Positions 1 through 55,132 of a stretch of DNA of 55,132 nt are shown piece after piece (positions within the stretch are counted from its first letter, which is position 1; each line of letters starts with the position of its first letter). The DNA lies in IMG/VR virus record IMGVR_UViG_3300031369_000003, positions 1-55,132 of that record. One strand, written 5' to 3'. The DNA comes from a virus. A model generated the notes under the pieces. It was not told where the DNA came from. It worked only from the letters and a program-made list of their open reading frames with translations, and made no database searches. Both the position numbers and the translations under genes were made by a program.

Positions 1-48
1 GTCGGTAAATTTTGACCCATTTTCTCATAATGGGGGGGATAAATAAAT

Positions 49-354
49 CTATCTATGAGGTAAAATATATGCTGCATTCTCAGGGAGTGCATTCAATCCG
101 AATGATAACCTTACATGATTAATAGTTAATTCATTGGGCGTTAAGGAAGCGACAATAAGATTTCGATAGTGGTTAACCTCTTGCATTAATTTTTTATTGT
201 CATCAACCAATCCCTTGGCATCCTCATATCTAACCCATTCGCCATCTTTTTCAAGCAAAGTTGTAAATCCTTTACCATCGTTTCTTCCGTATGTTTGGTG
301 TGTAATTATCCTTGGTAAAGAGCAATTCATGTCATATATATTATATCTATTCAT
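49..354 (-). CDS. Hypothetical phage protein (101 aa)
   Basis: I do not recognise this family. It is soluble, with no signal peptide, membrane segment or cysteine cluster. The middle (about residues 45-65, DDNKKLMQEVNHYRN) is a charged helix that could be a short coiled coil. It is the last gene before the left edge of the window, directly downstream of the HNH/P-loop gene on the same strand, with a 15-base gap. If the window is a linear cos-ended genome, this is the gene nearest the end. Function unknown. Confidence 0.6.
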   Translation of the reverse strand: MNRYNIYDMNCSLPRIITHQTYGRNDGKGFTTLLEKDGEWVRYEDAKGLVDDNKKLMQEVNHYRNLIVASLTPNELTINHVRLSFGLNALPENAAYILPHR

Positions 355-369
355 CGTTCCCTATCACTC

Positions 370-1053
370 CTATTCAGTATACTTATCCCACCACTCATCT
401 ATATATCTAATATACTCATCCTTAATTTTCCGTCTATCTTCATCCATTTCCAGCCTAGCAATAGCCTCATCCCTGCTGCACTCACAGTATATTAACTCAG
501 CCCCTAAATCATCGGCCAACTTCTCCCGCTTAAATTTATCAGGCAATCCTCCTATGACCCAAGCCGTATTCCACCTACCGAATCTCGTCTTGACGTTATC
601 AATTAGATAATTATAGACGCCTATTATATTGCTTATTAGTTGATCAGGTTTATCATATGCAGGTAACAATGTTATGGCCTCGTATAGTCTATCCATATCA
701 ACTACTATGTCATTGCGTTCCTTGGATTGTATTACATAGCTTGTCTTGCCACTACAAGGACAACCATAGATAATATAGACTTGCTTAGTAACCTTTCCGA
801 ATCGCTTATGCTCTTTGTTATGGCAATCTCTACAGATAAGCTTAACGTTATCAGGATTGAGCGACACCATCACGTCATCAACATTATCAATCGTCAATGC
901 TATAGGTGTATGATGCAGCGTCACATCTTTAGGTGTTGCTATTACCCTACCGCATTGTTCGCAGACAAGGCCGCGTTCGGCAATGATTGACGCTCTAAAT
1001 CTTATCCACTTTTGGCTTGCATAGAATTGTTGTAATATTGCCGCTCTAGCCAT
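370..1053 (-). CDS. HNH endonuclease fused to a P-loop kinase-like domain
   Basis: Two domains in one 227-residue chain. Residues about 28-85 carry an HNH/zinc-finger nuclease pattern: C31xxC34, HH47-48, N66, then C74xxC77H with a final H82. From about residue 90 a second domain starts with Walker A GCPCSGKTS (97-105), followed by a VDMDR acidic segment and a C-terminal Arg/Asp-rich lid-like region, as in small nucleotide or polynucleotide kinases. HNH proteins beside cos and terminase are known to aid terminase cleavage in HK97-like phages of Gram-positive bacteria, so a packaging role is likely. The kinase half is unusual and could act on DNA ends. It follows the TerS-like gene by 3 bases. 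The RBS is weak. Confidence 0.8.
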   Translation of the reverse strand: MARAAILQQFYASQKWIRFRASIIAERGLVCEQCGRVIATPKDVTLHHTPIALTIDNVDDVMVSLNPDNVKLICRDCHNKEHKRFGKVTKQVYIIYGCPCSGKTSYVIQSKERNDIVVDMDRLYEAITLLPAYDKPDQLISNIIGVYNYLIDNVKTRFGRWNTAWVIGGLPDKFKREKLADDLGAELIYCECSRDEAIARLEMDEDRRKIKDEYIRYIDEWWDKYTE

Positions 1054-1056
1054 TGC

Positions 1057-1509
1057 TTACCAATCCTTTGCCGCTTCCATTTGTTTCCTTAGCTGTAATT
1101 CCTGTCGTTTAAAATCAAGCAGCGCCCGGTCGTTAGTATAATGTTCCGAATCTTTATTTTTGAGTAATATCGCAGCCGCCCCGACATCAGCAGGCATATG
1201 CTTTTTGGTTTTCTCAGTATATTTCGTTTCCTTTCCATCCTCGTCTTTGATGTAAGTTTTAATCTCTTCATATTCATATCCTAATGCTCTTTTGGCTAAT
1301 GCGTTTTCCAGCTCAGTAATAAAAACTTCCTTGCCTTTCTTTATGGCCTTAAGAAATTCGGGATATTTAATTTTATACTCGTTTGCCGTATTGATACTAA
1401 TTCCAAGATTTTTCCATATCTGTTCCTCGGTTAGCCCATCACGGCACCATTTTTCAACAAGTAACAATTTATCTTTAACTTGATTCCACTTGCTTTTTCT
1501 GCCCCTCAT
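1057..1509 (-). CDS. Helix-turn-helix protein, terminase-small-subunit-like
   Basis: The N-terminal half has a homeodomain-like HTH (LTEEQIWKNLGISINTANEY, about 30-50) preceded by a basic GRKSKWNQ start. The rest is a charged helix-rich region ending in ADVGAAAILLKNKDS, a layout typical of TerS or transposase-like HTH proteins in Firmicute phages. ATG at 1509 is preferred over the upstream GTG at 1521 because GGGTG lies at proper spacing. It sits directly upstream of the HNH gene, the place a TerS often occupies, yet a second (P27-type) TerS lies at 52521-52850. It may be a regulator or a second DNA-recognition subunit. Confidence 0.7.
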   Translation of the reverse strand: MRGRKSKWNQVKDKLLLVEKWCRDGLTEEQIWKNLGISINTANEYKIKYPEFLKAIKKGKEVFITELENALAKRALGYEYEEIKTYIKDEDGKETKYTEKTKKHMPADVGAAAILLKNKDSEHYTNDRALLDFKRQELQLRKQMEAAKDW

Positions 1510-1525
1510 TTTATCACCCACTTAA

Positions 1526-1714
1526 CTAATTACCCAACGAATTGTAATAAGCTTGCCCATATTGTTTAATGAACTTTTCTTTTCGTGAATTGATCCTATT
1601 GACTACTTTTTGAATTCGTTTTGATTTCAAAACATTATCATTTCGCCATTCATCAGCTTCCCATGCCGCCAAATGCGCAACTAAATAATTTATTCGATTT
1701 GGTTGATAACCCAT
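1526..1714 (-). CDS. Small basic hypothetical protein (62 aa)
   Basis: Not recognised. It is basic in the second half (KSKRIQKVVNRINSRKEKF), consistent with nucleic-acid or virion contact, but there is no defined motif. ATG 1714 is chosen because GGGGTG lies 6-7 bases upstream. It is followed after 16 bases by the TerS-like gene on the same strand and preceded by a 32-codon gene, so it belongs to the left-end operon. Confidence 0.55.
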   Translation of the reverse strand: MGYQPNRINYLVAHLAAWEADEWRNDNVLKSKRIQKVVNRINSRKEKFIKQYGQAYYNSLGN

Positions 1715-1719
1715 TTTAA

Positions 1720-1818
1720 TCACCCCTGTTTATCTTTGTTTTTGATAATCACCAGTTTTATTGCCTCGTTTGGCCTCCAATAAAACAGGTTCCAGGTTGC
1801 TGGTACCGATACTTTCAT
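1720..1818 (-). CDS. Microprotein (32 aa)
   Basis: ATG at 1818 preceded by AGAGGTGG at normal spacing. The frame is open to a TGA at 1720-1722, just upstream of the next gene's RBS. It contains a Trp/Pro-rich start (VPATWNLFYWRP) and a hydrophobic KLVII stretch. No function can be assigned. It is the first gene after the strong terminator at 1871-1898. Confidence 0.4.
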   Translation of the reverse strand: MKVSVPATWNLFYWRPNEAIKLVIIKNKDKQG

Positions 1819-1870
1819 TTAAACCACCTCTAAAACAAGTTCGATATCTACCATCCTCCAAAATCCCAAT

Positions 1871-1898
1871 AAAAAAACAGCTATCTCTCGATAACTGT
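1871..1898 (-). terminator. Strong intrinsic terminator ending the 1.9-2.3 kb RNA
   Basis: On the minus strand a nine-base-pair stem (ACAGTTATC / GATAGCTGT, one G-T pair) with a GAGA tetraloop is followed by seven T residues. It separates the structured gene-poor segment upstream from the left-end operon (TerS-like, HNH). Confidence 0.85.
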
Positions 1899-2045
1899 CT
1901 AATAATTTTTATAGCGTCGGATCATAGCAATTAGCTCCCCGGCGCGGTGTTTTTTTGAGCAGTGCTGTCTCAAACAGCCATGTTTTTTAATCGCTTTCTC
2001 AGCCGCTACCTTTTTATAGGCAACACGGAAAACCTTCTGCCCAAA
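1899..2045 (-). pseudogene. 48-codon open frame without a start codon
   Basis: The minus frame is open for 48 codons and ends in TAG directly against the terminator stem. The peptide is basic with two Cys-His pairs (HGCLRQHCSKKHR) and ends IAMIRRYKNY, so it looks like the C-terminal part of a small nucleic-acid-binding protein. No ATG, GTG or TTG lies near its beginning and a TAA lies just upstream in frame. It could be a decayed gene, a product of rare initiation, or joined to upstream sequence at RNA level. I do not recognise the family. Confidence 0.4.
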
Positions 2046-2290
2046 TTAAAAGCCCACCAGTTTAAGCCTATACCCTATAATCAATTTGTGGGCGTGTTAA
2101 CCATCGCAAGCCCCTAAGTCGCCTTATGGACTTACCGCTCAATAGTCAATGACGTTTTGAGCACTCACTAGGCGGAGTCAACCGGCCCATTTGTTTCGCC
2201 CCGGCTCGGGACGGATACAATATCTTTTAGAACTGCACAATCACACTATATACCTTAAAACCAGCAAAAACAAGGTTAAACAGTCTCATT
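1899..2290 (-). ncRNA. Candidate structured RNA, unknown class
   Basis: About 270 bases here (2046-2320) hold no plausible gene but contain consecutive stem-loops on the minus strand: 2200-2210 (CCCG/CGGG), 2137-2162 (GCTCAA/TTGAGC), 2115-2134 (TAAGTC/GACTTA) and 2052-2093 (GCCCAC/GTGGGC), ending at the terminator at 1871-1898. A weak promoter-like pair (TTGTTT, 15-base spacer, TATATA; 2247-2273) and a tandem 10-mer lie upstream. GC-rich patches stand out from the AT-rich surroundings. I could not match it to a known riboswitch, intron or HNH-associated RNA. Confidence 0.45.
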
Positions 2291-2301
2291 TAGTCTCATT
2301 T
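2282..2301 (-). repeat. Tandem 10-mer AGTCTCATTT x2
   Basis: Two perfect adjacent copies of AGTCTCATTT (plus-strand reading), just upstream of the weak promoter of the structured RNA and downstream of the terminator of the 2320-2745 gene. The placement suits a regulator-binding site. Confidence 0.6.
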
Positions 2302-2304
2302 TTG

Positions 2305-2329
2305 CAAAAAACAACCGGGTTAATCCCGG
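2305..2329 (-). terminator. Intrinsic terminator with the gene's stop codon in its loop
   Basis: Minus strand: CCGGG-ATTAA-CCCGG hairpin followed by TTGTTTTTT. The TAA of the 2320-2745 gene lies in the loop, so the last codons (Arg-Asp-stop) form the stem. The same hairpin recurs at 3132-3156 with the same arrangement. Confidence 0.85.
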
Positions 2330-2745
2330 CCTCTTAACTCAACGATATACTCCTTGATTTTACTGTCCTCGTCATCACTGAGATAATATTGGCGACGTTT
2401 ACGTCCTGTTGCCGGTCGCCCAGAACCTTCTCGCGAACCGCCCCAAGAGCGTAATATATCATCCTGATAGGCTAACAATAACATTTGCATGGATAATCGT
2501 TTGCGTTGTCTTGCGTATTCGTTTTGTTGGTGACATTCGTCTACAAATTTAGTTTTACTCATATACGTTTCAATTTCTTTGACCTTCTCAATGTACGCTT
2601 GTAAATATTCTTCCTTTTTTTCTTTTGAAAGTCCAATTGACCTGCTAGTTTTCAAATTATTTATCTCAAAATATCCATGTGGGATATCTAGAGACAAAGA
2701 CCAGTTTTTAATCAAGTGCTTCATTAAGCTAATAAATTTTTCCAT
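2320..2745 (-). CDS. DNA-binding-like protein with basic C-terminal motif (141 aa)
   Basis: Residues 1-95 are helical and charged. A Gly/Arg-rich GSREGSGRPATGRKRR segment (about 104-119) leads into YYLSDDEDSKIKEYIVELR, a pattern seen at the end of small phage and plasmid regulators where an AT-hook-like linker precedes a ribbon-helix-helix-like unit. I infer DNA binding. It is the second gene of a two-gene unit driven by the promoter at 3058-3086 and closed by its own terminator. Exact function unknown. Confidence 0.65.
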   Translation of the reverse strand: MEKFISLMKHLIKNWSLSLDIPHGYFEINNLKTSRSIGLSKEKKEEYLQAYIEKVKEIETYMSKTKFVDECHQQNEYARQRKRLSMQMLLLAYQDDILRSWGGSREGSGRPATGRKRRQYYLSDDEDSKIKEYIVELRGRD

Positions 2746-2746
2746 T

Positions 2747-3025
2747 TCATTTTTCCTCCTTTTTAAGATTAAATAATTTGTACTGAAACAGGATTTCTTT
2801 AAATAATTTGTCTATGTAATAAGTTTCATATTCTCGATGTTCAATCCACCATTTTGAATCTGTAGTGCTTTCTAATATAGCTTGTACTGCCAGCATTTTA
2901 TCGTATGATGTGCTTTCCTTTTTCATATCTAGAAAGTCCTCATACTGCACAAGAATGTTAATTCTAATAGTTTTAGCCCAAGCAATTTGTTTTTCGCTCC
3001 CGGTCAATTCTGGTAATACTTTCAT
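2747..3025 (-). CDS. Hypothetical phage protein (92 aa)
   Basis: Not recognised. Acidic/basic helical protein with the pattern SEKQIAWAKTIRINIL near the start, which resembles many small phage proteins beginning ELTGSEKQIAWA. No membrane segment. ATG 3025 is preferred over an upstream in-frame start because AAGGAG lies 9 bases upstream. First gene of the unit headed by the promoter at 3058-3086; separated from the next gene by one base. Confidence 0.65.
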   Translation of the reverse strand: MKVLPELTGSEKQIAWAKTIRINILVQYEDFLDMKKESTSYDKMLAVQAILESTTDSKWWIEHREYETYYIDKLFKEILFQYKLFNLKKEEK

Positions 3026-3057
3026 TTTTAACAACTCCTTTTCCTTATCTTGATATC

Positions 3058-3086
3058 ATTGTATCATATTTATTGTTGATTGTCAA
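3058..3086 (-). promoter_or_regulatory. Sigma-70-type promoter for the 3025-2320 unit
   Basis: Minus strand: -35 TTGACA (3081-3086), 17-base spacer, -10 TACAAT (3058-3063), followed by the RBS of the gene starting at 3025. A small inverted repeat GTTGA-CAA-TCAAC overlaps the -35 and may be an operator. Confidence 0.8.
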
Positions 3087-3131
3087 CTACATATTTCAAG
3101 TTTATATAGGTTTTTAGCATTATCTTTTATA

Positions 3132-3156
3132 AAAAAAATAACCGGGTTAATCCCGG
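3132..3156 (-). terminator. Intrinsic terminator (second copy of the CCGGG hairpin)
   Basis: Minus strand CCGGG-ATTAA-CCCGG stem-loop followed by a T-rich run. The TAA of the 3147-3323 gene is in the loop. It closes the transcription unit that contains the IbrA/IbrB-like genes. Confidence 0.85.
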
Positions 3157-3323
3157 TCGTATCTCTTTAACGCTTCTTCGGTTATTACCCAATCTCTTCC
3201 GATTTTATAAACCTCGTCCGAATTGAACTTTTTACGATGAACATCCTGCCTTATACGACCTTTTGTCATCCCTAGTTGCCGTTCAGCTTCGGCTATGGTT
3301 ATAATATTATTATCTTTCATCAT
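3147..3323 (-). CDS. Small helix-turn-helix DNA-binding protein
   Basis: About 58 residues with an excisionase/MerR-like HTH: ITIAEAERQLGMTKGRIRQD, then a basic wing (VHRKKF) and a C-terminal helix. Such proteins are excisionases or small transcription regulators. Two ATGs overlap the TGA of the ParB-like gene (ATGATGA), so translation is probably coupled. Whether it is Xis for this phage is uncertain, because it lies far from the integrase; the 24159-24425 gene is a better positional candidate. Confidence 0.75.
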   Translation of the reverse strand: MMKDNNIITIAEAERQLGMTKGRIRQDVHRKKFNSDEVYKIGRDWVITEEALKRYDRD

Positions 3324-3949
3324 TCGCCTTCCCAAGCCATTGAAAATTCTTTATCACCAAACATTTCTGCCAATCCGGTGATCTGTTTAAGCCTCAACAC
3401 CTCATCGGCATCCATACCTAGTTCTCTGGCGATTTTTTCATCATTCCAGTTTCGCCGTGATAACTCAACCACAATATCGCTCATTGCAGTTACAACGTGT
3501 TTCCCCCTAGCTCTGTTGTGTCGAATGGTTGACGCTATTCTATCAGCCTTTTCTTTCCTCTCGTCGTTAATAGTGGTTACTGGCAAATATCCTTTAATTC
3601 GTTTTTTTACTTCTTCGCATTCTTTACCCACTCGATTTCGATGGAACCCGTCAACCACTTCGATATGGTTGTCGTCTTCCCAAAAACCAACTATGGGTTG
3701 AGTATATCCGTCTTCACTTATCGAATGTTGCAAAAGCTTCATTTCAGGAGGCGCCACGGTGTTAGGGTTATAATCGTTTGCTTCCACTTGATCGGCCTCA
3801 ACCCAAATGACGCAATCAACCGGTTCGTTAACAAACGGGCTTATTTCATGTAATTTTATTCTGACTGCATTTAAAGCCGCAATTTTATTTTTCTCTGGTA
3901 ATTTATTCAGCTCATTTACTAACGCAGACAACGCATCACTGACTCCCAT
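3320..3949 (-). CDS. ParB/Srx-fold protein, IbrB-like
   Basis: 209 residues. The ParB-nuclease-like core shows NDYNPN (58-63), EDGYTQPIV (79-87), the signature VVDGFHRNRVG (98-108) and a basic RHNRARGKH segment. A C-terminal HTH (NDEKIARELGMDADEV) follows. Single-domain ParB-like proteins of this kind pair with PAPS-reductase-like proteins; the named precedent is IbrB/IbrA of E. coli, which activate eib genes. The two genes overlap by 31 bases, with GGAGG inside the upstream gene setting the start, so a joint function is very likely. This is not a partition ParB: there is no ParA gene. Confidence 0.82.
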   Translation of the reverse strand: MGVSDALSALVNELNKLPEKNKIAALNAVRIKLHEISPFVNEPVDCVIWVEADQVEANDYNPNTVAPPEMKLLQHSISEDGYTQPIVGFWEDDNHIEVVDGFHRNRVGKECEEVKKRIKGYLPVTTINDERKEKADRIASTIRHNRARGKHVVTAMSDIVVELSRRNWNDEKIARELGMDADEVLRLKQITGLAEMFGDKEFSMAWEGE

Positions 3950-5133
3950 TTCTGTTTCCTCCGTTTCATGATTTTTAAATATTTATCGTATGCCTCGCTT
4001 TTTGTCATGGTAAAAGATAATCCTTTACACCAATAATCATTTTTTAACAATGATTTACAGATCCTGCGCCATGATGGAACTTTCTTCCCAGCTTCGTCTT
4101 TTGCGTCAGCTTCATCAGGTATCCCATTCGGATAGCCCCGATCATACCACCACTTTAAAAATACCGCTATCTTATTTTCAAAATGATTCCTTGATTTATC
4201 TGGCATACTACATAATAATAATTTGGCAAACGATTCCCAAGTATGCCCATCAGGTTTATTGATTTTGATATTACCCAAAACATTTCCGGATTCTCGGACG
4301 TATAACGCCCCAGAATTGGCACCATTAACTCTAGCGACCACTTTACCCCATGTCTCTGGCTCAATAAGATGAAACAGCCAGAGCCCCTTCCGTTGATCGT
4401 CGCCGTAAGGTTGACATATCCTCATTTGGTGGATTGACAACCCAGCTAACTGCATATAATCGTAAAGTTTGTTGTAAGGCTTATTAAATTTACCGTTGTA
4501 CGTCCAAATGTCTTGCGTTTTCCAGTCATAGATCGGATAAATGTTGTAAAGTCCGTCGCCGCACCAAGTGGTATAGCCTTTGTCGTCGAATTTACTTTTA
4601 TCTCGAACTATTGTCCTGTAACGATTCAAAGATTCATCTGCACGAATTCCAACAAAGCAAGCCGTTAAATCGCCGCCTCCGTACCATTTTCCGAATTGTG
4701 GTACAAATTCCTCAAACTCCATTTTGTAGTGATAAAACGGAAAATAGCTTTGGTCTGTAATTGCCATTTCGGGCGGCTGTCTAATCCAGTCTTTTCCCGG
4801 TTCCCAACATGTCCATTTTGGTTCATACTGGCTAACGGCGTTTCGCAATGCAATAGGTAACGCAACCCAATAAGGTTCGATATGATCTTCATATAGCTTA
4901 TACATATACTGTATATGCTCAATGGTTATTTTGTATTGACCCTCTAAGTCCAAAAGCAAAACTCCAACTTTTTGATTTCGCTTTATTGCTTCGTCCATTA
5001 CCAAATGGAGCATAACGGATGAGTCTTTCCCGCCGCTAAAACTAACATAAATTTTCCTAAACGTGTCAAACGTCCATTCTATTCGCTGCTTTGCAGCTTC
5101 ATAGACATTTATTCCAATCGGGATTTTAGCCAT
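3919..5133 (-). CDS. PAPS-reductase-like PP-loop protein, IbrA-like
   Basis: 404 residues, close to the length of E. coli IbrA. An N-terminal PP-loop (SGGKDSSVMLHL, 33-44) marks the ATP-pyrophosphatase fold shared with PAPS reductases, thiouridine synthases and DndC. The C-terminal half (RICQPYGDDQRKGLWLFH and following) matches the DUF3440 style of IbrA proteins. Catalysis would be adenylation or sulfur-transfer chemistry; the target is unknown. RBS GAGGAGG precedes the ATG. Partner ParB-like gene downstream overlaps it; an unknown 127-residue gene overlaps its 5' end by 25 bases, suggesting a three-gene unit. Confidence 0.85.
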   Translation of the reverse strand: MAKIPIGINVYEAAKQRIEWTFDTFRKIYVSFSGGKDSSVMLHLVMDEAIKRNQKVGVLLLDLEGQYKITIEHIQYMYKLYEDHIEPYWVALPIALRNAVSQYEPKWTCWEPGKDWIRQPPEMAITDQSYFPFYHYKMEFEEFVPQFGKWYGGGDLTACFVGIRADESLNRYRTIVRDKSKFDDKGYTTWCGDGLYNIYPIYDWKTQDIWTYNGKFNKPYNKLYDYMQLAGLSIHQMRICQPYGDDQRKGLWLFHLIEPETWGKVVARVNGANSGALYVRESGNVLGNIKINKPDGHTWESFAKLLLCSMPDKSRNHFENKIAVFLKWWYDRGYPNGIPDEADAKDEAGKKVPSWRRICKSLLKNDYWCKGLSFTMTKSEAYDKYLKIMKRRKQKWESVMRCLR

Positions 5134-5492
5134 TCTTTTACCTCCTCCTCGTCAATTTTGAAAACCTTCCAATCCACAACTTTACAAAAATATCGTTGTT
5201 TGTTATCTTTAACATCATAAATTTTATTATCGCCGAGAACATACTCGGCATATATCCCGCGCGACCCTTTGGAATTGGCTTGGGAATAATCTTTTTTGAA
5301 ACGCAAAAACTCACGTTTGTATTTATATTTAGGGTCGAATCCGGTAATCTCGGCAACCCATCCAGAAGATGGCATCCCACCGAATACAGCCGTTCCGGTT
5401 CCGGGTATTAAATCGTTGCCCAATCTAGTCCATATCCTCATTTCCTGCACAACGTTGTCCCCTATTAATTCAATTTGTAAAACCGCTTTCAA
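5109..5492 (-). CDS. Hypothetical protein upstream of the IbrA-like gene
   Basis: Not recognised. A mixed alpha/beta soluble protein containing GTGTAVFGGMPSSGW near residue 30 and ending in acidic/basic helices. The TTG at 5492 is chosen because GGAG lies 8 bases upstream; an in-frame GTG at 5501 lies on top of the RBS. It overlaps the IbrA-like gene by 25 bases and so is probably co-translated. It may be a third member of that system. Confidence 0.6.
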   Translation of the reverse strand: MKAVLQIELIGDNVVQEMRIWTRLGNDLIPGTGTAVFGGMPSSGWVAEITGFDPKYKYKREFLRFKKDYSQANSKGSRGIYAEYVLGDNKIYDVKDNKQRYFCKVVDWKVFKIDEEEVKEWLKSRLE

Positions 5493-5790
5493 GAAAATCA
5501 CTCCGTTTTAGCTTCGTTTCTCCGATTATATTCGCATACCAATTATAAGTTGAAACACAATTTTCAAACTGATTCCACAAATCAGAATGATCATTGTTAC
5601 TAGTTGAATGAACAAACTTTCCAGTAGTGATGCATTGGAGTAAATTTTCTGTGGAGATTCTTTCTCGAAGCATTTTATACATTGTTATGGCTTTGCTAAG
5701 ATTAAATTTCATTTTAATCAAAATTAGTTTCATTTGTTTGTCTGCAATATTATTCGAATCAACCATTCCGAATATAGTTTGATATAGCAA
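5470..5790 (-). CDS. Hypothetical protein (106 aa)
   Basis: Not recognised. Helical protein with aromatic and Asn-rich middle (STYNWYANIIGETKL). The TTG at 5790 has AAGG 8 bases upstream; the annotatable GTG at 5799 overlaps that RBS. It overlaps the next gene by 23 bases, continuing the overlapping chain toward the IbrA/IbrB-like pair. Confidence 0.5.
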   Translation of the reverse strand: MLYQTIFGMVDSNNIADKQMKLILIKMKFNLSKAITMYKMLRERISTENLLQCITTGKFVHSTSNNDHSDLWNQFENCVSTYNWYANIIGETKLKRSDFLESGFTN

Positions 5791-5850
5791 TGTGTTCACC
5801 TTCTTTTTTAATAAATATGTGATTTAAGGATTACCACAAACCATCTAAAC

Positions 5851-6249
5851 TTATTTAAGTTTAATTTCGCCAGCTTTGATTTTACAATCGATGCAAGTAA
5901 TCATTAGCGGGTCGAATTCTTGATTCGGAGTTATCGACCAATAGGGGTTATAAAACAAATCGGCACAAGTTTCTTTTCCACATGCCGGGCAGGTAACTTT
6001 TTGATTGTGAGTCAATCCAGCAATTTTAACCTCCACCACGCTCCCATCCGTCCGACATTCAATTTCCAAATCCGGATTCCCCGGATACTCTTTTGCGATT
6101 TTATCCATATCAACTTTTTCACACTCATCGGAGCAATAACCATCATAAATTTTGCTGGTGTCGGGTTCCTCTTTAAAAAACTCCTTGAACTCATAAGGTT
6201 TTCCTACAACTTTCCCACAAATTTTACATTTTACTTTTAACATTGTCAT
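5851..6249 (-). CDS. Zinc-ribbon protein (132 aa)
   Basis: Three cysteine clusters: CKICGK (about 8-13) with CSDEC (about 40-44), CPACGKETC (about 88-96) and CIDC (about 119-122). These should bind two zinc ions and suggest a nucleic-acid or protein-binding role. RBS AAAGGGG lies 8 bases before the ATG. It is driven by the promoter and palindromic operator at 6285-6315 directly upstream, so it begins the unit that continues toward the IbrA-like gene. Family unknown. Confidence 0.65.
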   Translation of the reverse strand: MTMLKVKCKICGKVVGKPYEFKEFFKEEPDTSKIYDGYCSDECEKVDMDKIAKEYPGNPDLEIECRTDGSVVEVKIAGLTHNQKVTCPACGKETCADLFYNPYWSITPNQEFDPLMITCIDCKIKAGEIKLK

Positions 6250-6284
6250 TTTAATTTCCCCTTTCGTTTTCTCTTTATATTTAC

Positions 6285-6315
6285 ATTATAGCATTGTCAC
6301 GTTAGCGTGACAATG
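6285..6315 (-). promoter_or_regulatory. Promoter overlapped by a perfect 10-bp palindrome operator
   Basis: Minus strand -35 TTGTCA (6308-6313), 17-base spacer, -10 TATAAT (6285-6290). The -35 and most of the spacer are covered by a perfect inverted repeat, arms CATTGTCACG and CGTGACAATG separated by TTAG (6292-6315). A dimeric repressor bound here would block RNA polymerase. A second palindrome, GGTCTTTAGACC, lies next to it (6316-6327). Confidence 0.8.
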
Positions 6316-6333
6316 GGTCTTTAGACCTATTTA

Positions 6334-6358
6334 TAAAAATAAGCCGGAATCACCGGCT
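6334..6358 (-). terminator. Intrinsic terminator with stop codon in loop
   Basis: Minus strand AGCCGG / CCGGCT stem followed by a T-rich run. The TGA of the 6350-6628 gene is in the loop, as in the two CCGGG terminators. Confidence 0.8.
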
Positions 6359-6628
6359 ATAATGTCTGTTTTCAGCATCCAATGCGGCTTTAACGGCTGG
6401 ATAATGCGGATTATCTGGTGTTACCCTAATTTTGTCGCGTTCGTGATAGTCCGTTGTGGTATCGCTACTATTAATAACGTTTAACCCTTCAATTTTTGGA
6501 AATCGGCCATAATCTTTTGCATAAATTGTAATCGTCCCGGCGGGTTGATTGATCAGCTCCCCTGGTGAGTATCGCGCCCGGTATAGTTTGCCGTCAAGCT
6601 TTATGCCGTTCCACAAAAATTTTAACAT
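6350..6628 (-). CDS. Hypothetical phage protein (92 aa)
   Basis: Begins MLKFLWNGIKLDGKLYRARYSPGEL and continues with beta-strand-rich sequence (TITIYAKDYGRFP), ending in a helix (YPAVKAALDAENR). This looks like a small conserved phage protein of unknown function. ATG 6628 is preferred because AGGATG lies about 7 bases upstream. It has its own terminator. Confidence 0.6.
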   Translation of the reverse strand: MLKFLWNGIKLDGKLYRARYSPGELINQPAGTITIYAKDYGRFPKIEGLNVINSSDTTTDYHERDKIRVTPDNPHYPAVKAALDAENRHYSR

Positions 6629-6690
6629 TTTAATCATCCTTTCTATTTTCAGTCCCCTTCTTAGGATTTCGGATTTTTACTCTAATTTAG

Positions 6691-6936
6691 TTATTTTTCA
6701 ACTAGTCCCCAAAAATTCATCACGCACCGTTGAGGATTGATATTTTTTTGACTGATTAACCACGCCGGAATCCAAATGATACGATTACCAACTTCGTTTT
6801 GTTCGCCGAGTATACATTGAGATTTCGGGAACCACTCGTGAGTTACGGTATTAATACCGTTGAGGCTAAAGTCAAAACAATACGCTTTATCTGTTTCTCC
6901 ACTGGGAGCGAAACCGTATTCGTAATATTTTTTCAT
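6691..6936 (-). CDS. Hypothetical protein (81 aa)
   Basis: Not recognised. Aromatic-rich soluble protein (MKKYYEYGFAPSGETDKAYC). ATG 6936 is favoured over a TTG 6 bases upstream because AAGGTG then lies at good spacing. Upstream (6950-7015) the intergenic sequence forms two small GC hairpins (CACCGG/CCGGTG and GCCGG/CCGGC) without T-runs. Confidence 0.5.
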   Translation of the reverse strand: MKKYYEYGFAPSGETDKAYCFDFSLNGINTVTHEWFPKSQCILGEQNEVGNRIIWIPAWLISQKNINPQRCVMNFWGLVEK

Positions 6937-7017
6937 TTCCAAATCACCTTTTCCGCCGGGCTTGTGACCGGCTTTGCCGCATTAGCACCGGTTACCCGGT
7001 GTCACTCTGCGATTAAT

Positions 7018-7287
7018 TTACGCTGACTGGTCTTTTTCCCACGAACGTTCGAACTCATCAGTTAATTTTTTACCTTCTTTAATCGTTGTATCTAATGCAT
7101 TTAATACGGCATTCATAACAGCTTCATACTTTTCAAGGTAAATATATTTTTGTTGAACTTCTTTCGGAGCATCTTCAATCCAAATAGGTTTTTCCATATC
7201 TTTCGTTAATTCATTCCATTCATGATGGGCCATTTGGTAGTTTGTTACCGCCTCAATTATACAATCTTGTTTTTTTGTTGTTTTCAT
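7018..7287 (-). CDS. Hypothetical acidic helical protein (89 aa)
   Basis: Not recognised. Predominantly helical (YQMAHHEWNELTKDMEKPIW, then KYIYLEKYEAVMNAVLNALD). Good RBS AAAGGGG. Its promoter (7324-7352) carries the same TTGACG/ACGTATA signature as two plus-strand promoters nearby, so it is probably co-regulated with the plus-strand cluster at 7.6-8.9 kb. Confidence 0.6.
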   Translation of the reverse strand: MKTTKKQDCIIEAVTNYQMAHHEWNELTKDMEKPIWIEDAPKEVQQKYIYLEKYEAVMNAVLNALDTTIKEGKKLTDEFERSWEKDQSA

Positions 7288-7323
7288 TTCAAATATCCCC
7301 TTTCGTTTCTTGACTACATTTAT

Positions 7324-7352
7324 ATTATAACGTATATACTTCTATACGTCAA
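7324..7352 (-). promoter_or_regulatory. Promoter P3 with ACGTATA inverted-repeat operator
   Basis: Minus strand -35 TTGACG (7347-7352), 17-base spacer, -10 TATAAT (7324-7329). The spacer holds ACGTATA and its inverted copy TATACGT six bases apart. It is divergent from P1. Confidence 0.8.
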
Positions 7353-7497
7353 TAGTTATTTCAAAGTATTTTCATTTATTTTTTTTATGCCATTTACCTG
7401 CCGTTTTAGTTTACTTCTATATATATACATTTTTGCCTTGCCAAAATCGGCCATCCGGCAACCCGCGACATATTGTCATTACCACCACCATCACCAG

Positions 7498-7545
<48 letters not shown>

Positions 7546-7549
7546 AAAT

Positions 7550-7578
7550 TTGACGCATAAACGTATATATGATATAAT
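7550..7578 (+). promoter_or_regulatory. Promoter P1 (ribbon-helix-helix gene)
   Basis: -35 TTGACG (7550-7555), spacer exactly 17 bases containing ATAAACGTATA, -10 TATAAT (7573-7578). It shares the -35, spacer length and ACGTATA element with P2 and P3. Confidence 0.85.
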
Positions 7579-7603
7579 TAGAAAAAACATTTGGAGGTCT
7601 ATT

Positions 7604-7759
7604 ATGCCAAAATTTACAACTTATTTGCCCGACGAAATGATTAAATACCTACGCGACAAGTCGCACGAAGAAACGCAGGATGGGAAATATACCAGCGCGG
7701 CCAACATCATTCAGCGTTTGATCGCATCTGACATGGAAAAACAAAAAAGCAAAAAATAG
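7604..7759 (+). CDS. Ribbon-helix-helix (CopG/Arc-like) regulator, 51 aa
   Basis: Short beta-strand start KFTTYLPDEM followed by helix IKYLRDKSHEE and helix SAANIIQRLIASDMEK, the classic RHH layout. The true start is ATG 7604 with GGAGGT at ideal spacing; an in-frame upstream extension would translate the TAG tract as polyserine and is rejected. It is encoded directly behind P1 and beside P2 and P3, which share an ACGTATA operator, so autoregulation and control of the flanking genes is the simplest model. It could also be an antitoxin-like regulator, but no toxin is evident. Confidence 0.8.
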   Translation: MPKFTTYLPDEMIKYLRDKSHEETQDGKYTSAANIIQRLIASDMEKQKSKK

Positions 7760-7807
7760 TTTCTACATGCATTTTTAAAATTTATCAAAAAGCTTTAAAA
7801 TAAATAC

Positions 7808-7836
7808 TTGACGTATAAACGTATACATGGTATTAT
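7808..7836 (+). promoter_or_regulatory. Promoter P2
   Basis: -35 TTGACG (7808-7813), 17-base spacer with ACGTATA twice in tandem, -10 TATTAT (7831-7836), followed at once by three TAG units and the RBS of the 7873 gene. Confidence 0.85.
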
Positions 7837-7872
7837 AGTAGTAGGAAATGAAATTGAAGGAGAGTGTTGAAA

Positions 7873-8106
7873 ATGATGAATTGGTATCAAATAGACAGGC
7901 GCAAGGGCAATGGTACTTCAATTAATTATCAGATGGTTCGTTCTACCAGCCTCAGGGCTGCGATAACGGAATATTTGAATGAAGATGGTGATTATGCAAA
8001 AGATTGGACAATTACGCGTAACAAGTTTGGACATACATTATATTTAACCGCACGTTGCCCGGAATTTACCGAGGAATATGTTGAAGTTTGTAAGGTGGTT
8101 GGATAA
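7873..8106 (+). CDS. Hypothetical protein (77 aa)
   Basis: Not recognised. A small alpha/beta protein (NWYQIDRRKGNGTSINYQMV at the start; SLRAAITEYLNEDGDYAKDW helix; then strands). AGGAG sits 10 bases before ATG 7873; upstream GTG/TTG starts are crowded against the RBS. First gene behind P2. Confidence 0.55.
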   Translation: MMNWYQIDRRKGNGTSINYQMVRSTSLRAAITEYLNEDGDYAKDWTITRNKFGHTLYLTARCPEFTEEYVEVCKVVG

Positions 8107-8188
8107 TTAGCAGAGAGCGTCCTGCGAATAGTAGGACGTCGCCAGTCGGAACCAACGTAGTAGTAAAAAAATGAAGGAGTAATTGAAG

Positions 8189-8353
8189 ATGACATATGAA
8201 CGGTTCTCCCAACTCATGCAGGAAATATTCGATGAAAATCTTCCTGAAGATGAAAAATGGTTAGCAGAAAATAAAACAGCGGATCATGCTTCAGCCGTTA
8301 GGATTTACAATGGATTTATACGTGCTTTTCGTGCCGGTCGGAAACCGGCGTAG
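8189..8353 (+). CDS. Microprotein (54 aa)
   Basis: ATG 8189 with GAAGGAG 10-15 bases upstream. The acidic helical peptide starts TYERFSQLMQEIFDENLPED and ends FIRAFRAGRKPA. Its stop TAG is the first of three consecutive in-frame TAG triplets followed by TAA. Expression is expected from P2. Function unknown. Confidence 0.55.
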   Translation: MTYERFSQLMQEIFDENLPEDEKWLAENKTADHASAVRIYNGFIRAFRAGRKPA

Positions 8354-8392
8354 TAGTAGTAATAGCCGGTCAACCCGGCGGAGGAGGGAAAC

Positions 8393-8860
8393 ATGGAAAA
8401 ATTAAGAGAGATAATCAAAAAACAATGTGAAGAAATGGGATGCAAAGCTCGTTTGTCAAAGTTAAAATACAACGATGGGGTGCAATTAAAGTTAGAGCAG
8501 TTTAGAAAGATTAATAATATTGATATCAAATACTCTTTTGATATGCTTAATGCTTGGTATGCAGGTTGGCACAATACGCATTGCGCATTGATCCTCGCAC
8601 AAGGTAAAGGGGCCCCTCATTTATATGAGCATCGCTTCGATGCGGAAGGCGAGGCCAAAAAACGGTTAGAAAATTATCCCGATGCAAATTTTAACATTAT
8701 GTTTTGCAAAATAGGCCAAAAAATTTTTTATTATTTGCGCGAAGATTGTAACTTGGAATGTGATATGTTTGACACGGATAGCTTTGTAACTGCAATACAT
8801 CGATCATATCCCGGAATTTCTGAGGAGGAACGTTGGCTGAATTCGCGGGGCTGCTTGTAA
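8393..8860 (+). CDS. Hypothetical protein (155 aa)
   Basis: Not recognised. Soluble, with several cysteines (KQCEEMGCKARL near the start; REDCNLECDMF near the end) and a WYAGWHNTHCALIL segment. Strong RBS GGAGG. It is the last gene of the plus-strand cluster and is followed by a TAG tract and the bidirectional terminator at 8922-8946. Confidence 0.65.
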   Translation: MEKLREIIKKQCEEMGCKARLSKLKYNDGVQLKLEQFRKINNIDIKYSFDMLNAWYAGWHNTHCALILAQGKGAPHLYEHRFDAEGEAKKRLENYPDANFNIMFCKIGQKIFYYLREDCNLECDMFDTDSFVTAIHRSYPGISEEERWLNSRGCL

Positions 8861-8921
8861 AACCTAAAATCCCGTCAATACAGCCCCACCAGCGCCTAGT
8901 TGGTATAGTAGTAGTAGTAGT

Positions 8922-8946
8922 AAAAACCGCCTTTCGGCGGTCTTTT
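8922..8946. terminator. Bidirectional intrinsic terminator between convergent units
   Basis: ACCGCC-TTTC-GGCGGT stem followed by CTTTT on the plus strand and by TTTTTA on the minus strand. It separates the plus-strand cluster from the end of the long leftward early operon. Confidence 0.9.
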
Positions 8947-9472
8947 ATTGTATTAGTAGTTGCATTTTTTGTAGGGCGGAATCTCGTTTTCTAAAACATT
9001 CTGCGCGACTGTAATGCACCATCCCTGCTATCTTGCTCCAGTTATATCCTTTTATATAGTAGTACTCCACAATGGTTTTTTCCTCCGCCGTTAACTGATC
9101 GAGCATAATGTCAATCACTAAAATATCATTTTGTACCCTGCTCAAATCGCACTTTAGCTTTTTAATCGTCGCATCTTGGTCTAACAGTTTTTGCACTTTT
9201 TTGAGTACCGGATCGCTTGTCCCTGTCCCATGCGGCATACCGTCATTGTTTGCCGCAGCTAAAGCTGATCGTCGATTCAGTTCCTCCTCTAGTCTTTTGC
9301 TAATAATATTTTTGGCAGTCAACATATCATTGTAAGCCCTTAGAGTTGCCTTGATATCCATGCCGCTGTCAAGCTCAACCATGATACAATTATCCATTTT
9401 AACATTGAGGTTACCGTCAATGTCTGCCATAAATCGCCGCTCTATTAGATTATATAATTTGGTTTTTATCAT
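8945..9472 (-). CDS. Sigma-70 region 4-like late transcription regulator (RinA/ArpU type)
   Basis: 175 residues. The C-terminal 60 carry a sigma-region-4-like HTH: LTAEEKTIVEYYYIKGYNWS then KIAGMVHYSRAECFRKRDSAL. The N-terminal part is a helical/coiled-coil region (KNIISKRLEEELNRR). Proteins of this layout at the end of an early operon activate late genes in Firmicute phages. ATG 9472 (RBS GGAGGG) is chosen over upstream in-frame codons. It is the last gene of the operon, exactly where such a switch is expected. Confidence 0.75.
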   Translation of the reverse strand: MIKTKLYNLIERRFMADIDGNLNVKMDNCIMVELDSGMDIKATLRAYNDMLTAKNIISKRLEEELNRRSALAAANNDGMPHGTGTSDPVLKKVQKLLDQDATIKKLKCDLSRVQNDILVIDIMLDQLTAEEKTIVEYYYIKGYNWSKIAGMVHYSRAECFRKRDSALQKMQLLIQ

Positions 9473-9683
9473 CTTTGCCCTCCTTGACATTTGTAATTAT
9501 ATTTTTAAAAATAGTCAACATTTCTATCAGCGTTTCGTGAAATTCGCGAGTGATTATAAATGACGTGGCGATAAAACACCCAAACAATCCAAACCAAAAC
9601 AATATAAATCCGTATAATCCTCCCCAGAAAACGACTCCAAACGATACGGCCATAGTTGATAATAATAGTAAAAAGTAATACAT
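9450..9683 (-). CDS. Small membrane protein, two TM helices (77 aa)
   Basis: Two hydrophobic spans (about residues 3-24 and 26-46) followed by a charged tail (TNVKEGKDDKNQII). It overlaps the late regulator by 23 bases and shares a TAATG junction with the upstream microprotein. Topology and role unknown. Confidence 0.6.
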   Translation of the reverse strand: MYYFLLLLSTMAVSFGVVFWGGLYGFILFWFGLFGCFIATSFIITREFHETLIEMLTIFKNIITNVKEGKDDKNQII

Positions 9684-9850
9684 TAGCGCCCTCCTTTGCT
9701 TCTTTTTACCTTATATCCCTGACTTTTTAATTCCATTATGCAAAGTTCCAAATATTTACAAGCCGGTTGACCATATCCGCCATAGCAAATCAATGGGCCG
9801 TGAGTTACTACAATGTTTGTTTTATATTTTCCAGCATTACATTCGTTCAT
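9683..9850 (-). CDS. Microprotein with cysteines (55 aa)
   Basis: ATG 9850 with GGAGGT upstream; stop TAA overlaps the ATG of the next gene (TAATG). The peptide has IVVTHGPLICYGGYGQPACK and a basic C-terminus. Unrecognised. Confidence 0.6.
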   Translation of the reverse strand: MNECNAGKYKTNIVVTHGPLICYGGYGQPACKYLELCIMELKSQGYKVKRSKGGR

Positions 9851-9896
9851 TTTTAATACCTCCTTAATATCTCAGCCATGGTTCCGGTGGTTGAAT

Positions 9897-10157
9897 TCAC
9901 TCTCCTTTTGGTTCAAAGCCCCAGCAACAACCATTTTTATTATGTTCGATGCAAAAATCCAAATGAATTTCTCCGGACTGGTCTTTGATAAAATCTCTTT
10001 TGTATTGCCAAAAATATTTATCACATTGATTTGTTATATCATCCATGCTAAAACCGCTATTTGAAATGGGGGTTGCAAATTGATTATTTTGATAATGCTT
10101 ACATTCCTTACATATTGACCATCTACGTTTTGCTAACCAATATAGTAGTCTAATCAT
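9897..10157 (-). CDS. Cysteine-rich protein (86 aa)
   Basis: CKECKHYQNN near residue 17 and later single cysteines plus CCWGFEPKGE at the end give a probable zinc site; many phages carry similar C-x2-C...C...C proteins ending in a CxGFE-like tail. ATG overlaps the previous stop (ATGA). Confidence 0.6.
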   Translation of the reverse strand: MIRLLYWLAKRRWSICKECKHYQNNQFATPISNSGFSMDDITNQCDKYFWQYKRDFIKDQSGEIHLDFCIEHNKNGCCWGFEPKGE

Positions 10158-10252
10158 CCTTTATCACCTCCTAAAAATTCCATCATCTTTTTCGATAACT
10201 CTGTTTCTTTTCCATAACAATTTTCGATTTCTTTCACCGCTTGTTCTATCAT
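10154..10252 (-). CDS. Microprotein (32 aa)
   Basis: Strong RBS GGAGGCGG before ATG 10252; the TGA overlaps the next ATG. Acidic/basic helix (MIEQAVKEIENCYGKETEL). Unknown. Confidence 0.5.
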   Translation of the reverse strand: MIEQAVKEIENCYGKETELSKKMMEFLGGDKG

Positions 10253-10338
10253 CTTTTCCGCCTCCAAATTATTACTACACCTATTGTAACAACAACACAG
10301 CCTATTACTCCCGCCAAATTCGGCCCAATTTCAATCAT
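10249..10338 (-). CDS. Single-span membrane microprotein (29 aa)
   Basis: ATG 10338 overlaps the upstream TGA and its own TGA overlaps the next ATG. One hydrophobic span (LAGVIGCVVVTIGVVIIW) ends in the basic anchor RRKR, predicting an N-out/C-in peptide. Unknown. Confidence 0.5.
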   Translation of the reverse strand: MIEIGPNLAGVIGCVVVTIGVVIIWRRKR

Positions 10339-10496
10339 TTCAGCCCTGCCTCCTTCAAATGTCTATCAATACAAGCTTTTAATGATTTATCCCGAAACGG
10401 TATCCAGCACAACATTAATCGTTTTGCTTGTTCGTCCCAGTCTCTATGCGCCGCTTCAATAGCTGCCTTTTCTGCGTCTGTATATTGCTTTTTCAT
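10335..10496 (-). CDS. Microprotein (53 aa)
   Basis: ATG 10496 with AAGGAG. Basic helical peptide (MKKQYTDAEKAAIEAAHRDW ... RDKSLKACIDRHLKEAGLK). Unknown. It is coupled to the next gene by ATGA. Confidence 0.55.
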   Translation of the reverse strand: MKKQYTDAEKAAIEAAHRDWDEQAKRLMLCWIPFRDKSLKACIDRHLKEAGLK

Positions 10497-10509
10497 TTCC
10501 CGGCTCCTT

Positions 10510-10824
10510 TCAAACAAAACCCTGATTTTGTTTAGTTGTGTACCAATTGCCGTTCACGGTATTAAGTTCAAACGTTTCTCCGTGTAGCGCCCCATATAAT
10601 TCGATTTCCGCGTCCGTACAATTTTTCAATCTTCCTGCAAAAACCTCATTAATTTCGCCCAATGTTAGATTTTTTTCATTGAGATCGATTATCTCGCCGT
10701 CGATTGTCAAAGTCGCCCATCCATAGCAATCGCAAAGTCTGTCAGCGTTAATAATCGTTGTCTGTTCTGGACTGCAATTCAAACAACCGTAAAATTGTGG
10801 ATTTTCAATCGGTTTGTTTTTCAT
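10510..10824 (-). CDS. Hypothetical protein (104 aa)
   Basis: Contains CLNC and CDCYG cysteine pairs near the N-terminus and acidic strands after (TLTIDGEIIDLNEKNLTLGE). Start taken at ATG 10824, which overlaps the TGA of the VRR-NUC gene (TGATG); an in-frame ATG 15 bases further up is possible. Unrecognised. Confidence 0.55.
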   Translation of the reverse strand: MKNKPIENPQFYGCLNCSPEQTTIINADRLCDCYGWATLTIDGEIIDLNEKNLTLGEINEVFAGRLKNCTDAEIELYGALHGETFELNTVNGNWYTTKQNQGFV

Positions 10825-11180
10825 CACATATAACCCCATACCCTTAATTGTTTTATCGCGTCATCAATCCCCTTACAAACCGCCGTTTCCCATCCGTAAG
10901 CCGCTAATATATTCAGCCAAAAACGTTGATTATCCGATACCTTACTGCCCTTAACCCGTTTCAATTCAATCGCCGCGCCAACTGATTCTGGGCAATTCGG
11001 GGGTTTATCGAATATAATCACGTCCGGAAATCCCGGCTTCACTCCTAACCGCTTTCTTTTGGCTAAATACTGTGGTTTTGCTTTGGTTTCGTTCGGGACG
11101 TGTGTCCACAACAACCTTAGGCTATCTAGTAACTGCGCTAATGCTTCCTGATCCTGTTCCTCTTTTGCTATTATCTGCAT
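10824..11180 (-). CDS. VRR-NUC domain nuclease (118 aa)
   Basis: Matches the compact VRR-NUC fold found as a free-standing phage protein: GFPDVIIF (about 50-57) supplies the catalytic Asp, AAIELKRVKG (about 68-77) the E-x-K pair, and SDNQRFWLNILAAYGW (about 81-96) the conserved Q and following helix. These nucleases belong to the PD-(D/E)XK superfamily and act on structured or branched DNA; in phages they sit in replication/recombination operons, as here. All key residues appear intact. Confidence 0.85.
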   Translation of the reverse strand: MQIIAKEEQDQEALAQLLDSLRLLWTHVPNETKAKPQYLAKRKRLGVKPGFPDVIIFDKPPNCPESVGAAIELKRVKGSKVSDNQRFWLNILAAYGWETAVCKGIDDAIKQLRVWGYM

Positions 11181-11267
11181 CCTTGCCCCTCCTCTCCTTC
11201 TCTAAATCAATATCTATAATCATTGCTACAAGCAAGTTTTGTTTTAGTATTCGTTTACTTGGTGATT

Positions 11268-11537
11268 TTATTTGCATGGTTCGCAATTTGTAGCCTCCTC
11301 GTCACCCATAATTTCATCAAGCCATTTATCGCAACATGTAATACAGGTATAACATTGTTTAGGCCCATCCAAAAAGCAAGTTTCATATAAGGCATTTTCA
11401 CCAATTTTAATTGTTTCGCCGCAATTACAACATTCATGGTCTTTTCGGACTTTTACAACTTTTTGAGTTTCATATTGGGTATCTTCATCAGACCCGTAAA
11501 ATTCAGTTGATTCATAGATTTTCTTTGAGTATTTCAT
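11268..11537 (-). CDS. Zinc-binding protein (89 aa)
   Basis: ECCNCGE and CYTCITCC plus CEPC give a likely two-site zinc protein. ATG 11537 has GGGG 6 bases upstream; an ATG 6 bases earlier is possible. The 87 bases downstream (11181-11267) contain one weak 51-codon frame overlapping the VRR-NUC gene, which I leave out. Confidence 0.6.
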   Translation of the reverse strand: MKYSKKIYESTEFYGSDEDTQYETQKVVKVRKDHECCNCGETIKIGENALYETCFLDGPKQCYTCITCCDKWLDEIMGDEEATNCEPCK

Positions 11538-11554
11538 TCCCATCCCCCCAATTC

Positions 11555-11929
11555 CTAATTTTCGTAAATGTTGCCGATGATTTCAAATAGTTTTCTGCAG
11601 CTTGGTTCCATTGCTCCAGGAATACTAATAAGCCAAGTACATAATCCACCTTTTCCGGGTAATGGCTCTATTTTAAAGCCCGTAGTATTCCATTTAATTA
11701 TTCCGATACAATCCTGATTCCAAAAACCTTCGCCTGGTTTATAAACATAATGAATAATATCCCCCTCACAAATCTCCTTGCCGTTTTTGTCATGTAGGCC
11801 GGTAAATTGCATTAATTCAAGCCGATCACATTCAAACAAACGTAAATTATATATTGATTTTAATTTATCCCAATCTATCATTTTTTTGTGTTTTTTATCC
11901 CACGCCCTAAATTTAATCTCTCTGCTCAT
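11555..11929 (-). CDS. YopX-family protein (124 aa)
   Basis: Starts REIKFRAWDKKHKKMIDW, then LMQFTGLHDKNGKEICEGDI and the end motif FEIIGNIYEN. This is the complete YopX signature (FRAWD, QFTGLxDKxGxxIxEGDI, IGNIYEN). YopX proteins are common in Firmicute phages; the function is unknown. It overlaps the next paralog by 17 bases. Related but divergent copies lie at 11913-12296 and 31079-31432. Confidence 0.88.
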   Translation of the reverse strand: MSREIKFRAWDKKHKKMIDWDKLKSIYNLRLFECDRLELMQFTGLHDKNGKEICEGDIIHYVYKPGEGFWNQDCIGIIKWNTTGFKIEPLPGKGGLCTWLISIPGAMEPSCRKLFEIIGNIYEN

Positions 11930-12296
11930 TTCGCCCTCCTAACAGCTCGGGGTTATCCCATTTGTTTCCAACTAATGTCATTATTTTATTCCAAAAACTA
12001 AGCCCAATATAGCTCGAACTGCCAATTTGTTTACCCATAATTGCTATATCGTTCCAAACAACTTGATATTTGATATTTGAATCGCCAAGATTAAATATGT
12101 CACCTTCAAACCACCATATACCATTAATCTCAACGCCCATACCAACGGTTTCTGATCTCACCCGATACGCCCACGGCATACCAGCACTGTTTGAGATATA
12201 AAATCCTTTTTCTGGTTGGCCTTTATACCCTTTTGATTCAGATAAAAGTCCGAAACACCATTCGCCATTAATTGTCTCCCCGCGAAATCTAACCAT
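11913..12296 (-). CDS. YopX-like paralog (127 aa)
   Basis: Begins MVRFRGETINGEWCFGLL and ends GNKWDNPELL, the N- and C-terminal marks of YopX-like proteins, with the middle FEGDIFNLG resembling the EGDI motif. ATG 12296 has AAAGGAG 8 bases upstream. It is diverged from its neighbour; the pair may have arisen by duplication. Confidence 0.75.
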   Translation of the reverse strand: MVRFRGETINGEWCFGLLSESKGYKGQPEKGFYISNSAGMPWAYRVRSETVGMGVEINGIWWFEGDIFNLGDSNIKYQVVWNDIAIMGKQIGSSSYIGLSFWNKIMTLVGNKWDNPELLGGRNEQRD

Positions 12297-12301
12297 TTCA
12301 T

Positions 12302-12748
12302 TCACTCCTTTTGTTGCAATCTCCTTAACGCGCTATACATAATTTCCCGCTCGGCTTTTGAGTTTTTTTCAAACCCATTTCTAACATCACAATTTCCCTT
12401 GTAATTTTTGTGGATACATCTTGCCGCCAGATTTTCATCCACCCATAGCAGACCCCATCCATCTGGCAAATCCTTTTTTTGTAGCAGTCCATTCGGGCAA
12501 CAATAAAATCTTTGTGTTCCCATACCAATCGCCGGACAAATTCGGAATGGTTTTTGCCTATCTGCCACAAAATCAGATTTTGACATTTTGCACTCGACCA
12601 ATATCGACAAATCAGCCCCGCCGAATCCGATTACATCCGGTATCTCATTGTTGCAAACCGCTGCGCGTAGTTCTTTTAGCGCCACCCCGCAGCTTCCATT
12701 TTTTAGTACCCATTTGTAAGCTGCGTTAACTAAATCTGTATGCGTCAT
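12302..12748 (-). CDS. PD-(D/E)XK-like nuclease-fold protein (MmcB-like)
   Basis: Sequence IPDVIGFGGADLSILVECKM supplies the D...E-x-K core, followed by SKSDFVADRQKPFR and GMGTQRFYCCPNGLL then LPDGWGLLWV, the conserved order of MmcB-like/phage PDDEXK proteins. Likely a DNA-processing enzyme. ATG 12748 with AGGAG is favoured over an ATG 33 bases upstream, which lacks an RBS. Confidence 0.7.
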   Translation of the reverse strand: MTHTDLVNAAYKWVLKNGSCGVALKELRAAVCNNEIPDVIGFGGADLSILVECKMSKSDFVADRQKPFRICPAIGMGTQRFYCCPNGLLQKKDLPDGWGLLWVDENLAARCIHKNYKGNCDVRNGFEKNSKAEREIMYSALRRLQQKE

Positions 12749-12919
12749 ATGTCTCCTTTTGTTACATTTCTGTAAATCCACTAAAGTTTTAATTTGAAAT
12801 GCCGAATTTATATGTTATGTATGCATTTTTGAGAGGGATTAAAGTCTAACGATTAAATACCTTAACCCCTCCGGTAATCTTTTTTTATCGTCACGCTATC
12901 AATGGCAAATCGATCAAAT

Positions 12920-13114
12920 TTATTGTTGTGGAGTCGTAGCCTCCTTTGCTTTTCGCAATGCCTCCGGATTGCCTTTTCGATTGCTAAATGGATTCTTACC
13001 CATCCGAAATAGATATAACGGGCAACGCTCGACGGTACAATTCCTTACCTCGTCCTGCTGCTGGCAAGTACAATCCATACATTTGTTTCTAATTGCTTTT
13101 CCTAATACACTCAT
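12920..13114 (-). CDS. Small Cys-rich protein (64 aa)
   Basis: Pattern KCMDCTCQQQDEVRNCTVERCP: CxxCxC...C...C, a zinc site found in many short phage proteins that start with LGKAIRNKCxDC. The C-terminus is basic. Intergenic 12782-12919 shows no convincing gene; it holds only an AT-rich stretch and weak promoter-like sequences. Confidence 0.7.
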   Translation of the reverse strand: MSVLGKAIRNKCMDCTCQQQDEVRNCTVERCPLYLFRMGKNPFSNRKGNPEALRKAKEATTPQQ

Positions 13115-13254
13115 ATCAATATCACCTCATATTTATTATTTTTACACGTAAATGCAATGGTTTTTGCAGGTTAATGCATCTCGGCTTGTATTCGTACCCT
13201 TTAAATTAAATCAGGATTAAATCGGTAAATTAAGCTCTATTCCAGAAATTGCTT

Positions 13255-13464
13255 TTAGTATTCCGATACTTCCGCTCTATCTTCAATCTCTTGGGCTACA
13301 TTTGTAAAATCAATCGATGCTAGAATTGCCTTAATTTCCTGCTGTTTCTCCAAATAATTCGTTCCATAACTGGCAGGCCCGATATAGTCTGAAATTGTTT
13401 TTGTTACCGCTTGACGTATCATTTCGGCATCAATTTCAACGTCAACATCAACATTGATTATCAT
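13255..13464 (-). CDS. Hypothetical protein (69 aa)
   Basis: Alternating hydrophobic/acidic start (IINVDVDVEIDAEM) then helices. Unrecognised. Downstream 13115-13254 has no gene that I can support. Confidence 0.55.
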   Translation of the reverse strand: MIINVDVDVEIDAEMIRQAVTKTISDYIGPASYGTNYLEKQQEIKAILASIDFTNVAQEIEDRAEVSEY

Positions 13465-13478
13465 TTAAATCATCCCTT

Positions 13479-13679
13479 TCATTTATTAAACGTCTGCCCG
13501 CTCGACCTTTCTGCTTTTGCCACAAAGTATTTCATCAATTTCAAATGATTTTCTACCGTTTCCCCTGCTGCCAATGCGTCTAGATAAATACCGACTATTT
13601 TTCGTAAATTTCGCAGTGGTTCGATTTCTGCTGTCAGCTCTGCGATGCGTTGTGTTTTATGGCTATTGATTGTTTGCAA
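13479..13679 (-). CDS. Hypothetical helical protein (66 aa)
   Basis: Helical, with RIAELTAEIEPLRNLRKIVG suggesting a short coiled coil. It overlaps the methyltransferase C-terminus by 46 bases. Unrecognised. Confidence 0.5.
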   Translation of the reverse strand: MQTINSHKTQRIAELTAEIEPLRNLRKIVGIYLDALAAGETVENHLKLMKYFVAKAERSSGQTFNK

Positions 13680-14542
13680 GTTGCTGATTTTATCGCTGAT
13701 TTCTTTGGTCGTAATTGCTCCTCATTAAATAAATTTGGTTGTTCCATTTCCTCATGTTGCGGAATAAATAACATTTCTTGTGCTGCTTCTTTTTCGAATC
13801 TTCTACATCCGTCATCAAAATATTCTGGATCAATTTCGCATCCCCAAAAGTCAAAACCCATTATTCTGGCAGCAATTCTGGATGATTGTGATCCTAAATG
13901 GGTATCTAGGATTTTATCACCCGGTTTGGCATAGTTTTTCAGTTGCCAAATATATAGAGCAACGGGTTTTTGGGTTGGATGAATGCGAGTTTCTTTATGT
14001 TTCATATCTTGTTGAAGCATGCCATTCCATTTGTAGCGAAAAATTTTAACACTTTCAATTAAATCAATGCTCGCCAATTCGCAATCACTAAAAGGCGTAT
14101 TGTCATTGACTTTATCCCAAACAATCCTGCCAACCGGTTGCAAAAAATTATAATAATTGCATCCCCAAATTATTTGATGGTCAGAAGCTCTTTTTAATTC
14201 ATCATAATATTTTCGAGTGGGAATTCCAGAATCCCAAAACTTAACATTACCTTTGTTTTCTTTACGAGCATTATTAACCCGACTGTTAAAATAGTCATCC
14301 TTGGCAATTCCCTTAAAATACGGCGGGTCGACTATCGCCAAATCAAAATATTTATCTGGAAACTTTGCCATAAAGTCCATGCAGTCACAACATTCAACGA
14401 TTGATGTTGGGGTCATTTTTTTAATCCTCTCTAAATAATCGCACTTTTCGCAGTAAACCCATATATTATCAAGCTGAAATAATGGTCTGCCACATTGACA
14501 TTTTTGAGTTAGTTTTATGATTGTGTGGCCGTTGCGGTTCAT
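13634..14542 (-). CDS. DNA methyltransferase (beta-class amino-methyltransferase) with N-terminal zinc ribbon
   Basis: 302 residues. Catalytic DPPY at 72-75, then target-recognition sequence, then HPTQKP and LDTHLGSQSS (the AdoMet-binding FxGxG equivalent) and GCEIDPEYF. Motif order DPPY before the AdoMet motif is that of beta-class N6-adenine/N4-cytosine enzymes. Residues 15-34 form a CxC...CxxC ribbon not present in minimal enzymes. No cognate restriction gene is nearby, so it is an orphan phage methylase, most likely protecting DNA from host restriction. RBS GGAGG. Confidence 0.88.
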   Translation of the reverse strand: MNRNGHTIIKLTQKCQCGRPLFQLDNIWVYCEKCDYLERIKKMTPTSIVECCDCMDFMAKFPDKYFDLAIVDPPYFKGIAKDDYFNSRVNNARKENKGNVKFWDSGIPTRKYYDELKRASDHQIIWGCNYYNFLQPVGRIVWDKVNDNTPFSDCELASIDLIESVKIFRYKWNGMLQQDMKHKETRIHPTQKPVALYIWQLKNYAKPGDKILDTHLGSQSSRIAARIMGFDFWGCEIDPEYFDDGCRRFEKEAAQEMLFIPQHEEMEQPNLFNEEQLRPKKSAIKSATCKQSIAIKHNASQS

Positions 14543-14553
14543 GTTTGGCCTCC

Positions 14554-15501
14554 TTATCTCTTCCGGTAATCCTCAAAATTCATTTCTTGACCGCGACACA
14601 TTTCCCACAATCTTGATGAAATTGCTTTCGCGTTTTCCTCGTTGTTCTTGGTTGTGAATCTTTGAGTTAAATCATCGATATCATAATTCGTAGTAATAAC
14701 AAGCGGTAAATTGTTTTCGTAACGCTCGTTAATAATGTGATACAGCTTTTCTAAAACCCATTCATTTACCCGCTCTTTACCTAAATCATCAAGTATTAGC
14801 AAGTCAACCGTCCCATATAGGTCGAGAATTTCAGCTTCGGATTCATCCCGGTCGTAACTTTCTTTAAGCTTCCCTAAAAGGCTTATTACAGTCCCAAATA
14901 TTACTGGCGTCCCTTTCGTGATTAAATAATTTGCTATCGCCGCCGCTAAATGGGTTTTCCCGCTTCCGAAACTACCATTAAAATTAAGCCCAATTCCCTC
15001 GGTTTTGTACTTTTCAAATTCTATTGCATACTTTTGAGCGGTTTCAAAAATTATTTTATTGTCATCAAAAACCTGAAAGTTCTCGAATGTCCGGTTTTTA
15101 AATCGCTCGCCTAATTTACTTTGCTTGAATAACTTTTCGATTTTTGCCTGATGTTCAGCTCGCGTCAGGGCTGTTTCCTCATCAATCAACCGTTCCTCTT
15201 CTTTTTTAGCAGCTTCATACCGTTCTTTTACGGCTCCTTCACATTGACACTCTTCAAATTTGTTCCAAGCGATTATTTCCCGCCTCATCATTGCCCGCCG
15301 TCCGATTGGGTTTAATTCACTACCGCAATAAATACAATTTATGGATTCAGGCGGTTCGAACGCAAATGCGAAATTTAAATATTCAGCTTCATCCGGTGTA
15401 AAAAAAACTGTCATTTCCGTTATCTCTTTAATTGAGAGGGCGGGAATTAAACCGTTTTGATTCGGCTGATTGTTGTTTAGGATTTTGTTTAGGGGTTTCA
15501 T
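14554..15501 (-). CDS. DnaC/IstB-type replicative helicase loader
   Basis: 315 residues. Walker A GSFGSGKTH (176-184), Walker B LLILDDLG (234-241), sensor TTNYD, an arginine-rich ISSRLWEM and the C-terminal EMNFEDYRKR typical of DnaC-like AAA+ loaders. A C56xxC59...C85xC87 zinc site lies in the N-terminal domain. It should load the host DnaB helicase at the phage origin. The start at 15501 is supported by GGAGG 6 bases upstream, making the gene overlap the replication organiser by 74 bases. Confidence 0.9.
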   Translation of the reverse strand: MKPLNKILNNNQPNQNGLIPALSIKEITEMTVFFTPDEAEYLNFAFAFEPPESINCIYCGSELNPIGRRAMMRREIIAWNKFEECQCEGAVKERYEAAKKEEERLIDEETALTRAEHQAKIEKLFKQSKLGERFKNRTFENFQVFDDNKIIFETAQKYAIEFEKYKTEGIGLNFNGSFGSGKTHLAAAIANYLITKGTPVIFGTVISLLGKLKESYDRDESEAEILDLYGTVDLLILDDLGKERVNEWVLEKLYHIINERYENNLPLVITTNYDIDDLTQRFTTKNNEENAKAISSRLWEMCRGQEMNFEDYRKR

Positions 15502-16144
15502 TGGTGGCCTCCTTGTTTGCTTTTCTTTCCCAATTAAGGATAGTCATATAATCATTCTTATACTTGACTCCCTTGCTGCCTTTATAGAGGTTTAGGTTTT
15601 CAACCCGTTCATTGGTTCCTGTCTCACCGAATTGCTCTATAAGTTTTTTATGTTCCTCTTCGGTCATAGTCACAAATTCGGCATATATGTTTTTTACATT
15701 CTTATCATTCTTATCATTCTTATCATTCTTGTTAGTTGTCGGTGCTTTGTCGGTGCTTTGTCGGTGCTTTGTCGGTGCTTTGTCGGTCTCTTTGTCGGTC
15801 TGTTCATCCCAGCCTTGATAAACACCCCAATTAACAATGTTTATAAGCCTTCCTGTCTTTGTCGTTTTGTTTGTCAAAAATTCGAGCTTTTCGAAATTTA
15901 CTAATGCGGTTCTCACGGATCTAATACTGACGCCGCTTTTCGTCACTATCGATTGGAGGCTTGTTACAAACTGACCAGGTTCCGCCTTAAACTTATCACC
16001 ATTCCAAATCCACTCTCTTTCTTGATGATTAGCCATCATCAATAGAGTGATCAATACAACCTTTTGCTCCGGTTTGGATTGCGTCCATATTGCTTTTTCC
16101 ATCAAGCACCGATAAAGTTTCACATATCCTTCAGGTGCCGCCAT
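15428..16144 (-). CDS. Phage replisome organiser (winged-helix replication initiator)
   Basis: 238 residues. N-terminal wHTH: YVKLYRCLMEKAIWTQSKPE, then GQFVTSLQSIVTKSGVSIRS, VRTALVNFEKLEFL, the standard start of Firmicute phage replisome organisers. A low-complexity linker (residues about 114-145) is encoded by the iteron-like repeats at 15697-15802. The C-terminal region (YKNDYMTILNWERK) matches the usual DnaD-like tail. It pairs with the DnaC-type loader downstream, so it should bind the origin and recruit the loader. Confidence 0.85.
   Translation of the reverse strand: MAAPEGYVKLYRCLMEKAIWTQSKPEQKVVLITLLMMANHQEREWIWNGDKFKAEPGQFVTSLQSIVTKSGVSIRSVRTALVNFEKLEFLTNKTTKTGRLINIVNWGVYQGWDEQTDKETDKAPTKHRQSTDKAPTTNKNDKNDKNDKNVKNIYAEFVTMTEEEHKKLIEQFGETGTNERVENLNLYKGSKGVKYKNDYMTILNWERKANKEATNETPKQNPKQQSAESKRFNSRPLN
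15697..15802 (-). repeat. Iteron-like tandem repeats inside the replication gene; candidate origin
   Basis: Plus-strand reading: four 9-base units CATTCTTAT (15697-15732; last unit one mismatch) followed after 5 bases by four perfect 11-base units GTCGGTGCTTT (15738-15781) and two degenerate copies (15782-15802). Because 11 is not a multiple of three, the repeats are conserved at DNA level and the peptide repeats only every 33 bases. This mirrors the lambda O gene, in which the origin iterons lie within the initiator gene. Confidence 0.85.
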
Positions 16145-16145
16145 A

Positions 16146-16340
16146 TCATTTAATCTCCTCCTCCGCTTTCCGCAACCAATACTCCCTTAATTCCTCAGCC
16201 ACGCGTTCCCGCTGCCCTGGTTCTGTCAGGTTGACTAAAACCGATTCGCTTATCAATTCGAAAGCTCGTTCCAGCACTTTGTTTTTCTGAAATAGTTCGT
16301 CTTTTTCGGTCAAAAGTTGATATTCGTCAAGGTTGGTCAT
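16146..16340 (-). CDS. Small coiled-coil protein (64 aa)
   Basis: Acidic/basic heptad-rich helix (LLTEKDELFQKNKVLERAFE ... REYWLRKAEEEIK). Unrecognised. It is immediately upstream of the replication organiser. Confidence 0.6.
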   Translation of the reverse strand: MTNLDEYQLLTEKDELFQKNKVLERAFELISESVLVNLTEPGQRERVAEELREYWLRKAEEEIK

Positions 16341-16391
16341 TCACTCACCCACTTCCAATAAACAGTAATTTCAAAACAAAAAATTATGAAT

Positions 16392-16499
16392 TTAATTTCG
16401 CATATAGAATTTATCCGGCACCAGCCGAACCCAAAGGCAATCGCTCCGGATTGTTTCCCTAAAGTTTGTCGACAATATATCTCTGCTTGTTTCATTCAT
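16392..16499 (-). CDS. Possible microprotein (35 aa)
   Basis: ATG 16499 follows the previous stop by 13 bases, with only a weak GCGGG RBS. The peptide is MNETSRDILSTNFRETIRSD then LWVRLVPDKFYMRN. It fills an otherwise empty gap; doubtful. Confidence 0.3.
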   Translation of the reverse strand: MNETSRDILSTNFRETIRSDCLWVRLVPDKFYMRN

Positions 16500-16511
16500 T
16501 TGCCCGCTTTC

Positions 16512-16829
16512 TCAAAATCTTTTCCCACAAATATCACAAATTTGGCATTCTGGCTGCATCACACATTCGCCGGGAATGTAGCTATACTCAGTATGATTTA
16601 TTTTGTGTCCGCAAGTTGGTTTAAACCGTTCAAATCGCTCCTTGTGCCTTTTCTGCTTATAACCGCATTTGATATGCATATGCCTATCAAAACCGCATAT
16701 TGTCACTTCAAAATCGCAATCATCAAATTCTTTACAAAAATGTCTTTCGTAAAAATACCGCTGCCCTTTTTCAATTTTTCTGCCGCAAATGTCACAAACA
16801 TGATCTTTACGGGCTTTTCTAATCTTCAC
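16512..16829 (-). CDS. Multi-zinc-ribbon protein (105 aa)
   Basis: CDICGRKIEKGQRYF near the start and CQICDICGKRF at the end, with C-H pairs between (FCKEF, DDCDFEVTICGF, HIKCG, PTCGHK). It probably binds three zinc ions. GTG start directly after the previous TGA. Possible role in DNA or RNA binding; family unknown. Confidence 0.65.
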   Translation of the reverse strand: MKIRKARKDHVCDICGRKIEKGQRYFYERHFCKEFDDCDFEVTICGFDRHMHIKCGYKQKRHKERFERFKPTCGHKINHTEYSYIPGECVMQPECQICDICGKRF

Positions 16830-16994
16830 TCAATCACCTTCATTCGGATAAATATTGACAGCATAGCCGCCTTTATGGTCATTTGTAATTACCATTTTGT
16901 GGCCTGACTCGTCGATCGCTTTAACAACTCGGTAACCCGTTAAAACAATGCCAATAATCATCCCGGTGATTAAGCCAACAAGTAGCAGAAACAT
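16830..16994 (-). CDS. Single-span membrane microprotein (54 aa)
   Basis: Hydrophobic N-terminus (MFLLLVGLITGMIIGIVLTG, residues 1-20), then a soluble tail (KMVITNDHKGGYAVNIYPNEGD). AGGTG RBS; the start overlaps the upstream stop (TAATG), the stop abuts the next GTG. Unknown. Confidence 0.6.
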   Translation of the reverse strand: MFLLLVGLITGMIIGIVLTGYRVVKAIDESGHKMVITNDHKGGYAVNIYPNEGD

Positions 16995-17182
16995 TAGTGT
17001 TCACCTGCTTTCTCATTAACCGCTTCAACAATCAAATCCGCCAATTCTCCATATCGGTTTTCTTTCCAATCAACTCCATTGCAACCGATTAAAATCAATT
17101 CATTACCAAATTTGATATAGTGAGCTTCTGAATAAGGATAATTGTTTAAATAATCAGTATAAATTACATGCTCTAGTTTCAT
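16994..17182 (-). CDS. Hypothetical protein (62 aa)
   Basis: Soluble protein with aromatic N-terminus (HVIYTDYLNNYPYSEAHYIK) and ELADLIVEAVNEK helix. Unrecognised. Its start overlaps the next gene upstream. Confidence 0.5.
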   Translation of the reverse strand: MKLEHVIYTDYLNNYPYSEAHYIKFGNELILIGCNGVDWKENRYGELADLIVEAVNEKAGEH

Positions 17183-17793
17183 TTTGCCCTCACCTCTGCC
17201 ACAAATACCATCGGATTATTAGCCCAATTATAGCCCGGTTTGGCGCGGGAGTCCCAAGTTTTAGTAAACACGGGCTTGCCCGTAAAATAGCCCCGATTAT
17301 CGCCCCAATATGTCCATTCAATCCCTTCGGCATCAATATCTTTTTCAGAAATATCCTGTACCCGCTCCACCCAAATCCGCTCAGGCACAATGGTCAACCG
17401 GGAGGCTTCGCGAGGCATGGTGACGGGTGATTTCCAGCAAAATGGTTCGACTATTGCCGATTCGGGAATATCTGGGTTGTCATCTGTAGCCTGATAAATA
17501 TAAGTTGGATCGTAGGGAAGACCTCCGGGAGTTGAATCGCCACGCTGCCAAATTCCCCACGTCTCCTTACACCAAATTTCCTCCCCGGCCGCACCGAACG
17601 GGCAGGTGAAATGCTCTGAGCAGCAAAAATCATCATCATACCAAAACATCTTATCCTCATATTTACCGCTCGTTTCACGGCCTAATTTATAATTGTCGTT
17701 CGGCGGTTGAACCTTGCAAACTCGCCTTATCTGCCCATGTCCATTCTTTTGCAGGTTTTGAAGTTCGAAGTCATACAGAATAATTGATTTCAT
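17179..17793 (-). CDS. ASCH/PUA-like phage protein (204 aa)
   Basis: MKSIILYDFELQNLQKNGHG start, then long beta-rich sequence with EEIWCKETWGIW, PVTMPREASRLTIVPERIWV and ERVQDISEKDIDAEGIEW. The order W-x-KE-W, MP-x-x-ASR, V-x-RVQDI-x-x-EGI is that of phage morphogenesis-annotated ASCH-like proteins. Likely binds RNA or modified nucleic acid; actual role unproven. ATG 17793 has GGAGG 9 bases upstream; ATG 17802 (ATGA-coupled) is an alternative. Confidence 0.75.
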   Translation of the reverse strand: MKSIILYDFELQNLQKNGHGQIRRVCKVQPPNDNYKLGRETSGKYEDKMFWYDDDFCCSEHFTCPFGAAGEEIWCKETWGIWQRGDSTPGGLPYDPTYIYQATDDNPDIPESAIVEPFCWKSPVTMPREASRLTIVPERIWVERVQDISEKDIDAEGIEWTYWGDNRGYFTGKPVFTKTWDSRAKPGYNWANNPMVFVAEVRAK

Positions 17794-17798
17794 TGTGA

Positions 17799-17900
17799 TC
17801 ATCCTCCCATCTTTGACATTATAAATAGACAAATCCCTATCATTCCGGCAACCGCTCCCAATATAAATCCGATGATAATGCCACCATAAAATGGGTTCAT
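17799..17900 (-). CDS. Membrane microprotein (33 aa)
   Basis: GGAGG RBS, ATG 17900. Almost entirely hydrophobic with glycine spacing (GGIIIGFILGAVAGMIGICL) ending SKMGG. One transmembrane helix. Unknown. Confidence 0.5.
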   Translation of the reverse strand: MNPFYGGIIIGFILGAVAGMIGICLFIMSKMGG

Positions 17901-18088
17901 TGGGTACCCTCCTTGAATTCCTCGTTGTATGGCACAAAAGTACAAGTGGTATTATAGAAATCCCAGCGCCCATGTTCGTCTTGACGCTGTTCTGCGTTTT
18001 GGTATAGCCACCCGCCCGGAACGCGGGTTATTCCCATCATATCGTTAATCACGCAACATTCATGCAGTTTCAAATCATAAATGTTCAT
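17897..18088 (-). CDS. Hypothetical protein (63 aa)
   Basis: Starts MNIYDLKLHECCVINDMMGI and has TRVPGGWLYQ, a pattern seen in short conserved phage proteins. Function unknown. It overlaps both neighbours slightly. Confidence 0.6.
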   Translation of the reverse strand: MNIYDLKLHECCVINDMMGITRVPGGWLYQNAEQRQDEHGRWDFYNTTCTFVPYNEEFKEGTQ

Positions 18089-18416
18089 TTCGATATCTCC
18101 TTAAATTACCTGCTTCAACCACTTCACCAAGATTAATACGCCAATACTCACCAGCAAGATCTAATCGAAACCCATTAGAAAATGTTGTATATATTTGGAA
18201 TATAGTATCAAATCCTTCAAACTCAGCGATAAAATAGGGTTTATCTTTTCCGTATCCATTCGTAAATTTCACAAAGTCGTATTTTCGTTCCTGACCATTA
18301 CGGTCATATAGGCGCATTGTCATCCATCTGCTTTTTTCGCGTATTTCAAAGTTTTTTTCCCCGGTAACCATCACGTCAAACGGAGCTTTTTTAATGGTTA
18401 AGGTTAATGTGGTCAT
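18075..18416 (-). CDS. ASCH/DUF3850-like protein (113 aa)
   Basis: Opens TLTLTIKKAPFDVMVTGEKN then FEIREKSRW, the hallmark of DUF3850/ASCH-type RNA-binding folds (K-x-x-F-x-x-x-x-x-G-x-K-x-x-E-x-R), and continues with KPYFIAEFEGF. Probably nucleic-acid binding. ATGA overlap with its upstream neighbour. Confidence 0.75.
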   Translation of the reverse strand: MTTLTLTIKKAPFDVMVTGEKNFEIREKSRWMTMRLYDRNGQERKYDFVKFTNGYGKDKPYFIAEFEGFDTIFQIYTTFSNGFRLDLAGEYWRINLGEVVEAGNLRRYRNEHL

Positions 18417-18634
18417 TGCGCGGCCTCCTTGAAATGCTTTTTAAGCGTTTCTAAGCAATTTAATCCATAATTACCACCAGGACAATTATTTTTTAACGGG
18501 CATCCTTCACAATTTCCTCTTACAGTATGCATAATCCATTCACACGCCCGTTCCAAGGATTGGGTTAATTCGACATTTTCCCGCTCCAATTCCACCACTT
18601 TAGATTCGATTTCTACCCATGATTTTGCAGTCAT
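18413..18634 (-). CDS. Cys-containing coiled-coil protein (73 aa)
   Basis: Helical N-terminal half (WVEIESKVVELERENVELTQ), then NCEGCPLKNNCPGG, a four-cysteine knuckle. ATG 18634 with GGCGGTGA is preferred over a start 45 bases upstream. Unknown function. Confidence 0.55.
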   Translation of the reverse strand: MTAKSWVEIESKVVELERENVELTQSLERACEWIMHTVRGNCEGCPLKNNCPGGNYGLNCLETLKKHFKEAAQ

Positions 18635-18813
18635 GATTTCACCGCCTTTAACTCGACTTCTAAAGGTTCGGATTCCCATTTTAGATCAGGAAACAAATCT
18701 TTAAACATCCTCGTAGAATCGTCAAAACTAATCCAATAATCTTCGCTCGCCATGCGTATAGGTTTAGTCGCGTGAAGGCTTATAGTACCGTCACCATTTC
18801 TTGCTACCCACAT
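18631..18813 (-). CDS. Hypothetical protein (60 aa)
   Basis: MWVARNGDGTISLHATKPIR start, beta-rich, acidic C-terminus. Widespread type of short phage protein without known function. The upstream gap holds a perfect hairpin (18828-18848). Confidence 0.6.
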   Translation of the reverse strand: MWVARNGDGTISLHATKPIRMASEDYWISFDDSTRMFKDLFPDLKWESEPLEVELKAVKS

Positions 18814-18827
18814 TTTATCCCCTTCCC

Positions 18828-18848
18828 GGCGCTAGGGTTACTAGCGCC
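18828..18848. other. Intercistronic hairpin without T-run
   Basis: Perfect 8-bp inverted repeat GGCGCTAG / CTAGCGCC with a 5-base loop between two early genes. No T-run follows on either strand, so it is not a normal terminator; it could stabilise or mark an mRNA processing site, or act as an operator. Confidence 0.7.
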
Positions 18849-18860
18849 AAATGAATATTT

Positions 18861-19580
18861 CTACCGTCTGAAACTCATTGAATCTTCTGAATATACCCTC
18901 ACTCCGGGAATGTTAGTAGCGCCCTTTAACGCCGTAACCACGCCGCGAATTGACTGCTCGTTAACCATTAAATATTCACGTGGGATTAACTTATCGTTTA
19001 CAATTTCGAATTTCCAAATCTTTTTGGTTGACTCGCCTTTTTGTTTTTGAATCGGTTTAGCATAATAGGGAACCACAACCGGCGCAACGTCTTCCATTTT
19101 GGAAATAGTTTCTTCAGCCTTTTCAAACCGGTTTTGTTCCATTTGCTTTTCGGCTAACTTTGCCAATCGTTCCCGTTCTTTTCGGGCTTCTTCTTCGGCT
19201 TTTAATCGAGCAATCCGGGCTAATTCGTCGGCTTTACGTTGTTCTACTTGGTCAAAGGCTATAATGGCATCTTTGAGCTTTTTAACCATTGTTTCACAGG
19301 CGGTTGCAGGAGGCTTGTAAAGTTCCCTAATGCTGTCGGCGGCGGCTTCGATTGGTCTGGTTTGGTTCAACCGTTCCTCATCCAATGACTTTTTAATTTT
19401 GTTTAATTCAATTCCTAAGCTGGCCGCATTCGCCCTTTGCTCATTACCATCAATAGTTAGCACGCCGACTTCTAATTCGTGGGCGCCGGCTTGTTTAACA
19501 AGCTCTTGTGCTGCCGGTGATAAAGCTATTAAAAATTGTCTAATTTCAATTTTTGTTTCTTGGTTTGTGGTTTCATTCAT
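18861..19580 (-). CDS. Phage recombination-module protein with long coiled coil (239 aa)
   Basis: Residues about 40-160 form a charged coiled coil (RKADELARIARLKAEEEARK). The C-terminal part (WKFEIVNDKLIPREYLMVNE, then SIRGVVTALKGATNIPGVRV) matches conserved phage proteins next to annealase or exonuclease genes. It precedes no enzyme motif. Likely an accessory protein of the recombination module. Confidence 0.6.
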   Translation of the reverse strand: MNETTNQETKIEIRQFLIALSPAAQELVKQAGAHELEVGVLTIDGNEQRANAASLGIELNKIKKSLDEERLNQTRPIEAAADSIRELYKPPATACETMVKKLKDAIIAFDQVEQRKADELARIARLKAEEEARKERERLAKLAEKQMEQNRFEKAEETISKMEDVAPVVVPYYAKPIQKQKGESTKKIWKFEIVNDKLIPREYLMVNEQSIRGVVTALKGATNIPGVRVYSEDSMSFRR

Positions 19581-19581
19581 T

Positions 19582-20169
19582 TCATTTTCCTCCTAATTTC
19601 CATTTGTAAACGTTGAGTGCTGATAAAAAGATGTTAAAATCGTTGTCATTGTTAAGTCTATGTAATTTATAATTGCCATCGTCTTTCAGTTGCAAGGCAT
19701 AGCGTTTACATTTTAAATCTGTATATGCCCTGGCATATGCAGCGGTTTGCGGTCCAACCGACATGGGATCAAACACTCCGGTCTTGATGTCTAACAGTGC
19801 CTTTTTGCCATTTAAGATTCCAAACCGATCTAGCTTTCCGGCGTATTTGAGGGCGGGATCAAAAACCATCCTTTCCATATCGATGATCTCAAACCCCGAT
19901 TCAAATTTAAAACGTTGGTACGCTTCAAGATATGGAATAATCCGATCATCCAAGGAACCATAGTCAAGCTCGTTTTGATCATCCAATTCTGTTGCTAAAT
20001 GTACCATAGTTCCTAATTCGGCTTTCCATTGAAGGATAGTCGATGAAATAGCTGACAAGTCCGGCAAACCTACCGCCGAAAGGATCTGTGTCACGGAAGG
20101 CAGCGTTAACCCTTCAAAAGTATATTTATGATTTATTTCGTCGAAGCTAATTTCTGGCAATCCCGGCAC
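19582..20169 (-). CDS. PD-(D/E)XK exonuclease-like protein (195 aa)
   Basis: Opens ISFDEINHKYTFEGLTLPSV TQIL, has GTMVHLATE (a conserved His/Glu), YAGKLDRFG (catalytic Asp) and KALLDIKTG (D-x-K), followed by QTAAYARAY (motif QxxxY). This is the RecB/lambda-exo-like motif order. With the annealase-like gene upstream, overlapping by 37 bases, it should form an exonuclease/annealase recombination pair. Confidence 0.8.
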   Translation of the reverse strand: MPGLPEISFDEINHKYTFEGLTLPSVTQILSAVGLPDLSAISSTILQWKAELGTMVHLATELDDQNELDYGSLDDRIIPYLEAYQRFKFESGFEIIDMERMVFDPALKYAGKLDRFGILNGKKALLDIKTGVFDPMSVGPQTAAYARAYTDLKCKRYALQLKDDGNYKLHRLNNDNDFNIFLSALNVYKWKLGGK

Positions 20170-21002
20170 ATTACATCACCACCAAACTTTTTATTACACC
20201 ACTCAATTATTGCCGCTACTTCTGCTTCGCTTTTTGCCAAAGGTTTGCCACATTTAGGGCAAGGCATAATGGTTTCGTCATTCGGTTGTTCGGTTTGTGT
20301 TGTTTGCGTCTTGCGCTGCGGTTGCTTGACCGGTTCTTTTGTTGATGGTGTTACATTTTCAATATCTTCCTCATCGATAATGTCTTGTGTGAATATATCA
20401 CTCGCGGCGGTCGCCGAAAGAATCCCGTCGACATAAGCCCGTTTCTTCGCCATTTTTAGCACCGTGTTATAGGTATCTGCAATATCTTGATTTTCCATTT
20501 TCTCCCCAAATTCACAAATTTGCCAAACACCTTCAATTTTTGCGGCACCATATCCGGGCCCGCCCAGCAATTGTTGCGCCTCGGTTACTTGCCCTTCTTT
20601 TTTTAAATTCCAATATTCTTTCGGGACGGGTTCGCCAGTTGGTTTCTTTTCACCGCCGCGATAACGATATTTAGATTCCATCGTTGAGCACGATCCGATC
20701 CCAGTTGCAATTTCTAAACCGGATGAACTTAAAATGTGACAATATACCGTTATTTCCACATGACCGTCATGACCCGCCATCTTTTCAACTCTAATATCAC
20801 GATCATTGTCAATCACAGGGCGCAAATGGAAGGTCAAGGACAGCTTTTCCGCTCCTGGCTTAAGTAACACTTTCTTGTCGCCACATCCAGGTATTTTTCC
20901 ATAATGTGTTCCGTCTTTCATTACTTTTTTCATGACTTCCTGAATGAGATTAACCTGCATTTGAATCTCATTTGCACTAGAAAACGTCTGTAATTCGTTC
21001 AT
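20133..21002 (-). CDS. Putative single-strand annealing protein with C-terminal zinc ribbon
   Basis: 289 residues. The motif DGTHYGKIPGCGDKKVLLKP GAEKL (about 32-56) marks a phage family found beside exonucleases in recombination modules. The middle is beta-rich and the C-terminus has CPKCGKPLA...CRDC (zinc ribbon). A low-complexity Thr/Gln/Pro linker precedes the ribbon. I infer annealase function from the neighbour; fold assignment (Rad52-like or other) cannot be made by eye. Confidence 0.6.
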   Translation of the reverse strand: MNELQTFSSANEIQMQVNLIQEVMKKVMKDGTHYGKIPGCGDKKVLLKPGAEKLSLTFHLRPVIDNDRDIRVEKMAGHDGHVEITVYCHILSSSGLEIATGIGSCSTMESKYRYRGGEKKPTGEPVPKEYWNLKKEGQVTEAQQLLGGPGYGAAKIEGVWQICEFGEKMENQDIADTYNTVLKMAKKRAYVDGILSATAASDIFTQDIIDEEDIENVTPSTKEPVKQPQRKTQTTQTEQPNDETIMPCPKCGKPLAKSEAEVAAIIEWCNKKFGGDVMCRDCQKLASTK

Positions 21003-21047
21003 TTATCTTCTCTCCTATCAATTTTTCTCGCCATTTCTTCCGGGTAA

Positions 21048-21227
21048 TTATCTATCCGTTGTTTCTGTTTCGAATCGTTCTTTCACAAGCCCAAAATATT
21101 TCATGACCTCTTCTTCTCCAACATCATCCAAAAGGCGTTCTAGCTCAACGTCGTTCAGCCGATATTCGGTTTTTCCGTTGTTCCAATAGGTAGATTCACA
21201 ACTCCCGGCTATTACTTGTAAATTCAA
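21048..21227 (-). CDS. Microprotein, TTG start (59 aa)
   Basis: TTG 21227 with GGAGGGG 9 bases upstream; acidic helical peptide (YRLNDVELERLLDDVGEEEV). The start overlaps the TGA of the upstream gene (TTGA). Unknown. Confidence 0.6.
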   Translation of the reverse strand: MNLQVIAGSCESTYWNNGKTEYRLNDVELERLLDDVGEEEVMKYFGLVKERFETETTDR

Positions 21228-21394
21228 CCTTTGACCCCTCCTGACATATAAAATCGATATTCTTTCATAAAATAGTTCACGTTAATTTTTGATGCATTTG
21301 AGGCATAAAGCGAAATCTTTGATAGAAAATCCCGCATTATCTCGCATTGACTCGGTGTTAATGCCTCGGTCATCGGGCATCCCGTAGGTTTCAT
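21224..21394 (-). CDS. Microprotein (56 aa)
   Basis: ATG 21394 with an excellent GAGGAGG RBS at 7-base spacing. Peptide MKPTGCPMTEALTPSQCEIM then RDFLSKISLYASNASKINVN. An overlapping frame (21282-21467, 61 codons, RBS GAGG) starts 73 bases upstream; it might be a leader, but the better RBS and the TTGA coupling to the next gene favour this frame. Confidence 0.55.
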   Translation of the reverse strand: MKPTGCPMTEALTPSQCEIMRDFLSKISLYASNASKINVNYFMKEYRFYMSGGVKG

Positions 21395-21512
21395 CGTTAT
21401 TCCTCCTCGTTTTGTAATTGGTCAAGATATTTCGCAAAAGTTCAGTCGTTCCAGCTTCACGAATCATTGCTAAAACCTCACTTATCGTTTATAATTTGAT
21501 TGATGATTTTTC

Positions 21513-22037
21513 TTAATCTTCCCAACTCGCTACAGTTGGGAATTTTTCATCTGGAAGCATAACGGGCATTACAACAGCTATCATTTTGCCTTGAGCTTTA
21601 ACTACCACCGGTTTGTTCCATCCCGAACCATAAAATTTGTAATAAGCGCTGCCGATAAGGTTTATATAAACTTCGCTGATAGATACCGGTTTTTTATCTT
21701 CGGTCAAAAACATTAAGTTGTTTTTTCCGTCATAAAATGTGCTGTTCCAACGCGAATAAATTAATTCGGTATTTGCCCCTTTGGTAAATTCATCCACCTT
21801 GGCAATCATATTAGGCGCGTTTTCCTGTTCCGTTCCATCGAGGTAATGATAATTTTTTCTACGCGCCGGTAGTTTAGGCCACATTACACGGCTTTCAAAA
21901 ACAGGGCTACTAGGTTCCAAGATTAGTAAGCAACTACTATCAGAAATTGCTATTTTGCCATCTTGCAATCCGCCGATAAAAACATGGCCGTATTTTAAAG
22001 CCTTGGCAAAATACTTTTTAATTGCCGGTTCGTTCAT
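21513..22037 (-). CDS. Protein with a sliding-clamp-like C-terminal tail (174 aa)
   Basis: The last ~55 residues run KKPVSISEVYINLIGSAYYK, then NKPVVVKAQGKMIAVVMPVM. This resembles the end of bacterial DnaN (PVxIK...YLxMPMRL) but in a chain half the length of DnaN. The N-terminal part is beta-rich. It could be a reduced clamp-like protein acting with the replication genes, or an unrelated fold. RBS weak but present. Confidence 0.5.
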   Translation of the reverse strand: MNEPAIKKYFAKALKYGHVFIGGLQDGKIAISDSSCLLILEPSSPVFESRVMWPKLPARRKNYHYLDGTEQENAPNMIAKVDEFTKGANTELIYSRWNSTFYDGKNNLMFLTEDKKPVSISEVYINLIGSAYYKFYGSGWNKPVVVKAQGKMIAVVMPVMLPDEKFPTVASWED

Positions 22038-22065
22038 AATTTTCCCCTTTCTGCTCTGAAAAGCA

Positions 22066-22488
22066 TTATTCTTCGATTTCGATCACATCGGTATACGACC
22101 TGACAATAAGACCTTTCAAAGCCCATTTATTGGCAATTTCAGGATCTGATGTAATACCGACTGGGAAAGTTAATTTGGGCTGGAAACAGCTCCAAAACTC
22201 AATCTTTTTCTTAACCATCCGTTTCGGAGGTTCGGGAATTTCGAATTCTGGCATTGACCAATATAGATCTGGATACTCTCCAAAGGCATAATTATTTTTA
22301 ACCCTAAACCCATATCTGTTATAAGGAACCATATTGCCATCTTTGAATCTACAAATCAAGTAAGTTGTTTTATCTTCGTTCCCATCTACCGCCAAACCAC
22401 ATTCAGCTATCGCCCCGCTACCAAATCGAAAACTAAAAACTCGATCCCCTTTTCTTGATTTCGACAGGTCATTCTTTGAAAAATTCAT
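22066..22488 (-). CDS. Hypothetical protein (140 aa)
   Basis: Starts MNFSKNDLSKSRKGDRVFSF; beta-strand rich with GDRVFSFRFGSGAIAECG and YLICRFKDGNMVPYNRYGF, reminiscent of small SH3-like or barrel proteins in phages. TAATG coupling to the upstream microprotein. Unknown function. Confidence 0.55.
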   Translation of the reverse strand: MNFSKNDLSKSRKGDRVFSFRFGSGAIAECGLAVDGNEDKTTYLICRFKDGNMVPYNRYGFRVKNNYAFGEYPDLYWSMPEFEIPEPPKRMVKKKIEFWSCFQPKLTFPVGITSDPEIANKWALKGLIVRSYTDVIEIEE

Positions 22489-22643
22489 TATTCTGCCTCC
22501 TTGTTTAAATCATCAATCATTTCTAAAACTTCATTCAATACTAAAAGGCAGATAAACCCATAAGATTGATACAAGTCGGGGCCTTCTAATCGTTCTATTT
22601 TAGCCTTTATTTGTTCTTTGAGCTGTTGCAATTCATTCATCAT
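22488..22643 (-). CDS. Microprotein (51 aa)
   Basis: MMNELQQLKEQIKAKIERLE, then a more hydrophobic YQSYGFICLLVLNEVLEMI. GGAG upstream. Stop overlaps the next ATG (TAATG). Unknown. Confidence 0.55.
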   Translation of the reverse strand: MMNELQQLKEQIKAKIERLEGPDLYQSYGFICLLVLNEVLEMIDDLNKEAE

Positions 22644-22648
22644 TCTGC

Positions 22649-22861
22649 CTACTCCACCTCAAATTTGACTTCGTTCGGAAAACATTCTAATTTAATCCAT
22701 TCCGGGTCAGTGCCGGACTTGGGATGTTGGGAAAACGCTGGGCACCAAGGGCCACAGGGAGTGCCAACGCCGTTTTTAATGTTTTTAGGGCATAACAGGC
22801 GGTGGCTGTTTCTTGTTAAATATGTGATCCCGTTGTCGTTTTCGTCGATTTTTACTTTCAT
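22649..22861 (-). CDS. Cysteine-containing protein (70 aa)
   Basis: MKVKIDENDNGITYLTRNSH start, then LLCPKNIKNGVGTPCGPWCP: CP...CxxxC, a possible metal site. GGGGGG RBS inside the overlapping upstream microgene (GATGA). Unknown. Confidence 0.55.
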   Translation of the reverse strand: MKVKIDENDNGITYLTRNSHRLLCPKNIKNGVGTPCGPWCPAFSQHPKSGTDPEWIKLECFPNEVKFEVE

Positions 22862-22974
22862 CCCCCCACCCCCATCCGAATTAATAACCCGGTCAGATGT
22901 ATTACCCCATGCATCATTAACACCCCGGCAACTAGCATCAACAATGCCTCGATTCCTTCCCGATCAGTAATCAT
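22858..22974 (-). CDS. Membrane microprotein (38 aa)
   Basis: Hydrophobic core EALLMLVAGVLMMHGVIHLTGLLI split by charged ends. Both ends overlap neighbours by ATGA-type junctions. One or two membrane passes; unknown. Confidence 0.5.
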   Translation of the reverse strand: MITDREGIEALLMLVAGVLMMHGVIHLTGLLIRMGVGG

Positions 22975-23087
22975 AGCCACCGCCTCCGACCTGGAATGTA
23001 ACCTATAACCAATCCAAAAATGCGACATGACATTTGATAAACCGGGCCGGAAAATGTACGTCTTGCTTGAGCTATAAAGGTGATCAT
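22971..23087 (-). CDS. Microprotein (38 aa)
   Basis: MITFIAQARRTFSGPVYQMS then RIFGLVIGYIPGRRRW. Start directly follows the previous TAA (TAAATG). Basic with a short hydrophobic segment. Unknown. Confidence 0.45.
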   Translation of the reverse strand: MITFIAQARRTFSGPVYQMSCRIFGLVIGYIPGRRRWL

Positions 23088-23378
23088 TTACACAGCCTCC
23101 TTAGTAAGCCATTGGGCGAAATCTCGAATGAATTCAAATTCATAAACTTCACCATACAATTTAGCCGACATTAGCGCTTCTTCGAGCGTATAGTGTTCTC
23201 CATTTCGGTTATAATGCGAGTCACTCAAAGAGCACCAAATAAACGGATCACTCAATTCATTGCCCTGATGAAGTTTAAAAAGATTACCGTTATATTCTTT
23301 GAGCACATAAATACGGGATAGACTACACTCCCCAACTCTTACCTCATCTGTTCTGTCATCAAACATAACTCGTTTCAT
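23088..23378 (-). CDS. Hypothetical protein (96 aa)
   Basis: Soluble alpha/beta protein, LSRIYVLKEYNGNLFKLHQG then YTLEEALMSAKLYGEVYEFE. Typical of early phage genes of unknown role. TAATG junction upstream. Confidence 0.55.
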   Translation of the reverse strand: MKRVMFDDRTDEVRVGECSLSRIYVLKEYNGNLFKLHQGNELSDPFIWCSLSDSHYNRNGEHYTLEEALMSAKLYGEVYEFEFIRDFAQWLTKEAV

Positions 23379-23515
23379 TATATAGCCTCCCTATTCTCCC
23401 GGTACCATTGCCGGATTTTATTGTTCTCCGCCCGTTTCTCCCTGCGTTCCTGGAGCTGTAAGCTTGTCCATGGATCGCGCTTGCGGAGACGGCGTTTGCG
23501 GGATTTTGAGCGCAT
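23378..23515 (-). CDS. Highly basic microprotein (45 aa)
   Basis: AAGGAG RBS, ATG 23515. Arg/Lys-rich throughout (MRSKSRKRRLRKRDPW and ERREKRAENNKIRQWYRENR); predicted pI very high, so it probably binds nucleic acid or ribosomes. Stop overlaps the next ATG. Family unknown. Confidence 0.55.
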   Translation of the reverse strand: MRSKSRKRRLRKRDPWTSLQLQERREKRAENNKIRQWYRENREAI

Positions 23516-23535
23516 GGATAACACTCCTTACAAAT

Positions 23536-23748
23536 TTAATAGTTAAGCAAAATATCTTTATTTAAATCCTGCTGGATAAACTTAATAAGCATTTGTGATG
23601 TCATTTGGTTCAAGCAAATCAGCGTATCACTATCGCCATCCTTAAGCCTAATAACTATGCAATTATCGCTGTTGTAGCTAATTTGAGGGCGACCGTCGAA
23701 TTGACGTTTGGTTTGAGTAGCAGGGGTTCTTTGAATAACTTGAATCAT
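23536..23748 (-). CDS. Hypothetical protein (70 aa)
   Basis: Beta-strand pattern (QISYNSDNCIVIRLKDGDSD, then TLICLNQMTSQMLIKFIQQD). Unknown. ATGA-coupled to the upstream gene. Confidence 0.5.
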   Translation of the reverse strand: MIQVIQRTPATQTKRQFDGRPQISYNSDNCIVIRLKDGDSDTLICLNQMTSQMLIKFIQQDLNKDILLNY

Positions 23749-24017
23749 TGGGGCGCCTCCTCATCTGGGGTATAAGTGCAATATATTTTAATTTCATTCG
23801 GGAACGGTCTTAGTGTAGTTTCAAGCCAGTCAGTGGTTTCTCCGTCATCACCCTTGAAAAATTGGTGAACGATGCGGCTGTCAACTGTTTCCATGAGTTG
23901 TTTGGCTTGTGTTTCTGTACAAAAGTGCTGATGGATATCGATTGAAAAATCTTTAAATCCGATTTTTTCAAGGGTTTGGGTAAGTTCTTGAAACTTTGTG
24001 TTTAGCTCTGAGTTCAT
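23745..24017 (-). CDS. Hypothetical protein (90 aa)
   Basis: Start ATG 24017 with GAGGGG. Acidic helical protein (MNSELNTKFQELTQTLEKIG). Unknown. The longer frame from 24059 lacks an RBS. Confidence 0.5.
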   Translation of the reverse strand: MNSELNTKFQELTQTLEKIGFKDFSIDIHQHFCTETQAKQLMETVDSRIVHQFFKGDDGETTDWLETTLRPFPNEIKIYCTYTPDEEAPQ

Positions 24018-24052
24018 AATTTTCCCCTCGCTTTCCAAATTTCCGCAAACAA

Positions 24053-24211
24053 TTAACAAACTTGCGTTAATTTTGCAATGGCCTCACAATTTAACCGGAT
24101 CTGCTCGACATTTTTAATTTCGCGTTTTGATTCTTGCTTATTCCAACCTGCTAAAAGTTCAATTTGCTCGATTACTATTTTCTGGATGTACATTTGCTCT
24201 TTGGTTACCAT
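24053..24211 (-). CDS. Microprotein (52 aa)
   Basis: GGGGAGG RBS, ATG 24211; helical (VTKEQMYIQKIVIEQIELLA). Overlaps the tail of the upstream HTH gene by 53 bases in another frame. Unknown. Confidence 0.5.
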   Translation of the reverse strand: MVTKEQMYIQKIVIEQIELLAGWNKQESKREIKNVEQIRLNCEAIAKLTQVC

Positions 24212-24425
24212 TGTTTTCACCTCCCCTTATTCCGAATAATTCACAGAGACGGGATTTAATGATTTTATAAGGTATCCCCTCCCTGTAATAATGATATCCC
24301 TCTCTAATTTCGCCCATCGGAGTTTGCCCGGTATGAATCCATCTAGTAAAAGTAATCCTCCCTATTTTGACTAATTTTGCTGCTTGGGTAATTGAAATGA
24401 TTTCGGGAAAGTCATCGTAATTCAT
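24159..24425 (-). CDS. Excisionase-like HTH protein (88 aa)
   Basis: SITQAAKLVKIGRITFTRWI HTG is a MerR/Xis-type helix-turn-helix, followed by a YHYYREGIPYKIIKSRL wing-like segment. The Arg/Asn-rich tail is read inside the next gene. Position near the repressor/integrase end makes it the best candidate for an excisionase or early regulator. Confidence 0.65.
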   Translation of the reverse strand: MNYDDFPEIISITQAAKLVKIGRITFTRWIHTGQTPMGEIREGYHYYREGIPYKIIKSRLCELFGIRGGENNGNQRANVHPENSNRAN

Positions 24426-24436
24426 GAGAAACCTCC

Positions 24437-25180
24437 TTAAGCCACATACTTAACTAACATTTCTTTGATGATTGAGGTGTAAATTTCTTTAAGCTTTGGA
24501 TCTGCCTCGATTACATCTAGCTTACAAAGATTATCAATTTTGCCCTTTGTTGCCCCGGCCAACTCGTAGCGCCGTCGAAGGTTAGAAAGTCTAACCGATA
24601 GATCACAATGTGCCCGAGCTTCCAAAATTTCATAGCTTGTCCGACCTGCAATTTGATAAATGTTTTCCTTAACCGTGGTTTTCATGGTTTGAGCTACTTT
24701 CCGCAGGTTTTCGCTTGCCCACTTACGCCAATTATCATCCCGGCCAATGATGGTTTCTTTGATGGTTGTTAAGGTTGATTCGGTTTGTTCGACCCTCGAT
24801 TCGATTTGTTGTTGCCTTAACTCGATACTAATTAAGGCTTGTAATTGAGGGCTTAGAGTTTGAATGACTGGTTGTTTGATTTCCTGTTCCATCTTATTAA
24901 AGGCTTTTATGTAGTCCTCTTTGAATTGTGCCGCCTTTGACCCAGTAAAACCCATTGCTAAAAAAGTAAAGCCGTCGCGGGTTAGTTCAAACATAGGAAG
25001 AGTTCTACCGGTTGAGTCGGTATATTCACTGGGCCGAAAATTCGTCTGAGTGAATTCCTCACTGCATTCAAGATTTCTAACTGCTTCAATAATATGTTTG
25101 TGAAGTTTTTCAAACACTTCTGCCACTTTTAGTGAAGTGGTGATCACTTTTCCGCTTTGAACCGTTACTAAATCGTCCAT
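24437..25180 (-). CDS. Rha-family phage regulator with ORF6C C-terminal domain
   Basis: 247 residues. N-terminal pRha domain (LVTVQSGKVITTSLKVAEVF EKLHKHIIEAVRNL; then FELTRDGFTFLAMGFTGSKA) followed by a helical ORF6C-type domain (QTMKTTVKENIYQIAGRTSY ... RLSNLRRRYELAGATKGKID). Proteins of this type are antirepressors or host-response regulators in temperate phages. It lies one gene behind the Cro-like gene under PR. Confidence 0.88.
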   Translation of the reverse strand: MDDLVTVQSGKVITTSLKVAEVFEKLHKHIIEAVRNLECSEEFTQTNFRPSEYTDSTGRTLPMFELTRDGFTFLAMGFTGSKAAQFKEDYIKAFNKMEQEIKQPVIQTLSPQLQALISIELRQQQIESRVEQTESTLTTIKETIIGRDDNWRKWASENLRKVAQTMKTTVKENIYQIAGRTSYEILEARAHCDLSVRLSNLRRRYELAGATKGKIDNLCKLDVIEADPKLKEIYTSIIKEMLVKYVA

Positions 25181-25218
25181 TTTATCGACCTCCTGTCAAC
25201 TTGATTTTAAATCAACAT

Positions 25219-25407
25219 TCAAGGTAAAAAAATAGTGTTGGGAGTTTTCTTTAATGCTTTACAAATTTCAAGCGCCGTTTCGAGTCTTAACCCGCGATCA
25301 CCTTTTTCGACTTTCCTAATATAATCAGGAGATAAGCCCACCACCTGCGCCAAGTCATTTATGCTCATTCGTGATTGTTCTCGGTAGTACTTAATTCTGT
25401 TTGTCAT
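25219..25407 (-). CDS. Cro-like XRE-family repressor (62 aa)
   Basis: Compact HTH_3 domain: MSINDLAQVVGLSPDYIRKV EKGDRG, and a short C-terminal helix. Size and position opposite the CI-like gene make this the Cro equivalent. It is driven by the promoter at 25452-25480 and should bind the palindrome at 25493-25517. Confidence 0.85.
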   Translation of the reverse strand: MTNRIKYYREQSRMSINDLAQVVGLSPDYIRKVEKGDRGLRLETALEICKALKKTPNTIFLP

Positions 25408-25451
25408 TTAATACCACCTCCTGCCTGTATTTTATTTTTGACTACATGAAT

Positions 25452-25480
25452 AATATATCACATACCGGACGTCTAATCAA
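25452..25480 (-). promoter_or_regulatory. Early (PR-like) promoter
   Basis: Minus strand -35 TTGATT (25475-25480), 17-base spacer, -10 TATATT (25452-25457). It drives the Cro-like gene and the early operon. Confidence 0.75.
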
Positions 25481-25492
25481 GCGATTTACAAT

Positions 25493-25517
25493 AATATATG
25501 ACGTTTCGTCACATATT
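25493..25517. promoter_or_regulatory. Operator palindrome between the divergent repressor promoters
   Basis: Near-perfect inverted repeat: AATATATGACG / CGTCACATATT around TTT. A related half-site GACGTC lies in the PR spacer (25469-25474). Expected CI/Cro binding site. Confidence 0.75.
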
Positions 25518-25543
25518 ATTTTAAAATACTTGATAGATTATCA

Positions 25544-25572
25544 TTTACAAATACTCCAAGTCTTGATATAAT
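25544..25572 (+). promoter_or_regulatory. Repressor (PRM-like) promoter
   Basis: -35 TTTACA (25544-25549), 17-base spacer, -10 TATAAT (25567-25572), followed by the RBS AAGGTGA of the repressor gene. Confidence 0.8.
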
Positions 25573-25594
25573 CATACCGGAAGAAGGTGATGTA

Positions 25595-25960
25595 TTGAAA
25601 AGCGAATTTTGTAAAAGATTGAAAAAACTAAGAAAGGAAAAAGAGTTAACACAAAATGATATTTCGAATTTTCTTGGGCTCGCTTCTTATACAACGATTT
25701 CGAAATGGGAAAAGGGAGTCAATGATCCGCCGATTGAATTATGTGTGAAGCTGGCTGAATTTTTTAAAGTTTCTTTAAATTATTTAGTTGGTGAATCCAA
25801 TCAGCGGCAAGAAGATTCCGAGCTAGAAAAAGTTCCGGTTACGGTTTTTACCCAATCCGACGTAACCCTGATCCAGCGATTTCATACCATGTCATCAATC
25901 GGTCAAAAAATGATTCTTGACATGATGGACAGTATAGAAAAAATGGAGAAGCGGAACTGA
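25595..25960 (+). CDS. CI-like lysogeny repressor, XRE family (121 aa)
   Basis: TTG start with AAGGTGA RBS. N-terminal HTH (LTQNDISNFLGLASYTTISK WEKG) is followed by a C-terminal helix region (TLIQRFHTMSSIGQKMILDM) for dimerisation. It lacks an S24/LexA peptidase domain, so induction would need an antirepressor (the Rha/ORF6C protein is a candidate) rather than RecA-driven self-cleavage. A terminator follows at once. Confidence 0.88.
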   Translation: MKSEFCKRLKKLRKEKELTQNDISNFLGLASYTTISKWEKGVNDPPIELCVKLAEFFKVSLNYLVGESNQRQEDSELEKVPVTVFTQSDVTLIQRFHTMSSIGQKMILDMMDSIEKMEKRN

Positions 25961-25967
25961 CAACAAC

Positions 25968-25990
25968 AAGATGGTGAAAGCCATCTTTTT
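25968..25990 (+). terminator. Repressor-gene terminator
   Basis: AAGATGG / CCATCTT stem followed by TTTTT. Confidence 0.85.
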
Positions 25991-26052
25991 ACATATAATA
26001 AATTTAAGAAAGGGAGCGAAGATAGTATGAATCTAAAACCGGATTTGTTCGC

Positions 26053-26181
26053 ATGAATTTTTGGATAATTTTAATAGCGGGATTTATTATTGGTGTCTTT
26101 ACTGTGTTTTTCGTTTTGGGAATATGTTCTATTGTGATAGAACATCGCAGCAGAAAAAGAAGCAAATTAAATAGAAGGTGA
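26053..26181 (+). CDS. Membrane microprotein upstream of integrase (42 aa)
   Basis: One N-terminal membrane span (MNFWIILIAGFIIGVFTVFF) followed by a strongly basic tail (EHRSRKRSKLNRR). Its ATG overlaps the stop of a 9-codon leader frame (26027-26056, RBS GGGAG), so translation could be coupled. It ends 4 bases before the integrase GTG. Possibly a lysogenic membrane factor; unknown. Confidence 0.55.
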   Translation: MNFWIILIAGFIIGVFTVFFVLGICSIVIEHRSRKRSKLNRR

Positions 26182-26185
26182 TTTT

Positions 26186-27343
26186 GTGAAAGGTTATAAA
26201 CAAAAACGAGGAAAAAATTCGTATAGGCTCGCCGTCTACGTTGGGCTTAAGCCGGATGGAACAAGCGATTACATCAAAGAAACGATTCACGGTAGCAATA
26301 AAGAGGCAGACAAACGGCTTGCAGCAATGGCAACCGAAAACGACAGGGGCGAATATACTGCGCCCACGAAACAGACATTTGGTGAATATCTGCTCACGTG
26401 GCTAGAATATATCAAAGGGCAAGTATCTGAAGGGACATACGAAAACTACTATGGATATTATAAAAACCATATCAAGAATGACTTAATTAGCCGAGTAAAT
26501 ATTGCCAAATTAACCGCTTTTGATTTACAAAAATTTGTTAGTAAGCTTGCCAAAAGCAAGACATTAGTCAAATATAGACCAAACAATATAATATCGCCAA
26601 AAACTGTCAAAGAAATTTTATGCATGATTAAAACGGCGCTCAAGCAAGCTTGTATATGGCAAATAATCAAAGATAACCCGTCACAATATGTCACGCCTCC
26701 AAAATCAGTCAAATACCATGCTAAAGTTTTTGACGATGAAGAAATCGTTAAATTTTTAGAAGCGGCTGAAAATGATAGGTTTTATTTTTTATTTTTGATA
26801 GCCATTTATTTAGGGCTTAGGAAAGGGGAAATTCGGGGCTTACGTTGGCAGGATATAGACACAAGCAAATGTAAATTAACGGTCGCGCAATCGGTAAGAC
26901 GGGGCGGCTATGAATCTCGATACAAAGACCCTAAGACTGAAAACAGTAATAGCACTCTGCCATTTGAAGAATGGATGGTACCATTATTTTTAAAACAAAA
27001 AGCGGCAGTTAATATAATGAAATTAAAATACGGGAGTCATTGGAACGATAACGATTTAGTTTTTCCATCTATAACGGGAAACCCAACCAACGTAAATGTA
27101 TTGACAAAACATTTTTGCGATATAATGGATAAGGCGGGGCTAGAACATATCAGATTCCATGATTTAAGGCATTCGTGCGCCACATTATTATTAACCGCTA
27201 ACGTCCACCCTAAAGTAGTACAGGAACGCCTCAGACACGCCACGATGGGAACAACGATGGATCTATACAGCCATGTTATTCCAAAAGTCCAAGAAGAAGC
27301 AAACCGGACTATGAGTAAAATATTAAATATAAAAAGTAAATAG
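26186..27343 (+). CDS. int: Tyrosine recombinase integrase
   Basis: 385 residues. AP2-like arm-binding N-terminus (KRGKNSYRLAVYVGLKPDG), a SAM-like core-binding domain (about 63-170) and a catalytic domain with R212 (LGLRKGE), HDLRH (R328), H351 (RLRHATMG) and nucleophile Y361 (DLYSHV). All catalytic residues are present. GTG start with GAAGGTG. attP with 12-bp arm repeats lies just downstream, the standard int-attP order. Confidence 0.95.
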   Translation: MKGYKQKRGKNSYRLAVYVGLKPDGTSDYIKETIHGSNKEADKRLAAMATENDRGEYTAPTKQTFGEYLLTWLEYIKGQVSEGTYENYYGYYKNHIKNDLISRVNIAKLTAFDLQKFVSKLAKSKTLVKYRPNNIISPKTVKEILCMIKTALKQACIWQIIKDNPSQYVTPPKSVKYHAKVFDDEEIVKFLEAAENDRFYFLFLIAIYLGLRKGEIRGLRWQDIDTSKCKLTVAQSVRRGGYESRYKDPKTENSNSTLPFEEWMVPLFLKQKAAVNIMKLKYGSHWNDNDLVFPSITGNPTNVNVLTKHFCDIMDKAGLEHIRFHDLRHSCATLLLTANVHPKVVQERLRHATMGTTMDLYSHVIPKVQEEANRTMSKILNIKSK

Positions 27344-27353
27344 CAAAACAGAA

Positions 27354-27377
27354 AACCGCTTATAACAGCGGTTTTTT
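27354..27377 (+). terminator. Integrase terminator
   Basis: AACCGCT / AGCGGTT stem with a 6-base loop followed by TTTT(T). Confidence 0.85.
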
Positions 27378-27382
27378 AGTTG

Positions 27383-27406
27383 CATGACCAATTTCATGAC
27401 CAATTT
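27383..27406. repeat. 12-bp tandem repeat, integrase arm-type sites
   Basis: Two perfect adjacent copies of CATGACCAATTT between the integrase terminator and the tRNA-like core. Paired arm-type sites of this kind flank attP cores of AP2-type integrases. Weaker TGTTCTA repeats lie on the far side (27496-27513). Confidence 0.75.
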
Positions 27407-27450
27407 TGTTTTTTTTAAATATTTTTTGCTTGTCTAGCTGGTGTTATAAA

Positions 27451-27475
27451 TGGTGCGGGTAACAGGAATCGAATA
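27451..27475 (-). other. attP: attP core matching a tRNA 3' end
   Basis: Read on the minus strand: T-loop TTCGATT, T-stem half CCTGT, acceptor half TACCCGC, then A-CCA. Only the 3' end is tRNA-like; sequence beyond (27476 onward) does not form a tRNA body. Tyrosine integrases commonly use such a segment to restore the host tRNA on integration. The acceptor implies a host tRNA beginning GCGGGTA; with A73 a tRNA-Leu is plausible but not certain. Confidence 0.8.
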
Positions 27476-27537
27476 TGAGACCGATATTATTTATATTGTT
27501 CTAGTCTGTTCTAAAATGTTTGTTATGCAGGGATTTA

Positions 27538-27726
27538 TTAAAACAACTCTTTTATTTTGTTCCAAACAGTTCTAATTAATTCCGCTTTTTCATAACCAAC
27601 CCATGACCGGTTATTTTTTTGCTCTTCCTTATAAATTAAGTTTTCCTTCCGCACAGTCAAACCTTTTATTAGCAAGTGCATCAAATAGAGCGTTTTGTTT
27701 ATTAAGTTTATTTCGTATTTAAACAT
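27538..27726 (-). CDS. Small basic protein next to attP (62 aa)
   Basis: AAGGAGG RBS 6 bases before ATG. Basic and helical (MFKYEINLINKTLYLMHLLI KGL, later AELIRTVWNKIKELF). Unrecognised. It appears to be expressed from the operator-flanked promoter at 27946-27974, through a ~210-base leader that is antisense to a plus-strand small RNA. Confidence 0.6.
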   Translation of the reverse strand: MFKYEINLINKTLYLMHLLIKGLTVRKENLIYKEEQKNNRSWVGYEKAELIRTVWNKIKELF

Positions 27727-27802
27727 TACTTTCCTCCTTGTTTTTTAATAAACTGCCCGCAAAGATCCGCTCCAAAAACCGATCTGCAATTGTTAAATTC
27801 AC
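27719..27802 (-). CDS. Possible leader microprotein (27 aa)
   Basis: GTG 27802 (AAGGA 5 bases upstream) or ATG 27808 in the same frame. Peptide MNLTIADRFLERIFAGSLLK ends in an acidic tail and overlaps the next start by 8 bases. It may couple translation of the 27726 gene. Confidence 0.4.
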   Translation of the reverse strand: MNLTIADRFLERIFAGSLLKNKEESNV

Positions 27803-27837
27803 CTCCATCCTTTTTTGTTAATAATCACAAAATAAAC

Positions 27838-27866
27838 TTGACATAAATATATATATAAAGTAAAAT
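27838..27866 (+). promoter_or_regulatory. Consensus promoter of small RNA 1
   Basis: -35 TTGACA (perfect), 17-base spacer, -10 TAAAAT. No gene follows on the plus strand before the terminator at 27893-27927. Confidence 0.85.
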
Positions 27867-27872
27867 AATGGA

Positions 27873-27928
27873 GCTCGTGTAATTTTTATATAAAGCCTTT
27901 CTAGCACTTTGGGGAAGGCTTCTTTTTT
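27873..27928 (+). ncRNA. Candidate small RNA 1 (~56 nt)
   Basis: Begins 7 bases after the -10 of a consensus promoter and ends in AAGCCTT / AAGGCTT stem followed by C and six T residues (27893-27927). No open frame fits. It lies antisense to the 5' leader of the minus-strand gene at 27538-27726, a layout typical of antisense control. Confidence 0.65.
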
Positions 27929-27931
27929 GAT

Positions 27932-27974
27932 TTGTTAACAATCTCATTATACTACCATAACATTTTGTTAACAA
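27932..27974 (-). promoter_or_regulatory. Promoter framed by two TTGTTAACAA palindromes
   Basis: Minus strand -35 TTGTTA (27969-27974), 17-base spacer, -10 TATAAT (27946-27951). Identical 10-bp palindromes TTGTTAACAA lie over the -35 (27965-27974) and just past the -10 (27932-27941), 33 bases apart (about three helical turns), ideal for cooperative repression. Confidence 0.8.
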
Positions 27975-28035
27975 GCGGGAATATTATTGTCAACTAGAGA
28001 AGGGTTTTAGGTTGGCATTAAAGAATTAAAGTGGA

Positions 28036-28059
28036 AAATAAAAAGAGCCGTCAGGCTCC
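28036..28059 (-). terminator. Terminator of the 18-gene accessory operon
   Basis: Minus strand GAGCC / GGCTC stem followed by TTTTTATTTT, just after the stop of the last gene. Confidence 0.85.
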
Positions 28060-28070
28060 TTACCGACCGT

Positions 28071-28313
28071 TTATTGATCTCCCCATTCGCAAGGGAAAAA
28101 ATATCGCTTGCAAATAGGGCAACGCTTTTGCTTGTTCCCGGCTTTAATTTGGGATTCCACAAAATCACTCCAACCATTGTAAGAAGGTTTTACAGGTCTG
28201 TGCCAAGAGCAGCAACCATCAATTTCGCCGTTGTATTCTACCCATTCACCATTTTTTAATTTTGCTTTGGTTCCGGTCGTCAGACTCATAAAGACGGGGC
28301 TTTCGTTATTCAT
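28071..28313 (-). CDS. Zinc-ribbon protein (80 aa)
   Basis: ATG 28313 with GGAGGT. GCCSWHRP and CPICKRYFFPC form a probable zinc site. Last gene of the accessory operon. Unrecognised. Confidence 0.55.
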   Translation of the reverse strand: MNNESPVFMSLTTGTKAKLKNGEWVEYNGEIDGCCSWHRPVKPSYNGWSDFVESQIKAGNKQKRCPICKRYFFPCEWGDQ

Positions 28314-28699
28314 TTTTTTACCTCCAAACAAGCTAACAAAAAAGCTTTTGTTCGCTGCTCAGGAGTAGCATGGATACAATTCCAAAAGTCTAATTTTAAC
28401 CCTTCCATTTGGCAACAAATTGCATCAAGCTCGTCGCAATATTTTCCTTGAATTCCCATTTCCTTGACCTTTTCTTCGAGTAGGAGAGCATCCCGAATAT
28501 CTTCGGCAGGGTTCCACTTTTCAGCAATACCCTTATTGACTATTATTACATTGCCTTTATCATTTACAAAATAAGTTAAGCCAGACGCATTAACCGCCTC
28601 ATCAAGTTTCAAGCTTTCTAAATATTCAATTCCGACAAATGGCGCAGTCTGCCAATTCAACCACTCCGGCGATCCATTTGAAATTTCTCCTCTAGTCAT
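28310..28699 (-). CDS. Hypothetical protein (129 aa)
   Basis: Acidic alpha/beta protein with a central VNDKGNVIIVNKGIAEKW and a helical C-terminus (HATPEQRTKAFLLACLEVKK). Largest protein of the accessory operon besides YopX-like. Unrecognised. Overlaps both neighbours. Confidence 0.55.
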   Translation of the reverse strand: MTRGEISNGSPEWLNWQTAPFVGIEYLESLKLDEAVNASGLTYFVNDKGNVIIVNKGIAEKWNPAEDIRDALLLEEKVKEMGIQGKYCDELDAICCQMEGLKLDFWNCIHATPEQRTKAFLLACLEVKK

Positions 28700-28847
28700 G
28701 AATCCTCCTAACTTGCCCTATTACATCCTCTAAAGCGTCATTATATCCTTTGCAATATGCCGCTTCTTTATCGTCGTCCGGAATATTCTCGTCCAATGGC
28801 GAAGGTTCTAAATTATTGATTTTTGATAAAATTTCCTCACGGGTCAT
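28692..28847 (-). CDS. Acidic microprotein (51 aa)
   Basis: MTREEILSKINNLEPSPLDE then NIPDDDKEAAYCKGYNDALE. Start and stop overlap neighbours (ATGA-type). KGYNDAL is a common end motif of short phage proteins. Unknown. Confidence 0.55.
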   Translation of the reverse strand: MTREEILSKINNLEPSPLDENIPDDDKEAAYCKGYNDALEDVIGQVRRIHD

Positions 28848-29086
28848 GTCTCTTCCTCCGTTTCTTCATGCATTAATTCCATTAGTTCGGCATGCTCTTC
28901 CATTCCTATTTTATCATCAACTATATCAATGATCTCTAAGCAATTCATCCTACAGTATATCAGTGCATTCCCTTTAGTATCAAATGATGCAAGCCACATT
29001 TCTTCATCTTCGGTATCAACTATAGCCCATAACCATTCTCCGGTTTCGTTGGTGTGGTGTAATATTATCTTTTTCCATTCAATCAT
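28844..29086 (-). CDS. Acidic protein (80 aa)
   Basis: ATG 29086 (GGAGG); MIEWKKIILHHTNETGEWLW then AIVDTEDEEMWLASFDTKGN, with a Glu-rich C-terminus (HEETEEET). Unknown; charge suggests a DNA-mimic-like surface but this is speculation. Confidence 0.5.
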   Translation of the reverse strand: MIEWKKIILHHTNETGEWLWAIVDTEDEEMWLASFDTKGNALIYCRMNCLEIIDIVDDKIGMEEHAELMELMHEETEEET

Positions 29087-29087
29087 G

Positions 29088-29264
29088 TCAATCCTCCTTC
29101 TCACACCAACATTCGTTGTCGGCGCATAGCGTCCCATATTCCTTATATTCGGTTTCATTGCCACAAGTAGAACATTTTACCATCTTATCAATAATAGCGT
29201 TATTCTTTTCCCATTGTTCGACCGTTTTCCCAGTCATGCATTCAATGATTTTTTCCTTAGCCAC
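29088..29264 (-). CDS. Zinc-ribbon microprotein, GTG start (58 aa)
   Basis: GGAGAGG RBS. Pattern CSTCGNETEYKEYGTLCADN ECWC gives C-x2-C...C...C-x-C. It continues the overlapping chain. Unknown. Confidence 0.55.
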   Translation of the reverse strand: MAKEKIIECMTGKTVEQWEKNNAIIDKMVKCSTCGNETEYKEYGTLCADNECWCEKED

Positions 29265-29265
29265 G

Positions 29266-29463
29266 TCAATCCTCTCCCTCGTATTTGGCTAAAAACTCGC
29301 GGCCTCGCCATCCAAGCGTATCGCTAAAATTTGAGTGCTTAAGTGCTTTGATTGCTAATTCCAAAGTCTCTTTGACCTTCAAAAAATCTTCATAAGCAAC
29401 GAGTTCACCCTCGTCATCAATTTCGAAGTGTTCAATAGCTTCGACTTCCTTTTTAGTTAACAC
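29266..29463 (-). CDS. Acidic helical protein (65 aa)
   Basis: LTKKEVEAIEHFEIDDEGEL then FLKVKETLELAIKALKH. The last part, GREFLAKYEGED, is acidic. Unknown. Confidence 0.55.
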   Translation of the reverse strand: MLTKKEVEAIEHFEIDDEGELVAYEDFLKVKETLELAIKALKHSNFSDTLGWRGREFLAKYEGED

Positions 29464-29472
29464 GGCTCCTCC

Positions 29473-29694
29473 TTAAATAATAATATTATTATACGTTTCT
29501 ACCGCTTGATATATGCTTGACGTCGATTGTATTATGCACCCGTCCTGTTTAACATCGTATTTAAGGCACTCGGCAGATACAACCATTTCGATTCTTTTCC
29601 CGCGACCCGACTTATAGTATGCGATAATTGTTTGCTTATATTCTTTAACCAACATTTTTTTATAATCATCTTCGGATATGATTTGTTTTGGCAT
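29473..29694 (-). CDS. Hypothetical protein (73 aa)
   Basis: GGAGG RBS. Beta-rich after a basic N-terminus (EYKQTIIAYYKSGRGKRIEM). Unknown. Confidence 0.5.
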   Translation of the reverse strand: MPKQIISEDDYKKMLVKEYKQTIIAYYKSGRGKRIEMVVSAECLKYDVKQDGCIIQSTSSIYQAVETYNNIII

Positions 29695-29695
29695 G

Positions 29696-30064
29696 TCAAT
29701 CCTCCTTGCCCATTAATTTCGCTGCCCAATATCCCGCTCTAGTTTCCCCAGTCTGTTCAATAGAGACGGCTCCAAGCAAAGCGGAATTAAAATCAGGAAA
29801 GTATTCATGCGGATTTTCGCCTTTGACAATCGGCATGAAATGTTTTTCTTTAAACGATTTGTTTTCATATTCGACGATAAACATGAAGTCTTTAATTTTA
29901 GTAATTTCTTCTATGCGATAATATTTATCGTCAAACAAATCGCGAATTTCATTAAGTTCTTTTTCACGTTCAAATTCCCGCTGCGCCGTCCAATACATCT
30001 GAGCCTTTGGAATTGCCAGCATTTTGTCAATAGTTTCTAAAGCTTCTTCAACGGTTTTATTCAT
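29696..30064 (-). CDS. Hypothetical protein (122 aa)
   Basis: Helical N-terminus (VEEALETIDKMLAIPKAQMY) and a beta-rich middle (FMFIVEYENKSFKEKHFMPI). C-terminal ETRAGYWAAKLMG. Unrecognised. Confidence 0.55.
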   Translation of the reverse strand: MNKTVEEALETIDKMLAIPKAQMYWTAQREFEREKELNEIRDLFDDKYYRIEEITKIKDFMFIVEYENKSFKEKHFMPIVKGENPHEYFPDFNSALLGAVSIEQTGETRAGYWAAKLMGKED

Positions 30065-30209
30065 TGGTTTCCTCCTTTTTTCGTAAATACCGAATTAATT
30101 CAAACAAAACATTCCCAACATTTTCGGCCAAATATATTGAGTCTGGATATTCTAACGATGATTCTAATTCGTGTTGCATCATTTCAAGTTTTGTAAATTC
30201 TTTAAGCAT
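30057..30209 (-). CDS. Microprotein (50 aa)
   Basis: GGAGG RBS. Helical (MLKEFTKLEMMQHELESSLE then AENVGNVLFELIRYLRKK). Unknown. Confidence 0.55.
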   Translation of the reverse strand: MLKEFTKLEMMQHELESSLEYPDSIYLAENVGNVLFELIRYLRKKEETNE

Positions 30210-30357
30210 TATTTTCCTCCTTCGTTTTCATCACAAACACAGCACCGCACTTGCGGCAATAGATTTTACCTGTGTAGCGTCCTAATGCGTGGGGATGTTT
30301 TTGCCTCAATAGCATCTTTCCCCCACATTTAGGACATGGTGTTTGATTGAGTTTCAT
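30202..30357 (-). CDS. Zinc-ribbon microprotein (51 aa)
   Basis: CPKCGGKMLL ... IYCRKCGAVF: a classical two-knuckle zinc ribbon. It overlaps the next gene by 8 bases. Possibly nucleic-acid binding. Confidence 0.6.
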   Translation of the reverse strand: MKLNQTPCPKCGGKMLLRQKHPHALGRYTGKIYCRKCGAVFVMKTKEENNA

Positions 30358-30512
30358 TTTGTCACCTTCTCATCCAAGGCAATTATTAAGCTTTGTTCCA
30401 TGATCCCCAATAATCTTCGTAATTCGGCGGAGTCGTAATTATCCAAAGATCTTAACATGCTATTATGCAACCATAAAAGTGATTGTAAAAGCTTTTTATT
30501 ATCTTCGCCCAT
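30354..30512 (-). CDS. Helical microprotein (52 aa)
   Basis: GGAGG RBS; KKLLQSLLWLHNSMLRSLDN then AELRRLLGIMEQSLIIALDE. Amphipathic, probably oligomeric. Unknown. Confidence 0.55.
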   Translation of the reverse strand: MGEDNKKLLQSLLWLHNSMLRSLDNYDSAELRRLLGIMEQSLIIALDEKVTK

Positions 30513-30690
30513 TACTTTTCCTCCAATATTCCGGCAATATCGGTCTGTGTACTGAACTAACCGGAATTTCGATTTTAACTATCTCATTTATAGTAGTCGA
30601 TTCTACCACACCTAATAATTGATCATTTAAATATGCTTTCCCGTTACCTAAATCACGGTTTATTACAATTGAAACATATGCAATATTCAT
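30499..30690 (-). CDS. Hypothetical protein (63 aa)
   Basis: Beta-rich (AYVSIVINRDLGNGKAYLND) with a basic end (PEYWRKSNGRR). Unknown. Confidence 0.5.
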   Translation of the reverse strand: MNIAYVSIVINRDLGNGKAYLNDQLLGVVESTTINEIVKIEIPVSSVHRPILPEYWRKSNGRR

Positions 30691-30707
30691 TTTCCTCAGC
30701 CCCTTTT

Positions 30708-30926
30708 CTAATCGGGTATTTTTTTTATTAAATCATTACATTTTTGGCAAATATCTGTTCCTGATAATCGCCGATTTTTTCCGCATATATTGCATTTGTT
30801 TCTTTTCTTTCTCCACCACCATATCGACCTATGATAAGAAATTAATTCTAGTCTCCTATACACTCTTAACCAAATACTAATTCCCGGCATTGATTTAAAC
30901 AAACTAGTTATTAAATTGACTTTCAT
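30708..30926 (-). CDS. Basic zinc-ribbon protein (72 aa)
   Basis: ATG 30926 with GGAGG. Arg/Trp-rich middle (HRSIWWWRKKRNK), then CNICGKNRRLSGTDICQKC, a zinc ribbon. Likely nucleic-acid binding. Confidence 0.55.
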   Translation of the reverse strand: MKVNLITSLFKSMPGISIWLRVYRRLELISYHRSIWWWRKKRNKCNICGKNRRLSGTDICQKCNDLIKKIPD

Positions 30927-30998
30927 TTTCCTCCAATCTTCCGGTTCCGGATGGTTCAATCTCCCGTCATTGCATGATAGACCATAGCAGATACCGTA

Positions 30999-31082
30999 TT
31001 ATCTACCTTTACAATGAATAGCGCCATGAGGCCAACAATTACATTTGTTTTGACATGTTTCAAAAAGATTATTTGGAATCAT
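30999..31082 (-). CDS. Cys-rich microprotein (27 aa)
   Basis: ATG overlaps the upstream TGA. CQNKCNCWPHGAIHCKGR holds four cysteines and two histidines in 18 residues, a probable metal knuckle. Doubtful but well placed. The 72 bases downstream contain no clear gene. Confidence 0.4.
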   Translation of the reverse strand: MIPNNLFETCQNKCNCWPHGAIHCKGR

Positions 31083-31432
31083 ATTTTCCCCTCCCCAATC
31101 AACTCCGGGTTCTCCTTGACGTTGCCGATGATTTCAAGTTTATCTATATCTGACGCATTACTAGAATATATCAAATATCCATAACAAACAGCGACATAGG
31201 CCCTTAAAAGTCTATCATCAAAATGGAATACACCGACTTTCTCTTCAACGCTATTTAAGCAATCAAGTTTAAATTTAACAATATGAAAATCATAACAAAT
31301 CTCATTCCCGTGGATGTCAATCTTTCCGGTGGATTCATAACACTCGGTATCGTCATTATTGGTAAAAGCATATGGTTCCCAAACGGAATCAAGCTGATTT
31401 GTTTTATTATTCCATACAATAAATTTATTCAT
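31079..31432 (-). CDS. YopX-like protein (117 aa)
   Basis: Starts MNKFIVWNNKTNQLDSVWEP and ends LEIIGNVKENPELIG; the IGN-x-x-ENPEL end is the YopX signature. ATG 31432 with GAGG. Third YopX-like copy in this genome; function unknown. Confidence 0.75.
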   Translation of the reverse strand: MNKFIVWNNKTNQLDSVWEPYAFTNNDDTECYESTGKIDIHGNEICYDFHIVKFKLDCLNSVEEKVGVFHFDDRLLRAYVAVCYGYLIYSSNASDIDKLEIIGNVKENPELIGEGKI

Positions 31433-31586
31433 TATCGGCCTCGCTTTCTTCATGATTTGCTATTTGTTTCAACAAATCGCTTATCGCAGCATGATCTTCG
31501 TTGGTTAAAAGCCCAAGAGCTCTTAATTTTAATAAAGCTAGTTTTAAAAGTGTCCATTGTCTTGGTGTTGGGTATAATGCGTTCAT
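31425..31586 (-). CDS. Helical microprotein (53 aa)
   Basis: GGAGGG RBS. MNALYPTPRQWTLLKLALLK then a Leu-rich helix and an acidic tail. Unknown. Confidence 0.5.
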   Translation of the reverse strand: MNALYPTPRQWTLLKLALLKLRALGLLTNEDHAAISDLLKQIANHEESEADNE

Positions 31587-31741
31587 TTCTTGTCCCTCCT
31601 TTCAAAGTATTTGCCGAGGGCTTCCCTGACAATATCCGATTCTGACCATTTAGGAATTCGTTCCGGCCTGCGCTTCAATTCTTCTTTAATTTTTTTCATT
31701 TGCTCTTCGGTAATTTGAAAATGTTTGCGGACTAGTTTCAT
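31583..31741 (-). CDS. Ribbon-helix-helix-like microprotein (52 aa)
   Basis: KHFQITEEQMKKIKEELKRR then WSESDIVREALGKYFERRDK: strand-helix-helix as in CopG-type regulators. May regulate the accessory operon, whose promoter carries an inverted repeat. ATGA-coupled to its upstream gene. Confidence 0.6.
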   Translation of the reverse strand: MKLVRKHFQITEEQMKKIKEELKRRPERIPKWSESDIVREALGKYFERRDKK

Positions 31742-31923
31742 TTAATTTCTCCCATAAATTTGTTTTTAATATCTTTTAGTAAAGACCCGAAATAAATTAA
31801 AATATAAACAAATAAAAATTCAGCCTCCAAGCTCGGAGTATTATCTAAATTAAAACTTTTTTCACGTCGCTTATAATTTCTAAAATAAAAACCGCAACGT
31901 TTAAATTCGATTAAAACAGTCAA
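31738..31923 (-). CDS. Hypothetical protein, TTG start (61 aa)
   Basis: First gene of the accessory operon; GGAGG 7 bases before TTG. Basic first half (FKRCGFYFRNYKRREK) and an aromatic second half with a short hydrophobic stretch (FLFVYILIYFG). Unknown. Confidence 0.5.
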   Translation of the reverse strand: MTVLIEFKRCGFYFRNYKRREKSFNLDNTPSLEAEFLFVYILIYFGSLLKDIKNKFMGEIK

Positions 31924-31950
31924 TCCTGCCCCTCCGATATCATTTCTATA

Positions 31951-31984
31951 TCCCCATTATATCACAATAGTGGGGACAATGCAA
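31951..31984 (-). promoter_or_regulatory. Promoter and operator of the accessory operon
   Basis: Minus strand -35 TTGCAT (31979-31984), 17-base spacer, -10 TATAAT (31956-31961). TCCCCA and TGGGGA form an inverted repeat (31951-31976) that overlaps the -10 and spacer, so the operon is probably repressible and independent of late transcription. Confidence 0.8.
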
Positions 31985-32033
31985 TCATAAAAAAATAGCC
32001 CCCATTTCTGAGGGTAAAAATAAGATATATATG

Positions 32034-32062
32034 TTTACATAAACTTTTATCTGTGTTATCAT
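32034..32062 (+). promoter_or_regulatory. Promoter of small RNA 2
   Basis: -35 TTTACA (32034-32039), 17-base spacer, -10 TATCAT (32057-32062). Confidence 0.65.
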
Positions 32063-32068
32063 AAAATA

Positions 32069-32160
32069 GCAAAGCCGAATAGCGGATAACGCTATTTGCC
32101 GCCAGCCCGCAAATCATTGTTTCCCGCCAAAGAAGCCGATGATTTGTGGGTTTATTATTT
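32069..32160 (+). ncRNA. Candidate small RNA 2 (~92 nt)
   Basis: Starts where the promoter predicts. The first 31 bases fold from the 5' G: GCAA/TTGC closing AATAGCG/CGCTATT. The 3' part is a long hairpin CCCGCAAATCAT / ATGATTTGTGGG (one G-T) followed by TTTATTATTT, a rho-independent terminator. No open frame. It lies between the lysis genes and the accessory operon, opposite to both. Confidence 0.65.
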
Positions 32161-32317
32161 AACCGCCACGTAATTCCTCCAATATTTTTCTACCCGTCTC
32201 GACCGTCCCGACACCATTTTTCATGTAATCGAAAAATTCGTCCATCTTTTCTAATCGTTCGAAAATAGGCAGATTGTAGAATTCACTTTCTTTGGCTTTT
32301 TCTACTATGGATTTCAT
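32159..32317 (-). CDS. Small protein after the spanin locus (52 aa)
   Basis: GGAGGTG RBS. Helical (MKSIVEKAKESEFYNLPIFE RLEKMDEFFDYMK). Unknown; last gene of the late operon. Confidence 0.6.
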   Translation of the reverse strand: MKSIVEKAKESEFYNLPIFERLEKMDEFFDYMKNGVGTVETGRKILEELRGG

Positions 32318-32346
32318 TAAATCACCTCCGGCAACTAAAAATTTTC

Positions 32347-32799
32347 CTATAACGCCAAAACCCCTAAAATAGTGGCTATAACGGTTATTATATTCCGCTG
32401 AATAACAAGCTTCCTAATCTTTGCTTTGACCTCTTTTTCGTACTGTTTGAAGGATTCTTCGAGCGTCTTTAAATCCGTCTCCGCTTGACTCAATTTCTCG
32501 GATAGTTGTATTGATAGATTCTCGGATTTCTCGATTTGACTTTTCAATGTCGTTAGTTGATTTTGCAGCGTCTGAAGCTGCTTTTCCTGCCGCTCCAATT
32601 GTTGTTTTGAGGTCTGCAAGCTGTTTTTGACTTGATTGTAATTGCTCTCTAAGTTGTCGATTATTTTTAGCAATTGATTCAGCTCTGATTTGTATACTTT
32701 GTAACTGCCCTCGGCTTGACAGGAGACAGAGACAATAACCAAGAGCAAAAGCGACAATAGCAATGATAATGTAAGTTTTATATTGCAAATTTCAGCCAC
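32347..32799 (-). CDS. Lipobox spanin (o-spanin/u-spanin-like), overlapping frame
   Basis: 150 residues. N-terminal signal with lipobox-like SVSC (Cys27; -3 Ser is suboptimal), then a long leucine/glutamine coiled coil (residues about 38-125), then a C-terminal hydrophobic segment (NIITVIATILGVLAL). An outer-membrane lipoprotein joined by coiled coil to an inner-membrane anchor is the unimolecular spanin (u-spanin) design. GTG start overlaps the end of the amidase gene; internal TTG starts at residues 12-20 are possible. It lies in the +1 register relative to the other spanin frame, as Rz1 does to Rz. Confidence 0.7.
   Translation of the reverse strand: MAEICNIKLTLSLLLSLLLLVIVSVSCQAEGSYKVYKSELNQLLKIIDNLESNYNQVKNSLQTSKQQLERQEKQLQTLQNQLTTLKSQIEKSENLSIQLSEKLSQAETDLKTLEESFKQYEKEVKAKIRKLVIQRNIITVIATILGVLAL
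32414..32788 (-). CDS. Rz-like inner-membrane spanin (i-spanin), overlapping frame
   Basis: 124 residues. One N-terminal membrane span (YIIIAIVAFALGYCLCLL, 6-23) followed by a periplasmic coiled-coil-like region rich in Gln/Lys/Ala, a typical Rz layout. TTG start with GGGGGTGG 7 bases upstream. It lies completely inside the 32347-32799 frame. Both belong just after the amidase, the normal spanin position. Spanins act only in hosts with an outer membrane. Confidence 0.7.
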   Translation of the reverse strand: MQYKTYIIIAIVAFALGYCLCLLSSRGQLQSIQIRAESIAKNNRQLREQLQSSQKQLADLKTTIGAAGKAASDAAKSTNDIEKSNREIRESINTTIREIESSGDGFKDARRILQTVRKRGQSKD

Positions 32800-33229
32800 C
32801 CCCTAACTTTCGTGCTACCATCTGCCGAAGTTTTACCATCGGGAATTTACTACCCGGACAAGTTTTGTAACTGGCGTATTTGTGATGAGTTTCGATGTCA
32901 TCCGGCCTTAATCCATATCTTTTGCAAATATCAGTACACAGTCCGACCAGCACTTTTAACGCCCATTCCGTAGGTTCTGTGAGGTCATAATTGCCCACGA
33001 CGCAAACGCCAATAGATTTATCGTTCATTCCTTTGCAATGTGCCCCAACAACGTTTTCTGACCGGCCTTTCTGCACTACAATTTTGTCGCCGACATTTTC
33101 AACCCCCCAATGATATCCGATGTCCGTCCAACCTTTTTCCTGAATGTGGTATCGGCGAATAGCTTTCCAATCATTAACGGTCTGATCTTTTGTCAAACTA
33201 TGATGGATAATAATTTTAGTTGCCTTCAT
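32792..33229 (-). CDS. Endolysin: N-acetylmuramoyl-L-alanine amidase (Amidase_2/PGRP)
   Basis: 145 residues, catalytic domain only, no wall-binding domain. Zinc-binding IIIHHS (7-11), GYHWGV, HCKGMNDKSIGVCVVGNYD, and ETHHKYASYKTCPG (His and Cys ligands). Lack of a wall-binding module fits a host with thin, outer-membrane-covered peptidoglycan. Located between holin and spanins. Confidence 0.93.
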   Translation of the reverse strand: MKATKIIIHHSLTKDQTVNDWKAIRRYHIQEKGWTDIGYHWGVENVGDKIVVQKGRSENVVGAHCKGMNDKSIGVCVVGNYDLTEPTEWALKVLVGLCTDICKRYGLRPDDIETHHKYASYKTCPGSKFPMVKLRQMVARKLGGG

Positions 33230-33770
33230 GCTTGCCCCCTATATCTTCCAATTTGTCCTTCGTAACCCCCAAAATCTTCTTTATAATCGGGATATTAATC
33301 TTTTTCAGCTTGCATATTTTGTCGACATTTTCAAGGATCGAATACCCTTCTGTAAGCATGATCGCCCCTTCGATAATTCCCTGAAGAAAAGCAGTAAGCG
33401 CTACTTGCCCACATTGATGACCTAAAAATAATAGCAGATAGTAAATCATCAATTTAACCAAACCATGATACATTCGACGTGATTCTGGAACCACAGCAGG
33501 ATTCGTTCTAGCGTGGTAAAATCCCGTTGCCGTGTCGGTCAACCACAAACACATTACTGTTCCGTATGCTGGACGGAATGAACCATACATGACCCTTAAA
33601 ACCCCAATTAAAAACCCGGCAATAAATTTCCATACCGGGTACTCTGCTAGCCTCTGAAAAAAATGTCCGAACACATCCCATTCTTTCAATCTATCGTCAC
33701 CCCTCGCCTTTTGTTGAAGCGATGACAGACACCCATTTAAAATTTGATTGTTATTATTGGCTTCAGACAC
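33216..33770 (-). CDS. Holin (phage holin family 4 / Cph1-like)
   Basis: Multi-span membrane protein; LTDTATGFYHARTNPAVVPE S and GLVKLMIYYLLLFLGHQCG are the family's conserved centre. About 185 residues, long for holins of this family because of a hydrophilic N-terminus (about 50 residues). GTG 33770 is 8 bases from AAGGAG; ATG 33776 and GTG 33779 are too close to it. Overlaps the amidase gene by 14 bases. Confidence 0.85.
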   Translation of the reverse strand: MSEANNNNQILNGCLSSLQQKARGDDRLKEWDVFGHFFQRLAEYPVWKFIAGFLIGVLRVMYGSFRPAYGTVMCLWLTDTATGFYHARTNPAVVPESRRMYHGLVKLMIYYLLLFLGHQCGQVALTAFLQGIIEGAIMLTEGYSILENVDKICKLKKINIPIIKKILGVTKDKLEDIGGKHEGN

Positions 33771-33806
33771 TATCATCACTCCTTATTATTTTCCATAATT
33801 TACATA

Positions 33807-33835
33807 TTGATATTTCAGCGCGAGGACGATAAAAT
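33807..33835 (+). promoter_or_regulatory. Promoter of small RNA 3
   Basis: -35 TTGATA (33807-33812), 17-base spacer, -10 TAAAAT (33830-33835). The spacer contains AGCGCGAGGAC, nearly repeated at 33887-33897. Confidence 0.65.
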
Positions 33836-33841
33836 TTATAT

Positions 33842-33906
33842 GTCCCCATGCTTACCCATGTGGATGATTGGAAGGTGTTTCCCGTTAGCGCGGGGACACC
33901 TTTTAA
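33842..33906 (+). ncRNA. Candidate small RNA 3 (~65 nt)
   Basis: Predicted start G33842 begins GTCCCC, which can pair with GGGGAC at 33892-33897. The competing 3' hairpin AAGGTGT / ACACCTT (33872-33902) followed by TTTTAATT is a terminator. No open frame. It is opposite to late transcription between the lysis genes and the 33953 gene. Confidence 0.6.
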
Positions 33907-33910
33907 TTAC

Positions 33911-33937
33911 AAAATAAAACCCGGTTAATCAACCGGG
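33911..33937 (-). terminator. Terminator after the tail-fibre region
   Basis: Minus strand CCCGGTT / AACCGGG stem followed by TTTTATTTT, downstream of the 33953 gene. Lysis genes lie beyond it, so they need read-through, antitermination or their own promoter. Confidence 0.85.
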
Positions 33938-33952
33938 ATAAAACGCTAAAGC

Positions 33953-34078
33953 CTATTCTGCCACCTCCGGACACTCTCCGGCGTGGTGGACGCTCCCGTC
34001 ACTCTCCGTCACATACGCCACCCCCTGCGCAGTGTCAATCTCCATTTCCTGATTGCATAGACTACAAATTACTATCAT
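33953..34078 (-). CDS. Microprotein with CxxC (41 aa)
   Basis: GAGGTG RBS. MIVICSLCNQEMEIDTAQGV starts with a CSLC pair, and HHAGEC follows. Many phages have such a half zinc-ribbon protein after the tail-fibre genes. Unknown. Confidence 0.55.
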   Translation of the reverse strand: MIVICSLCNQEMEIDTAQGVAYVTESDGSVHHAGECPEVAE

Positions 34079-34083
34079 TGTTA

Positions 34084-35325
34084 TCACCTCACATTTTGAT
34101 TATAAATTGGTGTCGGGTCGAAAAGTTGTACTGTGTTGGCGTCGTTGGGCATTAAGTTATCAAAATCGGGATCGGCTGTCCGGGCAATGTCGGATAGACG
34201 ATGTTTGCCAAAACGGGTGTTGGCAAAATTATATCCAGTTAGACTTCCCATGTAACCATAGATATTAAATCCCGATGGTAAATTAGGCGTTGATATTGTA
34301 CCCGTCGCAACTTTTGTACATGTTGACAAGTTCCAAAGCTCAATTTTCGCCTCAATCACTGCCCATGGAATTTTATAATAATAAAAATCATTCGGAGTTA
34401 ATGAATCAGCAATAGAAACTTGTGTCGCAACACCAGCGTCATTATACGTTCTTAAATACCAAAGGCTACTGGCGGAGTCATGATTCAAACGCATGGCGAG
34501 ATCCGATGTACTATCGGTTTTAAAAATACTAAATATATTGGCAAAACTACCAACACCTATTCTTTTAACAACATCCGTAATCTCCACAACCCCTTCAATC
34601 GTCCCCTCTGACACCGATAGTCCTGCCGTCGGCATTGTCAGGGGTTCGGCGGCGCGGGGAGAATCCGGCATACAAAATGAGGTTGGGTAAGCTTTTTGCG
34701 AGAGTTTTAGATCATCAGCGTATATTGATACGTTTTGGATGTTTTGTGCTATATTAATTCTCATAAAACATTGCGTAGCGCCACTAGGAATTGTAATGGT
34801 TACGACCAACTTTTGCCATGTATCAAAAGCGGTTGGAGATAAACTTTTTGATTCAGTATACGATGATACATAATAAACAGCATTTAAATATATATTAGAC
34901 AATGTAATACCACTGGTGCTCGGAACATATACCCATGCTGAAAATGTATATACTAATCCGGCAGTCAAAGTATTTAGAGATGTTGTCTCTCCCATTTGAT
35001 AATATCTATTTGAAAAACTGGTGGTACCGGTTGTCAATTTTAAAGACTTCGAACCAAAATTATAATAATCTGTACTTGATACTGAAATTAAATATGCGTC
35101 GTATCCATAGCCATTAAGTTTTGGTTTGTTAAATTCACAATCCGGATTTATGATTAAATTACTTGTCGCCTCCTCCACCCATGTGACCCATCCAACTCCA
35201 TCCACATATTCTAGCCTCGGCAATCCCGGCAACGCAATCCTGCCCAGTGAATCAATAGCCTCTGAGTTGCGGCTAAACGTCGCGCCCGTTATAGTTGTGC
35301 GTCTCGGTGGTGATAATATCCTCAT
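34084..35325 (-). CDS. Tail fibre / receptor-binding protein with lectin-like domains
   Basis: 413 residues. Short N-terminal ATFSRNSEA segment, then a CBM_4/9-like beta-sandwich (FGSKSLKLTTGTTSFSNRYY ... YTFSAWVYVPSTSG ... DTWQKLVVTITIPSGATQCF), then a concanavalin-like C-terminal domain (FANIFSIFKTDSTSDLAMRL). Carbohydrate-binding adhesin, likely the host-recognition protein. Located last in the tail module. Confidence 0.75.
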   Translation of the reverse strand: MRILSPPRRTTITGATFSRNSEAIDSLGRIALPGLPRLEYVDGVGWVTWVEEATSNLIINPDCEFNKPKLNGYGYDAYLISVSSTDYYNFGSKSLKLTTGTTSFSNRYYQMGETTSLNTLTAGLVYTFSAWVYVPSTSGITLSNIYLNAVYYVSSYTESKSLSPTAFDTWQKLVVTITIPSGATQCFMRINIAQNIQNVSIYADDLKLSQKAYPTSFCMPDSPRAAEPLTMPTAGLSVSEGTIEGVVEITDVVKRIGVGSFANIFSIFKTDSTSDLAMRLNHDSASSLWYLRTYNDAGVATQVSIADSLTPNDFYYYKIPWAVIEAKIELWNLSTCTKVATGTISTPNLPSGFNIYGYMGSLTGYNFANTRFGKHRLSDIARTADPDFDNLMPNDANTVQLFDPTPIYNQNVR

Positions 35326-35334
35326 GGTCTCCTC

Positions 35335-36420
35335 CTATTCTGCCGCCGAATAAACGACTAATTCAAAAGCACCCTGAGCAGTAGCACCATTAGCATAAAT
35401 CAACCGCTGGTATCTGCTGTAAAAAGGCTCGTCGAATGACTGCGGCGTACTTGCGACAACGGAAATACTACGCGTCCTGCGCCAGTTAGCGCCATCTTTG
35501 CTGTGTTCGAAGTGCAACTCCCCGGCCTGGTCGGCGTAGACCGTTCCGGTTACGCGTTTGAGAGTTAGCCCGTCGATTGCCGATGAGGTATAAGTTCCGC
35601 TGCCGGTTATTGGCGTAGTATAGTCAATCTCGGCATGACGATAGATTGCTTGCTTGTCCGTGGGGATAACGATTCCTACGCTACCAATTTTAAAAACGCC
35701 CGGATCGGTTTCGGTCAGGATCTCAGTACCCGAGGAATTTTTGACTACCACGCCGTTTGTCGTTCCCGGTGTGGTTTGGTCAATCCCCACCTTGCCAATG
35801 ATATTAGTTCCCGCCGCGATAACTACAGCATTCAGTGTGTCCACAATATCGGTGATCGTCTTATAACTAGTACCCAAGATAGCATCACGCAAGACAGTCA
35901 GAGCTATATCAAGATTGGCTAACGACGTATTGCCAGTTGTTTGCAGTGTCGCCGTTGCAGGGTCACTGCTGAGTTTAGTAAGCACTGCTGTTAGTGTGGT
36001 CTGCGTAGCGAAATCTTTCCCGGCAATAGTCGCAAGCGATGTGTTCCCAATTGTTTGTAAATCAGCGGTAGCAGGAGCAGCGATCATTTTTGCTAATATC
36101 GCCGCTAATGTGGTCTGTGTCGCCGGATCGCTCGACAACTTAGCCAAAATCGATGTCAACCTCGTAACCGTTTCGGTCAAAGTCTCCTGAGAAGCTGGAT
36201 TGACTGGGATTTTGCTTGAGTCATATATACCCACCGGGTACGGAGCCGGGTTGGTGGCATCTGGCACCCGTTTATATTGGTGCGTGGTCTCGTCATATAC
36301 AAGCGGCCCGACCTCTGTCGCCCGAGCGGGAGTTTCGGTCTGCTGAATTGCTACCGTGGGTTGTTTATCTGCAGTATACACTGCATTGACGGTCATTTGG
36401 TCTGATGCTATAATCGACAT
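35335..36420 (-). CDS. Tail fibre protein with imperfect internal repeats (361 aa)
   Basis: Residues about 85-180 contain repeats around LSSDPATxTTL, LQTxGNTSLA and FATQTTLTAVL, predicting a trimeric fibrous stalk. The C-terminal ~110 residues (YTTPITGSGTYTSSAIDGLT ... HFEHSKDGANWRRTRS) form a beta-sandwich head. The N-terminal YKRVPDATNPAPYPVGI is probably the attachment part. Confidence 0.7.
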   Translation of the reverse strand: MSIIASDQMTVNAVYTADKQPTVAIQQTETPARATEVGPLVYDETTHQYKRVPDATNPAPYPVGIYDSSKIPVNPASQETLTETVTRLTSILAKLSSDPATQTTLAAILAKMIAAPATADLQTIGNTSLATIAGKDFATQTTLTAVLTKLSSDPATATLQTTGNTSLANLDIALTVLRDAILGTSYKTITDIVDTLNAVVIAAGTNIIGKVGIDQTTPGTTNGVVVKNSSGTEILTETDPGVFKIGSVGIVIPTDKQAIYRHAEIDYTTPITGSGTYTSSAIDGLTLKRVTGTVYADQAGELHFEHSKDGANWRRTRSISVVASTPQSFDEPFYSRYQRLIYANGATAQGAFELVVYSAAE

Positions 36421-36431
36421 TTAAATTCACC

Positions 36432-36839
36432 TCACAAAATAATTACATGAACCATTGGATCTAAATAAGCCCATACGTCTTCGGTACCAGAAGCGGCGGT
36501 CTGTATATATATAGTTGCCGTTTCTGAGCCAGTAATATCTATTATGTACTCGCCAAATCTGTTTACAACTGCATAAGTTGTCCCAAATCTTAACCTTGCT
36601 TGGCCATTTTCAACTATTATTTTCGCAAATACCCGCGCTGTTACAATGTCGGATGGTAATTGTACAGCAAATGATGCAACGTCTATATAACTTGTTTCTT
36701 CGCCTCCCCATCCCGTTATCCCAGGTATATATTGTATTAACAACCTGTTTATTTCAGTGTTTTTTTCAATCCGGTTAAAATCATTCGGCCCCGGATTGTC
36801 TGCTGCAATCCAATCTGTTTTAGGCGTTTCCCAAGCCAT
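36432..36839 (-). CDS. Baseplate-associated protein (135 aa)
   Basis: Start MAWETPKTDWIAADNPGPND FNRIEKN is a conserved opening of baseplate/fibre-connector proteins in Firmicute siphophages; the rest is a small beta domain. ATG 36839 overlaps the TGA of the upstream gene (TGATG). Confidence 0.65.
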   Translation of the reverse strand: MAWETPKTDWIAADNPGPNDFNRIEKNTEINRLLIQYIPGITGWGGEETSYIDVASFAVQLPSDIVTARVFAKIIVENGQARLRFGTTYAVVNRFGEYIIDITGSETATIYIQTAASGTEDVWAYLDPMVHVIIL

Positions 36840-38806
36840 CAAATTACCTTCTTTCCTTTTGTATCTCCATCAAGCTCCCCGCCATCCCAATTTAATTGAT
36901 TCGATATAACCCAAAAGTCAGCCGTAGTTGTTTTAGAGTCTGGAACATTGATTCGGTCACCCAACATCAAAGCAGGATTTCCGCGCCAGGTTAATTCCAG
37001 ATCTCGACGTGGGTTTTTGGATAACGTCAGGCATTTATCCGCGATTTTTTGGGCCATTTCCTTAGTTTGGATAAGCGGATTATCATCGATTTCATACGAT
37101 TTTTGTCTGTTTTCCTGGATACTGTCTATATCTGATGTGACGATATCAATCTTATTTTTGACCGATAAAACTGTTCCGGTAACGGCGATTAAAAATGTCC
37201 CTGCTACCGTCGCGCCGGATACGGTTATATCAGCGCCATACGGCTTATAGACCGTCGCTGATATCGTAAGCCCTGCCGGTAATGTCCCGCCACTAATAGC
37301 CTCTAGAGACGCATTGCAATTAATTGCAATGCTATCCCAACTAACTGTAACTGTTTTGGTTTCTCCATCCATTATGCTCTCGGGGCTATCACTGTTGGTT
37401 GTGTAAATATTGCTTGTCTCGTCTGCCGCGACCAGCGGCTGGGTTGTAATCGTAACATAGTTGGCCATATCGGTATAATTCGCGGGGTTATCTTTGTTAA
37501 AATAATCATCCCATGTAATCGTCGCATTGACGGCAGTTTTCTCATTCTCTAAATAAGACGGCCCTTCAATTCTTAAAATGTTGCCGCGATCCATATAGCA
37601 TTGACCAAGGCAAGCCTCGACGATCATCCGCAAGCATTCGCGGTGCGATTGATCATTCGGTTTAGCAATAGCGCAGCCCCAAGCAACTGAATAATCCTTT
37701 AATTCTTCGTCAACCCAATATTCTACTATTCTCAACCCTGCGTCGGTTAAAACATCAACCGCCAAGTCATATAGCGTGGTATCCTGCAAAAACTCATCAG
37801 CGGAATAATAAGTATCATCGAGCAATTGCAGCCGATCGTGTGCAGTCGTATCAGCAGTAACATCATCCTCGGGTACCGTCCAATCCTGAGTGTAAAAAAC
37901 TCCCAACGGAATCCATTCTGCAACGCTCCCTGATACTCTTTTGCTTGCCATACCAAGCATAGCAAGCCTGACTTCCCCGGTCACAAGCCCGAGCCAAGCC
38001 CTTACCCGCCGATTAGGCTTAACCATTTGATACAGCTTAGAGTCAATGTTCCCCGCGTCAAACTTACGGTCGCGGTTAAACAGCGATATATCTAGCTCAT
38101 TGCTGCTAATATTGCCGATCGGGAGACTACCATTTGAAATATCGCGCTCCTCAAGCAAGCTAATATTAAATAGATCGTCTCCTTCATAAGTTTCAGACAT
38201 ATTTGTAAAAAACTCCAAGATTTTAGCTTGTCGCCCATCATGACTCCATTTGATAATTTCCAATACCATTTTTTTAACATTGCTAACCTTTGTAATTGTA
38301 GTATTCCAAATAACGCTGATATTCCCAGTTGTTATCTCAGTATGCAACAAAACATCAGAAGCGTCATAAAGATAAATGTTAAAGTCGACCGGGTATTCCT
38401 CGCGCATGGAATCGCCTACCACTTTTAATGCCGACACAACCCGCGCAGAAAATTCAACAGTCAGCGCCGGATACGGCTCGGCAAAAACCCCATCAACTCC
38501 AGCACCTCCGGCCAAACTTTTTCCCCACCAACCCATTTCATTGTTGACCGCCGCGTCCGCCGTGTCAGGACACAAATAATATGTACCGTCCAATTTCCAA
38601 GAACCATCTAAATTTGCCCATTTGTGTGTTGCCTCTTCGACATCGTTAACCACTTGCGCGTTTTGCGTTATATATGCATTTTCGTTTGCGCTGACCACTA
38701 TTGACCCATCAAGACCGGCAACACTATAGTCAATAGTAACCTTGCCCAATACCTGTCGCTTCGGAGCTAAAACTTTTTCTTGATATCGAGTCGATGTTTC
38801 ATACAT
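36839..38806 (-). CDS. Tail-tip / baseplate hub protein (655 aa)
   Basis: Begins YETSTRYQEKVLAPKRQVLG KVTIDY, with FNRDRKFDAGN and hub-like beta domains, a central Ig-like stretch (TVSWDSIAINCNASLEAISG) and a C-terminal LTWRGNPALMLGDRINVPDS, as in tail-associated proteins of clostridial phages. It lacks recognisable lytic motifs. It follows the distal tail gene by one base. Confidence 0.7.
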   Translation of the reverse strand: MYETSTRYQEKVLAPKRQVLGKVTIDYSVAGLDGSIVVSANENAYITQNAQVVNDVEEATHKWANLDGSWKLDGTYYLCPDTADAAVNNEMGWWGKSLAGGAGVDGVFAEPYPALTVEFSARVVSALKVVGDSMREEYPVDFNIYLYDASDVLLHTEITTGNISVIWNTTITKVSNVKKMVLEIIKWSHDGRQAKILEFFTNMSETYEGDDLFNISLLEERDISNGSLPIGNISSNELDISLFNRDRKFDAGNIDSKLYQMVKPNRRVRAWLGLVTGEVRLAMLGMASKRVSGSVAEWIPLGVFYTQDWTVPEDDVTADTTAHDRLQLLDDTYYSADEFLQDTTLYDLAVDVLTDAGLRIVEYWVDEELKDYSVAWGCAIAKPNDQSHRECLRMIVEACLGQCYMDRGNILRIEGPSYLENEKTAVNATITWDDYFNKDNPANYTDMANYVTITTQPLVAADETSNIYTTNSDSPESIMDGETKTVTVSWDSIAINCNASLEAISGGTLPAGLTISATVYKPYGADITVSGATVAGTFLIAVTGTVLSVKNKIDIVTSDIDSIQENRQKSYEIDDNPLIQTKEMAQKIADKCLTLSKNPRRDLELTWRGNPALMLGDRINVPDSKTTTADFWVISNQLNWDGGELDGDTKGKKVI

Positions 38807-39163
38807 TTAGACCGCCTCCAGATTGATTGACACGCCAGACCATAACCATCCTTCGGCAATAGACTCACGTGTTCCGGGCGTCAAAGTCATTTTTACGGTT
38901 GTTGTAATCTCAGCGCCTAGTCTATCCATGACTGTCATGCTGAGGTTTTCAGCAAGGTTATAAAGTCCCTCAATTATCTCGTGATCGTCTCCGGTCATGT
39001 ACTCATAATCGATTTGATAGTTGACATATCGACGGATGATTTCTTCAACCAGCTTGCCAGACGCAACGCGCTTGGTAACGCCATCCTCGACAAGTGTCGG
39101 CGTGACTGTTCGAGAACCGGAAGGGAGAGGGGTGGTGTTTAGATAGATATCTCCTGGCACCAT
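38807..39163 (-). CDS. Distal tail-region protein (118 aa)
   Basis: Short protein with SRTVTPTLVEDGVTKRVASG KLVEEIIRRYVNYQIDYEYM and a beta-rich end; placed between tape measure/moron genes and the hub gene. Size is small for a full Dit, so it may be a Dit-like or tail-tip adapter. Confidence 0.55.
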   Translation of the reverse strand: MVPGDIYLNTTPLPSGSRTVTPTLVEDGVTKRVASGKLVEEIIRRYVNYQIDYEYMTGDDHEIIEGLYNLAENLSMTVMDRLGAEITTTVKMTLTPGTRESIAEGWLWSGVSINLEAV

Positions 39164-39195
39164 GGAATCACCTCATTTCAGGTAATAAAAATCAC

Positions 39196-39285
39196 TTGAT
39201 TGAAAATAGTAATAAATGGCTAAAGAAATTAACAATATATTCCGAATATAAAAAGGCATACCTGAATTTGAAGAAAGAAGGTTGA
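39196..39285 (+). CDS. Possible plus-strand microprotein (29 aa)
   Basis: TTG 39196, no clear RBS. LIENSNKWLKKLTIYSEYKK AYLNLKKEG is basic and helical. It is on the strand opposite to the tail operon and directly precedes the broken gene at 39282-39498. Doubtful. Confidence 0.3.
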   Translation: MIENSNKWLKKLTIYSEYKKAYLNLKKEG

Positions 39286-39498
39286 AAAACGGAAAACAAA
39301 GTTATTAAACAAAAAATTATCGACCATTGCCCGATATCAAACAAAGATCAGACTATTGATATTAGATATGCCGAAAACAAATCGAACAACGGCGGGAAAT
39401 TCACAAAACTTTTTTGGAGCGAATGCGATAATGAGGATGCTTGCCCATCTAATCACAATTGCCCTTTAAAGCAGAATATTCCGAAAACACTAGACTAA
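39282..39498 (+). pseudogene. Frameshifted plus-strand Cys-rich gene inside the tail operon
   Basis: GAAGG precedes TTG 39282, but that frame stops after 8 codons. Removing one A from the following A5 run would join it to a 70-codon frame ending at 39498 with CPISNKDQT ... SECDNEDACPSNHNCPLK, a clear small Cys-rich protein. Either a real one-base insertion, a homopolymer sequencing error, or transcript slippage. Its strand is opposite to every neighbour. Confidence 0.5.
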
Positions 39499-39911
39499 TC
39501 ACGTTTCCATTCTCCCGTTAAATTGGGAAGCGTAATTGATGTTGGCATTTTGTCAATAGGCGTGTTTTGCAAATACTCAATTAACTTGTCAACGCGCTTT
39601 TGAGCTATTGCCGAATTTGAATCATTAATGGGATTATTAAGATCAAATCTCAGGTATGCATTTTTATCCTCCTCGTTGTATATCTCAGGTAGATTCTCAT
39701 TAAGATATTTTGCCGCTTTTTCAAGTCCTTTTTTGACATATTCAGGTTCACTGTTAAAAGGGTTCACCCGTCCGATTTCTAATTGATCACCATTACCCTT
39801 GTTGACTGCCGTTATGACAAATCCAAAAACACTTAGCATCGTATTGACCAAACATAGCATTCCGGCCTCGCGAAATTTTTCCACACTTACATCATCAAAT
39901 CTTGTAATCAT
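39495..39911 (-). CDS. Hypothetical moron-like protein (138 aa)
   Basis: ATG 39911. ITRFDDVSVEKFREAGMLCL, then a soluble helical protein with a hydrophobic AGMLCLVNTMLSVFGFVITA segment that could associate with membrane. It overlaps the tail of the broken plus-strand gene by 4 bases. Preceded by a terminator, so it has separate expression or read-through. Unrecognised. Confidence 0.55.
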   Translation of the reverse strand: MITRFDDVSVEKFREAGMLCLVNTMLSVFGFVITAVNKGNGDQLEIGRVNPFNSEPEYVKKGLEKAAKYLNENLPEIYNEEDKNAYLRFDLNNPINDSNSAIAQKRVDKLIEYLQNTPIDKMPTSITLPNLTGEWKRD

Positions 39912-39946
39912 AATTTTCCACTGCCTTTCATTGTTTTTTGGGGCAA

Positions 39947-39966
39947 TAAAAAGAGCCTTGCGGCTC
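39947..39966 (-). terminator. Terminator after the 39982 membrane gene
   Basis: Minus strand GAGCC-GCAA-GGCTC followed by TTTTTATT. It isolates the membrane-protein gene from downstream tail genes. Confidence 0.85.
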
Positions 39967-39981
39967 AAAAGTTTTCAAATA

Positions 39982-40494
39982 TCAATCATCCCACCCAAAA
40001 ACACAATTACCTTCGCCCTCCGGCGTATCGGCATATATATAAAGCTTTTTGGGTTTTTGAGTAAATGGGTTATATCTTGTCCCGTCACTTTTTGCAAACT
40101 GCGCCGAACCAACCGAATAGGTTTCTCCTGATTTTATTTTGTGATAAGTCAATTTATAGCCGCCAATAACATTGTCTATATATAGGCTAACATTATCCCA
40201 ATCATAAGCATCAGTGTTGGTGATTACAAACTGTGTCCCGGTAAACTTGGTTATGCCGTTTAATTTTAATTCTTTAGGTTCAACTTGATCTTTTGAGCTC
40301 ATAAGACTTCCAATTGCCCCAAGCATGATCATAAACATAATAAATCCAAAACACCCAAGCCCGGCCGCCAAATTCGTTTGTTTTTGTTTATTCTTTTTAA
40401 TTTGTTCCTGTTCTCTTTGAATTGTTTGCTGTGCTTCCAGCCTCGCCTTTTCTTCGGCAAATATCTTCTGCCGCTCTTCAGGGGTTAACTCCAT
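39982..40494 (-). CDS. Single-span membrane protein, moron-like (170 aa)
   Basis: Charged Gln/Lys-rich cytoplasmic helix (1-45), one membrane helix (AAGLGCFGFIMFMIMLGAIG, about 48-67), then an extracytoplasmic beta domain (KELKLNGITKFTGTQFVITN TDAYDW). It resembles host-type membrane proteins rather than tail proteins. It sits in the tail operon with its own terminator and an RBS hairpin (40500-40548), suggesting tight separate control. Possibly lysogenic conversion or superinfection exclusion. Confidence 0.6.
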   Translation of the reverse strand: MELTPEERQKIFAEEKARLEAQQTIQREQEQIKKNKQKQTNLAAGLGCFGFIMFMIMLGAIGSLMSSKDQVEPKELKLNGITKFTGTQFVITNTDAYDWDNVSLYIDNVIGGYKLTYHKIKSGETYSVGSAQFAKSDGTRYNPFTQKPKKLYIYADTPEGEGNCVFGWDD

Positions 40495-40499
40495 AACAA

Positions 40500-40548
40500 A
40501 ATTCCTCCTTGTTACTTTTCTGGATATTTCGGCAACAAGGAGGGAATT
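40500..40548 (-). promoter_or_regulatory. Hairpin that sequesters the RBS of the 39982 gene
   Basis: Minus strand AATTCCCTCCTTGTT pairs with AACAAGGAGGAATT (14 bp, one bulge, 20-base loop). The 3' arm holds the AAGGAGG Shine-Dalgarno (40504-40510). On a read-through transcript from the tape measure gene the RBS would be masked. Confidence 0.7.
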
Positions 40549-40551
40549 CCT

Positions 40552-43140
40552 TTATTTTTTACCCGTTCGATTTTCCTCACTAATTATAATCGGTTGAATA
40601 TCACGGACGAATTTTTTAAGCCCGGATTTATCGACATAGCGGCCTAATTGGTAGGTGCGGTTATCATTGATAATGGTTGGGTTATTATTAGTGGAAGTAT
40701 TGTTGTTATTGGTAATCTGATTCCTTACAATTCCCTCGCCGATTTTTGCAAACACTTCATCGGATAAAGGTAAAACAGCTTCATTGTGTTTTCCTTCACC
40801 GATTAGATTAATAGACGGTCCGGTAGCAAGACCTCCTTCGGCCAAGCCCCCGATTATCGCTTTTCCGGCTTCCCATCCTGCAACCGACGCGGCGGTAGTC
40901 GCAACAATTGGAGCGATCAAAGGGAGCGCTATATATGGAATCCCTCCAGATTCTGACCATGCTCGAGCGATACCGGCCAGCCCCCCTGCGATTGTTTCTT
41001 CTTCCTTTATGCTCATTCGGTTAACAGCTATTTCTTTCATAATCTCTTTGGCTGACTTTTCGCCCGTGGTTAATTGATCAAGATATCCAACAATGGTGTA
41101 GGCTTGGTTTCTGTAACTATCTGCTGTTGCATCGTTTATGTCTTGTATTTGTTCCTGCGCATCTTCGGCAAGTTTGACCATTCTGGCTTGATGTGTTTTA
41201 TCAATCTTTTCGGTATCAAGATTGTTTTTCTTGGCCTTGTTTCGTTTCCTTATCCAGGCTTTTTGCTCTTCTCGCCATTCCAGATTAAGGTTTTTTCTGA
41301 TCGCAGCAATGCGTTTATCGTCTGATATACTCTCGTCATTGGCAATTCGGCGGTTGGTGTCTTTCGTCTCATCGATATATTCATTATTTGCTGATTCGAT
41401 AATTGACTTTCGCCGTTCCTCGGCATTTCTTTGCCTTTCTGCCGCCTCCCTAGCGTTTTCTTTTATGACTTCGATTATTTTTTTTGCTTCGTCCTCGGCA
41501 ATTTTCGTCCGTCTAGCCGCATAATAAGCCTTGATATCAGTTCTGGCCTTTTCCGTTAGGTTTTCTTGGGCTAAAGCTTTTTGTTCCTCACGGTTGAGCC
41601 GTTCTAGTTCGTTATGGGTTTCATTAAATAGCTTTTCGCGCCATTCTTTTTCGTTATTAAGGCGTTCCTTTGCTGCTTTTTTTTCTTTATCAAGCTGTTC
41701 TTTTGTATTTTGATTTTTGTCATTATTGGCGTCATCTTCCTGCTTTTGGATATCTGTATTTTTCTTTTTATTATTAGCAACCATCCAGTCGTAGTGTTCT
41801 TTATATCTACTTTGCGTAACCCCTTGCCAACCAGTTTGAATATCATTTACAGCCGAATGCATCTGACCTTCAATTGCCGTAATGGCCCCTTTAAGCTTGT
41901 CACCCCAGCCAGGTATCCATCCAGTAAATGTCTGCAATCCCTTAAGGATTAAATCGATTTGCCCCAAAATATATACACGAATTCCACCCCATGCGATTTG
42001 CACCGCTCCTGCTGCTTTATCAAATGCGGTCATGAAAAACGCCGCGACATTATTCCAATTTTTAAGAACTGCTACTGCCCCAATTGCCAAATTTGAAGCT
42101 CCAAGAGTTAATGCACCAAGGACAAGCAAGGCCGCCTTTCCCCAACCACTATCAACAAATTTAACAAATTTATCCCAATTATTATATAGAGAAGTTGTTG
42201 CCGCAACTAATGCCCCTGCCGCTACAATAAACGGCGCTATTGGAGCTATCGCTGTCCAAAGAGCACTGCCAAAAGTTATTGCCGCGCCAGTGGCAAGCAA
42301 TAATACTCCTGTAAAAGCCGTTCCGACCGTGATCGCCTGACGCACCGGCCCGGGGATCTTATTAAACCATTCCAACGCAGACTTTAAACCATCAGCCAGT
42401 TTGGTCAAATACGGAACAAGAGCCGAAGCAATCTGAGTTGCAAATCCTCCAACCCCGGCTTTTACCGCCGTTATACTATCATCAAAGGCTTTCATATTTT
42501 TGACGGAATCCTCGGACATTACAATTCCAAGCCGTTCTGCCTCTTTTTTAAGTTCCTCGATCCCGTCCCGACCCATCCGGAGAAACGGAACCAGTTCAGC
42601 GCCGCTCTTCCCGAAAAGTTTCATAGCTGCGCCAGATATTTCAGTCTCGTTGGTCATGCCCTTAAATCTATCGGCAATATCAAGGAGTACATCGGAGGAG
42701 CTGCGCAAAGTACCATCTGATTTCTTGACGCTTATCTCTAATTCCTCAAAGGTGTCTTTAGCTTCGCCGGTACCCATGTTTGTATCATACATATTTTTGG
42801 ATAGTTTAATGAGTCCTGCCGATAATTGCTCCATAGACGCATGTTCTTGCAATGCGGCATATCCTAATTTTTGGATTTCTTCGCGGCTAATACCGGTAGT
42901 CTTTGACATTTTATCAATCTCGACACCGGTTTTGCTGACGGCAACAACTGTTGCGGCCAACGCTCCGACAATCGTCCCGCCAACCGCAAGCATGGTTTTA
43001 CCAACCGCCTGCATGGATATACCGTGTTTATTGACTTCTTTTCCGAACTTCTGCGCGTCTTTGGTAACCGTGCTATAAACACCTTGCAACTGAGAGGAAT
43101 CTCCCAAAAACTGAACAACCAATCGTTTACTGATCGCCAT
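40552..43140 (-). CDS. Tail tape measure protein (862 aa)
   Basis: TP901-type layout: long helical chain, hydrophobic stretches (AVGGTIVGALAATVVAVSKT; AFTGVLLLATGAAITFGSAL), a charged coiled coil (KEQLDKEKKAAKERLNNEKE), and a Gly-rich C-terminus (GLAEGGLATGPSINLIGEGK). Length sets tail length (862 residues, about 120-130 nm by the usual ~1.5 A per residue rule). TAATG junction with the frameshifted chaperone. Confidence 0.93.
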   Translation of the reverse strand: MAISKRLVVQFLGDSSQLQGVYSTVTKDAQKFGKEVNKHGISMQAVGKTMLAVGGTIVGALAATVVAVSKTGVEIDKMSKTTGISREEIQKLGYAALQEHASMEQLSAGLIKLSKNMYDTNMGTGEAKDTFEELEISVKKSDGTLRSSSDVLLDIADRFKGMTNETEISGAAMKLFGKSGAELVPFLRMGRDGIEELKKEAERLGIVMSEDSVKNMKAFDDSITAVKAGVGGFATQIASALVPYLTKLADGLKSALEWFNKIPGPVRQAITVGTAFTGVLLLATGAAITFGSALWTAIAPIAPFIVAAGALVAATTSLYNNWDKFVKFVDSGWGKAALLVLGALTLGASNLAIGAVAVLKNWNNVAAFFMTAFDKAAGAVQIAWGGIRVYILGQIDLILKGLQTFTGWIPGWGDKLKGAITAIEGQMHSAVNDIQTGWQGVTQSRYKEHYDWMVANNKKKNTDIQKQEDDANNDKNQNTKEQLDKEKKAAKERLNNEKEWREKLFNETHNELERLNREEQKALAQENLTEKARTDIKAYYAARRTKIAEDEAKKIIEVIKENAREAAERQRNAEERRKSIIESANNEYIDETKDTNRRIANDESISDDKRIAAIRKNLNLEWREEQKAWIRKRNKAKKNNLDTEKIDKTHQARMVKLAEDAQEQIQDINDATADSYRNQAYTIVGYLDQLTTGEKSAKEIMKEIAVNRMSIKEEETIAGGLAGIARAWSESGGIPYIALPLIAPIVATTAASVAGWEAGKAIIGGLAEGGLATGPSINLIGEGKHNEAVLPLSDEVFAKIGEGIVRNQITNNNNTSTNNNPTIINDNRTYQLGRYVDKSGLKKFVRDIQPIIISEENRTGKK

Positions 43141-43765
43141 TATCGGTGTACCTCCCTATTGTTGCCATAATGTTTTTTAAAAGCTTCTAAATCTGGACAA
43201 TTGAAGTCTTGACCCGGAATACGCTCGCCCTGTGTTAATACTTCATCCATACATTCAGCCAACATGATAAATTGATTTTCAGAAATTTCATCGGTAAAAT
43301 ATCGGACTGCTTGCCCATAATATGCGCATAATTTTGCAATAACCCTGCAAAAATTAAGGTCTACTTTTCCGCCGCCTTTTGCAGGGCGAGAACGTTTTTT
43401 AGGTGTTCCTCTTCTTTTTCCTTCGTTGGTTCCAATATAAAGTTTAATATTTGTGCAAATGTCTCATTGGTTAGGCAACGTTTTATCCATAATTTAGTAA
43501 ATATAGGTCGGAATGATTTAAAAACATCGGCGACAATGTTGAGAGAAATCTGAGATAATAATTTTTGATCTTTATTAACCCACGCGCCAACAAATGCATA
43601 ATACTTTTGGCGCATTTGCTGGGCTTTCCGAATAGAAGGGTTAGGAATAGTAATGACGATCTCTTTGACAGGTAAAAAGGGCAGGAATCGTCTCCTGCCC
43701 TCCGCCGGTATGATTATTTGACGTGGTTCGTCCATTACGGTGTCGATTGTTAAAATATTTGCCAT
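43140..43765 (-). CDS. Tail assembly chaperone, long product by -1 frameshift (G/GT type)
   Basis: The short product is the 134-residue frame at 43361-43765. At 43394-43400 the zero frame reads CTA AAA AAC, giving the slippery heptamer A-AAA-AAC; the -1 frame is open from there to a TAA at 43140-43142, adding about 85 residues (…PAKGGGKVDLNFCRVIAKLC and onward to NNREVHR). Such paired products bind the tape measure protein during tail assembly; only the short form is in frame at its own stop. Position between major tail and tape measure genes is diagnostic. Confidence 0.85.
43361..43765 (-). CDS. Tail assembly chaperone, short product (134 aa)
   Basis: Zero-frame protein, N-terminus shared with the long form (MANILTIDTVMDEPRQIIIP), C-terminal ALQKAAEK. 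ATG 43765. Helical, as in gpG-like proteins. Confidence 0.85.
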   Translation of the reverse strand: MANILTIDTVMDEPRQIIIPAEGRRRFLPFLPVKEIVITIPNPSIRKAQQMRQKYYAFVGAWVNKDQKLLSQISLNIVADVFKSFRPIFTKLWIKRCLTNETFAQILNFILEPTKEKEEEHLKNVLALQKAAEK

Positions 43766-43776
43766 GATTGATCTCC

Positions 43777-44586
43777 TTATGCCACCGATTGTTCGTCATA
43801 AATTTCGAAAAGTTGATCGCCAACGGTTCGAACGGCATCCTTGTAACCGGTAAATTTAATAGTATTTTCCCACGCTTTACCTTCGTCATCAGACGGGAAA
43901 TCAATACTAATTCCTTCCGAATTTTGGGCCTTATAAACAGTAATTCGGAAAATTTTATCGTTTTCATCGGTGTTTGTAAGACGAACTATTTTCGAATTAA
44001 CGGTTACATTACCACCCGAAGTCATTACAACTGCCGCATTTGGAGTATAATTGTAAATAATTGTTATGATTTGCGATTCCGTTGTAACTGTTGCGGAATC
44101 AATAATATAAATTCCATATTCTCCTGCCGTATTTTGACCAATATAATAATCAGTATCGGCAACTAACAATCCATTGGTGCTTCCCGTGACAGAGGTCGGA
44201 GTGATTATTGTGCCAGCTCCATTTTGATTTGAAAATTTAATAAATTTATTATAAGACCATGCGCCCGATGCTATGCTTTGGCTATGTCCAGTAACCAAAG
44301 TGCCGGCTATAGTTGAATACTCATCAATGCCACCACGCGCCTGTTGCAAGATGTTAAGATCAATTTCCAGCATTGTAAAATCGACCTCACAGGTCTGCTC
44401 TTTGACAAGAGTTTTAATCAGCCCACCATTGTCACTAATCAAGTCTTGCTTAGTCATTTTTTCAGAAAACTTTGCAGCGTTACCGGTTCCCAACGATACT
44501 AAACTACCAATAGTATCGCCAACTTCAACTTTAACACTACCGACCCTAATTGTTTTAACACTTATTACCGGTTGTTGATAAGGCAT
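43777..44586 (-). CDS. Major tail (tube) protein (269 aa)
   Basis: Acidic beta-rich protein with VGSVKVEVGDTIGSLVSLGT at the start, an Ig-like insertion in the middle (NKFIKFSNQNGAGTIITPTS VTGST) and YKAQNSEGISIDFPSDDEGK near the end. Position after tail terminator and before chaperones fits the tube protein. Confidence 0.82.
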   Translation of the reverse strand: MPYQQPVISVKTIRVGSVKVEVGDTIGSLVSLGTGNAAKFSEKMTKQDLISDNGGLIKTLVKEQTCEVDFTMLEIDLNILQQARGGIDEYSTIAGTLVTGHSQSIASGAWSYNKFIKFSNQNGAGTIITPTSVTGSTNGLLVADTDYYIGQNTAGEYGIYIIDSATVTTESQIITIIYNYTPNAAVVMTSGGNVTVNSKIVRLTNTDENDKIFRITVYKAQNSEGISIDFPSDDEGKAWENTIKFTGYKDAVRTVGDQLFEIYDEQSVA

Positions 44587-44612
44587 TTTTTATTCCTCCT
44601 AATTTTTTTTGC

Positions 44613-44637
44613 AATAAAAAAGTATCCCTGAAGGGCA
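44613..44637 (-). terminator. Weak terminator or attenuator before the major tail gene
   Basis: Minus strand short hairpin (CCCT/AGGG plus flanking pairs) followed by TTTTTTATT between the tail terminator gene and the major tail gene. Likely partial, allowing read-through. Confidence 0.5.
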
Positions 44638-45021
44638 CTACGTGCGATATAAAACCATTACATCCGTTTGAGCTTTCCAAAGTTTGGTGTCTGATTCATA
44701 AATTATTTGTGTATCTTGATATGCTCCCATTTCAATTGTCACGCCATCCAAAACCCCGGAAAACCCATCCAGGGCTTCATAGGTCAATTCTCCCATTAAC
44801 CTAGTCTCACCATATTTCAGTGAAAAACTATCGATCTGTAATCGCGGTCTTGGACGTCCGAGACGCTTCATGTCAGGTGGATCGGAAATCAAAAATAAGC
44901 TTTGATATGGAGCAATCCACTTTTGATTTGCTAACCCTTGTTGACAATGGCCACCATGAATTGCTTTTAGTGCTGCATAATCGGCTAGATAAGCCGCTAT
45001 GATTGATTCAATTGGTTTCAT
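44638..45021 (-). CDS. Tail terminator / completion protein (127 aa)
   Basis: Gene order and size (127 aa) between the gp10-like and major tail genes match the tail-completion/terminator gene of HK97-like phages. Sequence has GELTYEALDGFSGVLDGVTI and a beta-rich end. Confidence 0.7.
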   Translation of the reverse strand: MKPIESIIAAYLADYAALKAIHGGHCQQGLANQKWIAPYQSLFLISDPPDMKRLGRPRPRLQIDSFSLKYGETRLMGELTYEALDGFSGVLDGVTIEMGAYQDTQIIYESDTKLWKAQTDVMVLYRT

Positions 45022-45479
45022 CAGTCACCCCCTAAGATATCGCCCAAATCCTCGATGTCTTTGATGATATTTTCGCCCCAACCCTCGGCATAAACTTCAG
45101 CCGCTTTTTGTGTGGCCTCATTTTGCTTCTCGTCAAAAGCAGGGCGAAGAAATGCCTTAGGTTCAGATCTGCTTGTGCCATTCTCAACAAAAAAACCATA
45201 CCATCCATTGTGTTTGGCTTTCGGGCCGACTTCAGGGCCGATTACAACCGATTGTTGACCTTTTTCTTTGGGATTAAGAGCTTTCATTTTTAATGATTTT
45301 TTAAGGTTGCCGGTCGGCTCTTTAAATTTGTCGCAGTTTGATTTTGCCGTTTTTAAAATAACACGTCCACCCAACAGAGTTGCTTTTCTTAAAAGTTTTG
45401 CGTCGTTTTTTTCACAAACATTTATAAAATCGGTTATTGTCTCAAGCCCCACCACCGACATGTCAAACATTCCAGCCAT
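45021..45479 (-). CDS. HK97 gp10-like head-tail component (152 aa)
   Basis: Contains VVGLETITDFINVCEKNDAK LLRKA, PTGNLKKSLK (the G-N-L-x-x-S/S motif) and GFFVENGTSRSEPKAFLRPA FDE, all features of the HK97 gp10 family. ATG 45479 overlaps the upstream TGA. Confidence 0.85.
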   Translation of the reverse strand: MAGMFDMSVVGLETITDFINVCEKNDAKLLRKATLLGGRVILKTAKSNCDKFKEPTGNLKKSLKMKALNPKEKGQQSVVIGPEVGPKAKHNGWYGFFVENGTSRSEPKAFLRPAFDEKQNEATQKAAEVYAEGWGENIIKDIEDLGDILGGD

Positions 45480-45808
45480 CAAATCACTTCCTCACACTCA
45501 AGCCACGTTTCCCGGTTAGCCTCTTGGGGATTAATCACCGTTAAAATATCAAACTCGCGGGTACCATAAAAAACTTTCATGGTAGTATCAATCCCTGCAT
45601 AATACCATAATTTAAATATCCCATTCCATTTGGCATTGACCTTTTGCGCCGACCAAAATTCTCCACCAGAACTAATTTCAATTTTTGCCCACGGGCTAAA
45701 AAGCGGATCATAAGTTGGGACATTGTCACCATTGCCATCTTGGGCATATCCGGTAATATACTTAATAACAATTTTTTGTGTCATTTCTCCCGGTTTTGTC
45801 CAATTCAT
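45479..45808 (-). CDS. Head-tail adaptor / head closure protein (109 aa)
   Basis: SPP1 gp16-like: MNWTKPGEMTQKIVIKYITG Y, DPLFSPWAKIEISSGGEFWS AQKV, FYGTREFDILTVINPQEANR. This is the standard head-closure motif order. Confidence 0.85.
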   Translation of the reverse strand: MNWTKPGEMTQKIVIKYITGYAQDGNGDNVPTYDPLFSPWAKIEISSGGEFWSAQKVNAKWNGIFKLWYYAGIDTTMKVFYGTREFDILTVINPQEANRETWLECEEVI

Positions 45809-46119
45809 ACCGCTGCCTGACTTTCTTGGAGCACCATTGCTTCAAGCTGTCCCAACATGCTAACAATTCCCAATCCGTTAGCCGTCCCGATTGTGGCTGG
45901 ATCAACAAACCATTGCGAAAGCAGCGCCGCCGCCACTGTTTTAGCAACCGGGTCAATCACGGTATAGTCGGCGGTCAAAGTTCCCCAATCTCTGCCGGTT
46001 GCTTTTTCGATATATGAGTCAATACCAGGTACTAAAATACCAGTCACTTTTTCAGGCATTTGCGCAATATCGGAATAATTTAGGGCTTGCGCTGCTTCTG
46101 TGGCGGTCAAAATTGCCAT
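45805..46119 (-). CDS. Head-tail connector (gp6-like, 104 aa)
   Basis: ILTATEAAQALNYSDIAQMP, SYIEKATGRDWG, and VAAALLSQWFVDPATIGTA match the DNA-packaging gp6 family of HK97-type phages. Confidence 0.85.
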   Translation of the reverse strand: MAILTATEAAQALNYSDIAQMPEKVTGILVPGIDSYIEKATGRDWGTLTADYTVIDPVAKTVAAALLSQWFVDPATIGTANGLGIVSMLGQLEAMVLQESQAAV

Positions 46120-46132
46120 TTAAATCACATCC

Positions 46133-47104
46133 TTAAACCAGCAGGTAAATATCGACTATTGAACCATTTAAAGCGCTATATAAGTCAATTGTATTAGATT
46201 CTAGCGCCGTCGCGCTAACTGCAACGGTTGGTGCAGTAGACTCTTTGACATTGGCAAGATAGGCGTTTAAAACGGTATTATGTGTCAATTTGTAAGGTAA
46301 ACCAAGTACTTCGCCAAATCCAATCGCGGTAGTCGCCCCAGTTCCATCATGGGCCGGGATAGTAATGCTTGTAATGGTAGCAAATGCCTTACTCCCAGAG
46401 ACAGAACCCGCGGTATCAACAGTAAATACCGGTAAGGTTTCGGTGATAATTTCTCCGTTGTAATTCGTACCAGCTACAATTACTTGGACGGCTTTAATGT
46501 CTCCGGCAGTACCCCCAACAGTCGCGGTAATATTTCTTGGAGTTCCAGGGTTGGTAATGGCCGTGGTCAATACATCATTAGCCGCAGTCTGCCCACCGCT
46601 AAACACTACCGCTGCAGTCTCGCCCGTAGCAATCGCTGCAGTATCCCAATCGCCACCCGCCGCACAAGTCGCGCCAACAACAGATACATCGCCAACGGTT
46701 GATAAGGCACGGATTGCCGCTTGGATAAGCGTAGCAGTATTATTCGCTGCTGTCGTTTTGGCAAGGGCAATAGTGATGACTTTTGTGGTATCATTTTTAC
46801 TAACCGCCAGTACATCATCAGCAGCGGTCGTTAACAAAATGCTTAATGCATTCGCTGCAGCTCCAATGGTCGCCGGTATTGTGGTTGTTAAAATATCCGT
46901 AATGGCCGTTGCAGCTTTAACTATACATGTCGCAGCTATGGCCGGAGTGGTACATGCAAATGCCGCATGAATCCCGTCAGTATCAGCTACAATGGCGTTT
47001 GCGGCGGAAATTTGTAAATGAGCAACAAAAGCACGGTCAACCGCCTTATCTAAAACATCAGTATTTAATCTTTGATCTGTACGGTCATATGGATATAAAT
47101 TCAT
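46133..47104 (-). CDS. Ala/Thr-rich head-associated protein (323 aa)
   Basis: Strikingly Ala/Thr-rich with few charged residues (AAANALSILLTTAADDVLAV; AAGGDWDTAAIATGETAAVV), ending IDLYSALNGSIVDIYLLV. Between capsid and connector genes, where head decoration proteins lie; the second half has a GTAGDIKAVQVIVAGTNYNG pattern seen in virion surface proteins. Likely decoration or head fibre; not proven. Confidence 0.6.
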   Translation of the reverse strand: MNLYPYDRTDQRLNTDVLDKAVDRAFVAHLQISAANAIVADTDGIHAAFACTTPAIAATCIVKAATAITDILTTTIPATIGAAANALSILLTTAADDVLAVSKNDTTKVITIALAKTTAANNTATLIQAAIRALSTVGDVSVVGATCAAGGDWDTAAIATGETAAVVFSGGQTAANDVLTTAITNPGTPRNITATVGGTAGDIKAVQVIVAGTNYNGEIITETLPVFTVDTAGSVSGSKAFATITSITIPAHDGTGATTAIGFGEVLGLPYKLTHNTVLNAYLANVKESTAPTVAVSATALESNTIDLYSALNGSIVDIYLLV

Positions 47105-47117
47105 ATTTTTATTCCTC

Positions 47118-47324
47118 CTATTTAATTTCTACCCCGTCAACAATACATGGGGCCAGAATAATTTTTAAACCGCTTTCTGCGTTTTCAAATTTAATTCTCT
47201 TTGACAATGCTTCAAATTCACTTTGAGTTAATAGCTTATTAACTCTAAAAATAATTATTGATTCAGTTTCGGCTAAAACATCGATTTCGGCAACAGTTTT
47301 AACCACCGTCTTTTTAGCTACCAT
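47118..47324 (-). CDS. Small head-region protein (68 aa)
   Basis: TESIIIFRVNKLLTQSEFEA LSKRI then a short beta end. Unrecognised; sits between capsid and decoration-like gene. Confidence 0.55.
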   Translation of the reverse strand: MVAKKTVVKTVAEIDVLAETESIIIFRVNKLLTQSEFEALSKRIKFENAESGLKIILAPCIVDGVEIK

Positions 47325-47344
47325 GATATCCCTCCATTGAATTA

Positions 47345-47368
47345 GGGGTCTATCAAAAAATAGACCCC
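47345..47368. other. Intercistronic hairpin after the capsid gene
   Basis: Perfect 9-bp repeat GGGGTCTAT / ATAGACCCC with a 6-base loop; no T-run. It could protect or process the abundant capsid mRNA. Confidence 0.65.
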
Positions 47369-47376
47369 ATCATAAA

Positions 47377-48678
47377 TTAAACCGCAGTTACTTTTTTGAT
47401 TCGTTGGAATCCTTTGTAACTCGCAGTGTTACCACCGCAAAGTACAGAACCGCGGAAGGCCACTTGACCATTCTTGAATAAATAATCACGACTTTCCGAT
47501 ACCTCTAATTGACTAAATAGTGGCATCATATAGGTCATGGGCGAACCATATGCCATGCAATAAGTATCAGCCGACGTTCCGACAGCCGACAACGCCGGGC
47601 AAATACTATTGATGATAAATCTTACCGAATAGCTGCCCTTGCTCGAAATGGTACCAATATTACCGTTCAGTGTAATGTCATATAATCGTTCGCCAACACT
47701 CGATCTAATAGCTGCAAACGCCGCTAAATCGGTTTTATTAAGGATCAAATACTGCCCACCCTCAACTTCTTCATCACCACCATATCCAAAAACAATATTA
47801 TCAAGAGTATCTGCATCAATTGCGGAAACCTCAAGATCGCTTGCCAAAGGAATGACATTGACCGGAGCATTAAAAATACCAGTAATTGTATTGGTAGTAC
47901 CTAATCCAACTACAATCTGAGCGGAAATTGTTTTCCTAATCGCTTTGGTGATATTGAGCGCCACCAAAGATTGATAATTAATATTGGGTAACTTAATGCT
48001 TTCTTCGGACATTTCTGCATATGAAGTGACTTTGGCTTTGGCAATGCTGACATAACTGGTCACTGGTTCAGCGGTCGTATATGCGGCTTCCTCAGCGGTA
48101 TAACCGCCACTCCCCGAAGGAGTAACTAGAAAAGCTTGCTCAAAACTTTCTCCACCATCCAAAGGTACGGCGTTAACAACATCGATCAAAGATGATACAT
48201 TGTTAAAAGTATCGTTGATGGTAGTACCATATTTCTTCGGAACCACTAAAGTCCCGCCTCCGATAGTCACAGAACGAAATTGCGGAAGTTCGGAAAAATC
48301 AAAAATCACGGGCTTCTTCGCTTTCAAATCGGCTCCGCGTTTCTCATATTTTTCAGTTAATTCCGCTCTTTCCTCGGCTTCTTTATTAGTTGAAAATCCG
48401 TAGCTCGTCATTGGGTTAAACGAACTACCCGCCGCCCTTAATTCGCCTTGGGGTTTCAATTCCTCTCCGCGTCCCTCGGGTTTGTCCTCTGTTTTCGGAA
48501 CTTCTGCCGGGATCGCATCAATCATATTGCGTAATTCGACAATTTCGGCGTCGATGGTTTGCAATTGTGCATTAATTCCGCGAACTTCGGCGACATCCTC
48601 ACTGACATTGGATTTAGTTACCAACGCGGCGCGGGCCTCATCTTTATTCTTTAATAATTTTAATAATTTTTCTTTCAC
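47377..48678 (-). CDS. Major capsid protein, HK97 fold (433 aa)
   Basis: N-terminal delta/scaffold region is a coiled coil (KEKLLKLLKNKDEARAALVT ... INAQLQTIDAEIVELRNMID), followed after about residue 105 by a Phage_capsid-type domain: LVVPKKYGTTINDTFNNVSS LIDVVN, EEAAYTTAEPVTSYVSIAKA KVTSYAEMSEESI. Matches protease-processed HK97 capsids, with the protease gene immediately upstream. Confidence 0.93.
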   Translation of the reverse strand: MKEKLLKLLKNKDEARAALVTKSNVSEDVAEVRGINAQLQTIDAEIVELRNMIDAIPAEVPKTEDKPEGRGEELKPQGELRAAGSSFNPMTSYGFSTNKEAEERAELTEKYEKRGADLKAKKPVIFDFSELPQFRSVTIGGGTLVVPKKYGTTINDTFNNVSSLIDVVNAVPLDGGESFEQAFLVTPSGSGGYTAEEAAYTTAEPVTSYVSIAKAKVTSYAEMSEESIKLPNINYQSLVALNITKAIRKTISAQIVVGLGTTNTITGIFNAPVNVIPLASDLEVSAIDADTLDNIVFGYGGDEEVEGGQYLILNKTDLAAFAAIRSSVGERLYDITLNGNIGTISSKGSYSVRFIINSICPALSAVGTSADTYCMAYGSPMTYMMPLFSQLEVSESRDYLFKNGQVAFRGSVLCGGNTASYKGFQRIKKVTAV

Positions 48679-48679
48679 T

Positions 48680-49333
48680 TTATTTTCCTCCTAAAATTTT
48701 GTTTTTTAATTTGTAAAGTTCTAGTTCTTTAACTCTCCGCTCATTCAAGCTCTCCAGCTCTTTGGCTCGGGCGCTCTCCAGCTCCCGCTTGGCGCTATCC
48801 AGCGTTTCTTTGCCACGCGCATTTATATCAGTCCCGTCATAGGCGGGGAAGGATACCGCTGATACTTCATAGACCTTGGAAATGTCTTTAATTGTTCTGG
48901 TTGGCATGTCGGAATCTAAGTCAGTCCATTCCTCGTCGCGAACATTAAAAATAAAAGACATTCCTGTGATGTCTCCCCTGCTAACCGCGCTATAAAGTGA
49001 CTTTGAATCGGCATTGTTTTCGGTGTCGAGGTTTGCCCTCATGCCAAGCCCCTGATCGTCAACCTGTAATTGTAAAGTTGAATTAGCGTTATTGTTGCGG
49101 CTCCTAGCTAATGGTATTTTTTCTAAATCATGATTAACGCTGAAAAGGACATCTTTAAAATCCGTCTTGTCGAATGCGCCACGTTGGATAATCTCTTTGT
49201 ACCAGCCCCCGATATTGGTTTCCTGACCAAATACCGCTGCGTGACCTTCGATTGTGTTGCCGCCTTCGTCTGCTTTCAAATCGGGCATAGAAAAAGCGCG
49301 AAACTCCGCGCCATTTTTAAGTTTGATTGTCAT
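48680..49333 (-). CDS. Prohead maturation protease (HK97, U35)
   Basis: IEGHAAVFGQET, GAFDKTDFKDVLFSVNHDLE (catalytic His), SRGDITGMSFIFNV (catalytic Ser) and VYEVSAVSFPAYDGTDIN (conserved Ser-Phe-Pro-Ala-Y end). ATG 49333 with GGAGG is chosen over a start 48 bases upstream. C-terminal coiled coil (RELESARAKELESLNERRVK). Confidence 0.92.
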   Translation of the reverse strand: MTIKLKNGAEFRAFSMPDLKADEGGNTIEGHAAVFGQETNIGGWYKEIIQRGAFDKTDFKDVLFSVNHDLEKIPLARSRNNNANSTLQLQVDDQGLGMRANLDTENNADSKSLYSAVSRGDITGMSFIFNVRDEEWTDLDSDMPTRTIKDISKVYEVSAVSFPAYDGTDINARGKETLDSAKRELESARAKELESLNERRVKELELYKLKNKILGGK

Positions 49334-50591
49334 TTTGTTTTGGTTCCTCCTTTTTAATTGATTCGGGTGTTTTGGAATCAATTCCAGCCCGATTTAATTG
49401 ATATTGATCAGCAATTGCCACGTTAATAAAGTTAAGACTCGTATAATATTCATCACCACCGTCAATTGGTGGCAACCCAAATAATTGCCGCGCTTCATTA
49501 TTGCTAAATGCGCCACGGTTTCCAAGCGTATCCATAATTGCAAGCTTGTTTTTTACATCCGTTAATTCCAGGGCGTTTTGATAAAAAACAATCTCATTAC
49601 CATGATTTAGTTGGGTTGAGCTAAATAATGTCATTGTAAAGCCCTGATTCATTGCGGTTATAGTCGGTTCAAGTGTCTTATTATAAAATGAGCTATATTC
49701 GGCATCCGTGTAAACGCCATCCAGGACCGGGATGGATACGCCAAACCAGCGGAGGATCTTGTTTTCTACAAATTTTAGCGTCTCGGCGTCAATTGTTTTA
49801 GCGTCAATAGTTACAGGTACAAAATCACCTTTAAAATCCATTGGGATAATACCATCGCCTTTAGCTATGGCATCCATAAAGCTCTTGCGCTCGGCTTCCC
49901 GCTTATCATTATCTAAGACTGTATTGACCTTTAAAATTCCCTTGATACCTTGGCTAATAACGATGCTTGCTGCCGTCCCGGTTAGTATCGCATCATTAAT
50001 TCTAAGCGTAGATAATAGCGCCGTATTATCAACATTACCCGATATACTACCGCCCAAAATATCATTAATGGAATACTTTTTCCTAAGATGGATAATATCG
50101 GCATATGGTAAGGTTGTGTTTTTGCCGTTGCCAAATGTCAATTTGATAAATAATTCCCCTGTCGCATCCTCTAAAAAATCAACTTGAATCGGATTCAACG
50201 GCCAAAATCCGTTATAGATTCGGTTTTTTAATCCTCGCGCATCCGTTACAATGTCATAGGACGGATAGATAAAAGCGTTGGAGTTAAGATATAATGTCCA
50301 AATTACCTTCTCAATAAAATCCTTAATATTCATAAGCTTGTTTGGTTTTTTTAGCAACCTGTCAATGGTATCCGTTGCCGGTTTTAATAGCTTGCCGGTC
50401 GCCGGATCTCGCCGAATATGTCGCGGCTGCAATTTACTTAATTCCGACGCAATACAGTCTACGCATTCATTTACAATGTCATAGCTGTAAATATTATTCC
50501 CATATTGGCTAAAAATCGGAGTATTGCCCGATAGCATTTGAGCATATCGCAAACCACCCGGATCTTTTTTAAACAAAGCATCTAATAGCAA
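49317..50591 (-). CDS. Portal protein (424 aa)
   Basis: HK97 portal family: ISQYGNNIYSYDIVNECVDC IASE, LKPATDTIDRLLKKPNKLMN, GNGKNTTLPYADIIHLRKKY, GILKVNTVL, WFGVSIPVLDGVYTDAEYSS and NNEARQLFGLPPIDGGDEYY. TTG start. Overlaps the protease gene by 17 bases. Confidence 0.93.
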   Translation of the reverse strand: MLLDALFKKDPGGLRYAQMLSGNTPIFSQYGNNIYSYDIVNECVDCIASELSKLQPRHIRRDPATGKLLKPATDTIDRLLKKPNKLMNIKDFIEKVIWTLYLNSNAFIYPSYDIVTDARGLKNRIYNGFWPLNPIQVDFLEDATGELFIKLTFGNGKNTTLPYADIIHLRKKYSINDILGGSISGNVDNTALLSTLRINDAILTGTAASIVISQGIKGILKVNTVLDNDKREAERKSFMDAIAKGDGIIPMDFKGDFVPVTIDAKTIDAETLKFVENKILRWFGVSIPVLDGVYTDAEYSSFYNKTLEPTITAMNQGFTMTLFSSTQLNHGNEIVFYQNALELTDVKNKLAIMDTLGNRGAFSNNEARQLFGLPPIDGGDEYYTSLNFINVAIADQYQLNRAGIDSKTPESIKKEEPKQNDNQT

Positions 50592-50595
50592 TCAA

Positions 50596-50766
50596 TCACC
50601 CCCTTGTCGCTTGCTTCTTGGCAATTAATAAGGCCATTGCCGCGAAACAAAGGCCCAATGTAATAAAACCAGCCGGAATATAAATTAAAAATACCCCAAG
50701 AATTAAAAACGCCATGCCTAGAATTAGGAGCATGACATCAATCCAATTTTTTATAAACTTTTTCAT
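50596..50766 (-). CDS. DUF1056-like membrane microprotein (56 aa)
   Basis: Two hydrophobic helices: MLLILGMAFLILGVFLIYIP and GFITLGLCFAAMALLIA, with basic termini. Placed between terminase and portal, exactly the position of DUF1056-like head-closure-region proteins in Firmicute phages. AGGTGG RBS. Confidence 0.7.
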   Translation of the reverse strand: MKKFIKNWIDVMLLILGMAFLILGVFLIYIPAGFITLGLCFAAMALLIAKKQATRG

Positions 50767-50775
50767 TTAACCACC

Positions 50776-52512
50776 TCAGCTATTGACATATGCCATAAAC
50801 TCACTACGATTTTGTAAATAAATATATTCGCAGTTGATAAGTGTTGCGGCTCCATCGATCTTTTTCTCCTTGTTACCACCGGCCCTGACCGGTAAAATTA
50901 ATCCGCGCTTATCGATATCTATCCCAACATTTGACAGACACCACTCGTCAATTGGATTATTATTTGTGACGATTAATTTATTTCTTAGATCAGATTCCAG
51001 CAGACTAAATGGAGCGGATAAAGCTTCTCGCTTTTGTGGGACTCTCGTCATACATTCCTGATCGACATCATCGAATATTTCTGACATACTTTTAATCCAA
51101 TATTTTGCTAATGCTTCATCATAACCAATTTTATACATCCTAATCTTATATAAATTTACAATTTCGATAAACCATTTTGTAATAAGATCAAAGTCATTTG
51201 TCGCACCAGACGAAACGGTAATTAATCCTTGCTGTTTCCATTTGCGGTAATCCTTACCATCATCTTTAGCATCTAATTTATCCTCCGGAATAAAATATCT
51301 TTGTAAGAAATACTTTCGGTTGTCTCCCGGACGCATTAGCATGATCCGCGCCGATGCAAGGTCAATTGACATAGCCAGATCAACGCTGCCGATACCAAAA
51401 CAGCCCTTTAGATCATTCGGGTCGAATGTTTCTAGACAAGTATATAACTCAGGGCTAAAAGCTGCGTTAGAGGCGTTCTGCTTAATGTTAAAATCTTTTG
51501 CAAGCACAAAAACCCTAGTCGCCATATTGGTTTTTGCTTCCTCAACCATGCCCCGCAAAAAAGACCATTTTTTAATAATCCCTAAACCTGGATTTGACTT
51601 AACCCATGTTTTTTCATCCTGCCATATTTCGGTTTCAGAATCCTGCGTATAAAGCCAGATTAACCAACGCGGTCTTTCGAGCTCGCCAGCCAAAACCTGC
51701 CGGGCCTCCTTGAGACGGCGATCTAAATATCCATCATTTGTAAATCCCTCGGTTGTTGTTTCTCCAAATATTGGTTCGTCTTGAGTTGATAAAGCCTGTC
51801 TAATCGGTGTTACCGAAGAATCATCTTTTAATTCATGCCCTTCATCAACATAACCGGCTTTAATATTTTTACCTTCTTTGGCTCCGGTCTTGGCAGATAT
51901 TTTACGAATATTTCCCTTGTTGGCATAGCTGAATTTACCCTTTTTGCGCACCCTTTTAGGGTTCCCCATAAAAATCCCTTTAATAGTTTTGCGGCTAATC
52001 CTTTCTAGTGAAGGGCTTTCTTCCCGCATGGAATTACAGGCTGAAAATGATAAATCCGCTTGTTCATAGTCGTTGCTACTATATAAAACCTTCGTTCCAA
52101 ATTCCCCACAAAAAAACTCCGCCAAACCAAGGGCAGATGCTAAAGGCGTTTTTCCGTTTTTGCGTCCGATCAAAAGCGTAAATTCTTGATATTTTCTAAC
52201 CCATTTTTCAATTTCGTCATCATAAATTTTAAAAGAATAAAACGCCTCGACAAATGCTTTTTGAAATAGAGCTAAAATAAAAGGCTTTCCAGCAAATGGA
52301 GCTTCGGAATGTTTGCATTTTGTTTCAATAAATTTAATATATTTGCGCCCACTGCCAAACTCAATTTTTATATTCGGATCGTCAAAATGTTTAAGCAACA
52401 TATCCAACTGCTGCATAAGTTCATGGCCAATTAGGATCTCGCCGGATTTACATTTTTCGATATACTCTAAAAGGTGGGAGTCGGGATATTGTTTTCTTAA
52501 TTCTTGTATCAA
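50776..52512 (-). CDS. Terminase large subunit (Terminase_1 family, 578 aa)
   Basis: Walker A GRKNGKT (116-122), Walker B YVDEGHE (221-227), coupling motif ETTTEG, and a C-terminal RuvC-like nuclease (GSVDLAMSIDLASARIMLM; YDEALAKYW; KKIDGAATLI). Complete. Partners are the P27-type small subunit upstream and probably the HNH protein. Confidence 0.95.
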   Translation of the reverse strand: MIQELRKQYPDSHLLEYIEKCKSGEILIGHELMQQLDMLLKHFDDPNIKIEFGSGRKYIKFIETKCKHSEAPFAGKPFILALFQKAFVEAFYSFKIYDDEIEKWVRKYQEFTLLIGRKNGKTPLASALGLAEFFCGEFGTKVLYSSNDYEQADLSFSACNSMREESPSLERISRKTIKGIFMGNPKRVRKKGKFSYANKGNIRKISAKTGAKEGKNIKAGYVDEGHELKDDSSVTPIRQALSTQDEPIFGETTTEGFTNDGYLDRRLKEARQVLAGELERPRWLIWLYTQDSETEIWQDEKTWVKSNPGLGIIKKWSFLRGMVEEAKTNMATRVFVLAKDFNIKQNASNAAFSPELYTCLETFDPNDLKGCFGIGSVDLAMSIDLASARIMLMRPGDNRKYFLQRYFIPEDKLDAKDDGKDYRKWKQQGLITVSSGATNDFDLITKWFIEIVNLYKIRMYKIGYDEALAKYWIKSMSEIFDDVDQECMTRVPQKREALSAPFSLLESDLRNKLIVTNNNPIDEWCLSNVGIDIDKRGLILPVRAGGNKEKKIDGAATLINCEYIYLQNRSEFMAYVNS

Positions 52513-52520
52513 ATGATCAC

Positions 52521-52850
52521 CTACTCAAATTCCTTCATATCCTCATCATCATCCTCTGCCATTCCCTTATTAAGCATCCCATTCAATTTATGGACTATAG
52601 CGGCGTAGCTTTCGGTTAGTCTTGCATACTCCTTAACTGCCGGAACCTGCTTTTGAATCTCGGGGTGTTCCGGGTGAATCTTAATCGCCCCAGATATGCC
52701 TATAGCTTGTTCCAACTCCCAACAAATTGAATGAAGAAAAGCCGCCTTTTGGATTAATCCGCCAGCGGCTTTTTGCGTTTCGGGAGTAGTTGCAGCAAAT
52801 AGTTCCTGCCATTTATCAAATTCGATTTGAAATTCGATTTGTTTTGACAT
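52521..52850 (-). CDS. Terminase small subunit, P27 family (109 aa)
   Basis: IKIHPEHPEIQKQVPAVKEY ARL with YAAIVHKLNGML and an acidic tail (DDDEDMKEFE) is the P27/phage_terminase_2 signature (AIxxHPExKxxxxAxxxY). 8 bases upstream of TerL. cos-type packaging is usual for this family. Confidence 0.9.
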   Translation of the reverse strand: MSKQIEFQIEFDKWQELFAATTPETQKAAGGLIQKAAFLHSICWELEQAIGISGAIKIHPEHPEIQKQVPAVKEYARLTESYAAIVHKLNGMLNKGMAEDDDEDMKEFE

Positions 52851-52891
52851 TTTAAACCTCTCAAATATTACTCATTATTCAAAATTAAATC

Positions 52892-53962
52892 TTATTGTGG
52901 GTTAAGCAATCTAAAATATTCGCCGTCATAAATAAAATCCGCAATAGCACCTACCAACATATCTCCTGCTGCAAGTTCCCCGCCTGCTGAATTTTTAACA
53001 ACAACCGCACCAAGCCCATTGAGATTCATTGTTGGATTTACATCTGTATTAGATACAAATAGCATTGCCGAAAATCTTAGCCCAGCATAATATGACGCTG
53101 CAAAAATCGGCACCGTGGCCGTTTGCGCCTGGGCTGTACCATCTGCAATTCCAAAGGCAGGAATATTTGGCGTCGGTAAAATTGAAGAACCAGTAATAAT
53201 TGGAATAATGCAGTTAGGAGCAATAATAGTATAGGCAGTGCCGCATGTTACTCCCACTTCGGTTACTACCCCTGATAACATATGAGCCGTTGCCAAAGTA
53301 TTAGTATTATTCAAAACGATATTGGGAACCGCCCCAGAATTAGCAAACAAACCACCATTTACACGCAATTGGCCGGATATAACTGTGATATTTGCTTGTT
53401 CCAAATCCATGTCCATATTGCAATCGGCCACCGACAAAACAACGTCCGCTCCGTTTAAAGTAATTCTGCCATCGCCTGTAAGACCCCGAAAATATGGATT
53501 CCCTCCGGTTATTTGCATCATGCCAGTATAATTCAGATTTTCGAAGTGTGGGAAACCGCCTTGAATTGTGACGGTTCCGACAATTGCACCGCCATTCCGC
53601 ACCGATCTAGCAGAGCCAGTATAAGCATAAATGATCGTTCCGTTAGTCGTTAGGTCGCGAATTTCATGTACTGAATTTATAGTCGCGGTTCCACTGAATT
53701 CCAGAGTTGAACCGTTCCCATAAATGCAAACTGGAATATCAAACGTAATATCACCAGTATGTGAATAAGTACCAGTCCCCATTTGCAAAACTGCGCTAGT
53801 AAGCCCAGCGCTAGAAATTTTATCTAATGCCTCAGCCATTGTCGGAAAAGGATGGAATATTGTTCCATCTGCCATTCCTGCGTTTAATGGATTGAGATAA
53901 ATAGTATTGAATGGGTCGAATTTATAATCGGCTATAGTTTTTTTAATGTTTGAGCCCCACAT
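52892..53962 (-). CDS. Right-handed beta-helix virion fibre/spike-like protein (356 aa)
   Basis: Pectate-lyase-like repeats: IFHPFPTMAEALDKISSAGL, then rungs DITFDIPVCIYGNGSTLEF, VHEIRDLTTNGTIIYAY, TIQGGFPHFENLNYTGMMQI, and a C-terminal AGLRFSAMLFVSNTDVNPTM NLNG domain used as a fibre tip in several phages. It lies upstream of terminase, which is unusual for a tail spike. Confidence 0.7.
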   Translation of the reverse strand: MWGSNIKKTIADYKFDPFNTIYLNPLNAGMADGTIFHPFPTMAEALDKISSAGLTSAVLQMGTGTYSHTGDITFDIPVCIYGNGSTLEFSGTATINSVHEIRDLTTNGTIIYAYTGSARSVRNGGAIVGTVTIQGGFPHFENLNYTGMMQITGGNPYFRGLTGDGRITLNGADVVLSVADCNMDMDLEQANITVISGQLRVNGGLFANSGAVPNIVLNNTNTLATAHMLSGVVTEVGVTCGTAYTIIAPNCIIPIITGSSILPTPNIPAFGIADGTAQAQTATVPIFAASYYAGLRFSAMLFVSNTDVNPTMNLNGLGAVVVKNSAGGELAAGDMLVGAIADFIYDGEYFRLLNPQ

Positions 53963-53968
53963 TTTTAT

Positions 53969-54280
53969 TCACCCCTTGACAATTGCTTTAAAAGTATCGG
54001 TTGCGGTTACAACAACACTGGAAAATGATTCAAAAACATTTTCAAAGCTTTCACCAGATGAAACCGTTATTGTAATGTCATTAATTGTAAAAGTCAAATC
54101 GCTTGCCCCGGTATTAACAATCCCGAACCCATTACATTCGGATGAACAAGTATAGGTAGTTGTCGCAGAACCTGAAAATGTCCCAATAACTGCTGTAACT
54201 AACCTATCGGCTATATTCACAACCGTGTTATCCTCCTTTAATATTCTTCCGCTCGCTGGCGACATTGCATTGATATCCAT
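53969..54280 (-). CDS. Small virion-surface-like beta protein (103 aa)
   Basis: Beta-sandwich-like (NTGASDLTFTINDITITVSS GESFENVFESFSSVVVTATD). Resembles decoration or adhesin adapters that accompany beta-helix fibres. It precedes the beta-helix gene by 6 bases. Confidence 0.6.
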   Translation of the reverse strand: MDINAMSPASGRILKEDNTVVNIADRLVTAVIGTFSGSATTTYTCSSECNGFGIVNTGASDLTFTINDITITVSSGESFENVFESFSSVVVTATDTFKAIVKG

Positions 54281-54292
54281 TTGATCAGCTCC

Positions 54293-54874
54293 CTATGATT
54301 TTTTTTGATCGGCTTGATTGATTGTGGTTTTGAAATTGCTATGAAGTAAAGAAACATTTTTATATCTACTGACTTGATTTAAAAACTCATTTATAACCCA
54401 TTTGGGGAGTATTGGTACCAATTCTTTTTGAAATCTGATAAACATATCAATTGATAATCGTTGACCATTTGCCATAAAATAAGCAGGATTGATAAAATAT
54501 CTGGTTTCATCCTTTGAATCTTCTCGGCACATAATTCCAAGACCAATCATTTTCGAAATGAATCCCTGAGAACGCCTTTTCTTCAGCCCGATAAGATCAC
54601 CGATTTCCTTAGCGGTATATGGAAGGATTTTGTTTTTACAACGGTATCCAAGCATATTGTTTTTAGAAATCATCATTTTTGCCAATCTTGTCATTTTGCC
54701 AATGTCGCTATCGGTCATATTTTCTGGAAACTGAACTTCCGCAAATATCCGCGCCCCCAACTTATGAGAAGGAATTCTATAACCTTCATCATTCATCGAA
54801 TCGGCGAACGCTTCTTTTTTTATATTGATTATTTCGCCGGTTTTTTCGCTAAATGAAGTTGTCTGTTTTATCAT
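54293..54874 (-). CDS. Winged-helix protein, RepL-like (193 aa)
   Basis: MLGYRCKNKILPYTAKEIGD LIGLKKRRSQGFISKMIGLG is a winged helix; ETRYFINPAYFMANGQRLSI D is like the YFINPxYF motif of Firmicute RepL plasmid initiators. AAAGAGG RBS. In phages such genes often start the late region and may regulate transcription or replication. First gene after the window edge on this strand. Confidence 0.6.
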   Translation of the reverse strand: MIKQTTSFSEKTGEIINIKKEAFADSMNDEGYRIPSHKLGARIFAEVQFPENMTDSDIGKMTRLAKMMISKNNMLGYRCKNKILPYTAKEIGDLIGLKKRRSQGFISKMIGLGIMCREDSKDETRYFINPAYFMANGQRLSIDMFIRFQKELVPILPKWVINEFLNQVSRYKNVSLLHSNFKTTINQADQKKS

Positions 54875-55132
54875 TTTTATACCTCTTTTAGATTAAAAAT
54901 TTAATGCAATTTTATTGCGCTAAACGTTTGTTTTTGACACCAAAAATAACACCTTAAAAATATATTTAGCAGGTGTTATAATAAACTGATTAAGAATAGT
55001 CACTTATCAGCTCCCAAAACTTAAACCTTTTTAAACCCCTTTCATCCTGTATTTTTGATTATCATAAGGTTTCAAAATGTTTCTGAAATCATAGACCGAA
55101 TTTCAAAATTTGGCCCGTGCGTCACAGACTTG
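54875..55132. other. Right-edge intergenic region; possible cos side
   Basis: No gene is visible. Contains a perfect 7-bp inverted repeat AACACCT (54948-54954) / AGGTGTT (54971-54977), a -10-like TATAAT (54977-54982, plus), and near the edge TTTCAAAATTTGGCCCG. If the ends are joined, TCAAAATTT here faces AAATTTTGA at 8-16, forming a dyad around the junction. Confidence 0.4.

What the first reader, a model, noticed from the sequence alone, without database searches (positions are those of the whole stretch)
1871..2301. Gene-free structured transcript ending in a strong terminator
Seen: about 400 bases with at least four consecutive hairpins, unusually GC-rich patches, a terminator (9 bp + T7) and a start-less Cys/His-rich open frame at its 3' end. 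It sits just upstream of the TerS-like/HNH packaging genes. I could not fit it to a named riboswitch, HEARO/omega RNA or intron. Inference: a new phage RNA (packaging RNA, regulatory leader or ribozyme) or a decayed gene plus leader.
Basis: partly seen in the sequence, partly recalled or inferred. Interest (0 to 1): 0.7.

Follow-up and report, generated by a model that had tools for sequence, protein, structure and literature searches.

The report
Phage late-operon leader RNA, antiterminator candidate
Just in front of this bacterial virus's packaging genes lies a roughly 350-base structured RNA followed by a stop signal for transcription; because related viruses carry a known "ignore the stop signals" RNA (EAR) in exactly this place, this RNA probably does the same job although its sequence matches no known family.

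Summary
Bases 2250-1904 (-) fold into a compact RNA: an 8-bp helix closes two hairpins, a branched domain and a long rod. The fold is more extreme than 292 same-length tiles of the window. It lies between two intrinsic terminators (2331-2313 and 1900-1875). Directly downstream are TerS and the HNH-kinase gene, the head of the late operon. The start-less Cys/His frame looks like chance. No Rfam family, GenBank phage, plasmid or any of about 280 fetched loci holds a sequence relative, so covariation could not be tested.

The decisive clue came from relatives. In the same slot (regulator gene, 11-bp-period repeats, structured RNA, terminator, late operon) three related phage contigs carry EAR (RF01735), the known processive antitermination RNA; a fourth carries a diverged EAR and shares the window's repeat, TGAGAC-N4/5-TGAGAC, found nowhere else in 2.4 Mb. 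The window RNA itself fails the EAR model.

Best reading: a leader RNA at the late promoter that makes RNA polymerase pass its own terminator, like EAR, put and canT, but of unassigned sequence class. This mechanism is inferred, not shown (about 0.5). EAR heading phage late operons is itself noteworthy.

The parts
2313..2331 (-). Intrinsic terminator of the upstream gene (2320-2745); insulates the RNA from upstream transcription
2281..2302 (-). Direct repeat AAATGAGACT x2 (period 10 bp); candidate binding site at the late promoter; the tandem TGAGAC recurs only in L235, upstream of its EAR
2246..2251 (-). TATAGT, possible -10 element (poor -35, TTGTTT, 17 bp upstream). It overlaps the 5' strand of the closing helix, so the true start site is uncertain
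   Evidence: sequence; the scan found no consensus promoter on this strand here
1904..2250 (-). Structured RNA, candidate late-operon antitermination RNA
2243..2250 (-). 5' strand of closing helix P1 (TATAGTGT), pairs with 1917-1910 (ACGCTATA); P = 0.97
2215..2238 (-). Hairpin A
2197..2213 (-). GC-rich hairpin B
2089..2189 (-). Branched domain C, including a long hairpin with a GCGA (GNRA) loop at 2135-2106
1920..2082 (-). Domain D, long imperfect rod with two terminal hairpins
1899..2045 (-). Start-less 48-codon Cys/His-rich frame; judged chance
1875..1900 (-). Intrinsic terminator between the RNA and the late genes (11 pairs, GAGA loop, T7)
1788..1807 (-). Second terminator-like hairpin, inside the first small ORF
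1720..1818 (-). 32-aa ORF with a good ribosome-binding site (GAGGTGGT), first gene after the terminator
   Evidence: sequence
1526..1723 (-). 65-aa ORF, no informative family
1057..1521 (-). Terminase small subunit (phrog_309)
370..1053 (-). HNH endonuclease-kinase fusion (phrog_4581)
50776..52512 (-). Terminase large subunit; late operon continues here if the contig is a permuted circle (inferred)
8945..9490 (-). Late-regulator-like protein with a sigma region 4-like domain (phrog_36); candidate activator of the late promoter

Best explanation
The region is the leader of the phage late operon. Transcription starts at an activator-dependent late promoter near the TGAGAC repeats. [quoted passage not shown] The modified polymerase passes the terminator at 1900-1875, and possibly later ones, and transcribes the terminase, capsid and tail genes. 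Spurious transcripts without the RNA stop at the terminator. SHOWN computationally: the stable fold, the flanking terminators, the position, and an EAR antitermination RNA in the same slot of related phages. INFERRED: transcription, the late promoter, cis action, antitermination, and the activator. The RNA is not EAR by sequence or model.
For: (1) Structured RNA: z -4.3 to -5.5, well-defined ensemble, much stronger on the minus strand. (2) It fills the gap between two terminators, directly before the small ORFs, TerS and HNH-kinase genes; no consensus promoter was found between its terminator and the first gene. (3) In three phage contigs that share the HNH-kinase late operon, the same slot (regulator gene, repeats, RNA, terminator, late operon) holds EAR, RF01735, at 107, 91 and 80 bits (gathering score 42). 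A fourth, L235, holds a diverged EAR: Rfam 19.6 bits, and 87 bits by a model that includes it. Terminators after the RNA: L245 3400-3419, L273 2938-2963, L235 3401-3421, and L252 2465-2486 after a non-EAR structured region with z -4.8. (4) The tandem TGAGAC-N4/5-TGAGAC occurs at only two loci in 2.44 Mb: before the window RNA and before the L235 EAR, same orientation; the aligned block ATGAGACTAAA-TGAGAC was reached by 4 of 2000 shuffles. (5) 11-bp-period arrays precede the slot RNAs in L235, L245, L267, L273 (22-bp there) and L252 (at most 3 of 2000 shuffles each); the window shows a weaker 10-bp period, 25 of 2000. (6) canT of Tn916, a proven cis antitermination RNA, was active as a 452-nt structured fragment (PMC11658703).
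Against: No sequence relative, hence no covariation test. The EAR model fails on the window (best 3.1 bits with filters off; no Rfam hit). Most relatives with the same late operon have no structured RNA in the gap, so the element is not universal. Terminators are not enriched in the late region as a whole (19 against 19.4 expected), so 'processive' is unsupported beyond the first terminator. The window's regulator is not alongside the RNA and is not similar to L235's. The motif in point 4 was chosen after it was seen.
Confidence: 0.5

Rival explanations
1. A leader whose terminator is overcome by a phage protein, as at lambda pR'-tR' with Q, or by a switch in the RNA. The short terminated transcript is a by-product and the fold is a recognition or attenuation element, not the antiterminator itself.
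For: Same anatomy: promoter region, leader, terminator, late genes. A relative's regulator in this position (L202) weakly matches a family annotated as anti-termination protein Q-like (phrog_79, E 5.6e-5).
Against: Relatives use an RNA-type antiterminator (EAR) in the slot. No alternative antiterminator hairpin overlapping the 1900-1875 stem is evident; that stem folds independently of the upstream domain.
Confidence: 0.17
2. An independent trans-acting or scaffold RNA gene (stable phage ncRNA) with its own promoter and terminator; the late operon has a separate promoter.
For: Paired ends (P1, P = 0.97) and an own terminator give a complete gene unit of about 375 nt.
Against: No consensus promoter on this strand in 1850-2420. 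The analogous slot in relatives is cis-regulatory by family (EAR).
Confidence: 0.17
3. A DNA packaging (pac/cos) region or a packaging RNA used with terminase.
For: It lies directly upstream of the terS module, and repeats are present.
Against: Structure is much stronger on one strand (z -4.6 against -2.5) and is bounded by terminators. No evidence that this terminase type uses a packaging RNA (own knowledge).
Confidence: 0.06
4. A decayed gene or neutral spacer whose fold is accidental.
For: No homologue; open frame without a start; two tiles elsewhere in the window also reach 200-nt z of about -5.
Against: Most extreme of 292 tiles at full length; 6-13 stops in every frame and no protein relative; terminators on both sides.
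Confidence: 0.1

Closest known systems
EAR / epsC RNA (Rfam RF01735), B. subtilis eps operon
   Same: Structured RNA near the start of a long operon, upstream of intrinsic terminators; occupies the same slot in related phages L245, L267, L273 and L235.
   Different: About 120 nt; no sequence or model match to the window RNA. Described in Bacillales for exopolysaccharide operons (PMC2864571; PMC7858274).
canT RNA of Tn916
   Same: Cis-acting structured RNA (452-nt fragment tested) between promoter and terminator of a mobile-element operon (PMC11658703).
   Different: Conjugative element. No blastn match of the window RNA in the PLSDB plasmid collection, but a direct comparison with canT was not made.
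conAn2 (with protein ConAn1) of plasmid pLS20
   Same: RNA component of processive antitermination at the start of a long operon in Gram-positive mobile DNA (PMC8955417).
   Different: Works with a protein partner; none identified here; direct comparison not made.
put RNA of phage HK022
   Same: Phage RNA that acts in cis, without a phage protein, to suppress termination (PMC9378689 abstract; PMC11658703).
   Different: Acts on early genes of a lambdoid phage; much shorter (own knowledge).
lambda pR' leader (6S RNA, tR') with Q
   Same: Leader plus terminator gating the late operon (own knowledge).
   Different: Protein-based, Q bound at DNA; leader about half as long (own knowledge).

Membership tests
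EAR / epsC (RF01735) | Score above Rfam gathering threshold (42 bits) | tested here: not met
   No hit in the window nor in 1700-2500 at E <= 10
EAR / epsC (RF01735) | Match to a model of the phage EAR versions (L245, L267, L273, L235) | tested here: not met
   Best 3.1 bits with filters off
EAR / epsC (RF01735) | Promotes read-through of terminators in cis | not testable with these tools
   needs a reporter assay
Processive antitermination RNA (functional kind) | Structured RNA near the start of a long operon, upstream of an intrinsic terminator | tested here: met
   same slot as EAR in relatives
Processive antitermination RNA (functional kind) | Further intrinsic terminators inside the operon | tested here: inconclusive
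   some hairpins (49312-49295, 39966-39953, 1807-1788), but no excess over shuffles in 35200-55132
Processive antitermination RNA (functional kind) | Antitermination in cis and over several terminators | not testable with these tools
   needs experiment
Known Rfam families (riboswitches, HEARO/omega, ROOL/GOLLD, group I/II introns, RNase P, ribozymes) | Covariance-model match | tested here: not met
   ARAGORN finds no tRNA or tmRNA
Protein-coding gene (intact or decayed) | Open frame with start, or protein homology | tested here: not met

The most novel reading that the evidence does not exclude
A new structural class of processive antitermination RNA that controls the late genes of a Firmicutes-type phage, filling a slot in which related phages use EAR; late expression in this phage group would be gated by exchangeable RNA antiterminators.
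Probability: 0.4. Interest if true: 0.78.

Novelty: new variant of a known kind. Interest (0 to 1): 0.62.

Why it matters
Only a handful of RNAs are known to make RNA polymerase ignore terminators (put, EAR, canT; conAn2 with a protein). If the reading is right, phages of this group gate their late genes with RNA antiterminators and swap one RNA class for another in the same slot. That gives a natural series for learning what the fold must do to polymerase. Independently, EAR at the head of phage late operons would place a biofilm-operon element in phages. I know of no earlier report, but only open-access papers could be searched.

Tried and rejected
Rfam at gathering score and at E <= 10: nothing but a chance miRNA. 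tRNA/tmRNA: none. Homologues of the RNA: blastn in 50,697 phages and in the plasmid collection, an exact DNA pattern in viral contigs, blastn/nhmmer over up to 277 loci fetched through TerS, TerL, HNH-kinase and PAPS reductase, and a single-sequence covariance model R1 of domains A-C over about 2.2 Mb of loci and 91 genomes: none. R1 did find itself, as it must, so it had no independent positive control. Near-full-length blastn over 82 genomes gave two weak hits (E 1e-3 and 7e-3, 57 and 30 nt); the better lies beside a GGDEF gene, not a phage locus, and is judged chance. Start-less frame as a protein: no relative. L067/L069: a mutually similar non-coding gap between regulator and TerS (72% over aligned columns) looked like a family of this RNA, but is only weakly structured (z about -2) and not similar to the window RNA. 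EAR membership of the window RNA: rejected. The tRNA-like bits after EAR in L245 and in L252 look like an att site next to an integrase gene, not RNA structure (my inference).

Full report
WHAT IS THERE. The window is a phage record of 55,132 bases from a viral-contig collection, with nearly all genes on the minus strand. The flagged stretch is a gap between the gene at 2745-2320 and a run of packaging genes: a 32-aa ORF (1818-1720), a 65-aa ORF (1723-1526), TerS (1521-1057, phrog_309) and an HNH endonuclease-kinase fusion (1053-370, phrog_4581). TerL lies at 52512-50776; the late operon continues there if the record is a circular permutation, which I infer. Read on the minus strand, the gap contains: a terminator at 2331-2313; a tandem repeat AAATGAGACT/AAATGAGACT at 2302-2281; a TATAGT at 2251-2246; a folded region 2250-1904; a terminator at 1900-1875 with seven T; then about 55 bases to the first start codon with its ribosome-binding site.

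IS THE FOLD MORE THAN CHANCE? For 1868-2310 the minus strand has z = -4.56 and the plus strand -2.5. Without the terminator, 1904-2260 has z = -4.26 with 0 of 400 shuffles as good; most helices have P > 0.9 and the mean certainty per base is 0.92. Against 292 same-length tiles of the same genome the 376-nt unit is the most extreme (-5.5 against a best of -4.0), with the caveat that its borders were chosen after seeing the fold. At 200 nt the region is unremarkable (-2.2 to -2.6) and two tiles elsewhere reach about -5, so thermodynamics alone would not settle it. The shape is that of a self-contained RNA: an 8-bp helix joins the two ends (2250-2243 with 1917-1910) around hairpins A and B, a branched domain C with a GNRA-capped hairpin, and a long rod D.

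WHAT IT IS NOT. No Rfam family reaches even E = 1 in the stretch and there is no tRNA or tmRNA. The start-less Cys/His frame (2045-1899) has no relative in Pfam, PHROGs, phages or viral contigs. All six frames carry 6-13 stops, and equally long open frames occur on the opposite strand. I treat it as chance.

HOMOLOGUES. None was found for the RNA: phages and plasmids, loci around TerS, TerL, HNH-kinase and PAPS reductase relatives by blastn/nhmmer and by a covariance model of domains A-C, and sampled genomes. So there is no covariation evidence. An empty answer in these samples does not prove absence elsewhere.

THE CLUE FROM THE SLOT. I folded the gaps upstream of the late operon in 121 loci that share the HNH-kinase gene. 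Most are unstructured, but a few match the window in size and stability. Three of them, L273 2650-2759, L245 3167-3281 and L267 3203-3315, contain EAR (Rfam epsC, RF01735) at 107, 91 and 80 bits against a gathering score of 42. A fourth, L235 3147-3265, is a diverged EAR: 19.6 bits by Rfam, nhmmer E = 8e-12 to L245, and 87 bits by my own four-sequence model, which includes it. An EAR-like hit also occurs in L056 (33.9 bits). EAR is the cis-acting RNA of the B. subtilis eps operon that is needed to transcribe through distal terminators and also antiterminates foreign ones (PMC7858274). In these phages the order is: a small regulator gene (phrog_21810 in L235 and L267; similar-looking ORFs in L245, L273 and L252), an array of repeats with an 11-bp period, the RNA, an intrinsic terminator, an integrase-like gene, TerS and HNH-kinase. 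L252 has the same order with a structured region (z -4.8) that is not EAR. The L267 terminator (CCGCCCTAAGGGCGG-TTTTTATTTT) was below my scan's 7-pair limit but is plain in the sequence.

LINK TO THE WINDOW. The window has the same order: repeats, RNA, terminator, TerS/HNH-kinase. A specific sequence link exists: TGAGAC-N4/5-TGAGAC occurs at only two loci in 2.44 Mb of window plus loci, namely before the window RNA and before the L235 EAR, in the same orientation; chance expectation was about 0.6 for the whole set. The local alignment ATGAGACTAAA-TGAGAC was matched by 4 of 2000 shuffles. The window repeat has a 10-bp rather than an 11-bp period and only two clear copies (25 of 2000 shuffles), and the motif was picked after seeing it, so I weigh this as moderate support.

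MEMBERSHIP AND FUNCTION KEPT APART. The window RNA is not an EAR by any test I could run: no Rfam hit, and at most 3.1 bits with the phage EAR model with filters off. What is claimed is that it works like one: an RNA made at the late promoter that renders RNA polymerase resistant to the terminator right after it. Comparable anatomy is proven for canT of Tn916, tested as a 452-nt structured fragment that acts in cis on several terminators (PMC11658703), and described for conAn2 of pLS20 (PMC8955417) and put of HK022 (PMC9378689). A further signature, intrinsic terminators inside the operon (PMC8955417), is not met statistically here (19 against 19.4 expected), though a few good hairpins exist (49312-49295, 39966-39953, 1807-1788). 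So processivity is open.

MECHANISM, STEP BY STEP. Late promoter near the repeats, perhaps driven by the phrog_36 regulator at 9490-8945, which has a weak sigma region 4 match: inferred. RNA folds as predicted: computed, not probed. RNA acts on polymerase in cis: inferred from the slot. Terminator 1900-1875 stops unmodified polymerase: predicted. The start site is unresolved, because the TATAGT that could be a -10 overlaps the 5' strand of P1; one of the two must be wrong or the start lies upstream.

VERDICT. Real structured leader, most probably an antitermination RNA of unassigned class (0.5). Alternatives are a protein-gated leader (0.17), an independent ncRNA (0.17), decay or accident (0.1) and a packaging element (0.06). 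I score interest 0.62: the RNA lacks homologues and an experiment, but the slot, and EAR at the head of phage late operons, make a specific, cheap test possible.

Noticed in passing
L273 2650-2759, L245 3167-3281, L267 3203-3315, L235 3147-3265 (also L056 1318-1428): EAR (RF01735) processive antitermination RNAs, and diverged versions, in phage contigs; in the first four they head the late/packaging operon and are followed by an intrinsic terminator. No blastn relative among 50,697 GenBank phages for two of them.
   Followed up: yes
L235 3050-3110, L245 3070-3125, L267 3080-3140, L273 2555-2610, L252 2165-2210: Arrays of about five repeats with an 11-bp period and phage-specific hexamers (TGAGAC, TGACGG, TGCGTG) between a small regulator gene and the slot RNA; probably binding sites of the late activator.
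   Followed up: partly
L252 2163-2493: Another structured region (z -4.8) with a terminator in the same late-operon slot that does not match EAR.
   Followed up: partly
L067 5601-6014 (and a Soehngenia MAG, L088) and L069 1380-1850: A non-coding gap, about 72% similar over aligned columns, between a phrog_36-type regulator (in L067) and TerS; only weakly structured, function unknown.
   Followed up: partly
window 6956-7011 (-): Twister-P5 ribozyme (62.5 bits, gathering 37.6) in a phage intergenic stretch.
   Followed up: no
window 33851-34050 (+): Very stable fold (z -5.1 at 200 nt) in an intergenic stretch between 33779 and 34084, with GC-rich hairpins and a bidirectional-looking terminator (sequence).
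   Followed up: no
window 3165-3097 and 2340-2271 (-): The terminator CCGGGATTAACCCGG plus flank is duplicated (73% over 73 nt) downstream of two different genes.
   Followed up: no
window 7430-7560: Long trinucleotide tract that reads as poly-Ser, poly-Thr or poly-Leu in different frames and strands.
   Followed up: no

Follow-up and report, generated by a model that had tools for sequence, protein, structure and literature searches.

Introduction

Published two-component spanins are encoded by gene pairs that are embedded, overlapped or separated, and their o-spanin is a lipoprotein (PMC6139136). Embedded o-spanin genes mostly start at 0.4-0.5 of the length of the i-spanin gene (PMC6139136), and u-spanins, which are encoded by single genes, carry a lipobox and are beta-rich (PMC6139136). 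In a 2025 survey of viral lytic proteins, in which o-spanins were filtered on the lipobox, spanins were absent from phages of Gram-positive hosts (PMC12596118). The literature that we searched contained no description of spanins in phages of Negativicutes, nor of phage exit from diderm Firmicutes.

The present work concerns two frames, designated i and o, that overlap over most of their length in a viral sequence. We propose, as the probable interpretation, that they are real overlapping lysis genes whose products form a two-component spanin-like complex that breaches the outer membrane of diderm Firmicutes.

Results

Organization of the lysis cassette and start sites

The window, that is the whole stretch of DNA analysed, comprises the 55,132 bases of a viral record, in which the lysis genes all lie on the minus strand, tail genes being followed by a holin gene, an amidase gene and the overlapping i and o frames. 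The holin (33216..33779, minus strand) belongs to the Phage_holin_4_1 family (PF05105, E=4.6e-10) and the endolysin (32792..33229, minus strand) is an N-acetylmuramoyl-L-alanine amidase (Amidase_2; PF01510, E=1.2e-19). The i-frame (32414..32788, minus strand), an i-spanin-like gene, encodes 124 amino acids from a TTG start, and the o-frame (32347..32799, minus strand) encodes 150 amino acids from a GTG start, with an alternative ATT start at 32788-32790. An earlier note on this DNA had described two completely overlapping frames on one strand, with coordinates and lengths that proved correct, and had placed the frame for which it proposed a lipobox (o) at +1 relative to the Rz-like frame (i), as in lambda Rz/Rz1; this register was confirmed.

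The note also had o extending beyond both ends of i. This is certain at the 3' end, where o outruns i by 67 nt in the window; the o-only part past the i stop (32350..32413, minus strand) encodes the end of a basic segment and a hydrophobic tail (QRNIITVIATILGVLAL), an assignment based on the sequence, on the layout in relatives and on the substitution pattern of the tail. At the 5' end, the extension hinges on the choice of the GTG at 32799, which is itself contained in a Shine-Dalgarno-like sequence, AGGGGGTG (32797..32804, minus strand, read from the sequence), located 8 nt before the TTG of i. In a second virus, L020 (see below), the o start (ATG 3992) aligns with the ATT at 32788-32790 of the window. 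In the family, start sites were assigned by rule; the o and i starts were within 20 nt of each other in 79/98 members, the commonest offset being +4 nt, as in ATGAATG, and the o start picked was at or before the i start in only 19/98, so the 'inverted nesting' proposed earlier does not describe the family. The o gene spans a median of 98.5% of i (98 members), and translation of both may begin from a single ribosome-binding site. With the o stop a median of 64 nt downstream of the i stop, the hydrophobic tail is encoded by the sole stretch that is not shared. As the note had stated, no standard example is known of this layout, which matches none of the published embedded, overlapped or separated architectures (PMC6139136).

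Two other features of the window were observed. A tail gene beside the lysis module (34084-35325) and its counterpart in L016 (13805-14971) are near-identical over their first 55 residues, divergent in the middle and conserved at the end, as in a swapped receptor-binding part. The gene at 3919-5133 combines a PAPS reductase domain with DUF3440 (E=1.8e-35 for the latter), an unusual cargo for a phage.

Relatives of the pair and their hosts

Scanning viral contigs with o identified a second virus, L020, in which o is 49% identical and i is in the same register, with 41% aligned identity; similar scans with the holin and with i yielded no relative. No relative of the pair was found when i, o, the holin and members of the family were compared with named records of phages and plasmids. 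Two further cassettes, L023 and L026, came from a profile search in a broad sample of the phylum, and a search in the class of one of these two genomes (380 genomes) detected about a hundred full-length members. The first profile search had returned mostly coiled-coil noise, with about 150 genomes showing partial or roughly 400-amino-acid matches; as E-values are inflated by coiled coils, only matches that reached the C-terminal end and showed the second frame were counted. One genome (G492) carries four separate copies of the cassette on a single contig, C6 (L051, L074, L075 and L076), which is consistent with this host having several related prophages.

Of the genomes first tested, the two with the cassette had LpxC and four others did not. 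Among 398 genomes of the phylum, the four full-length o matches (E<=2.5e-21), one of which has an internal stop, were all found within the 84 LpxC-positive genomes, which has a probability of about 0.002 by chance. The diderm host implied in the earlier note is thus supported by LpxC in the hosts tested. LolA was absent from 14/14 cassette host genomes, in searches in which the controls responded. Negativicutes are reported to be devoid of LolA and LolB, and Halanaerobiales to have LolA (PMC5007114); for Veillonella and other diderm Terrabacteria, no outer-membrane lipoprotein and no homologue of the Lol proteins is known (PMC10665443, PMC11784454). The presence of LpxC together with the absence of LolA points to Negativicutes, and we infer that the cassette hosts belong to this one class of diderm Firmicutes.

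For the window phage itself, the portal protein is 63% identical to a portal encoded on contig C29 of genome G551, in a prophage of the same class, and this contig carries a cassette (L083) 20 kb from that portal. On sequence grounds, the window phage fits a Negativicutes-type host group. A portal match of 50% in a Desulfosporosinus MAG (L015) was considered as host evidence and rejected, this genome having neither LpxC nor the cassette. Of two other portal relatives, one (L010) is on a contig that stops just before the lysis cassette, and the other (L014) differs in its tail module and its endolysin, so that neither provided a usable lysis cassette.

Both frames are under purifying selection

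With the o protein of the window fixed and synonymous codons resampled, the i-frame was open in 0/20,000 trials; with the i protein fixed, the o-frame was open in 0.4% of resamplings. The latter figure, taken for the window alone, and the fact that repetitive Leu, Gln and Lys codons can lower the stop density in other frames could favour the view that a single frame is coding and that the other is a chance opening resulting from the coiled-coil composition of its partner. In the family, however, a fixed 99-codon core had the i-frame open in 95/101 members, compared with 2.2 expected from synonymous resampling of o, while the third frame was open in 0/101. Motifs are conserved in both proteins, and the conditional substitution tests described below were significant in both directions. 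A chance open frame is therefore refuted for the family by the open-frame counts and the substitution tests, and we give it practically no credence. At 111 loci, nearly all had an i-frame that was open, in the same register and with a stop shortly before that of o, the third frame being broken. One frame full of stops in the relatives, named in the earlier note as the observation that would count against two genes, was looked for and did not occur. Four loci (L103, L109, L125 and L126), in which the o-frame is cut by stops and i is still recognisable, look like decaying prophages.

The codon-substitution analysis that had been suggested in the earlier note was run on 17 independent close pairs, a small number. 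For codon positions 1, 2 and 3 of o, differences per codon were 0.092, 0.116 and 0.169 in the overlap and 0.094, 0.053 and 0.230 in the o-only tail, where substitutions were mainly at position 3. Between overlap and o-only tail, the shift from position 2 to position 3 is significant (p=1.3e-5), and such a shift would result from a constraint of i on its own first positions. A conditional test then used a neutral expectation with a transition/transversion rate ratio of 2.8. Among o-synonymous changes, those that introduce a stop in i were depleted (2.5/334.5; 0.7% compared with 9.5% expected, p=4e-12), and those also silent in i were enriched (20/334.5; 6% compared with 1.9% expected, p=1e-5); changes silent in both frames were 4.9-fold enriched. 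Reciprocally, 56% of i-nonsynonymous changes were synonymous in o, compared with 35% expected (p=2e-22). In conclusion, purifying selection acts on both i and o, and the two frames are both coding, as originally proposed.

The pair follows unrelated endolysin genes

Comparison of 72 immediately upstream genes with Pfam identified Amidase_3 (25 genes), GH25 (13), Amidase_2 (10), a VgrG3-like domain (4) and three others once each, nearly all of these being endolysin or lysozyme families; the next gene further upstream matched Phage_holin_4_1 in 21/56 cases. The cassette of L020 sits behind a different, glucosaminidase-type endolysin. Among prophages with a recognisable endolysin, most have it in front of the i/o pair. 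The location of the pair in the window after a holin and an amidase, with endolysin and holin genes upstream in many relatives, agrees with the lysis role assigned in the earlier note. That the same conserved pair occurs with several endolysins unrelated to one another speaks for a lysis function distinct from theirs. Downstream of the cassette, two small genes are near-identical in the window (31583-31923) and in L020 (5421-5767) in spite of their unrelated endolysins, suggesting module exchange.

The i protein resembles an inner-membrane spanin component

The N-terminus of i is a transmembrane span in the window (YIIIAIVAFALGYCLCLL), and in the family the uncharged run of this span has a median length of 20 residues. 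It is followed by a helical periplasmic part in the structure model. The window protein has the C-terminal motif RILQTVRKRGQ, and many i proteins of the family finish with a motif resembling ILxxVRxRG. Weak matches of the window protein to the Rz-like spanin PHROGs 214, 739 and 89 were obtained, with the N-terminal span in register; with E-values of about 1e-4 to 1e-5 the resemblance to known spanins is weak, and broad matching is usual for coiled coils. A PHROG of unknown function, 18860, was matched by 9/59 i members (best E 2.8e-7); some of the i family has thus been catalogued before, with no function assigned. The N-terminal span and the helical periplasmic domain that characterize the i component of a two-component spanin are both present in i.

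The o protein and its hydrophobic tail

The o protein is composed of a signal peptide, a long coiled coil, a basic segment centred around QRN and a short hydrophobic C-terminal tail. A common motif, YxITExEL, opens the mature part in the family. The AlphaFold2 model of the window protein is all helix over residues 2-149, with a mean pLDDT of 90. No match to PHROGs was found for any of 80 o proteins at 1e-6, no meaningful NCBIfam model was matched by o proteins, and only sub-threshold coiled-coil matches to Pfam were obtained with the window protein; o is described by no Pfam, PHROGs or NCBIfam family.

The tail has an uncharged hydrophobic run of 12 residues (11-16), preceded by 4-5 basic residues, and a poor insertion score; a Lys or Arg is at or beside the C-terminal end of o in 93% of members. 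No amphipathicity was found in the tail (moment 0.19, compared with 0.23 for shuffled sequences). In two members, L117 (genome G469) and L123 (G545), a beta-strand-like tail replaces the hydrophobic one, and about 130 nt separate the i stop from the later o stop. The L123 protein ends with TVILGYKFKF, which resembles the end of an outer-membrane protein, a likeness that is suggestive only. Neither of these two tails matched Pfam or PHROGs, and PDB sequences contained no match to the one in L123.

The hydrophobic tail could also stop or anchor o in the inner membrane. If so, both proteins would reside there, i by its clear inner-membrane span, and next to holin and endolysin genes they could affect the timing of lysis as holin regulators, or act on the tether between the wall and the outer membrane, rather than work as a membrane-fusing spanin. 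We consider this unlikely: the uncharged run of o is shorter than the span of i and is poorly scored for insertion, L117 and L123 have beta-strand-like tails instead, and the cassette is confined to LpxC-positive genomes in the phylum sample, a restriction that would be unnecessary for a pure holin regulator. For an ordinary inner-membrane span, the length and the insertion score of the tail are both too low; the tail is instead a candidate for contact with the outer membrane. Its replacement by beta-strand-like sequence in two members supports this reading, in a suggestive way only.

A lipobox is not conserved in o

The earlier note had proposed Cys27 of o (codon 32719..32721, minus strand) as the lipidated residue of a lipobox. 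Its context, S-V-S-C, fails the strict consensus, defined as [LVI][ASTVI][GAS]C, and a strict lipobox is present in at most 4/98 o members, in two of which it lies within the hydrophobic core. Many members have instead SFA, CSA or ASA sites of the signal-peptidase-I type, some with no Cys at this position. In members such as L061, a WYLFG stretch of i yields the GICSA of o when read out of frame, which suggests that the frequent Cys in o may partly reflect the i protein. A periplasmic Cys is present in 56/98 i+o pairs, compared with 507/528 known two-component spanins (PMC6139136).

These observations bear on the proposal that o is a true outer-membrane lipoprotein, or a u-spanin like that of T1 with an N-terminal lipid and a C-terminal span, the system being then an ordinary one, of the Rz/Rz1 type or a u-spanin, with an unusual overlap. 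Many members do have a Cys near the end of the signal peptide, VTAC in L020 is a valid lipobox, a loose pattern is matched by about 11/102 members, and an unusual lipobox can be functional, as AWAC demonstrates (PMC6139136). Nevertheless, the rarity of strict lipoboxes, the signal-peptidase-I-like sites, the lack of LolA in the hosts and the predicted all-helical structure of o, as opposed to beta-rich u-spanins, make this proposal quite improbable. As the lipobox is not conserved, an outer-membrane lipoprotein or a T1-type u-spanin is unsupported, and a lipoprotein nature of o was rejected for the family. The suggestion made in the earlier note of a T1-like u-spanin, possibly evolving over an Rz frame, is likewise unsupported, o being predicted all-helical and devoid of a conserved lipobox and i being conserved under selection.

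Discussion

From these data we infer a spanin function, an o-i complex, contact with the outer membrane and membrane fusion or rupture. In the model that we propose, holin and endolysin would act first and the i/o pair would then break the outer membrane. The i protein would use its N-terminal span as an inner-membrane anchor and reach into the periplasm, and o, exported by a signal peptide that in most members has a signal-peptidase-I-like site and not a lipobox, would pair with i through helices. The basic-hydrophobic tail of o would replace the lipid anchor of classical o-spanins and engage the outer membrane, and collapse of the helices would draw the inner and outer membranes together. 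Replacement of a lipid by a tail makes sense because Negativicutes are reported to be devoid of the Lol system and of outer-membrane lipoproteins: without a lipid, o must reach the outer membrane another way, and the conserved tail is the best candidate. Whether the pair represents an undescribed, non-lipoprotein type of spanin for diderms that have no outer-membrane lipoproteins, with coextensive genes, a near-common start and a basic-hydrophobic, rarely beta-strand, tail that fixes o to the outer membrane, is in our opinion an evenly balanced question.

The family provides about a hundred concrete candidates for outer-membrane lysis in one class of diderm Firmicutes, and shows how a phage might break the outer membrane where the usual lipid anchor is unavailable. 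Moreover, gene pairs that overlap almost completely, with selection demonstrated on both reading frames, are rare, and this is one of them.

Like lambda Rz/Rz1 and other two-component spanins, the pair consists of an inner-membrane helical protein and a periplasmic partner encoded in the +1 frame, behind holin and endolysin genes. In lambda, however, Rz1 is a short lipoprotein nested in Rz, whereas here o is longer than i, the starts being most often offset by +4 nt; furthermore, the C-terminus of o is a hydrophobic tail, no lipobox is conserved in o, and i is only weakly similar to Rz families. As in the overlapped spanins (P2 LysB/LysC, DFL12phi1 and T5), the second gene runs past the stop of the first, but the overlap is 70 bp in T5 and 116 bp in DFL12phi1 (PMC6139136), whereas essentially the whole i gene is inside o. 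The T1 gp11 u-spanin similarly combines an N-terminal export signal and a C-terminal hydrophobic segment in one protein; proteins of the gp11 type have a lipobox, a beta-rich periplasmic domain and no partner, whereas o has no lipobox, is predicted to be all-helical and is paired with a conserved i. The pair thus appears to work like a two-component spanin but lacks the lipoprotein that characterizes these systems, and we have therefore termed it spanin-like, outside both the Rz/Rz1 and the u-spanin families.
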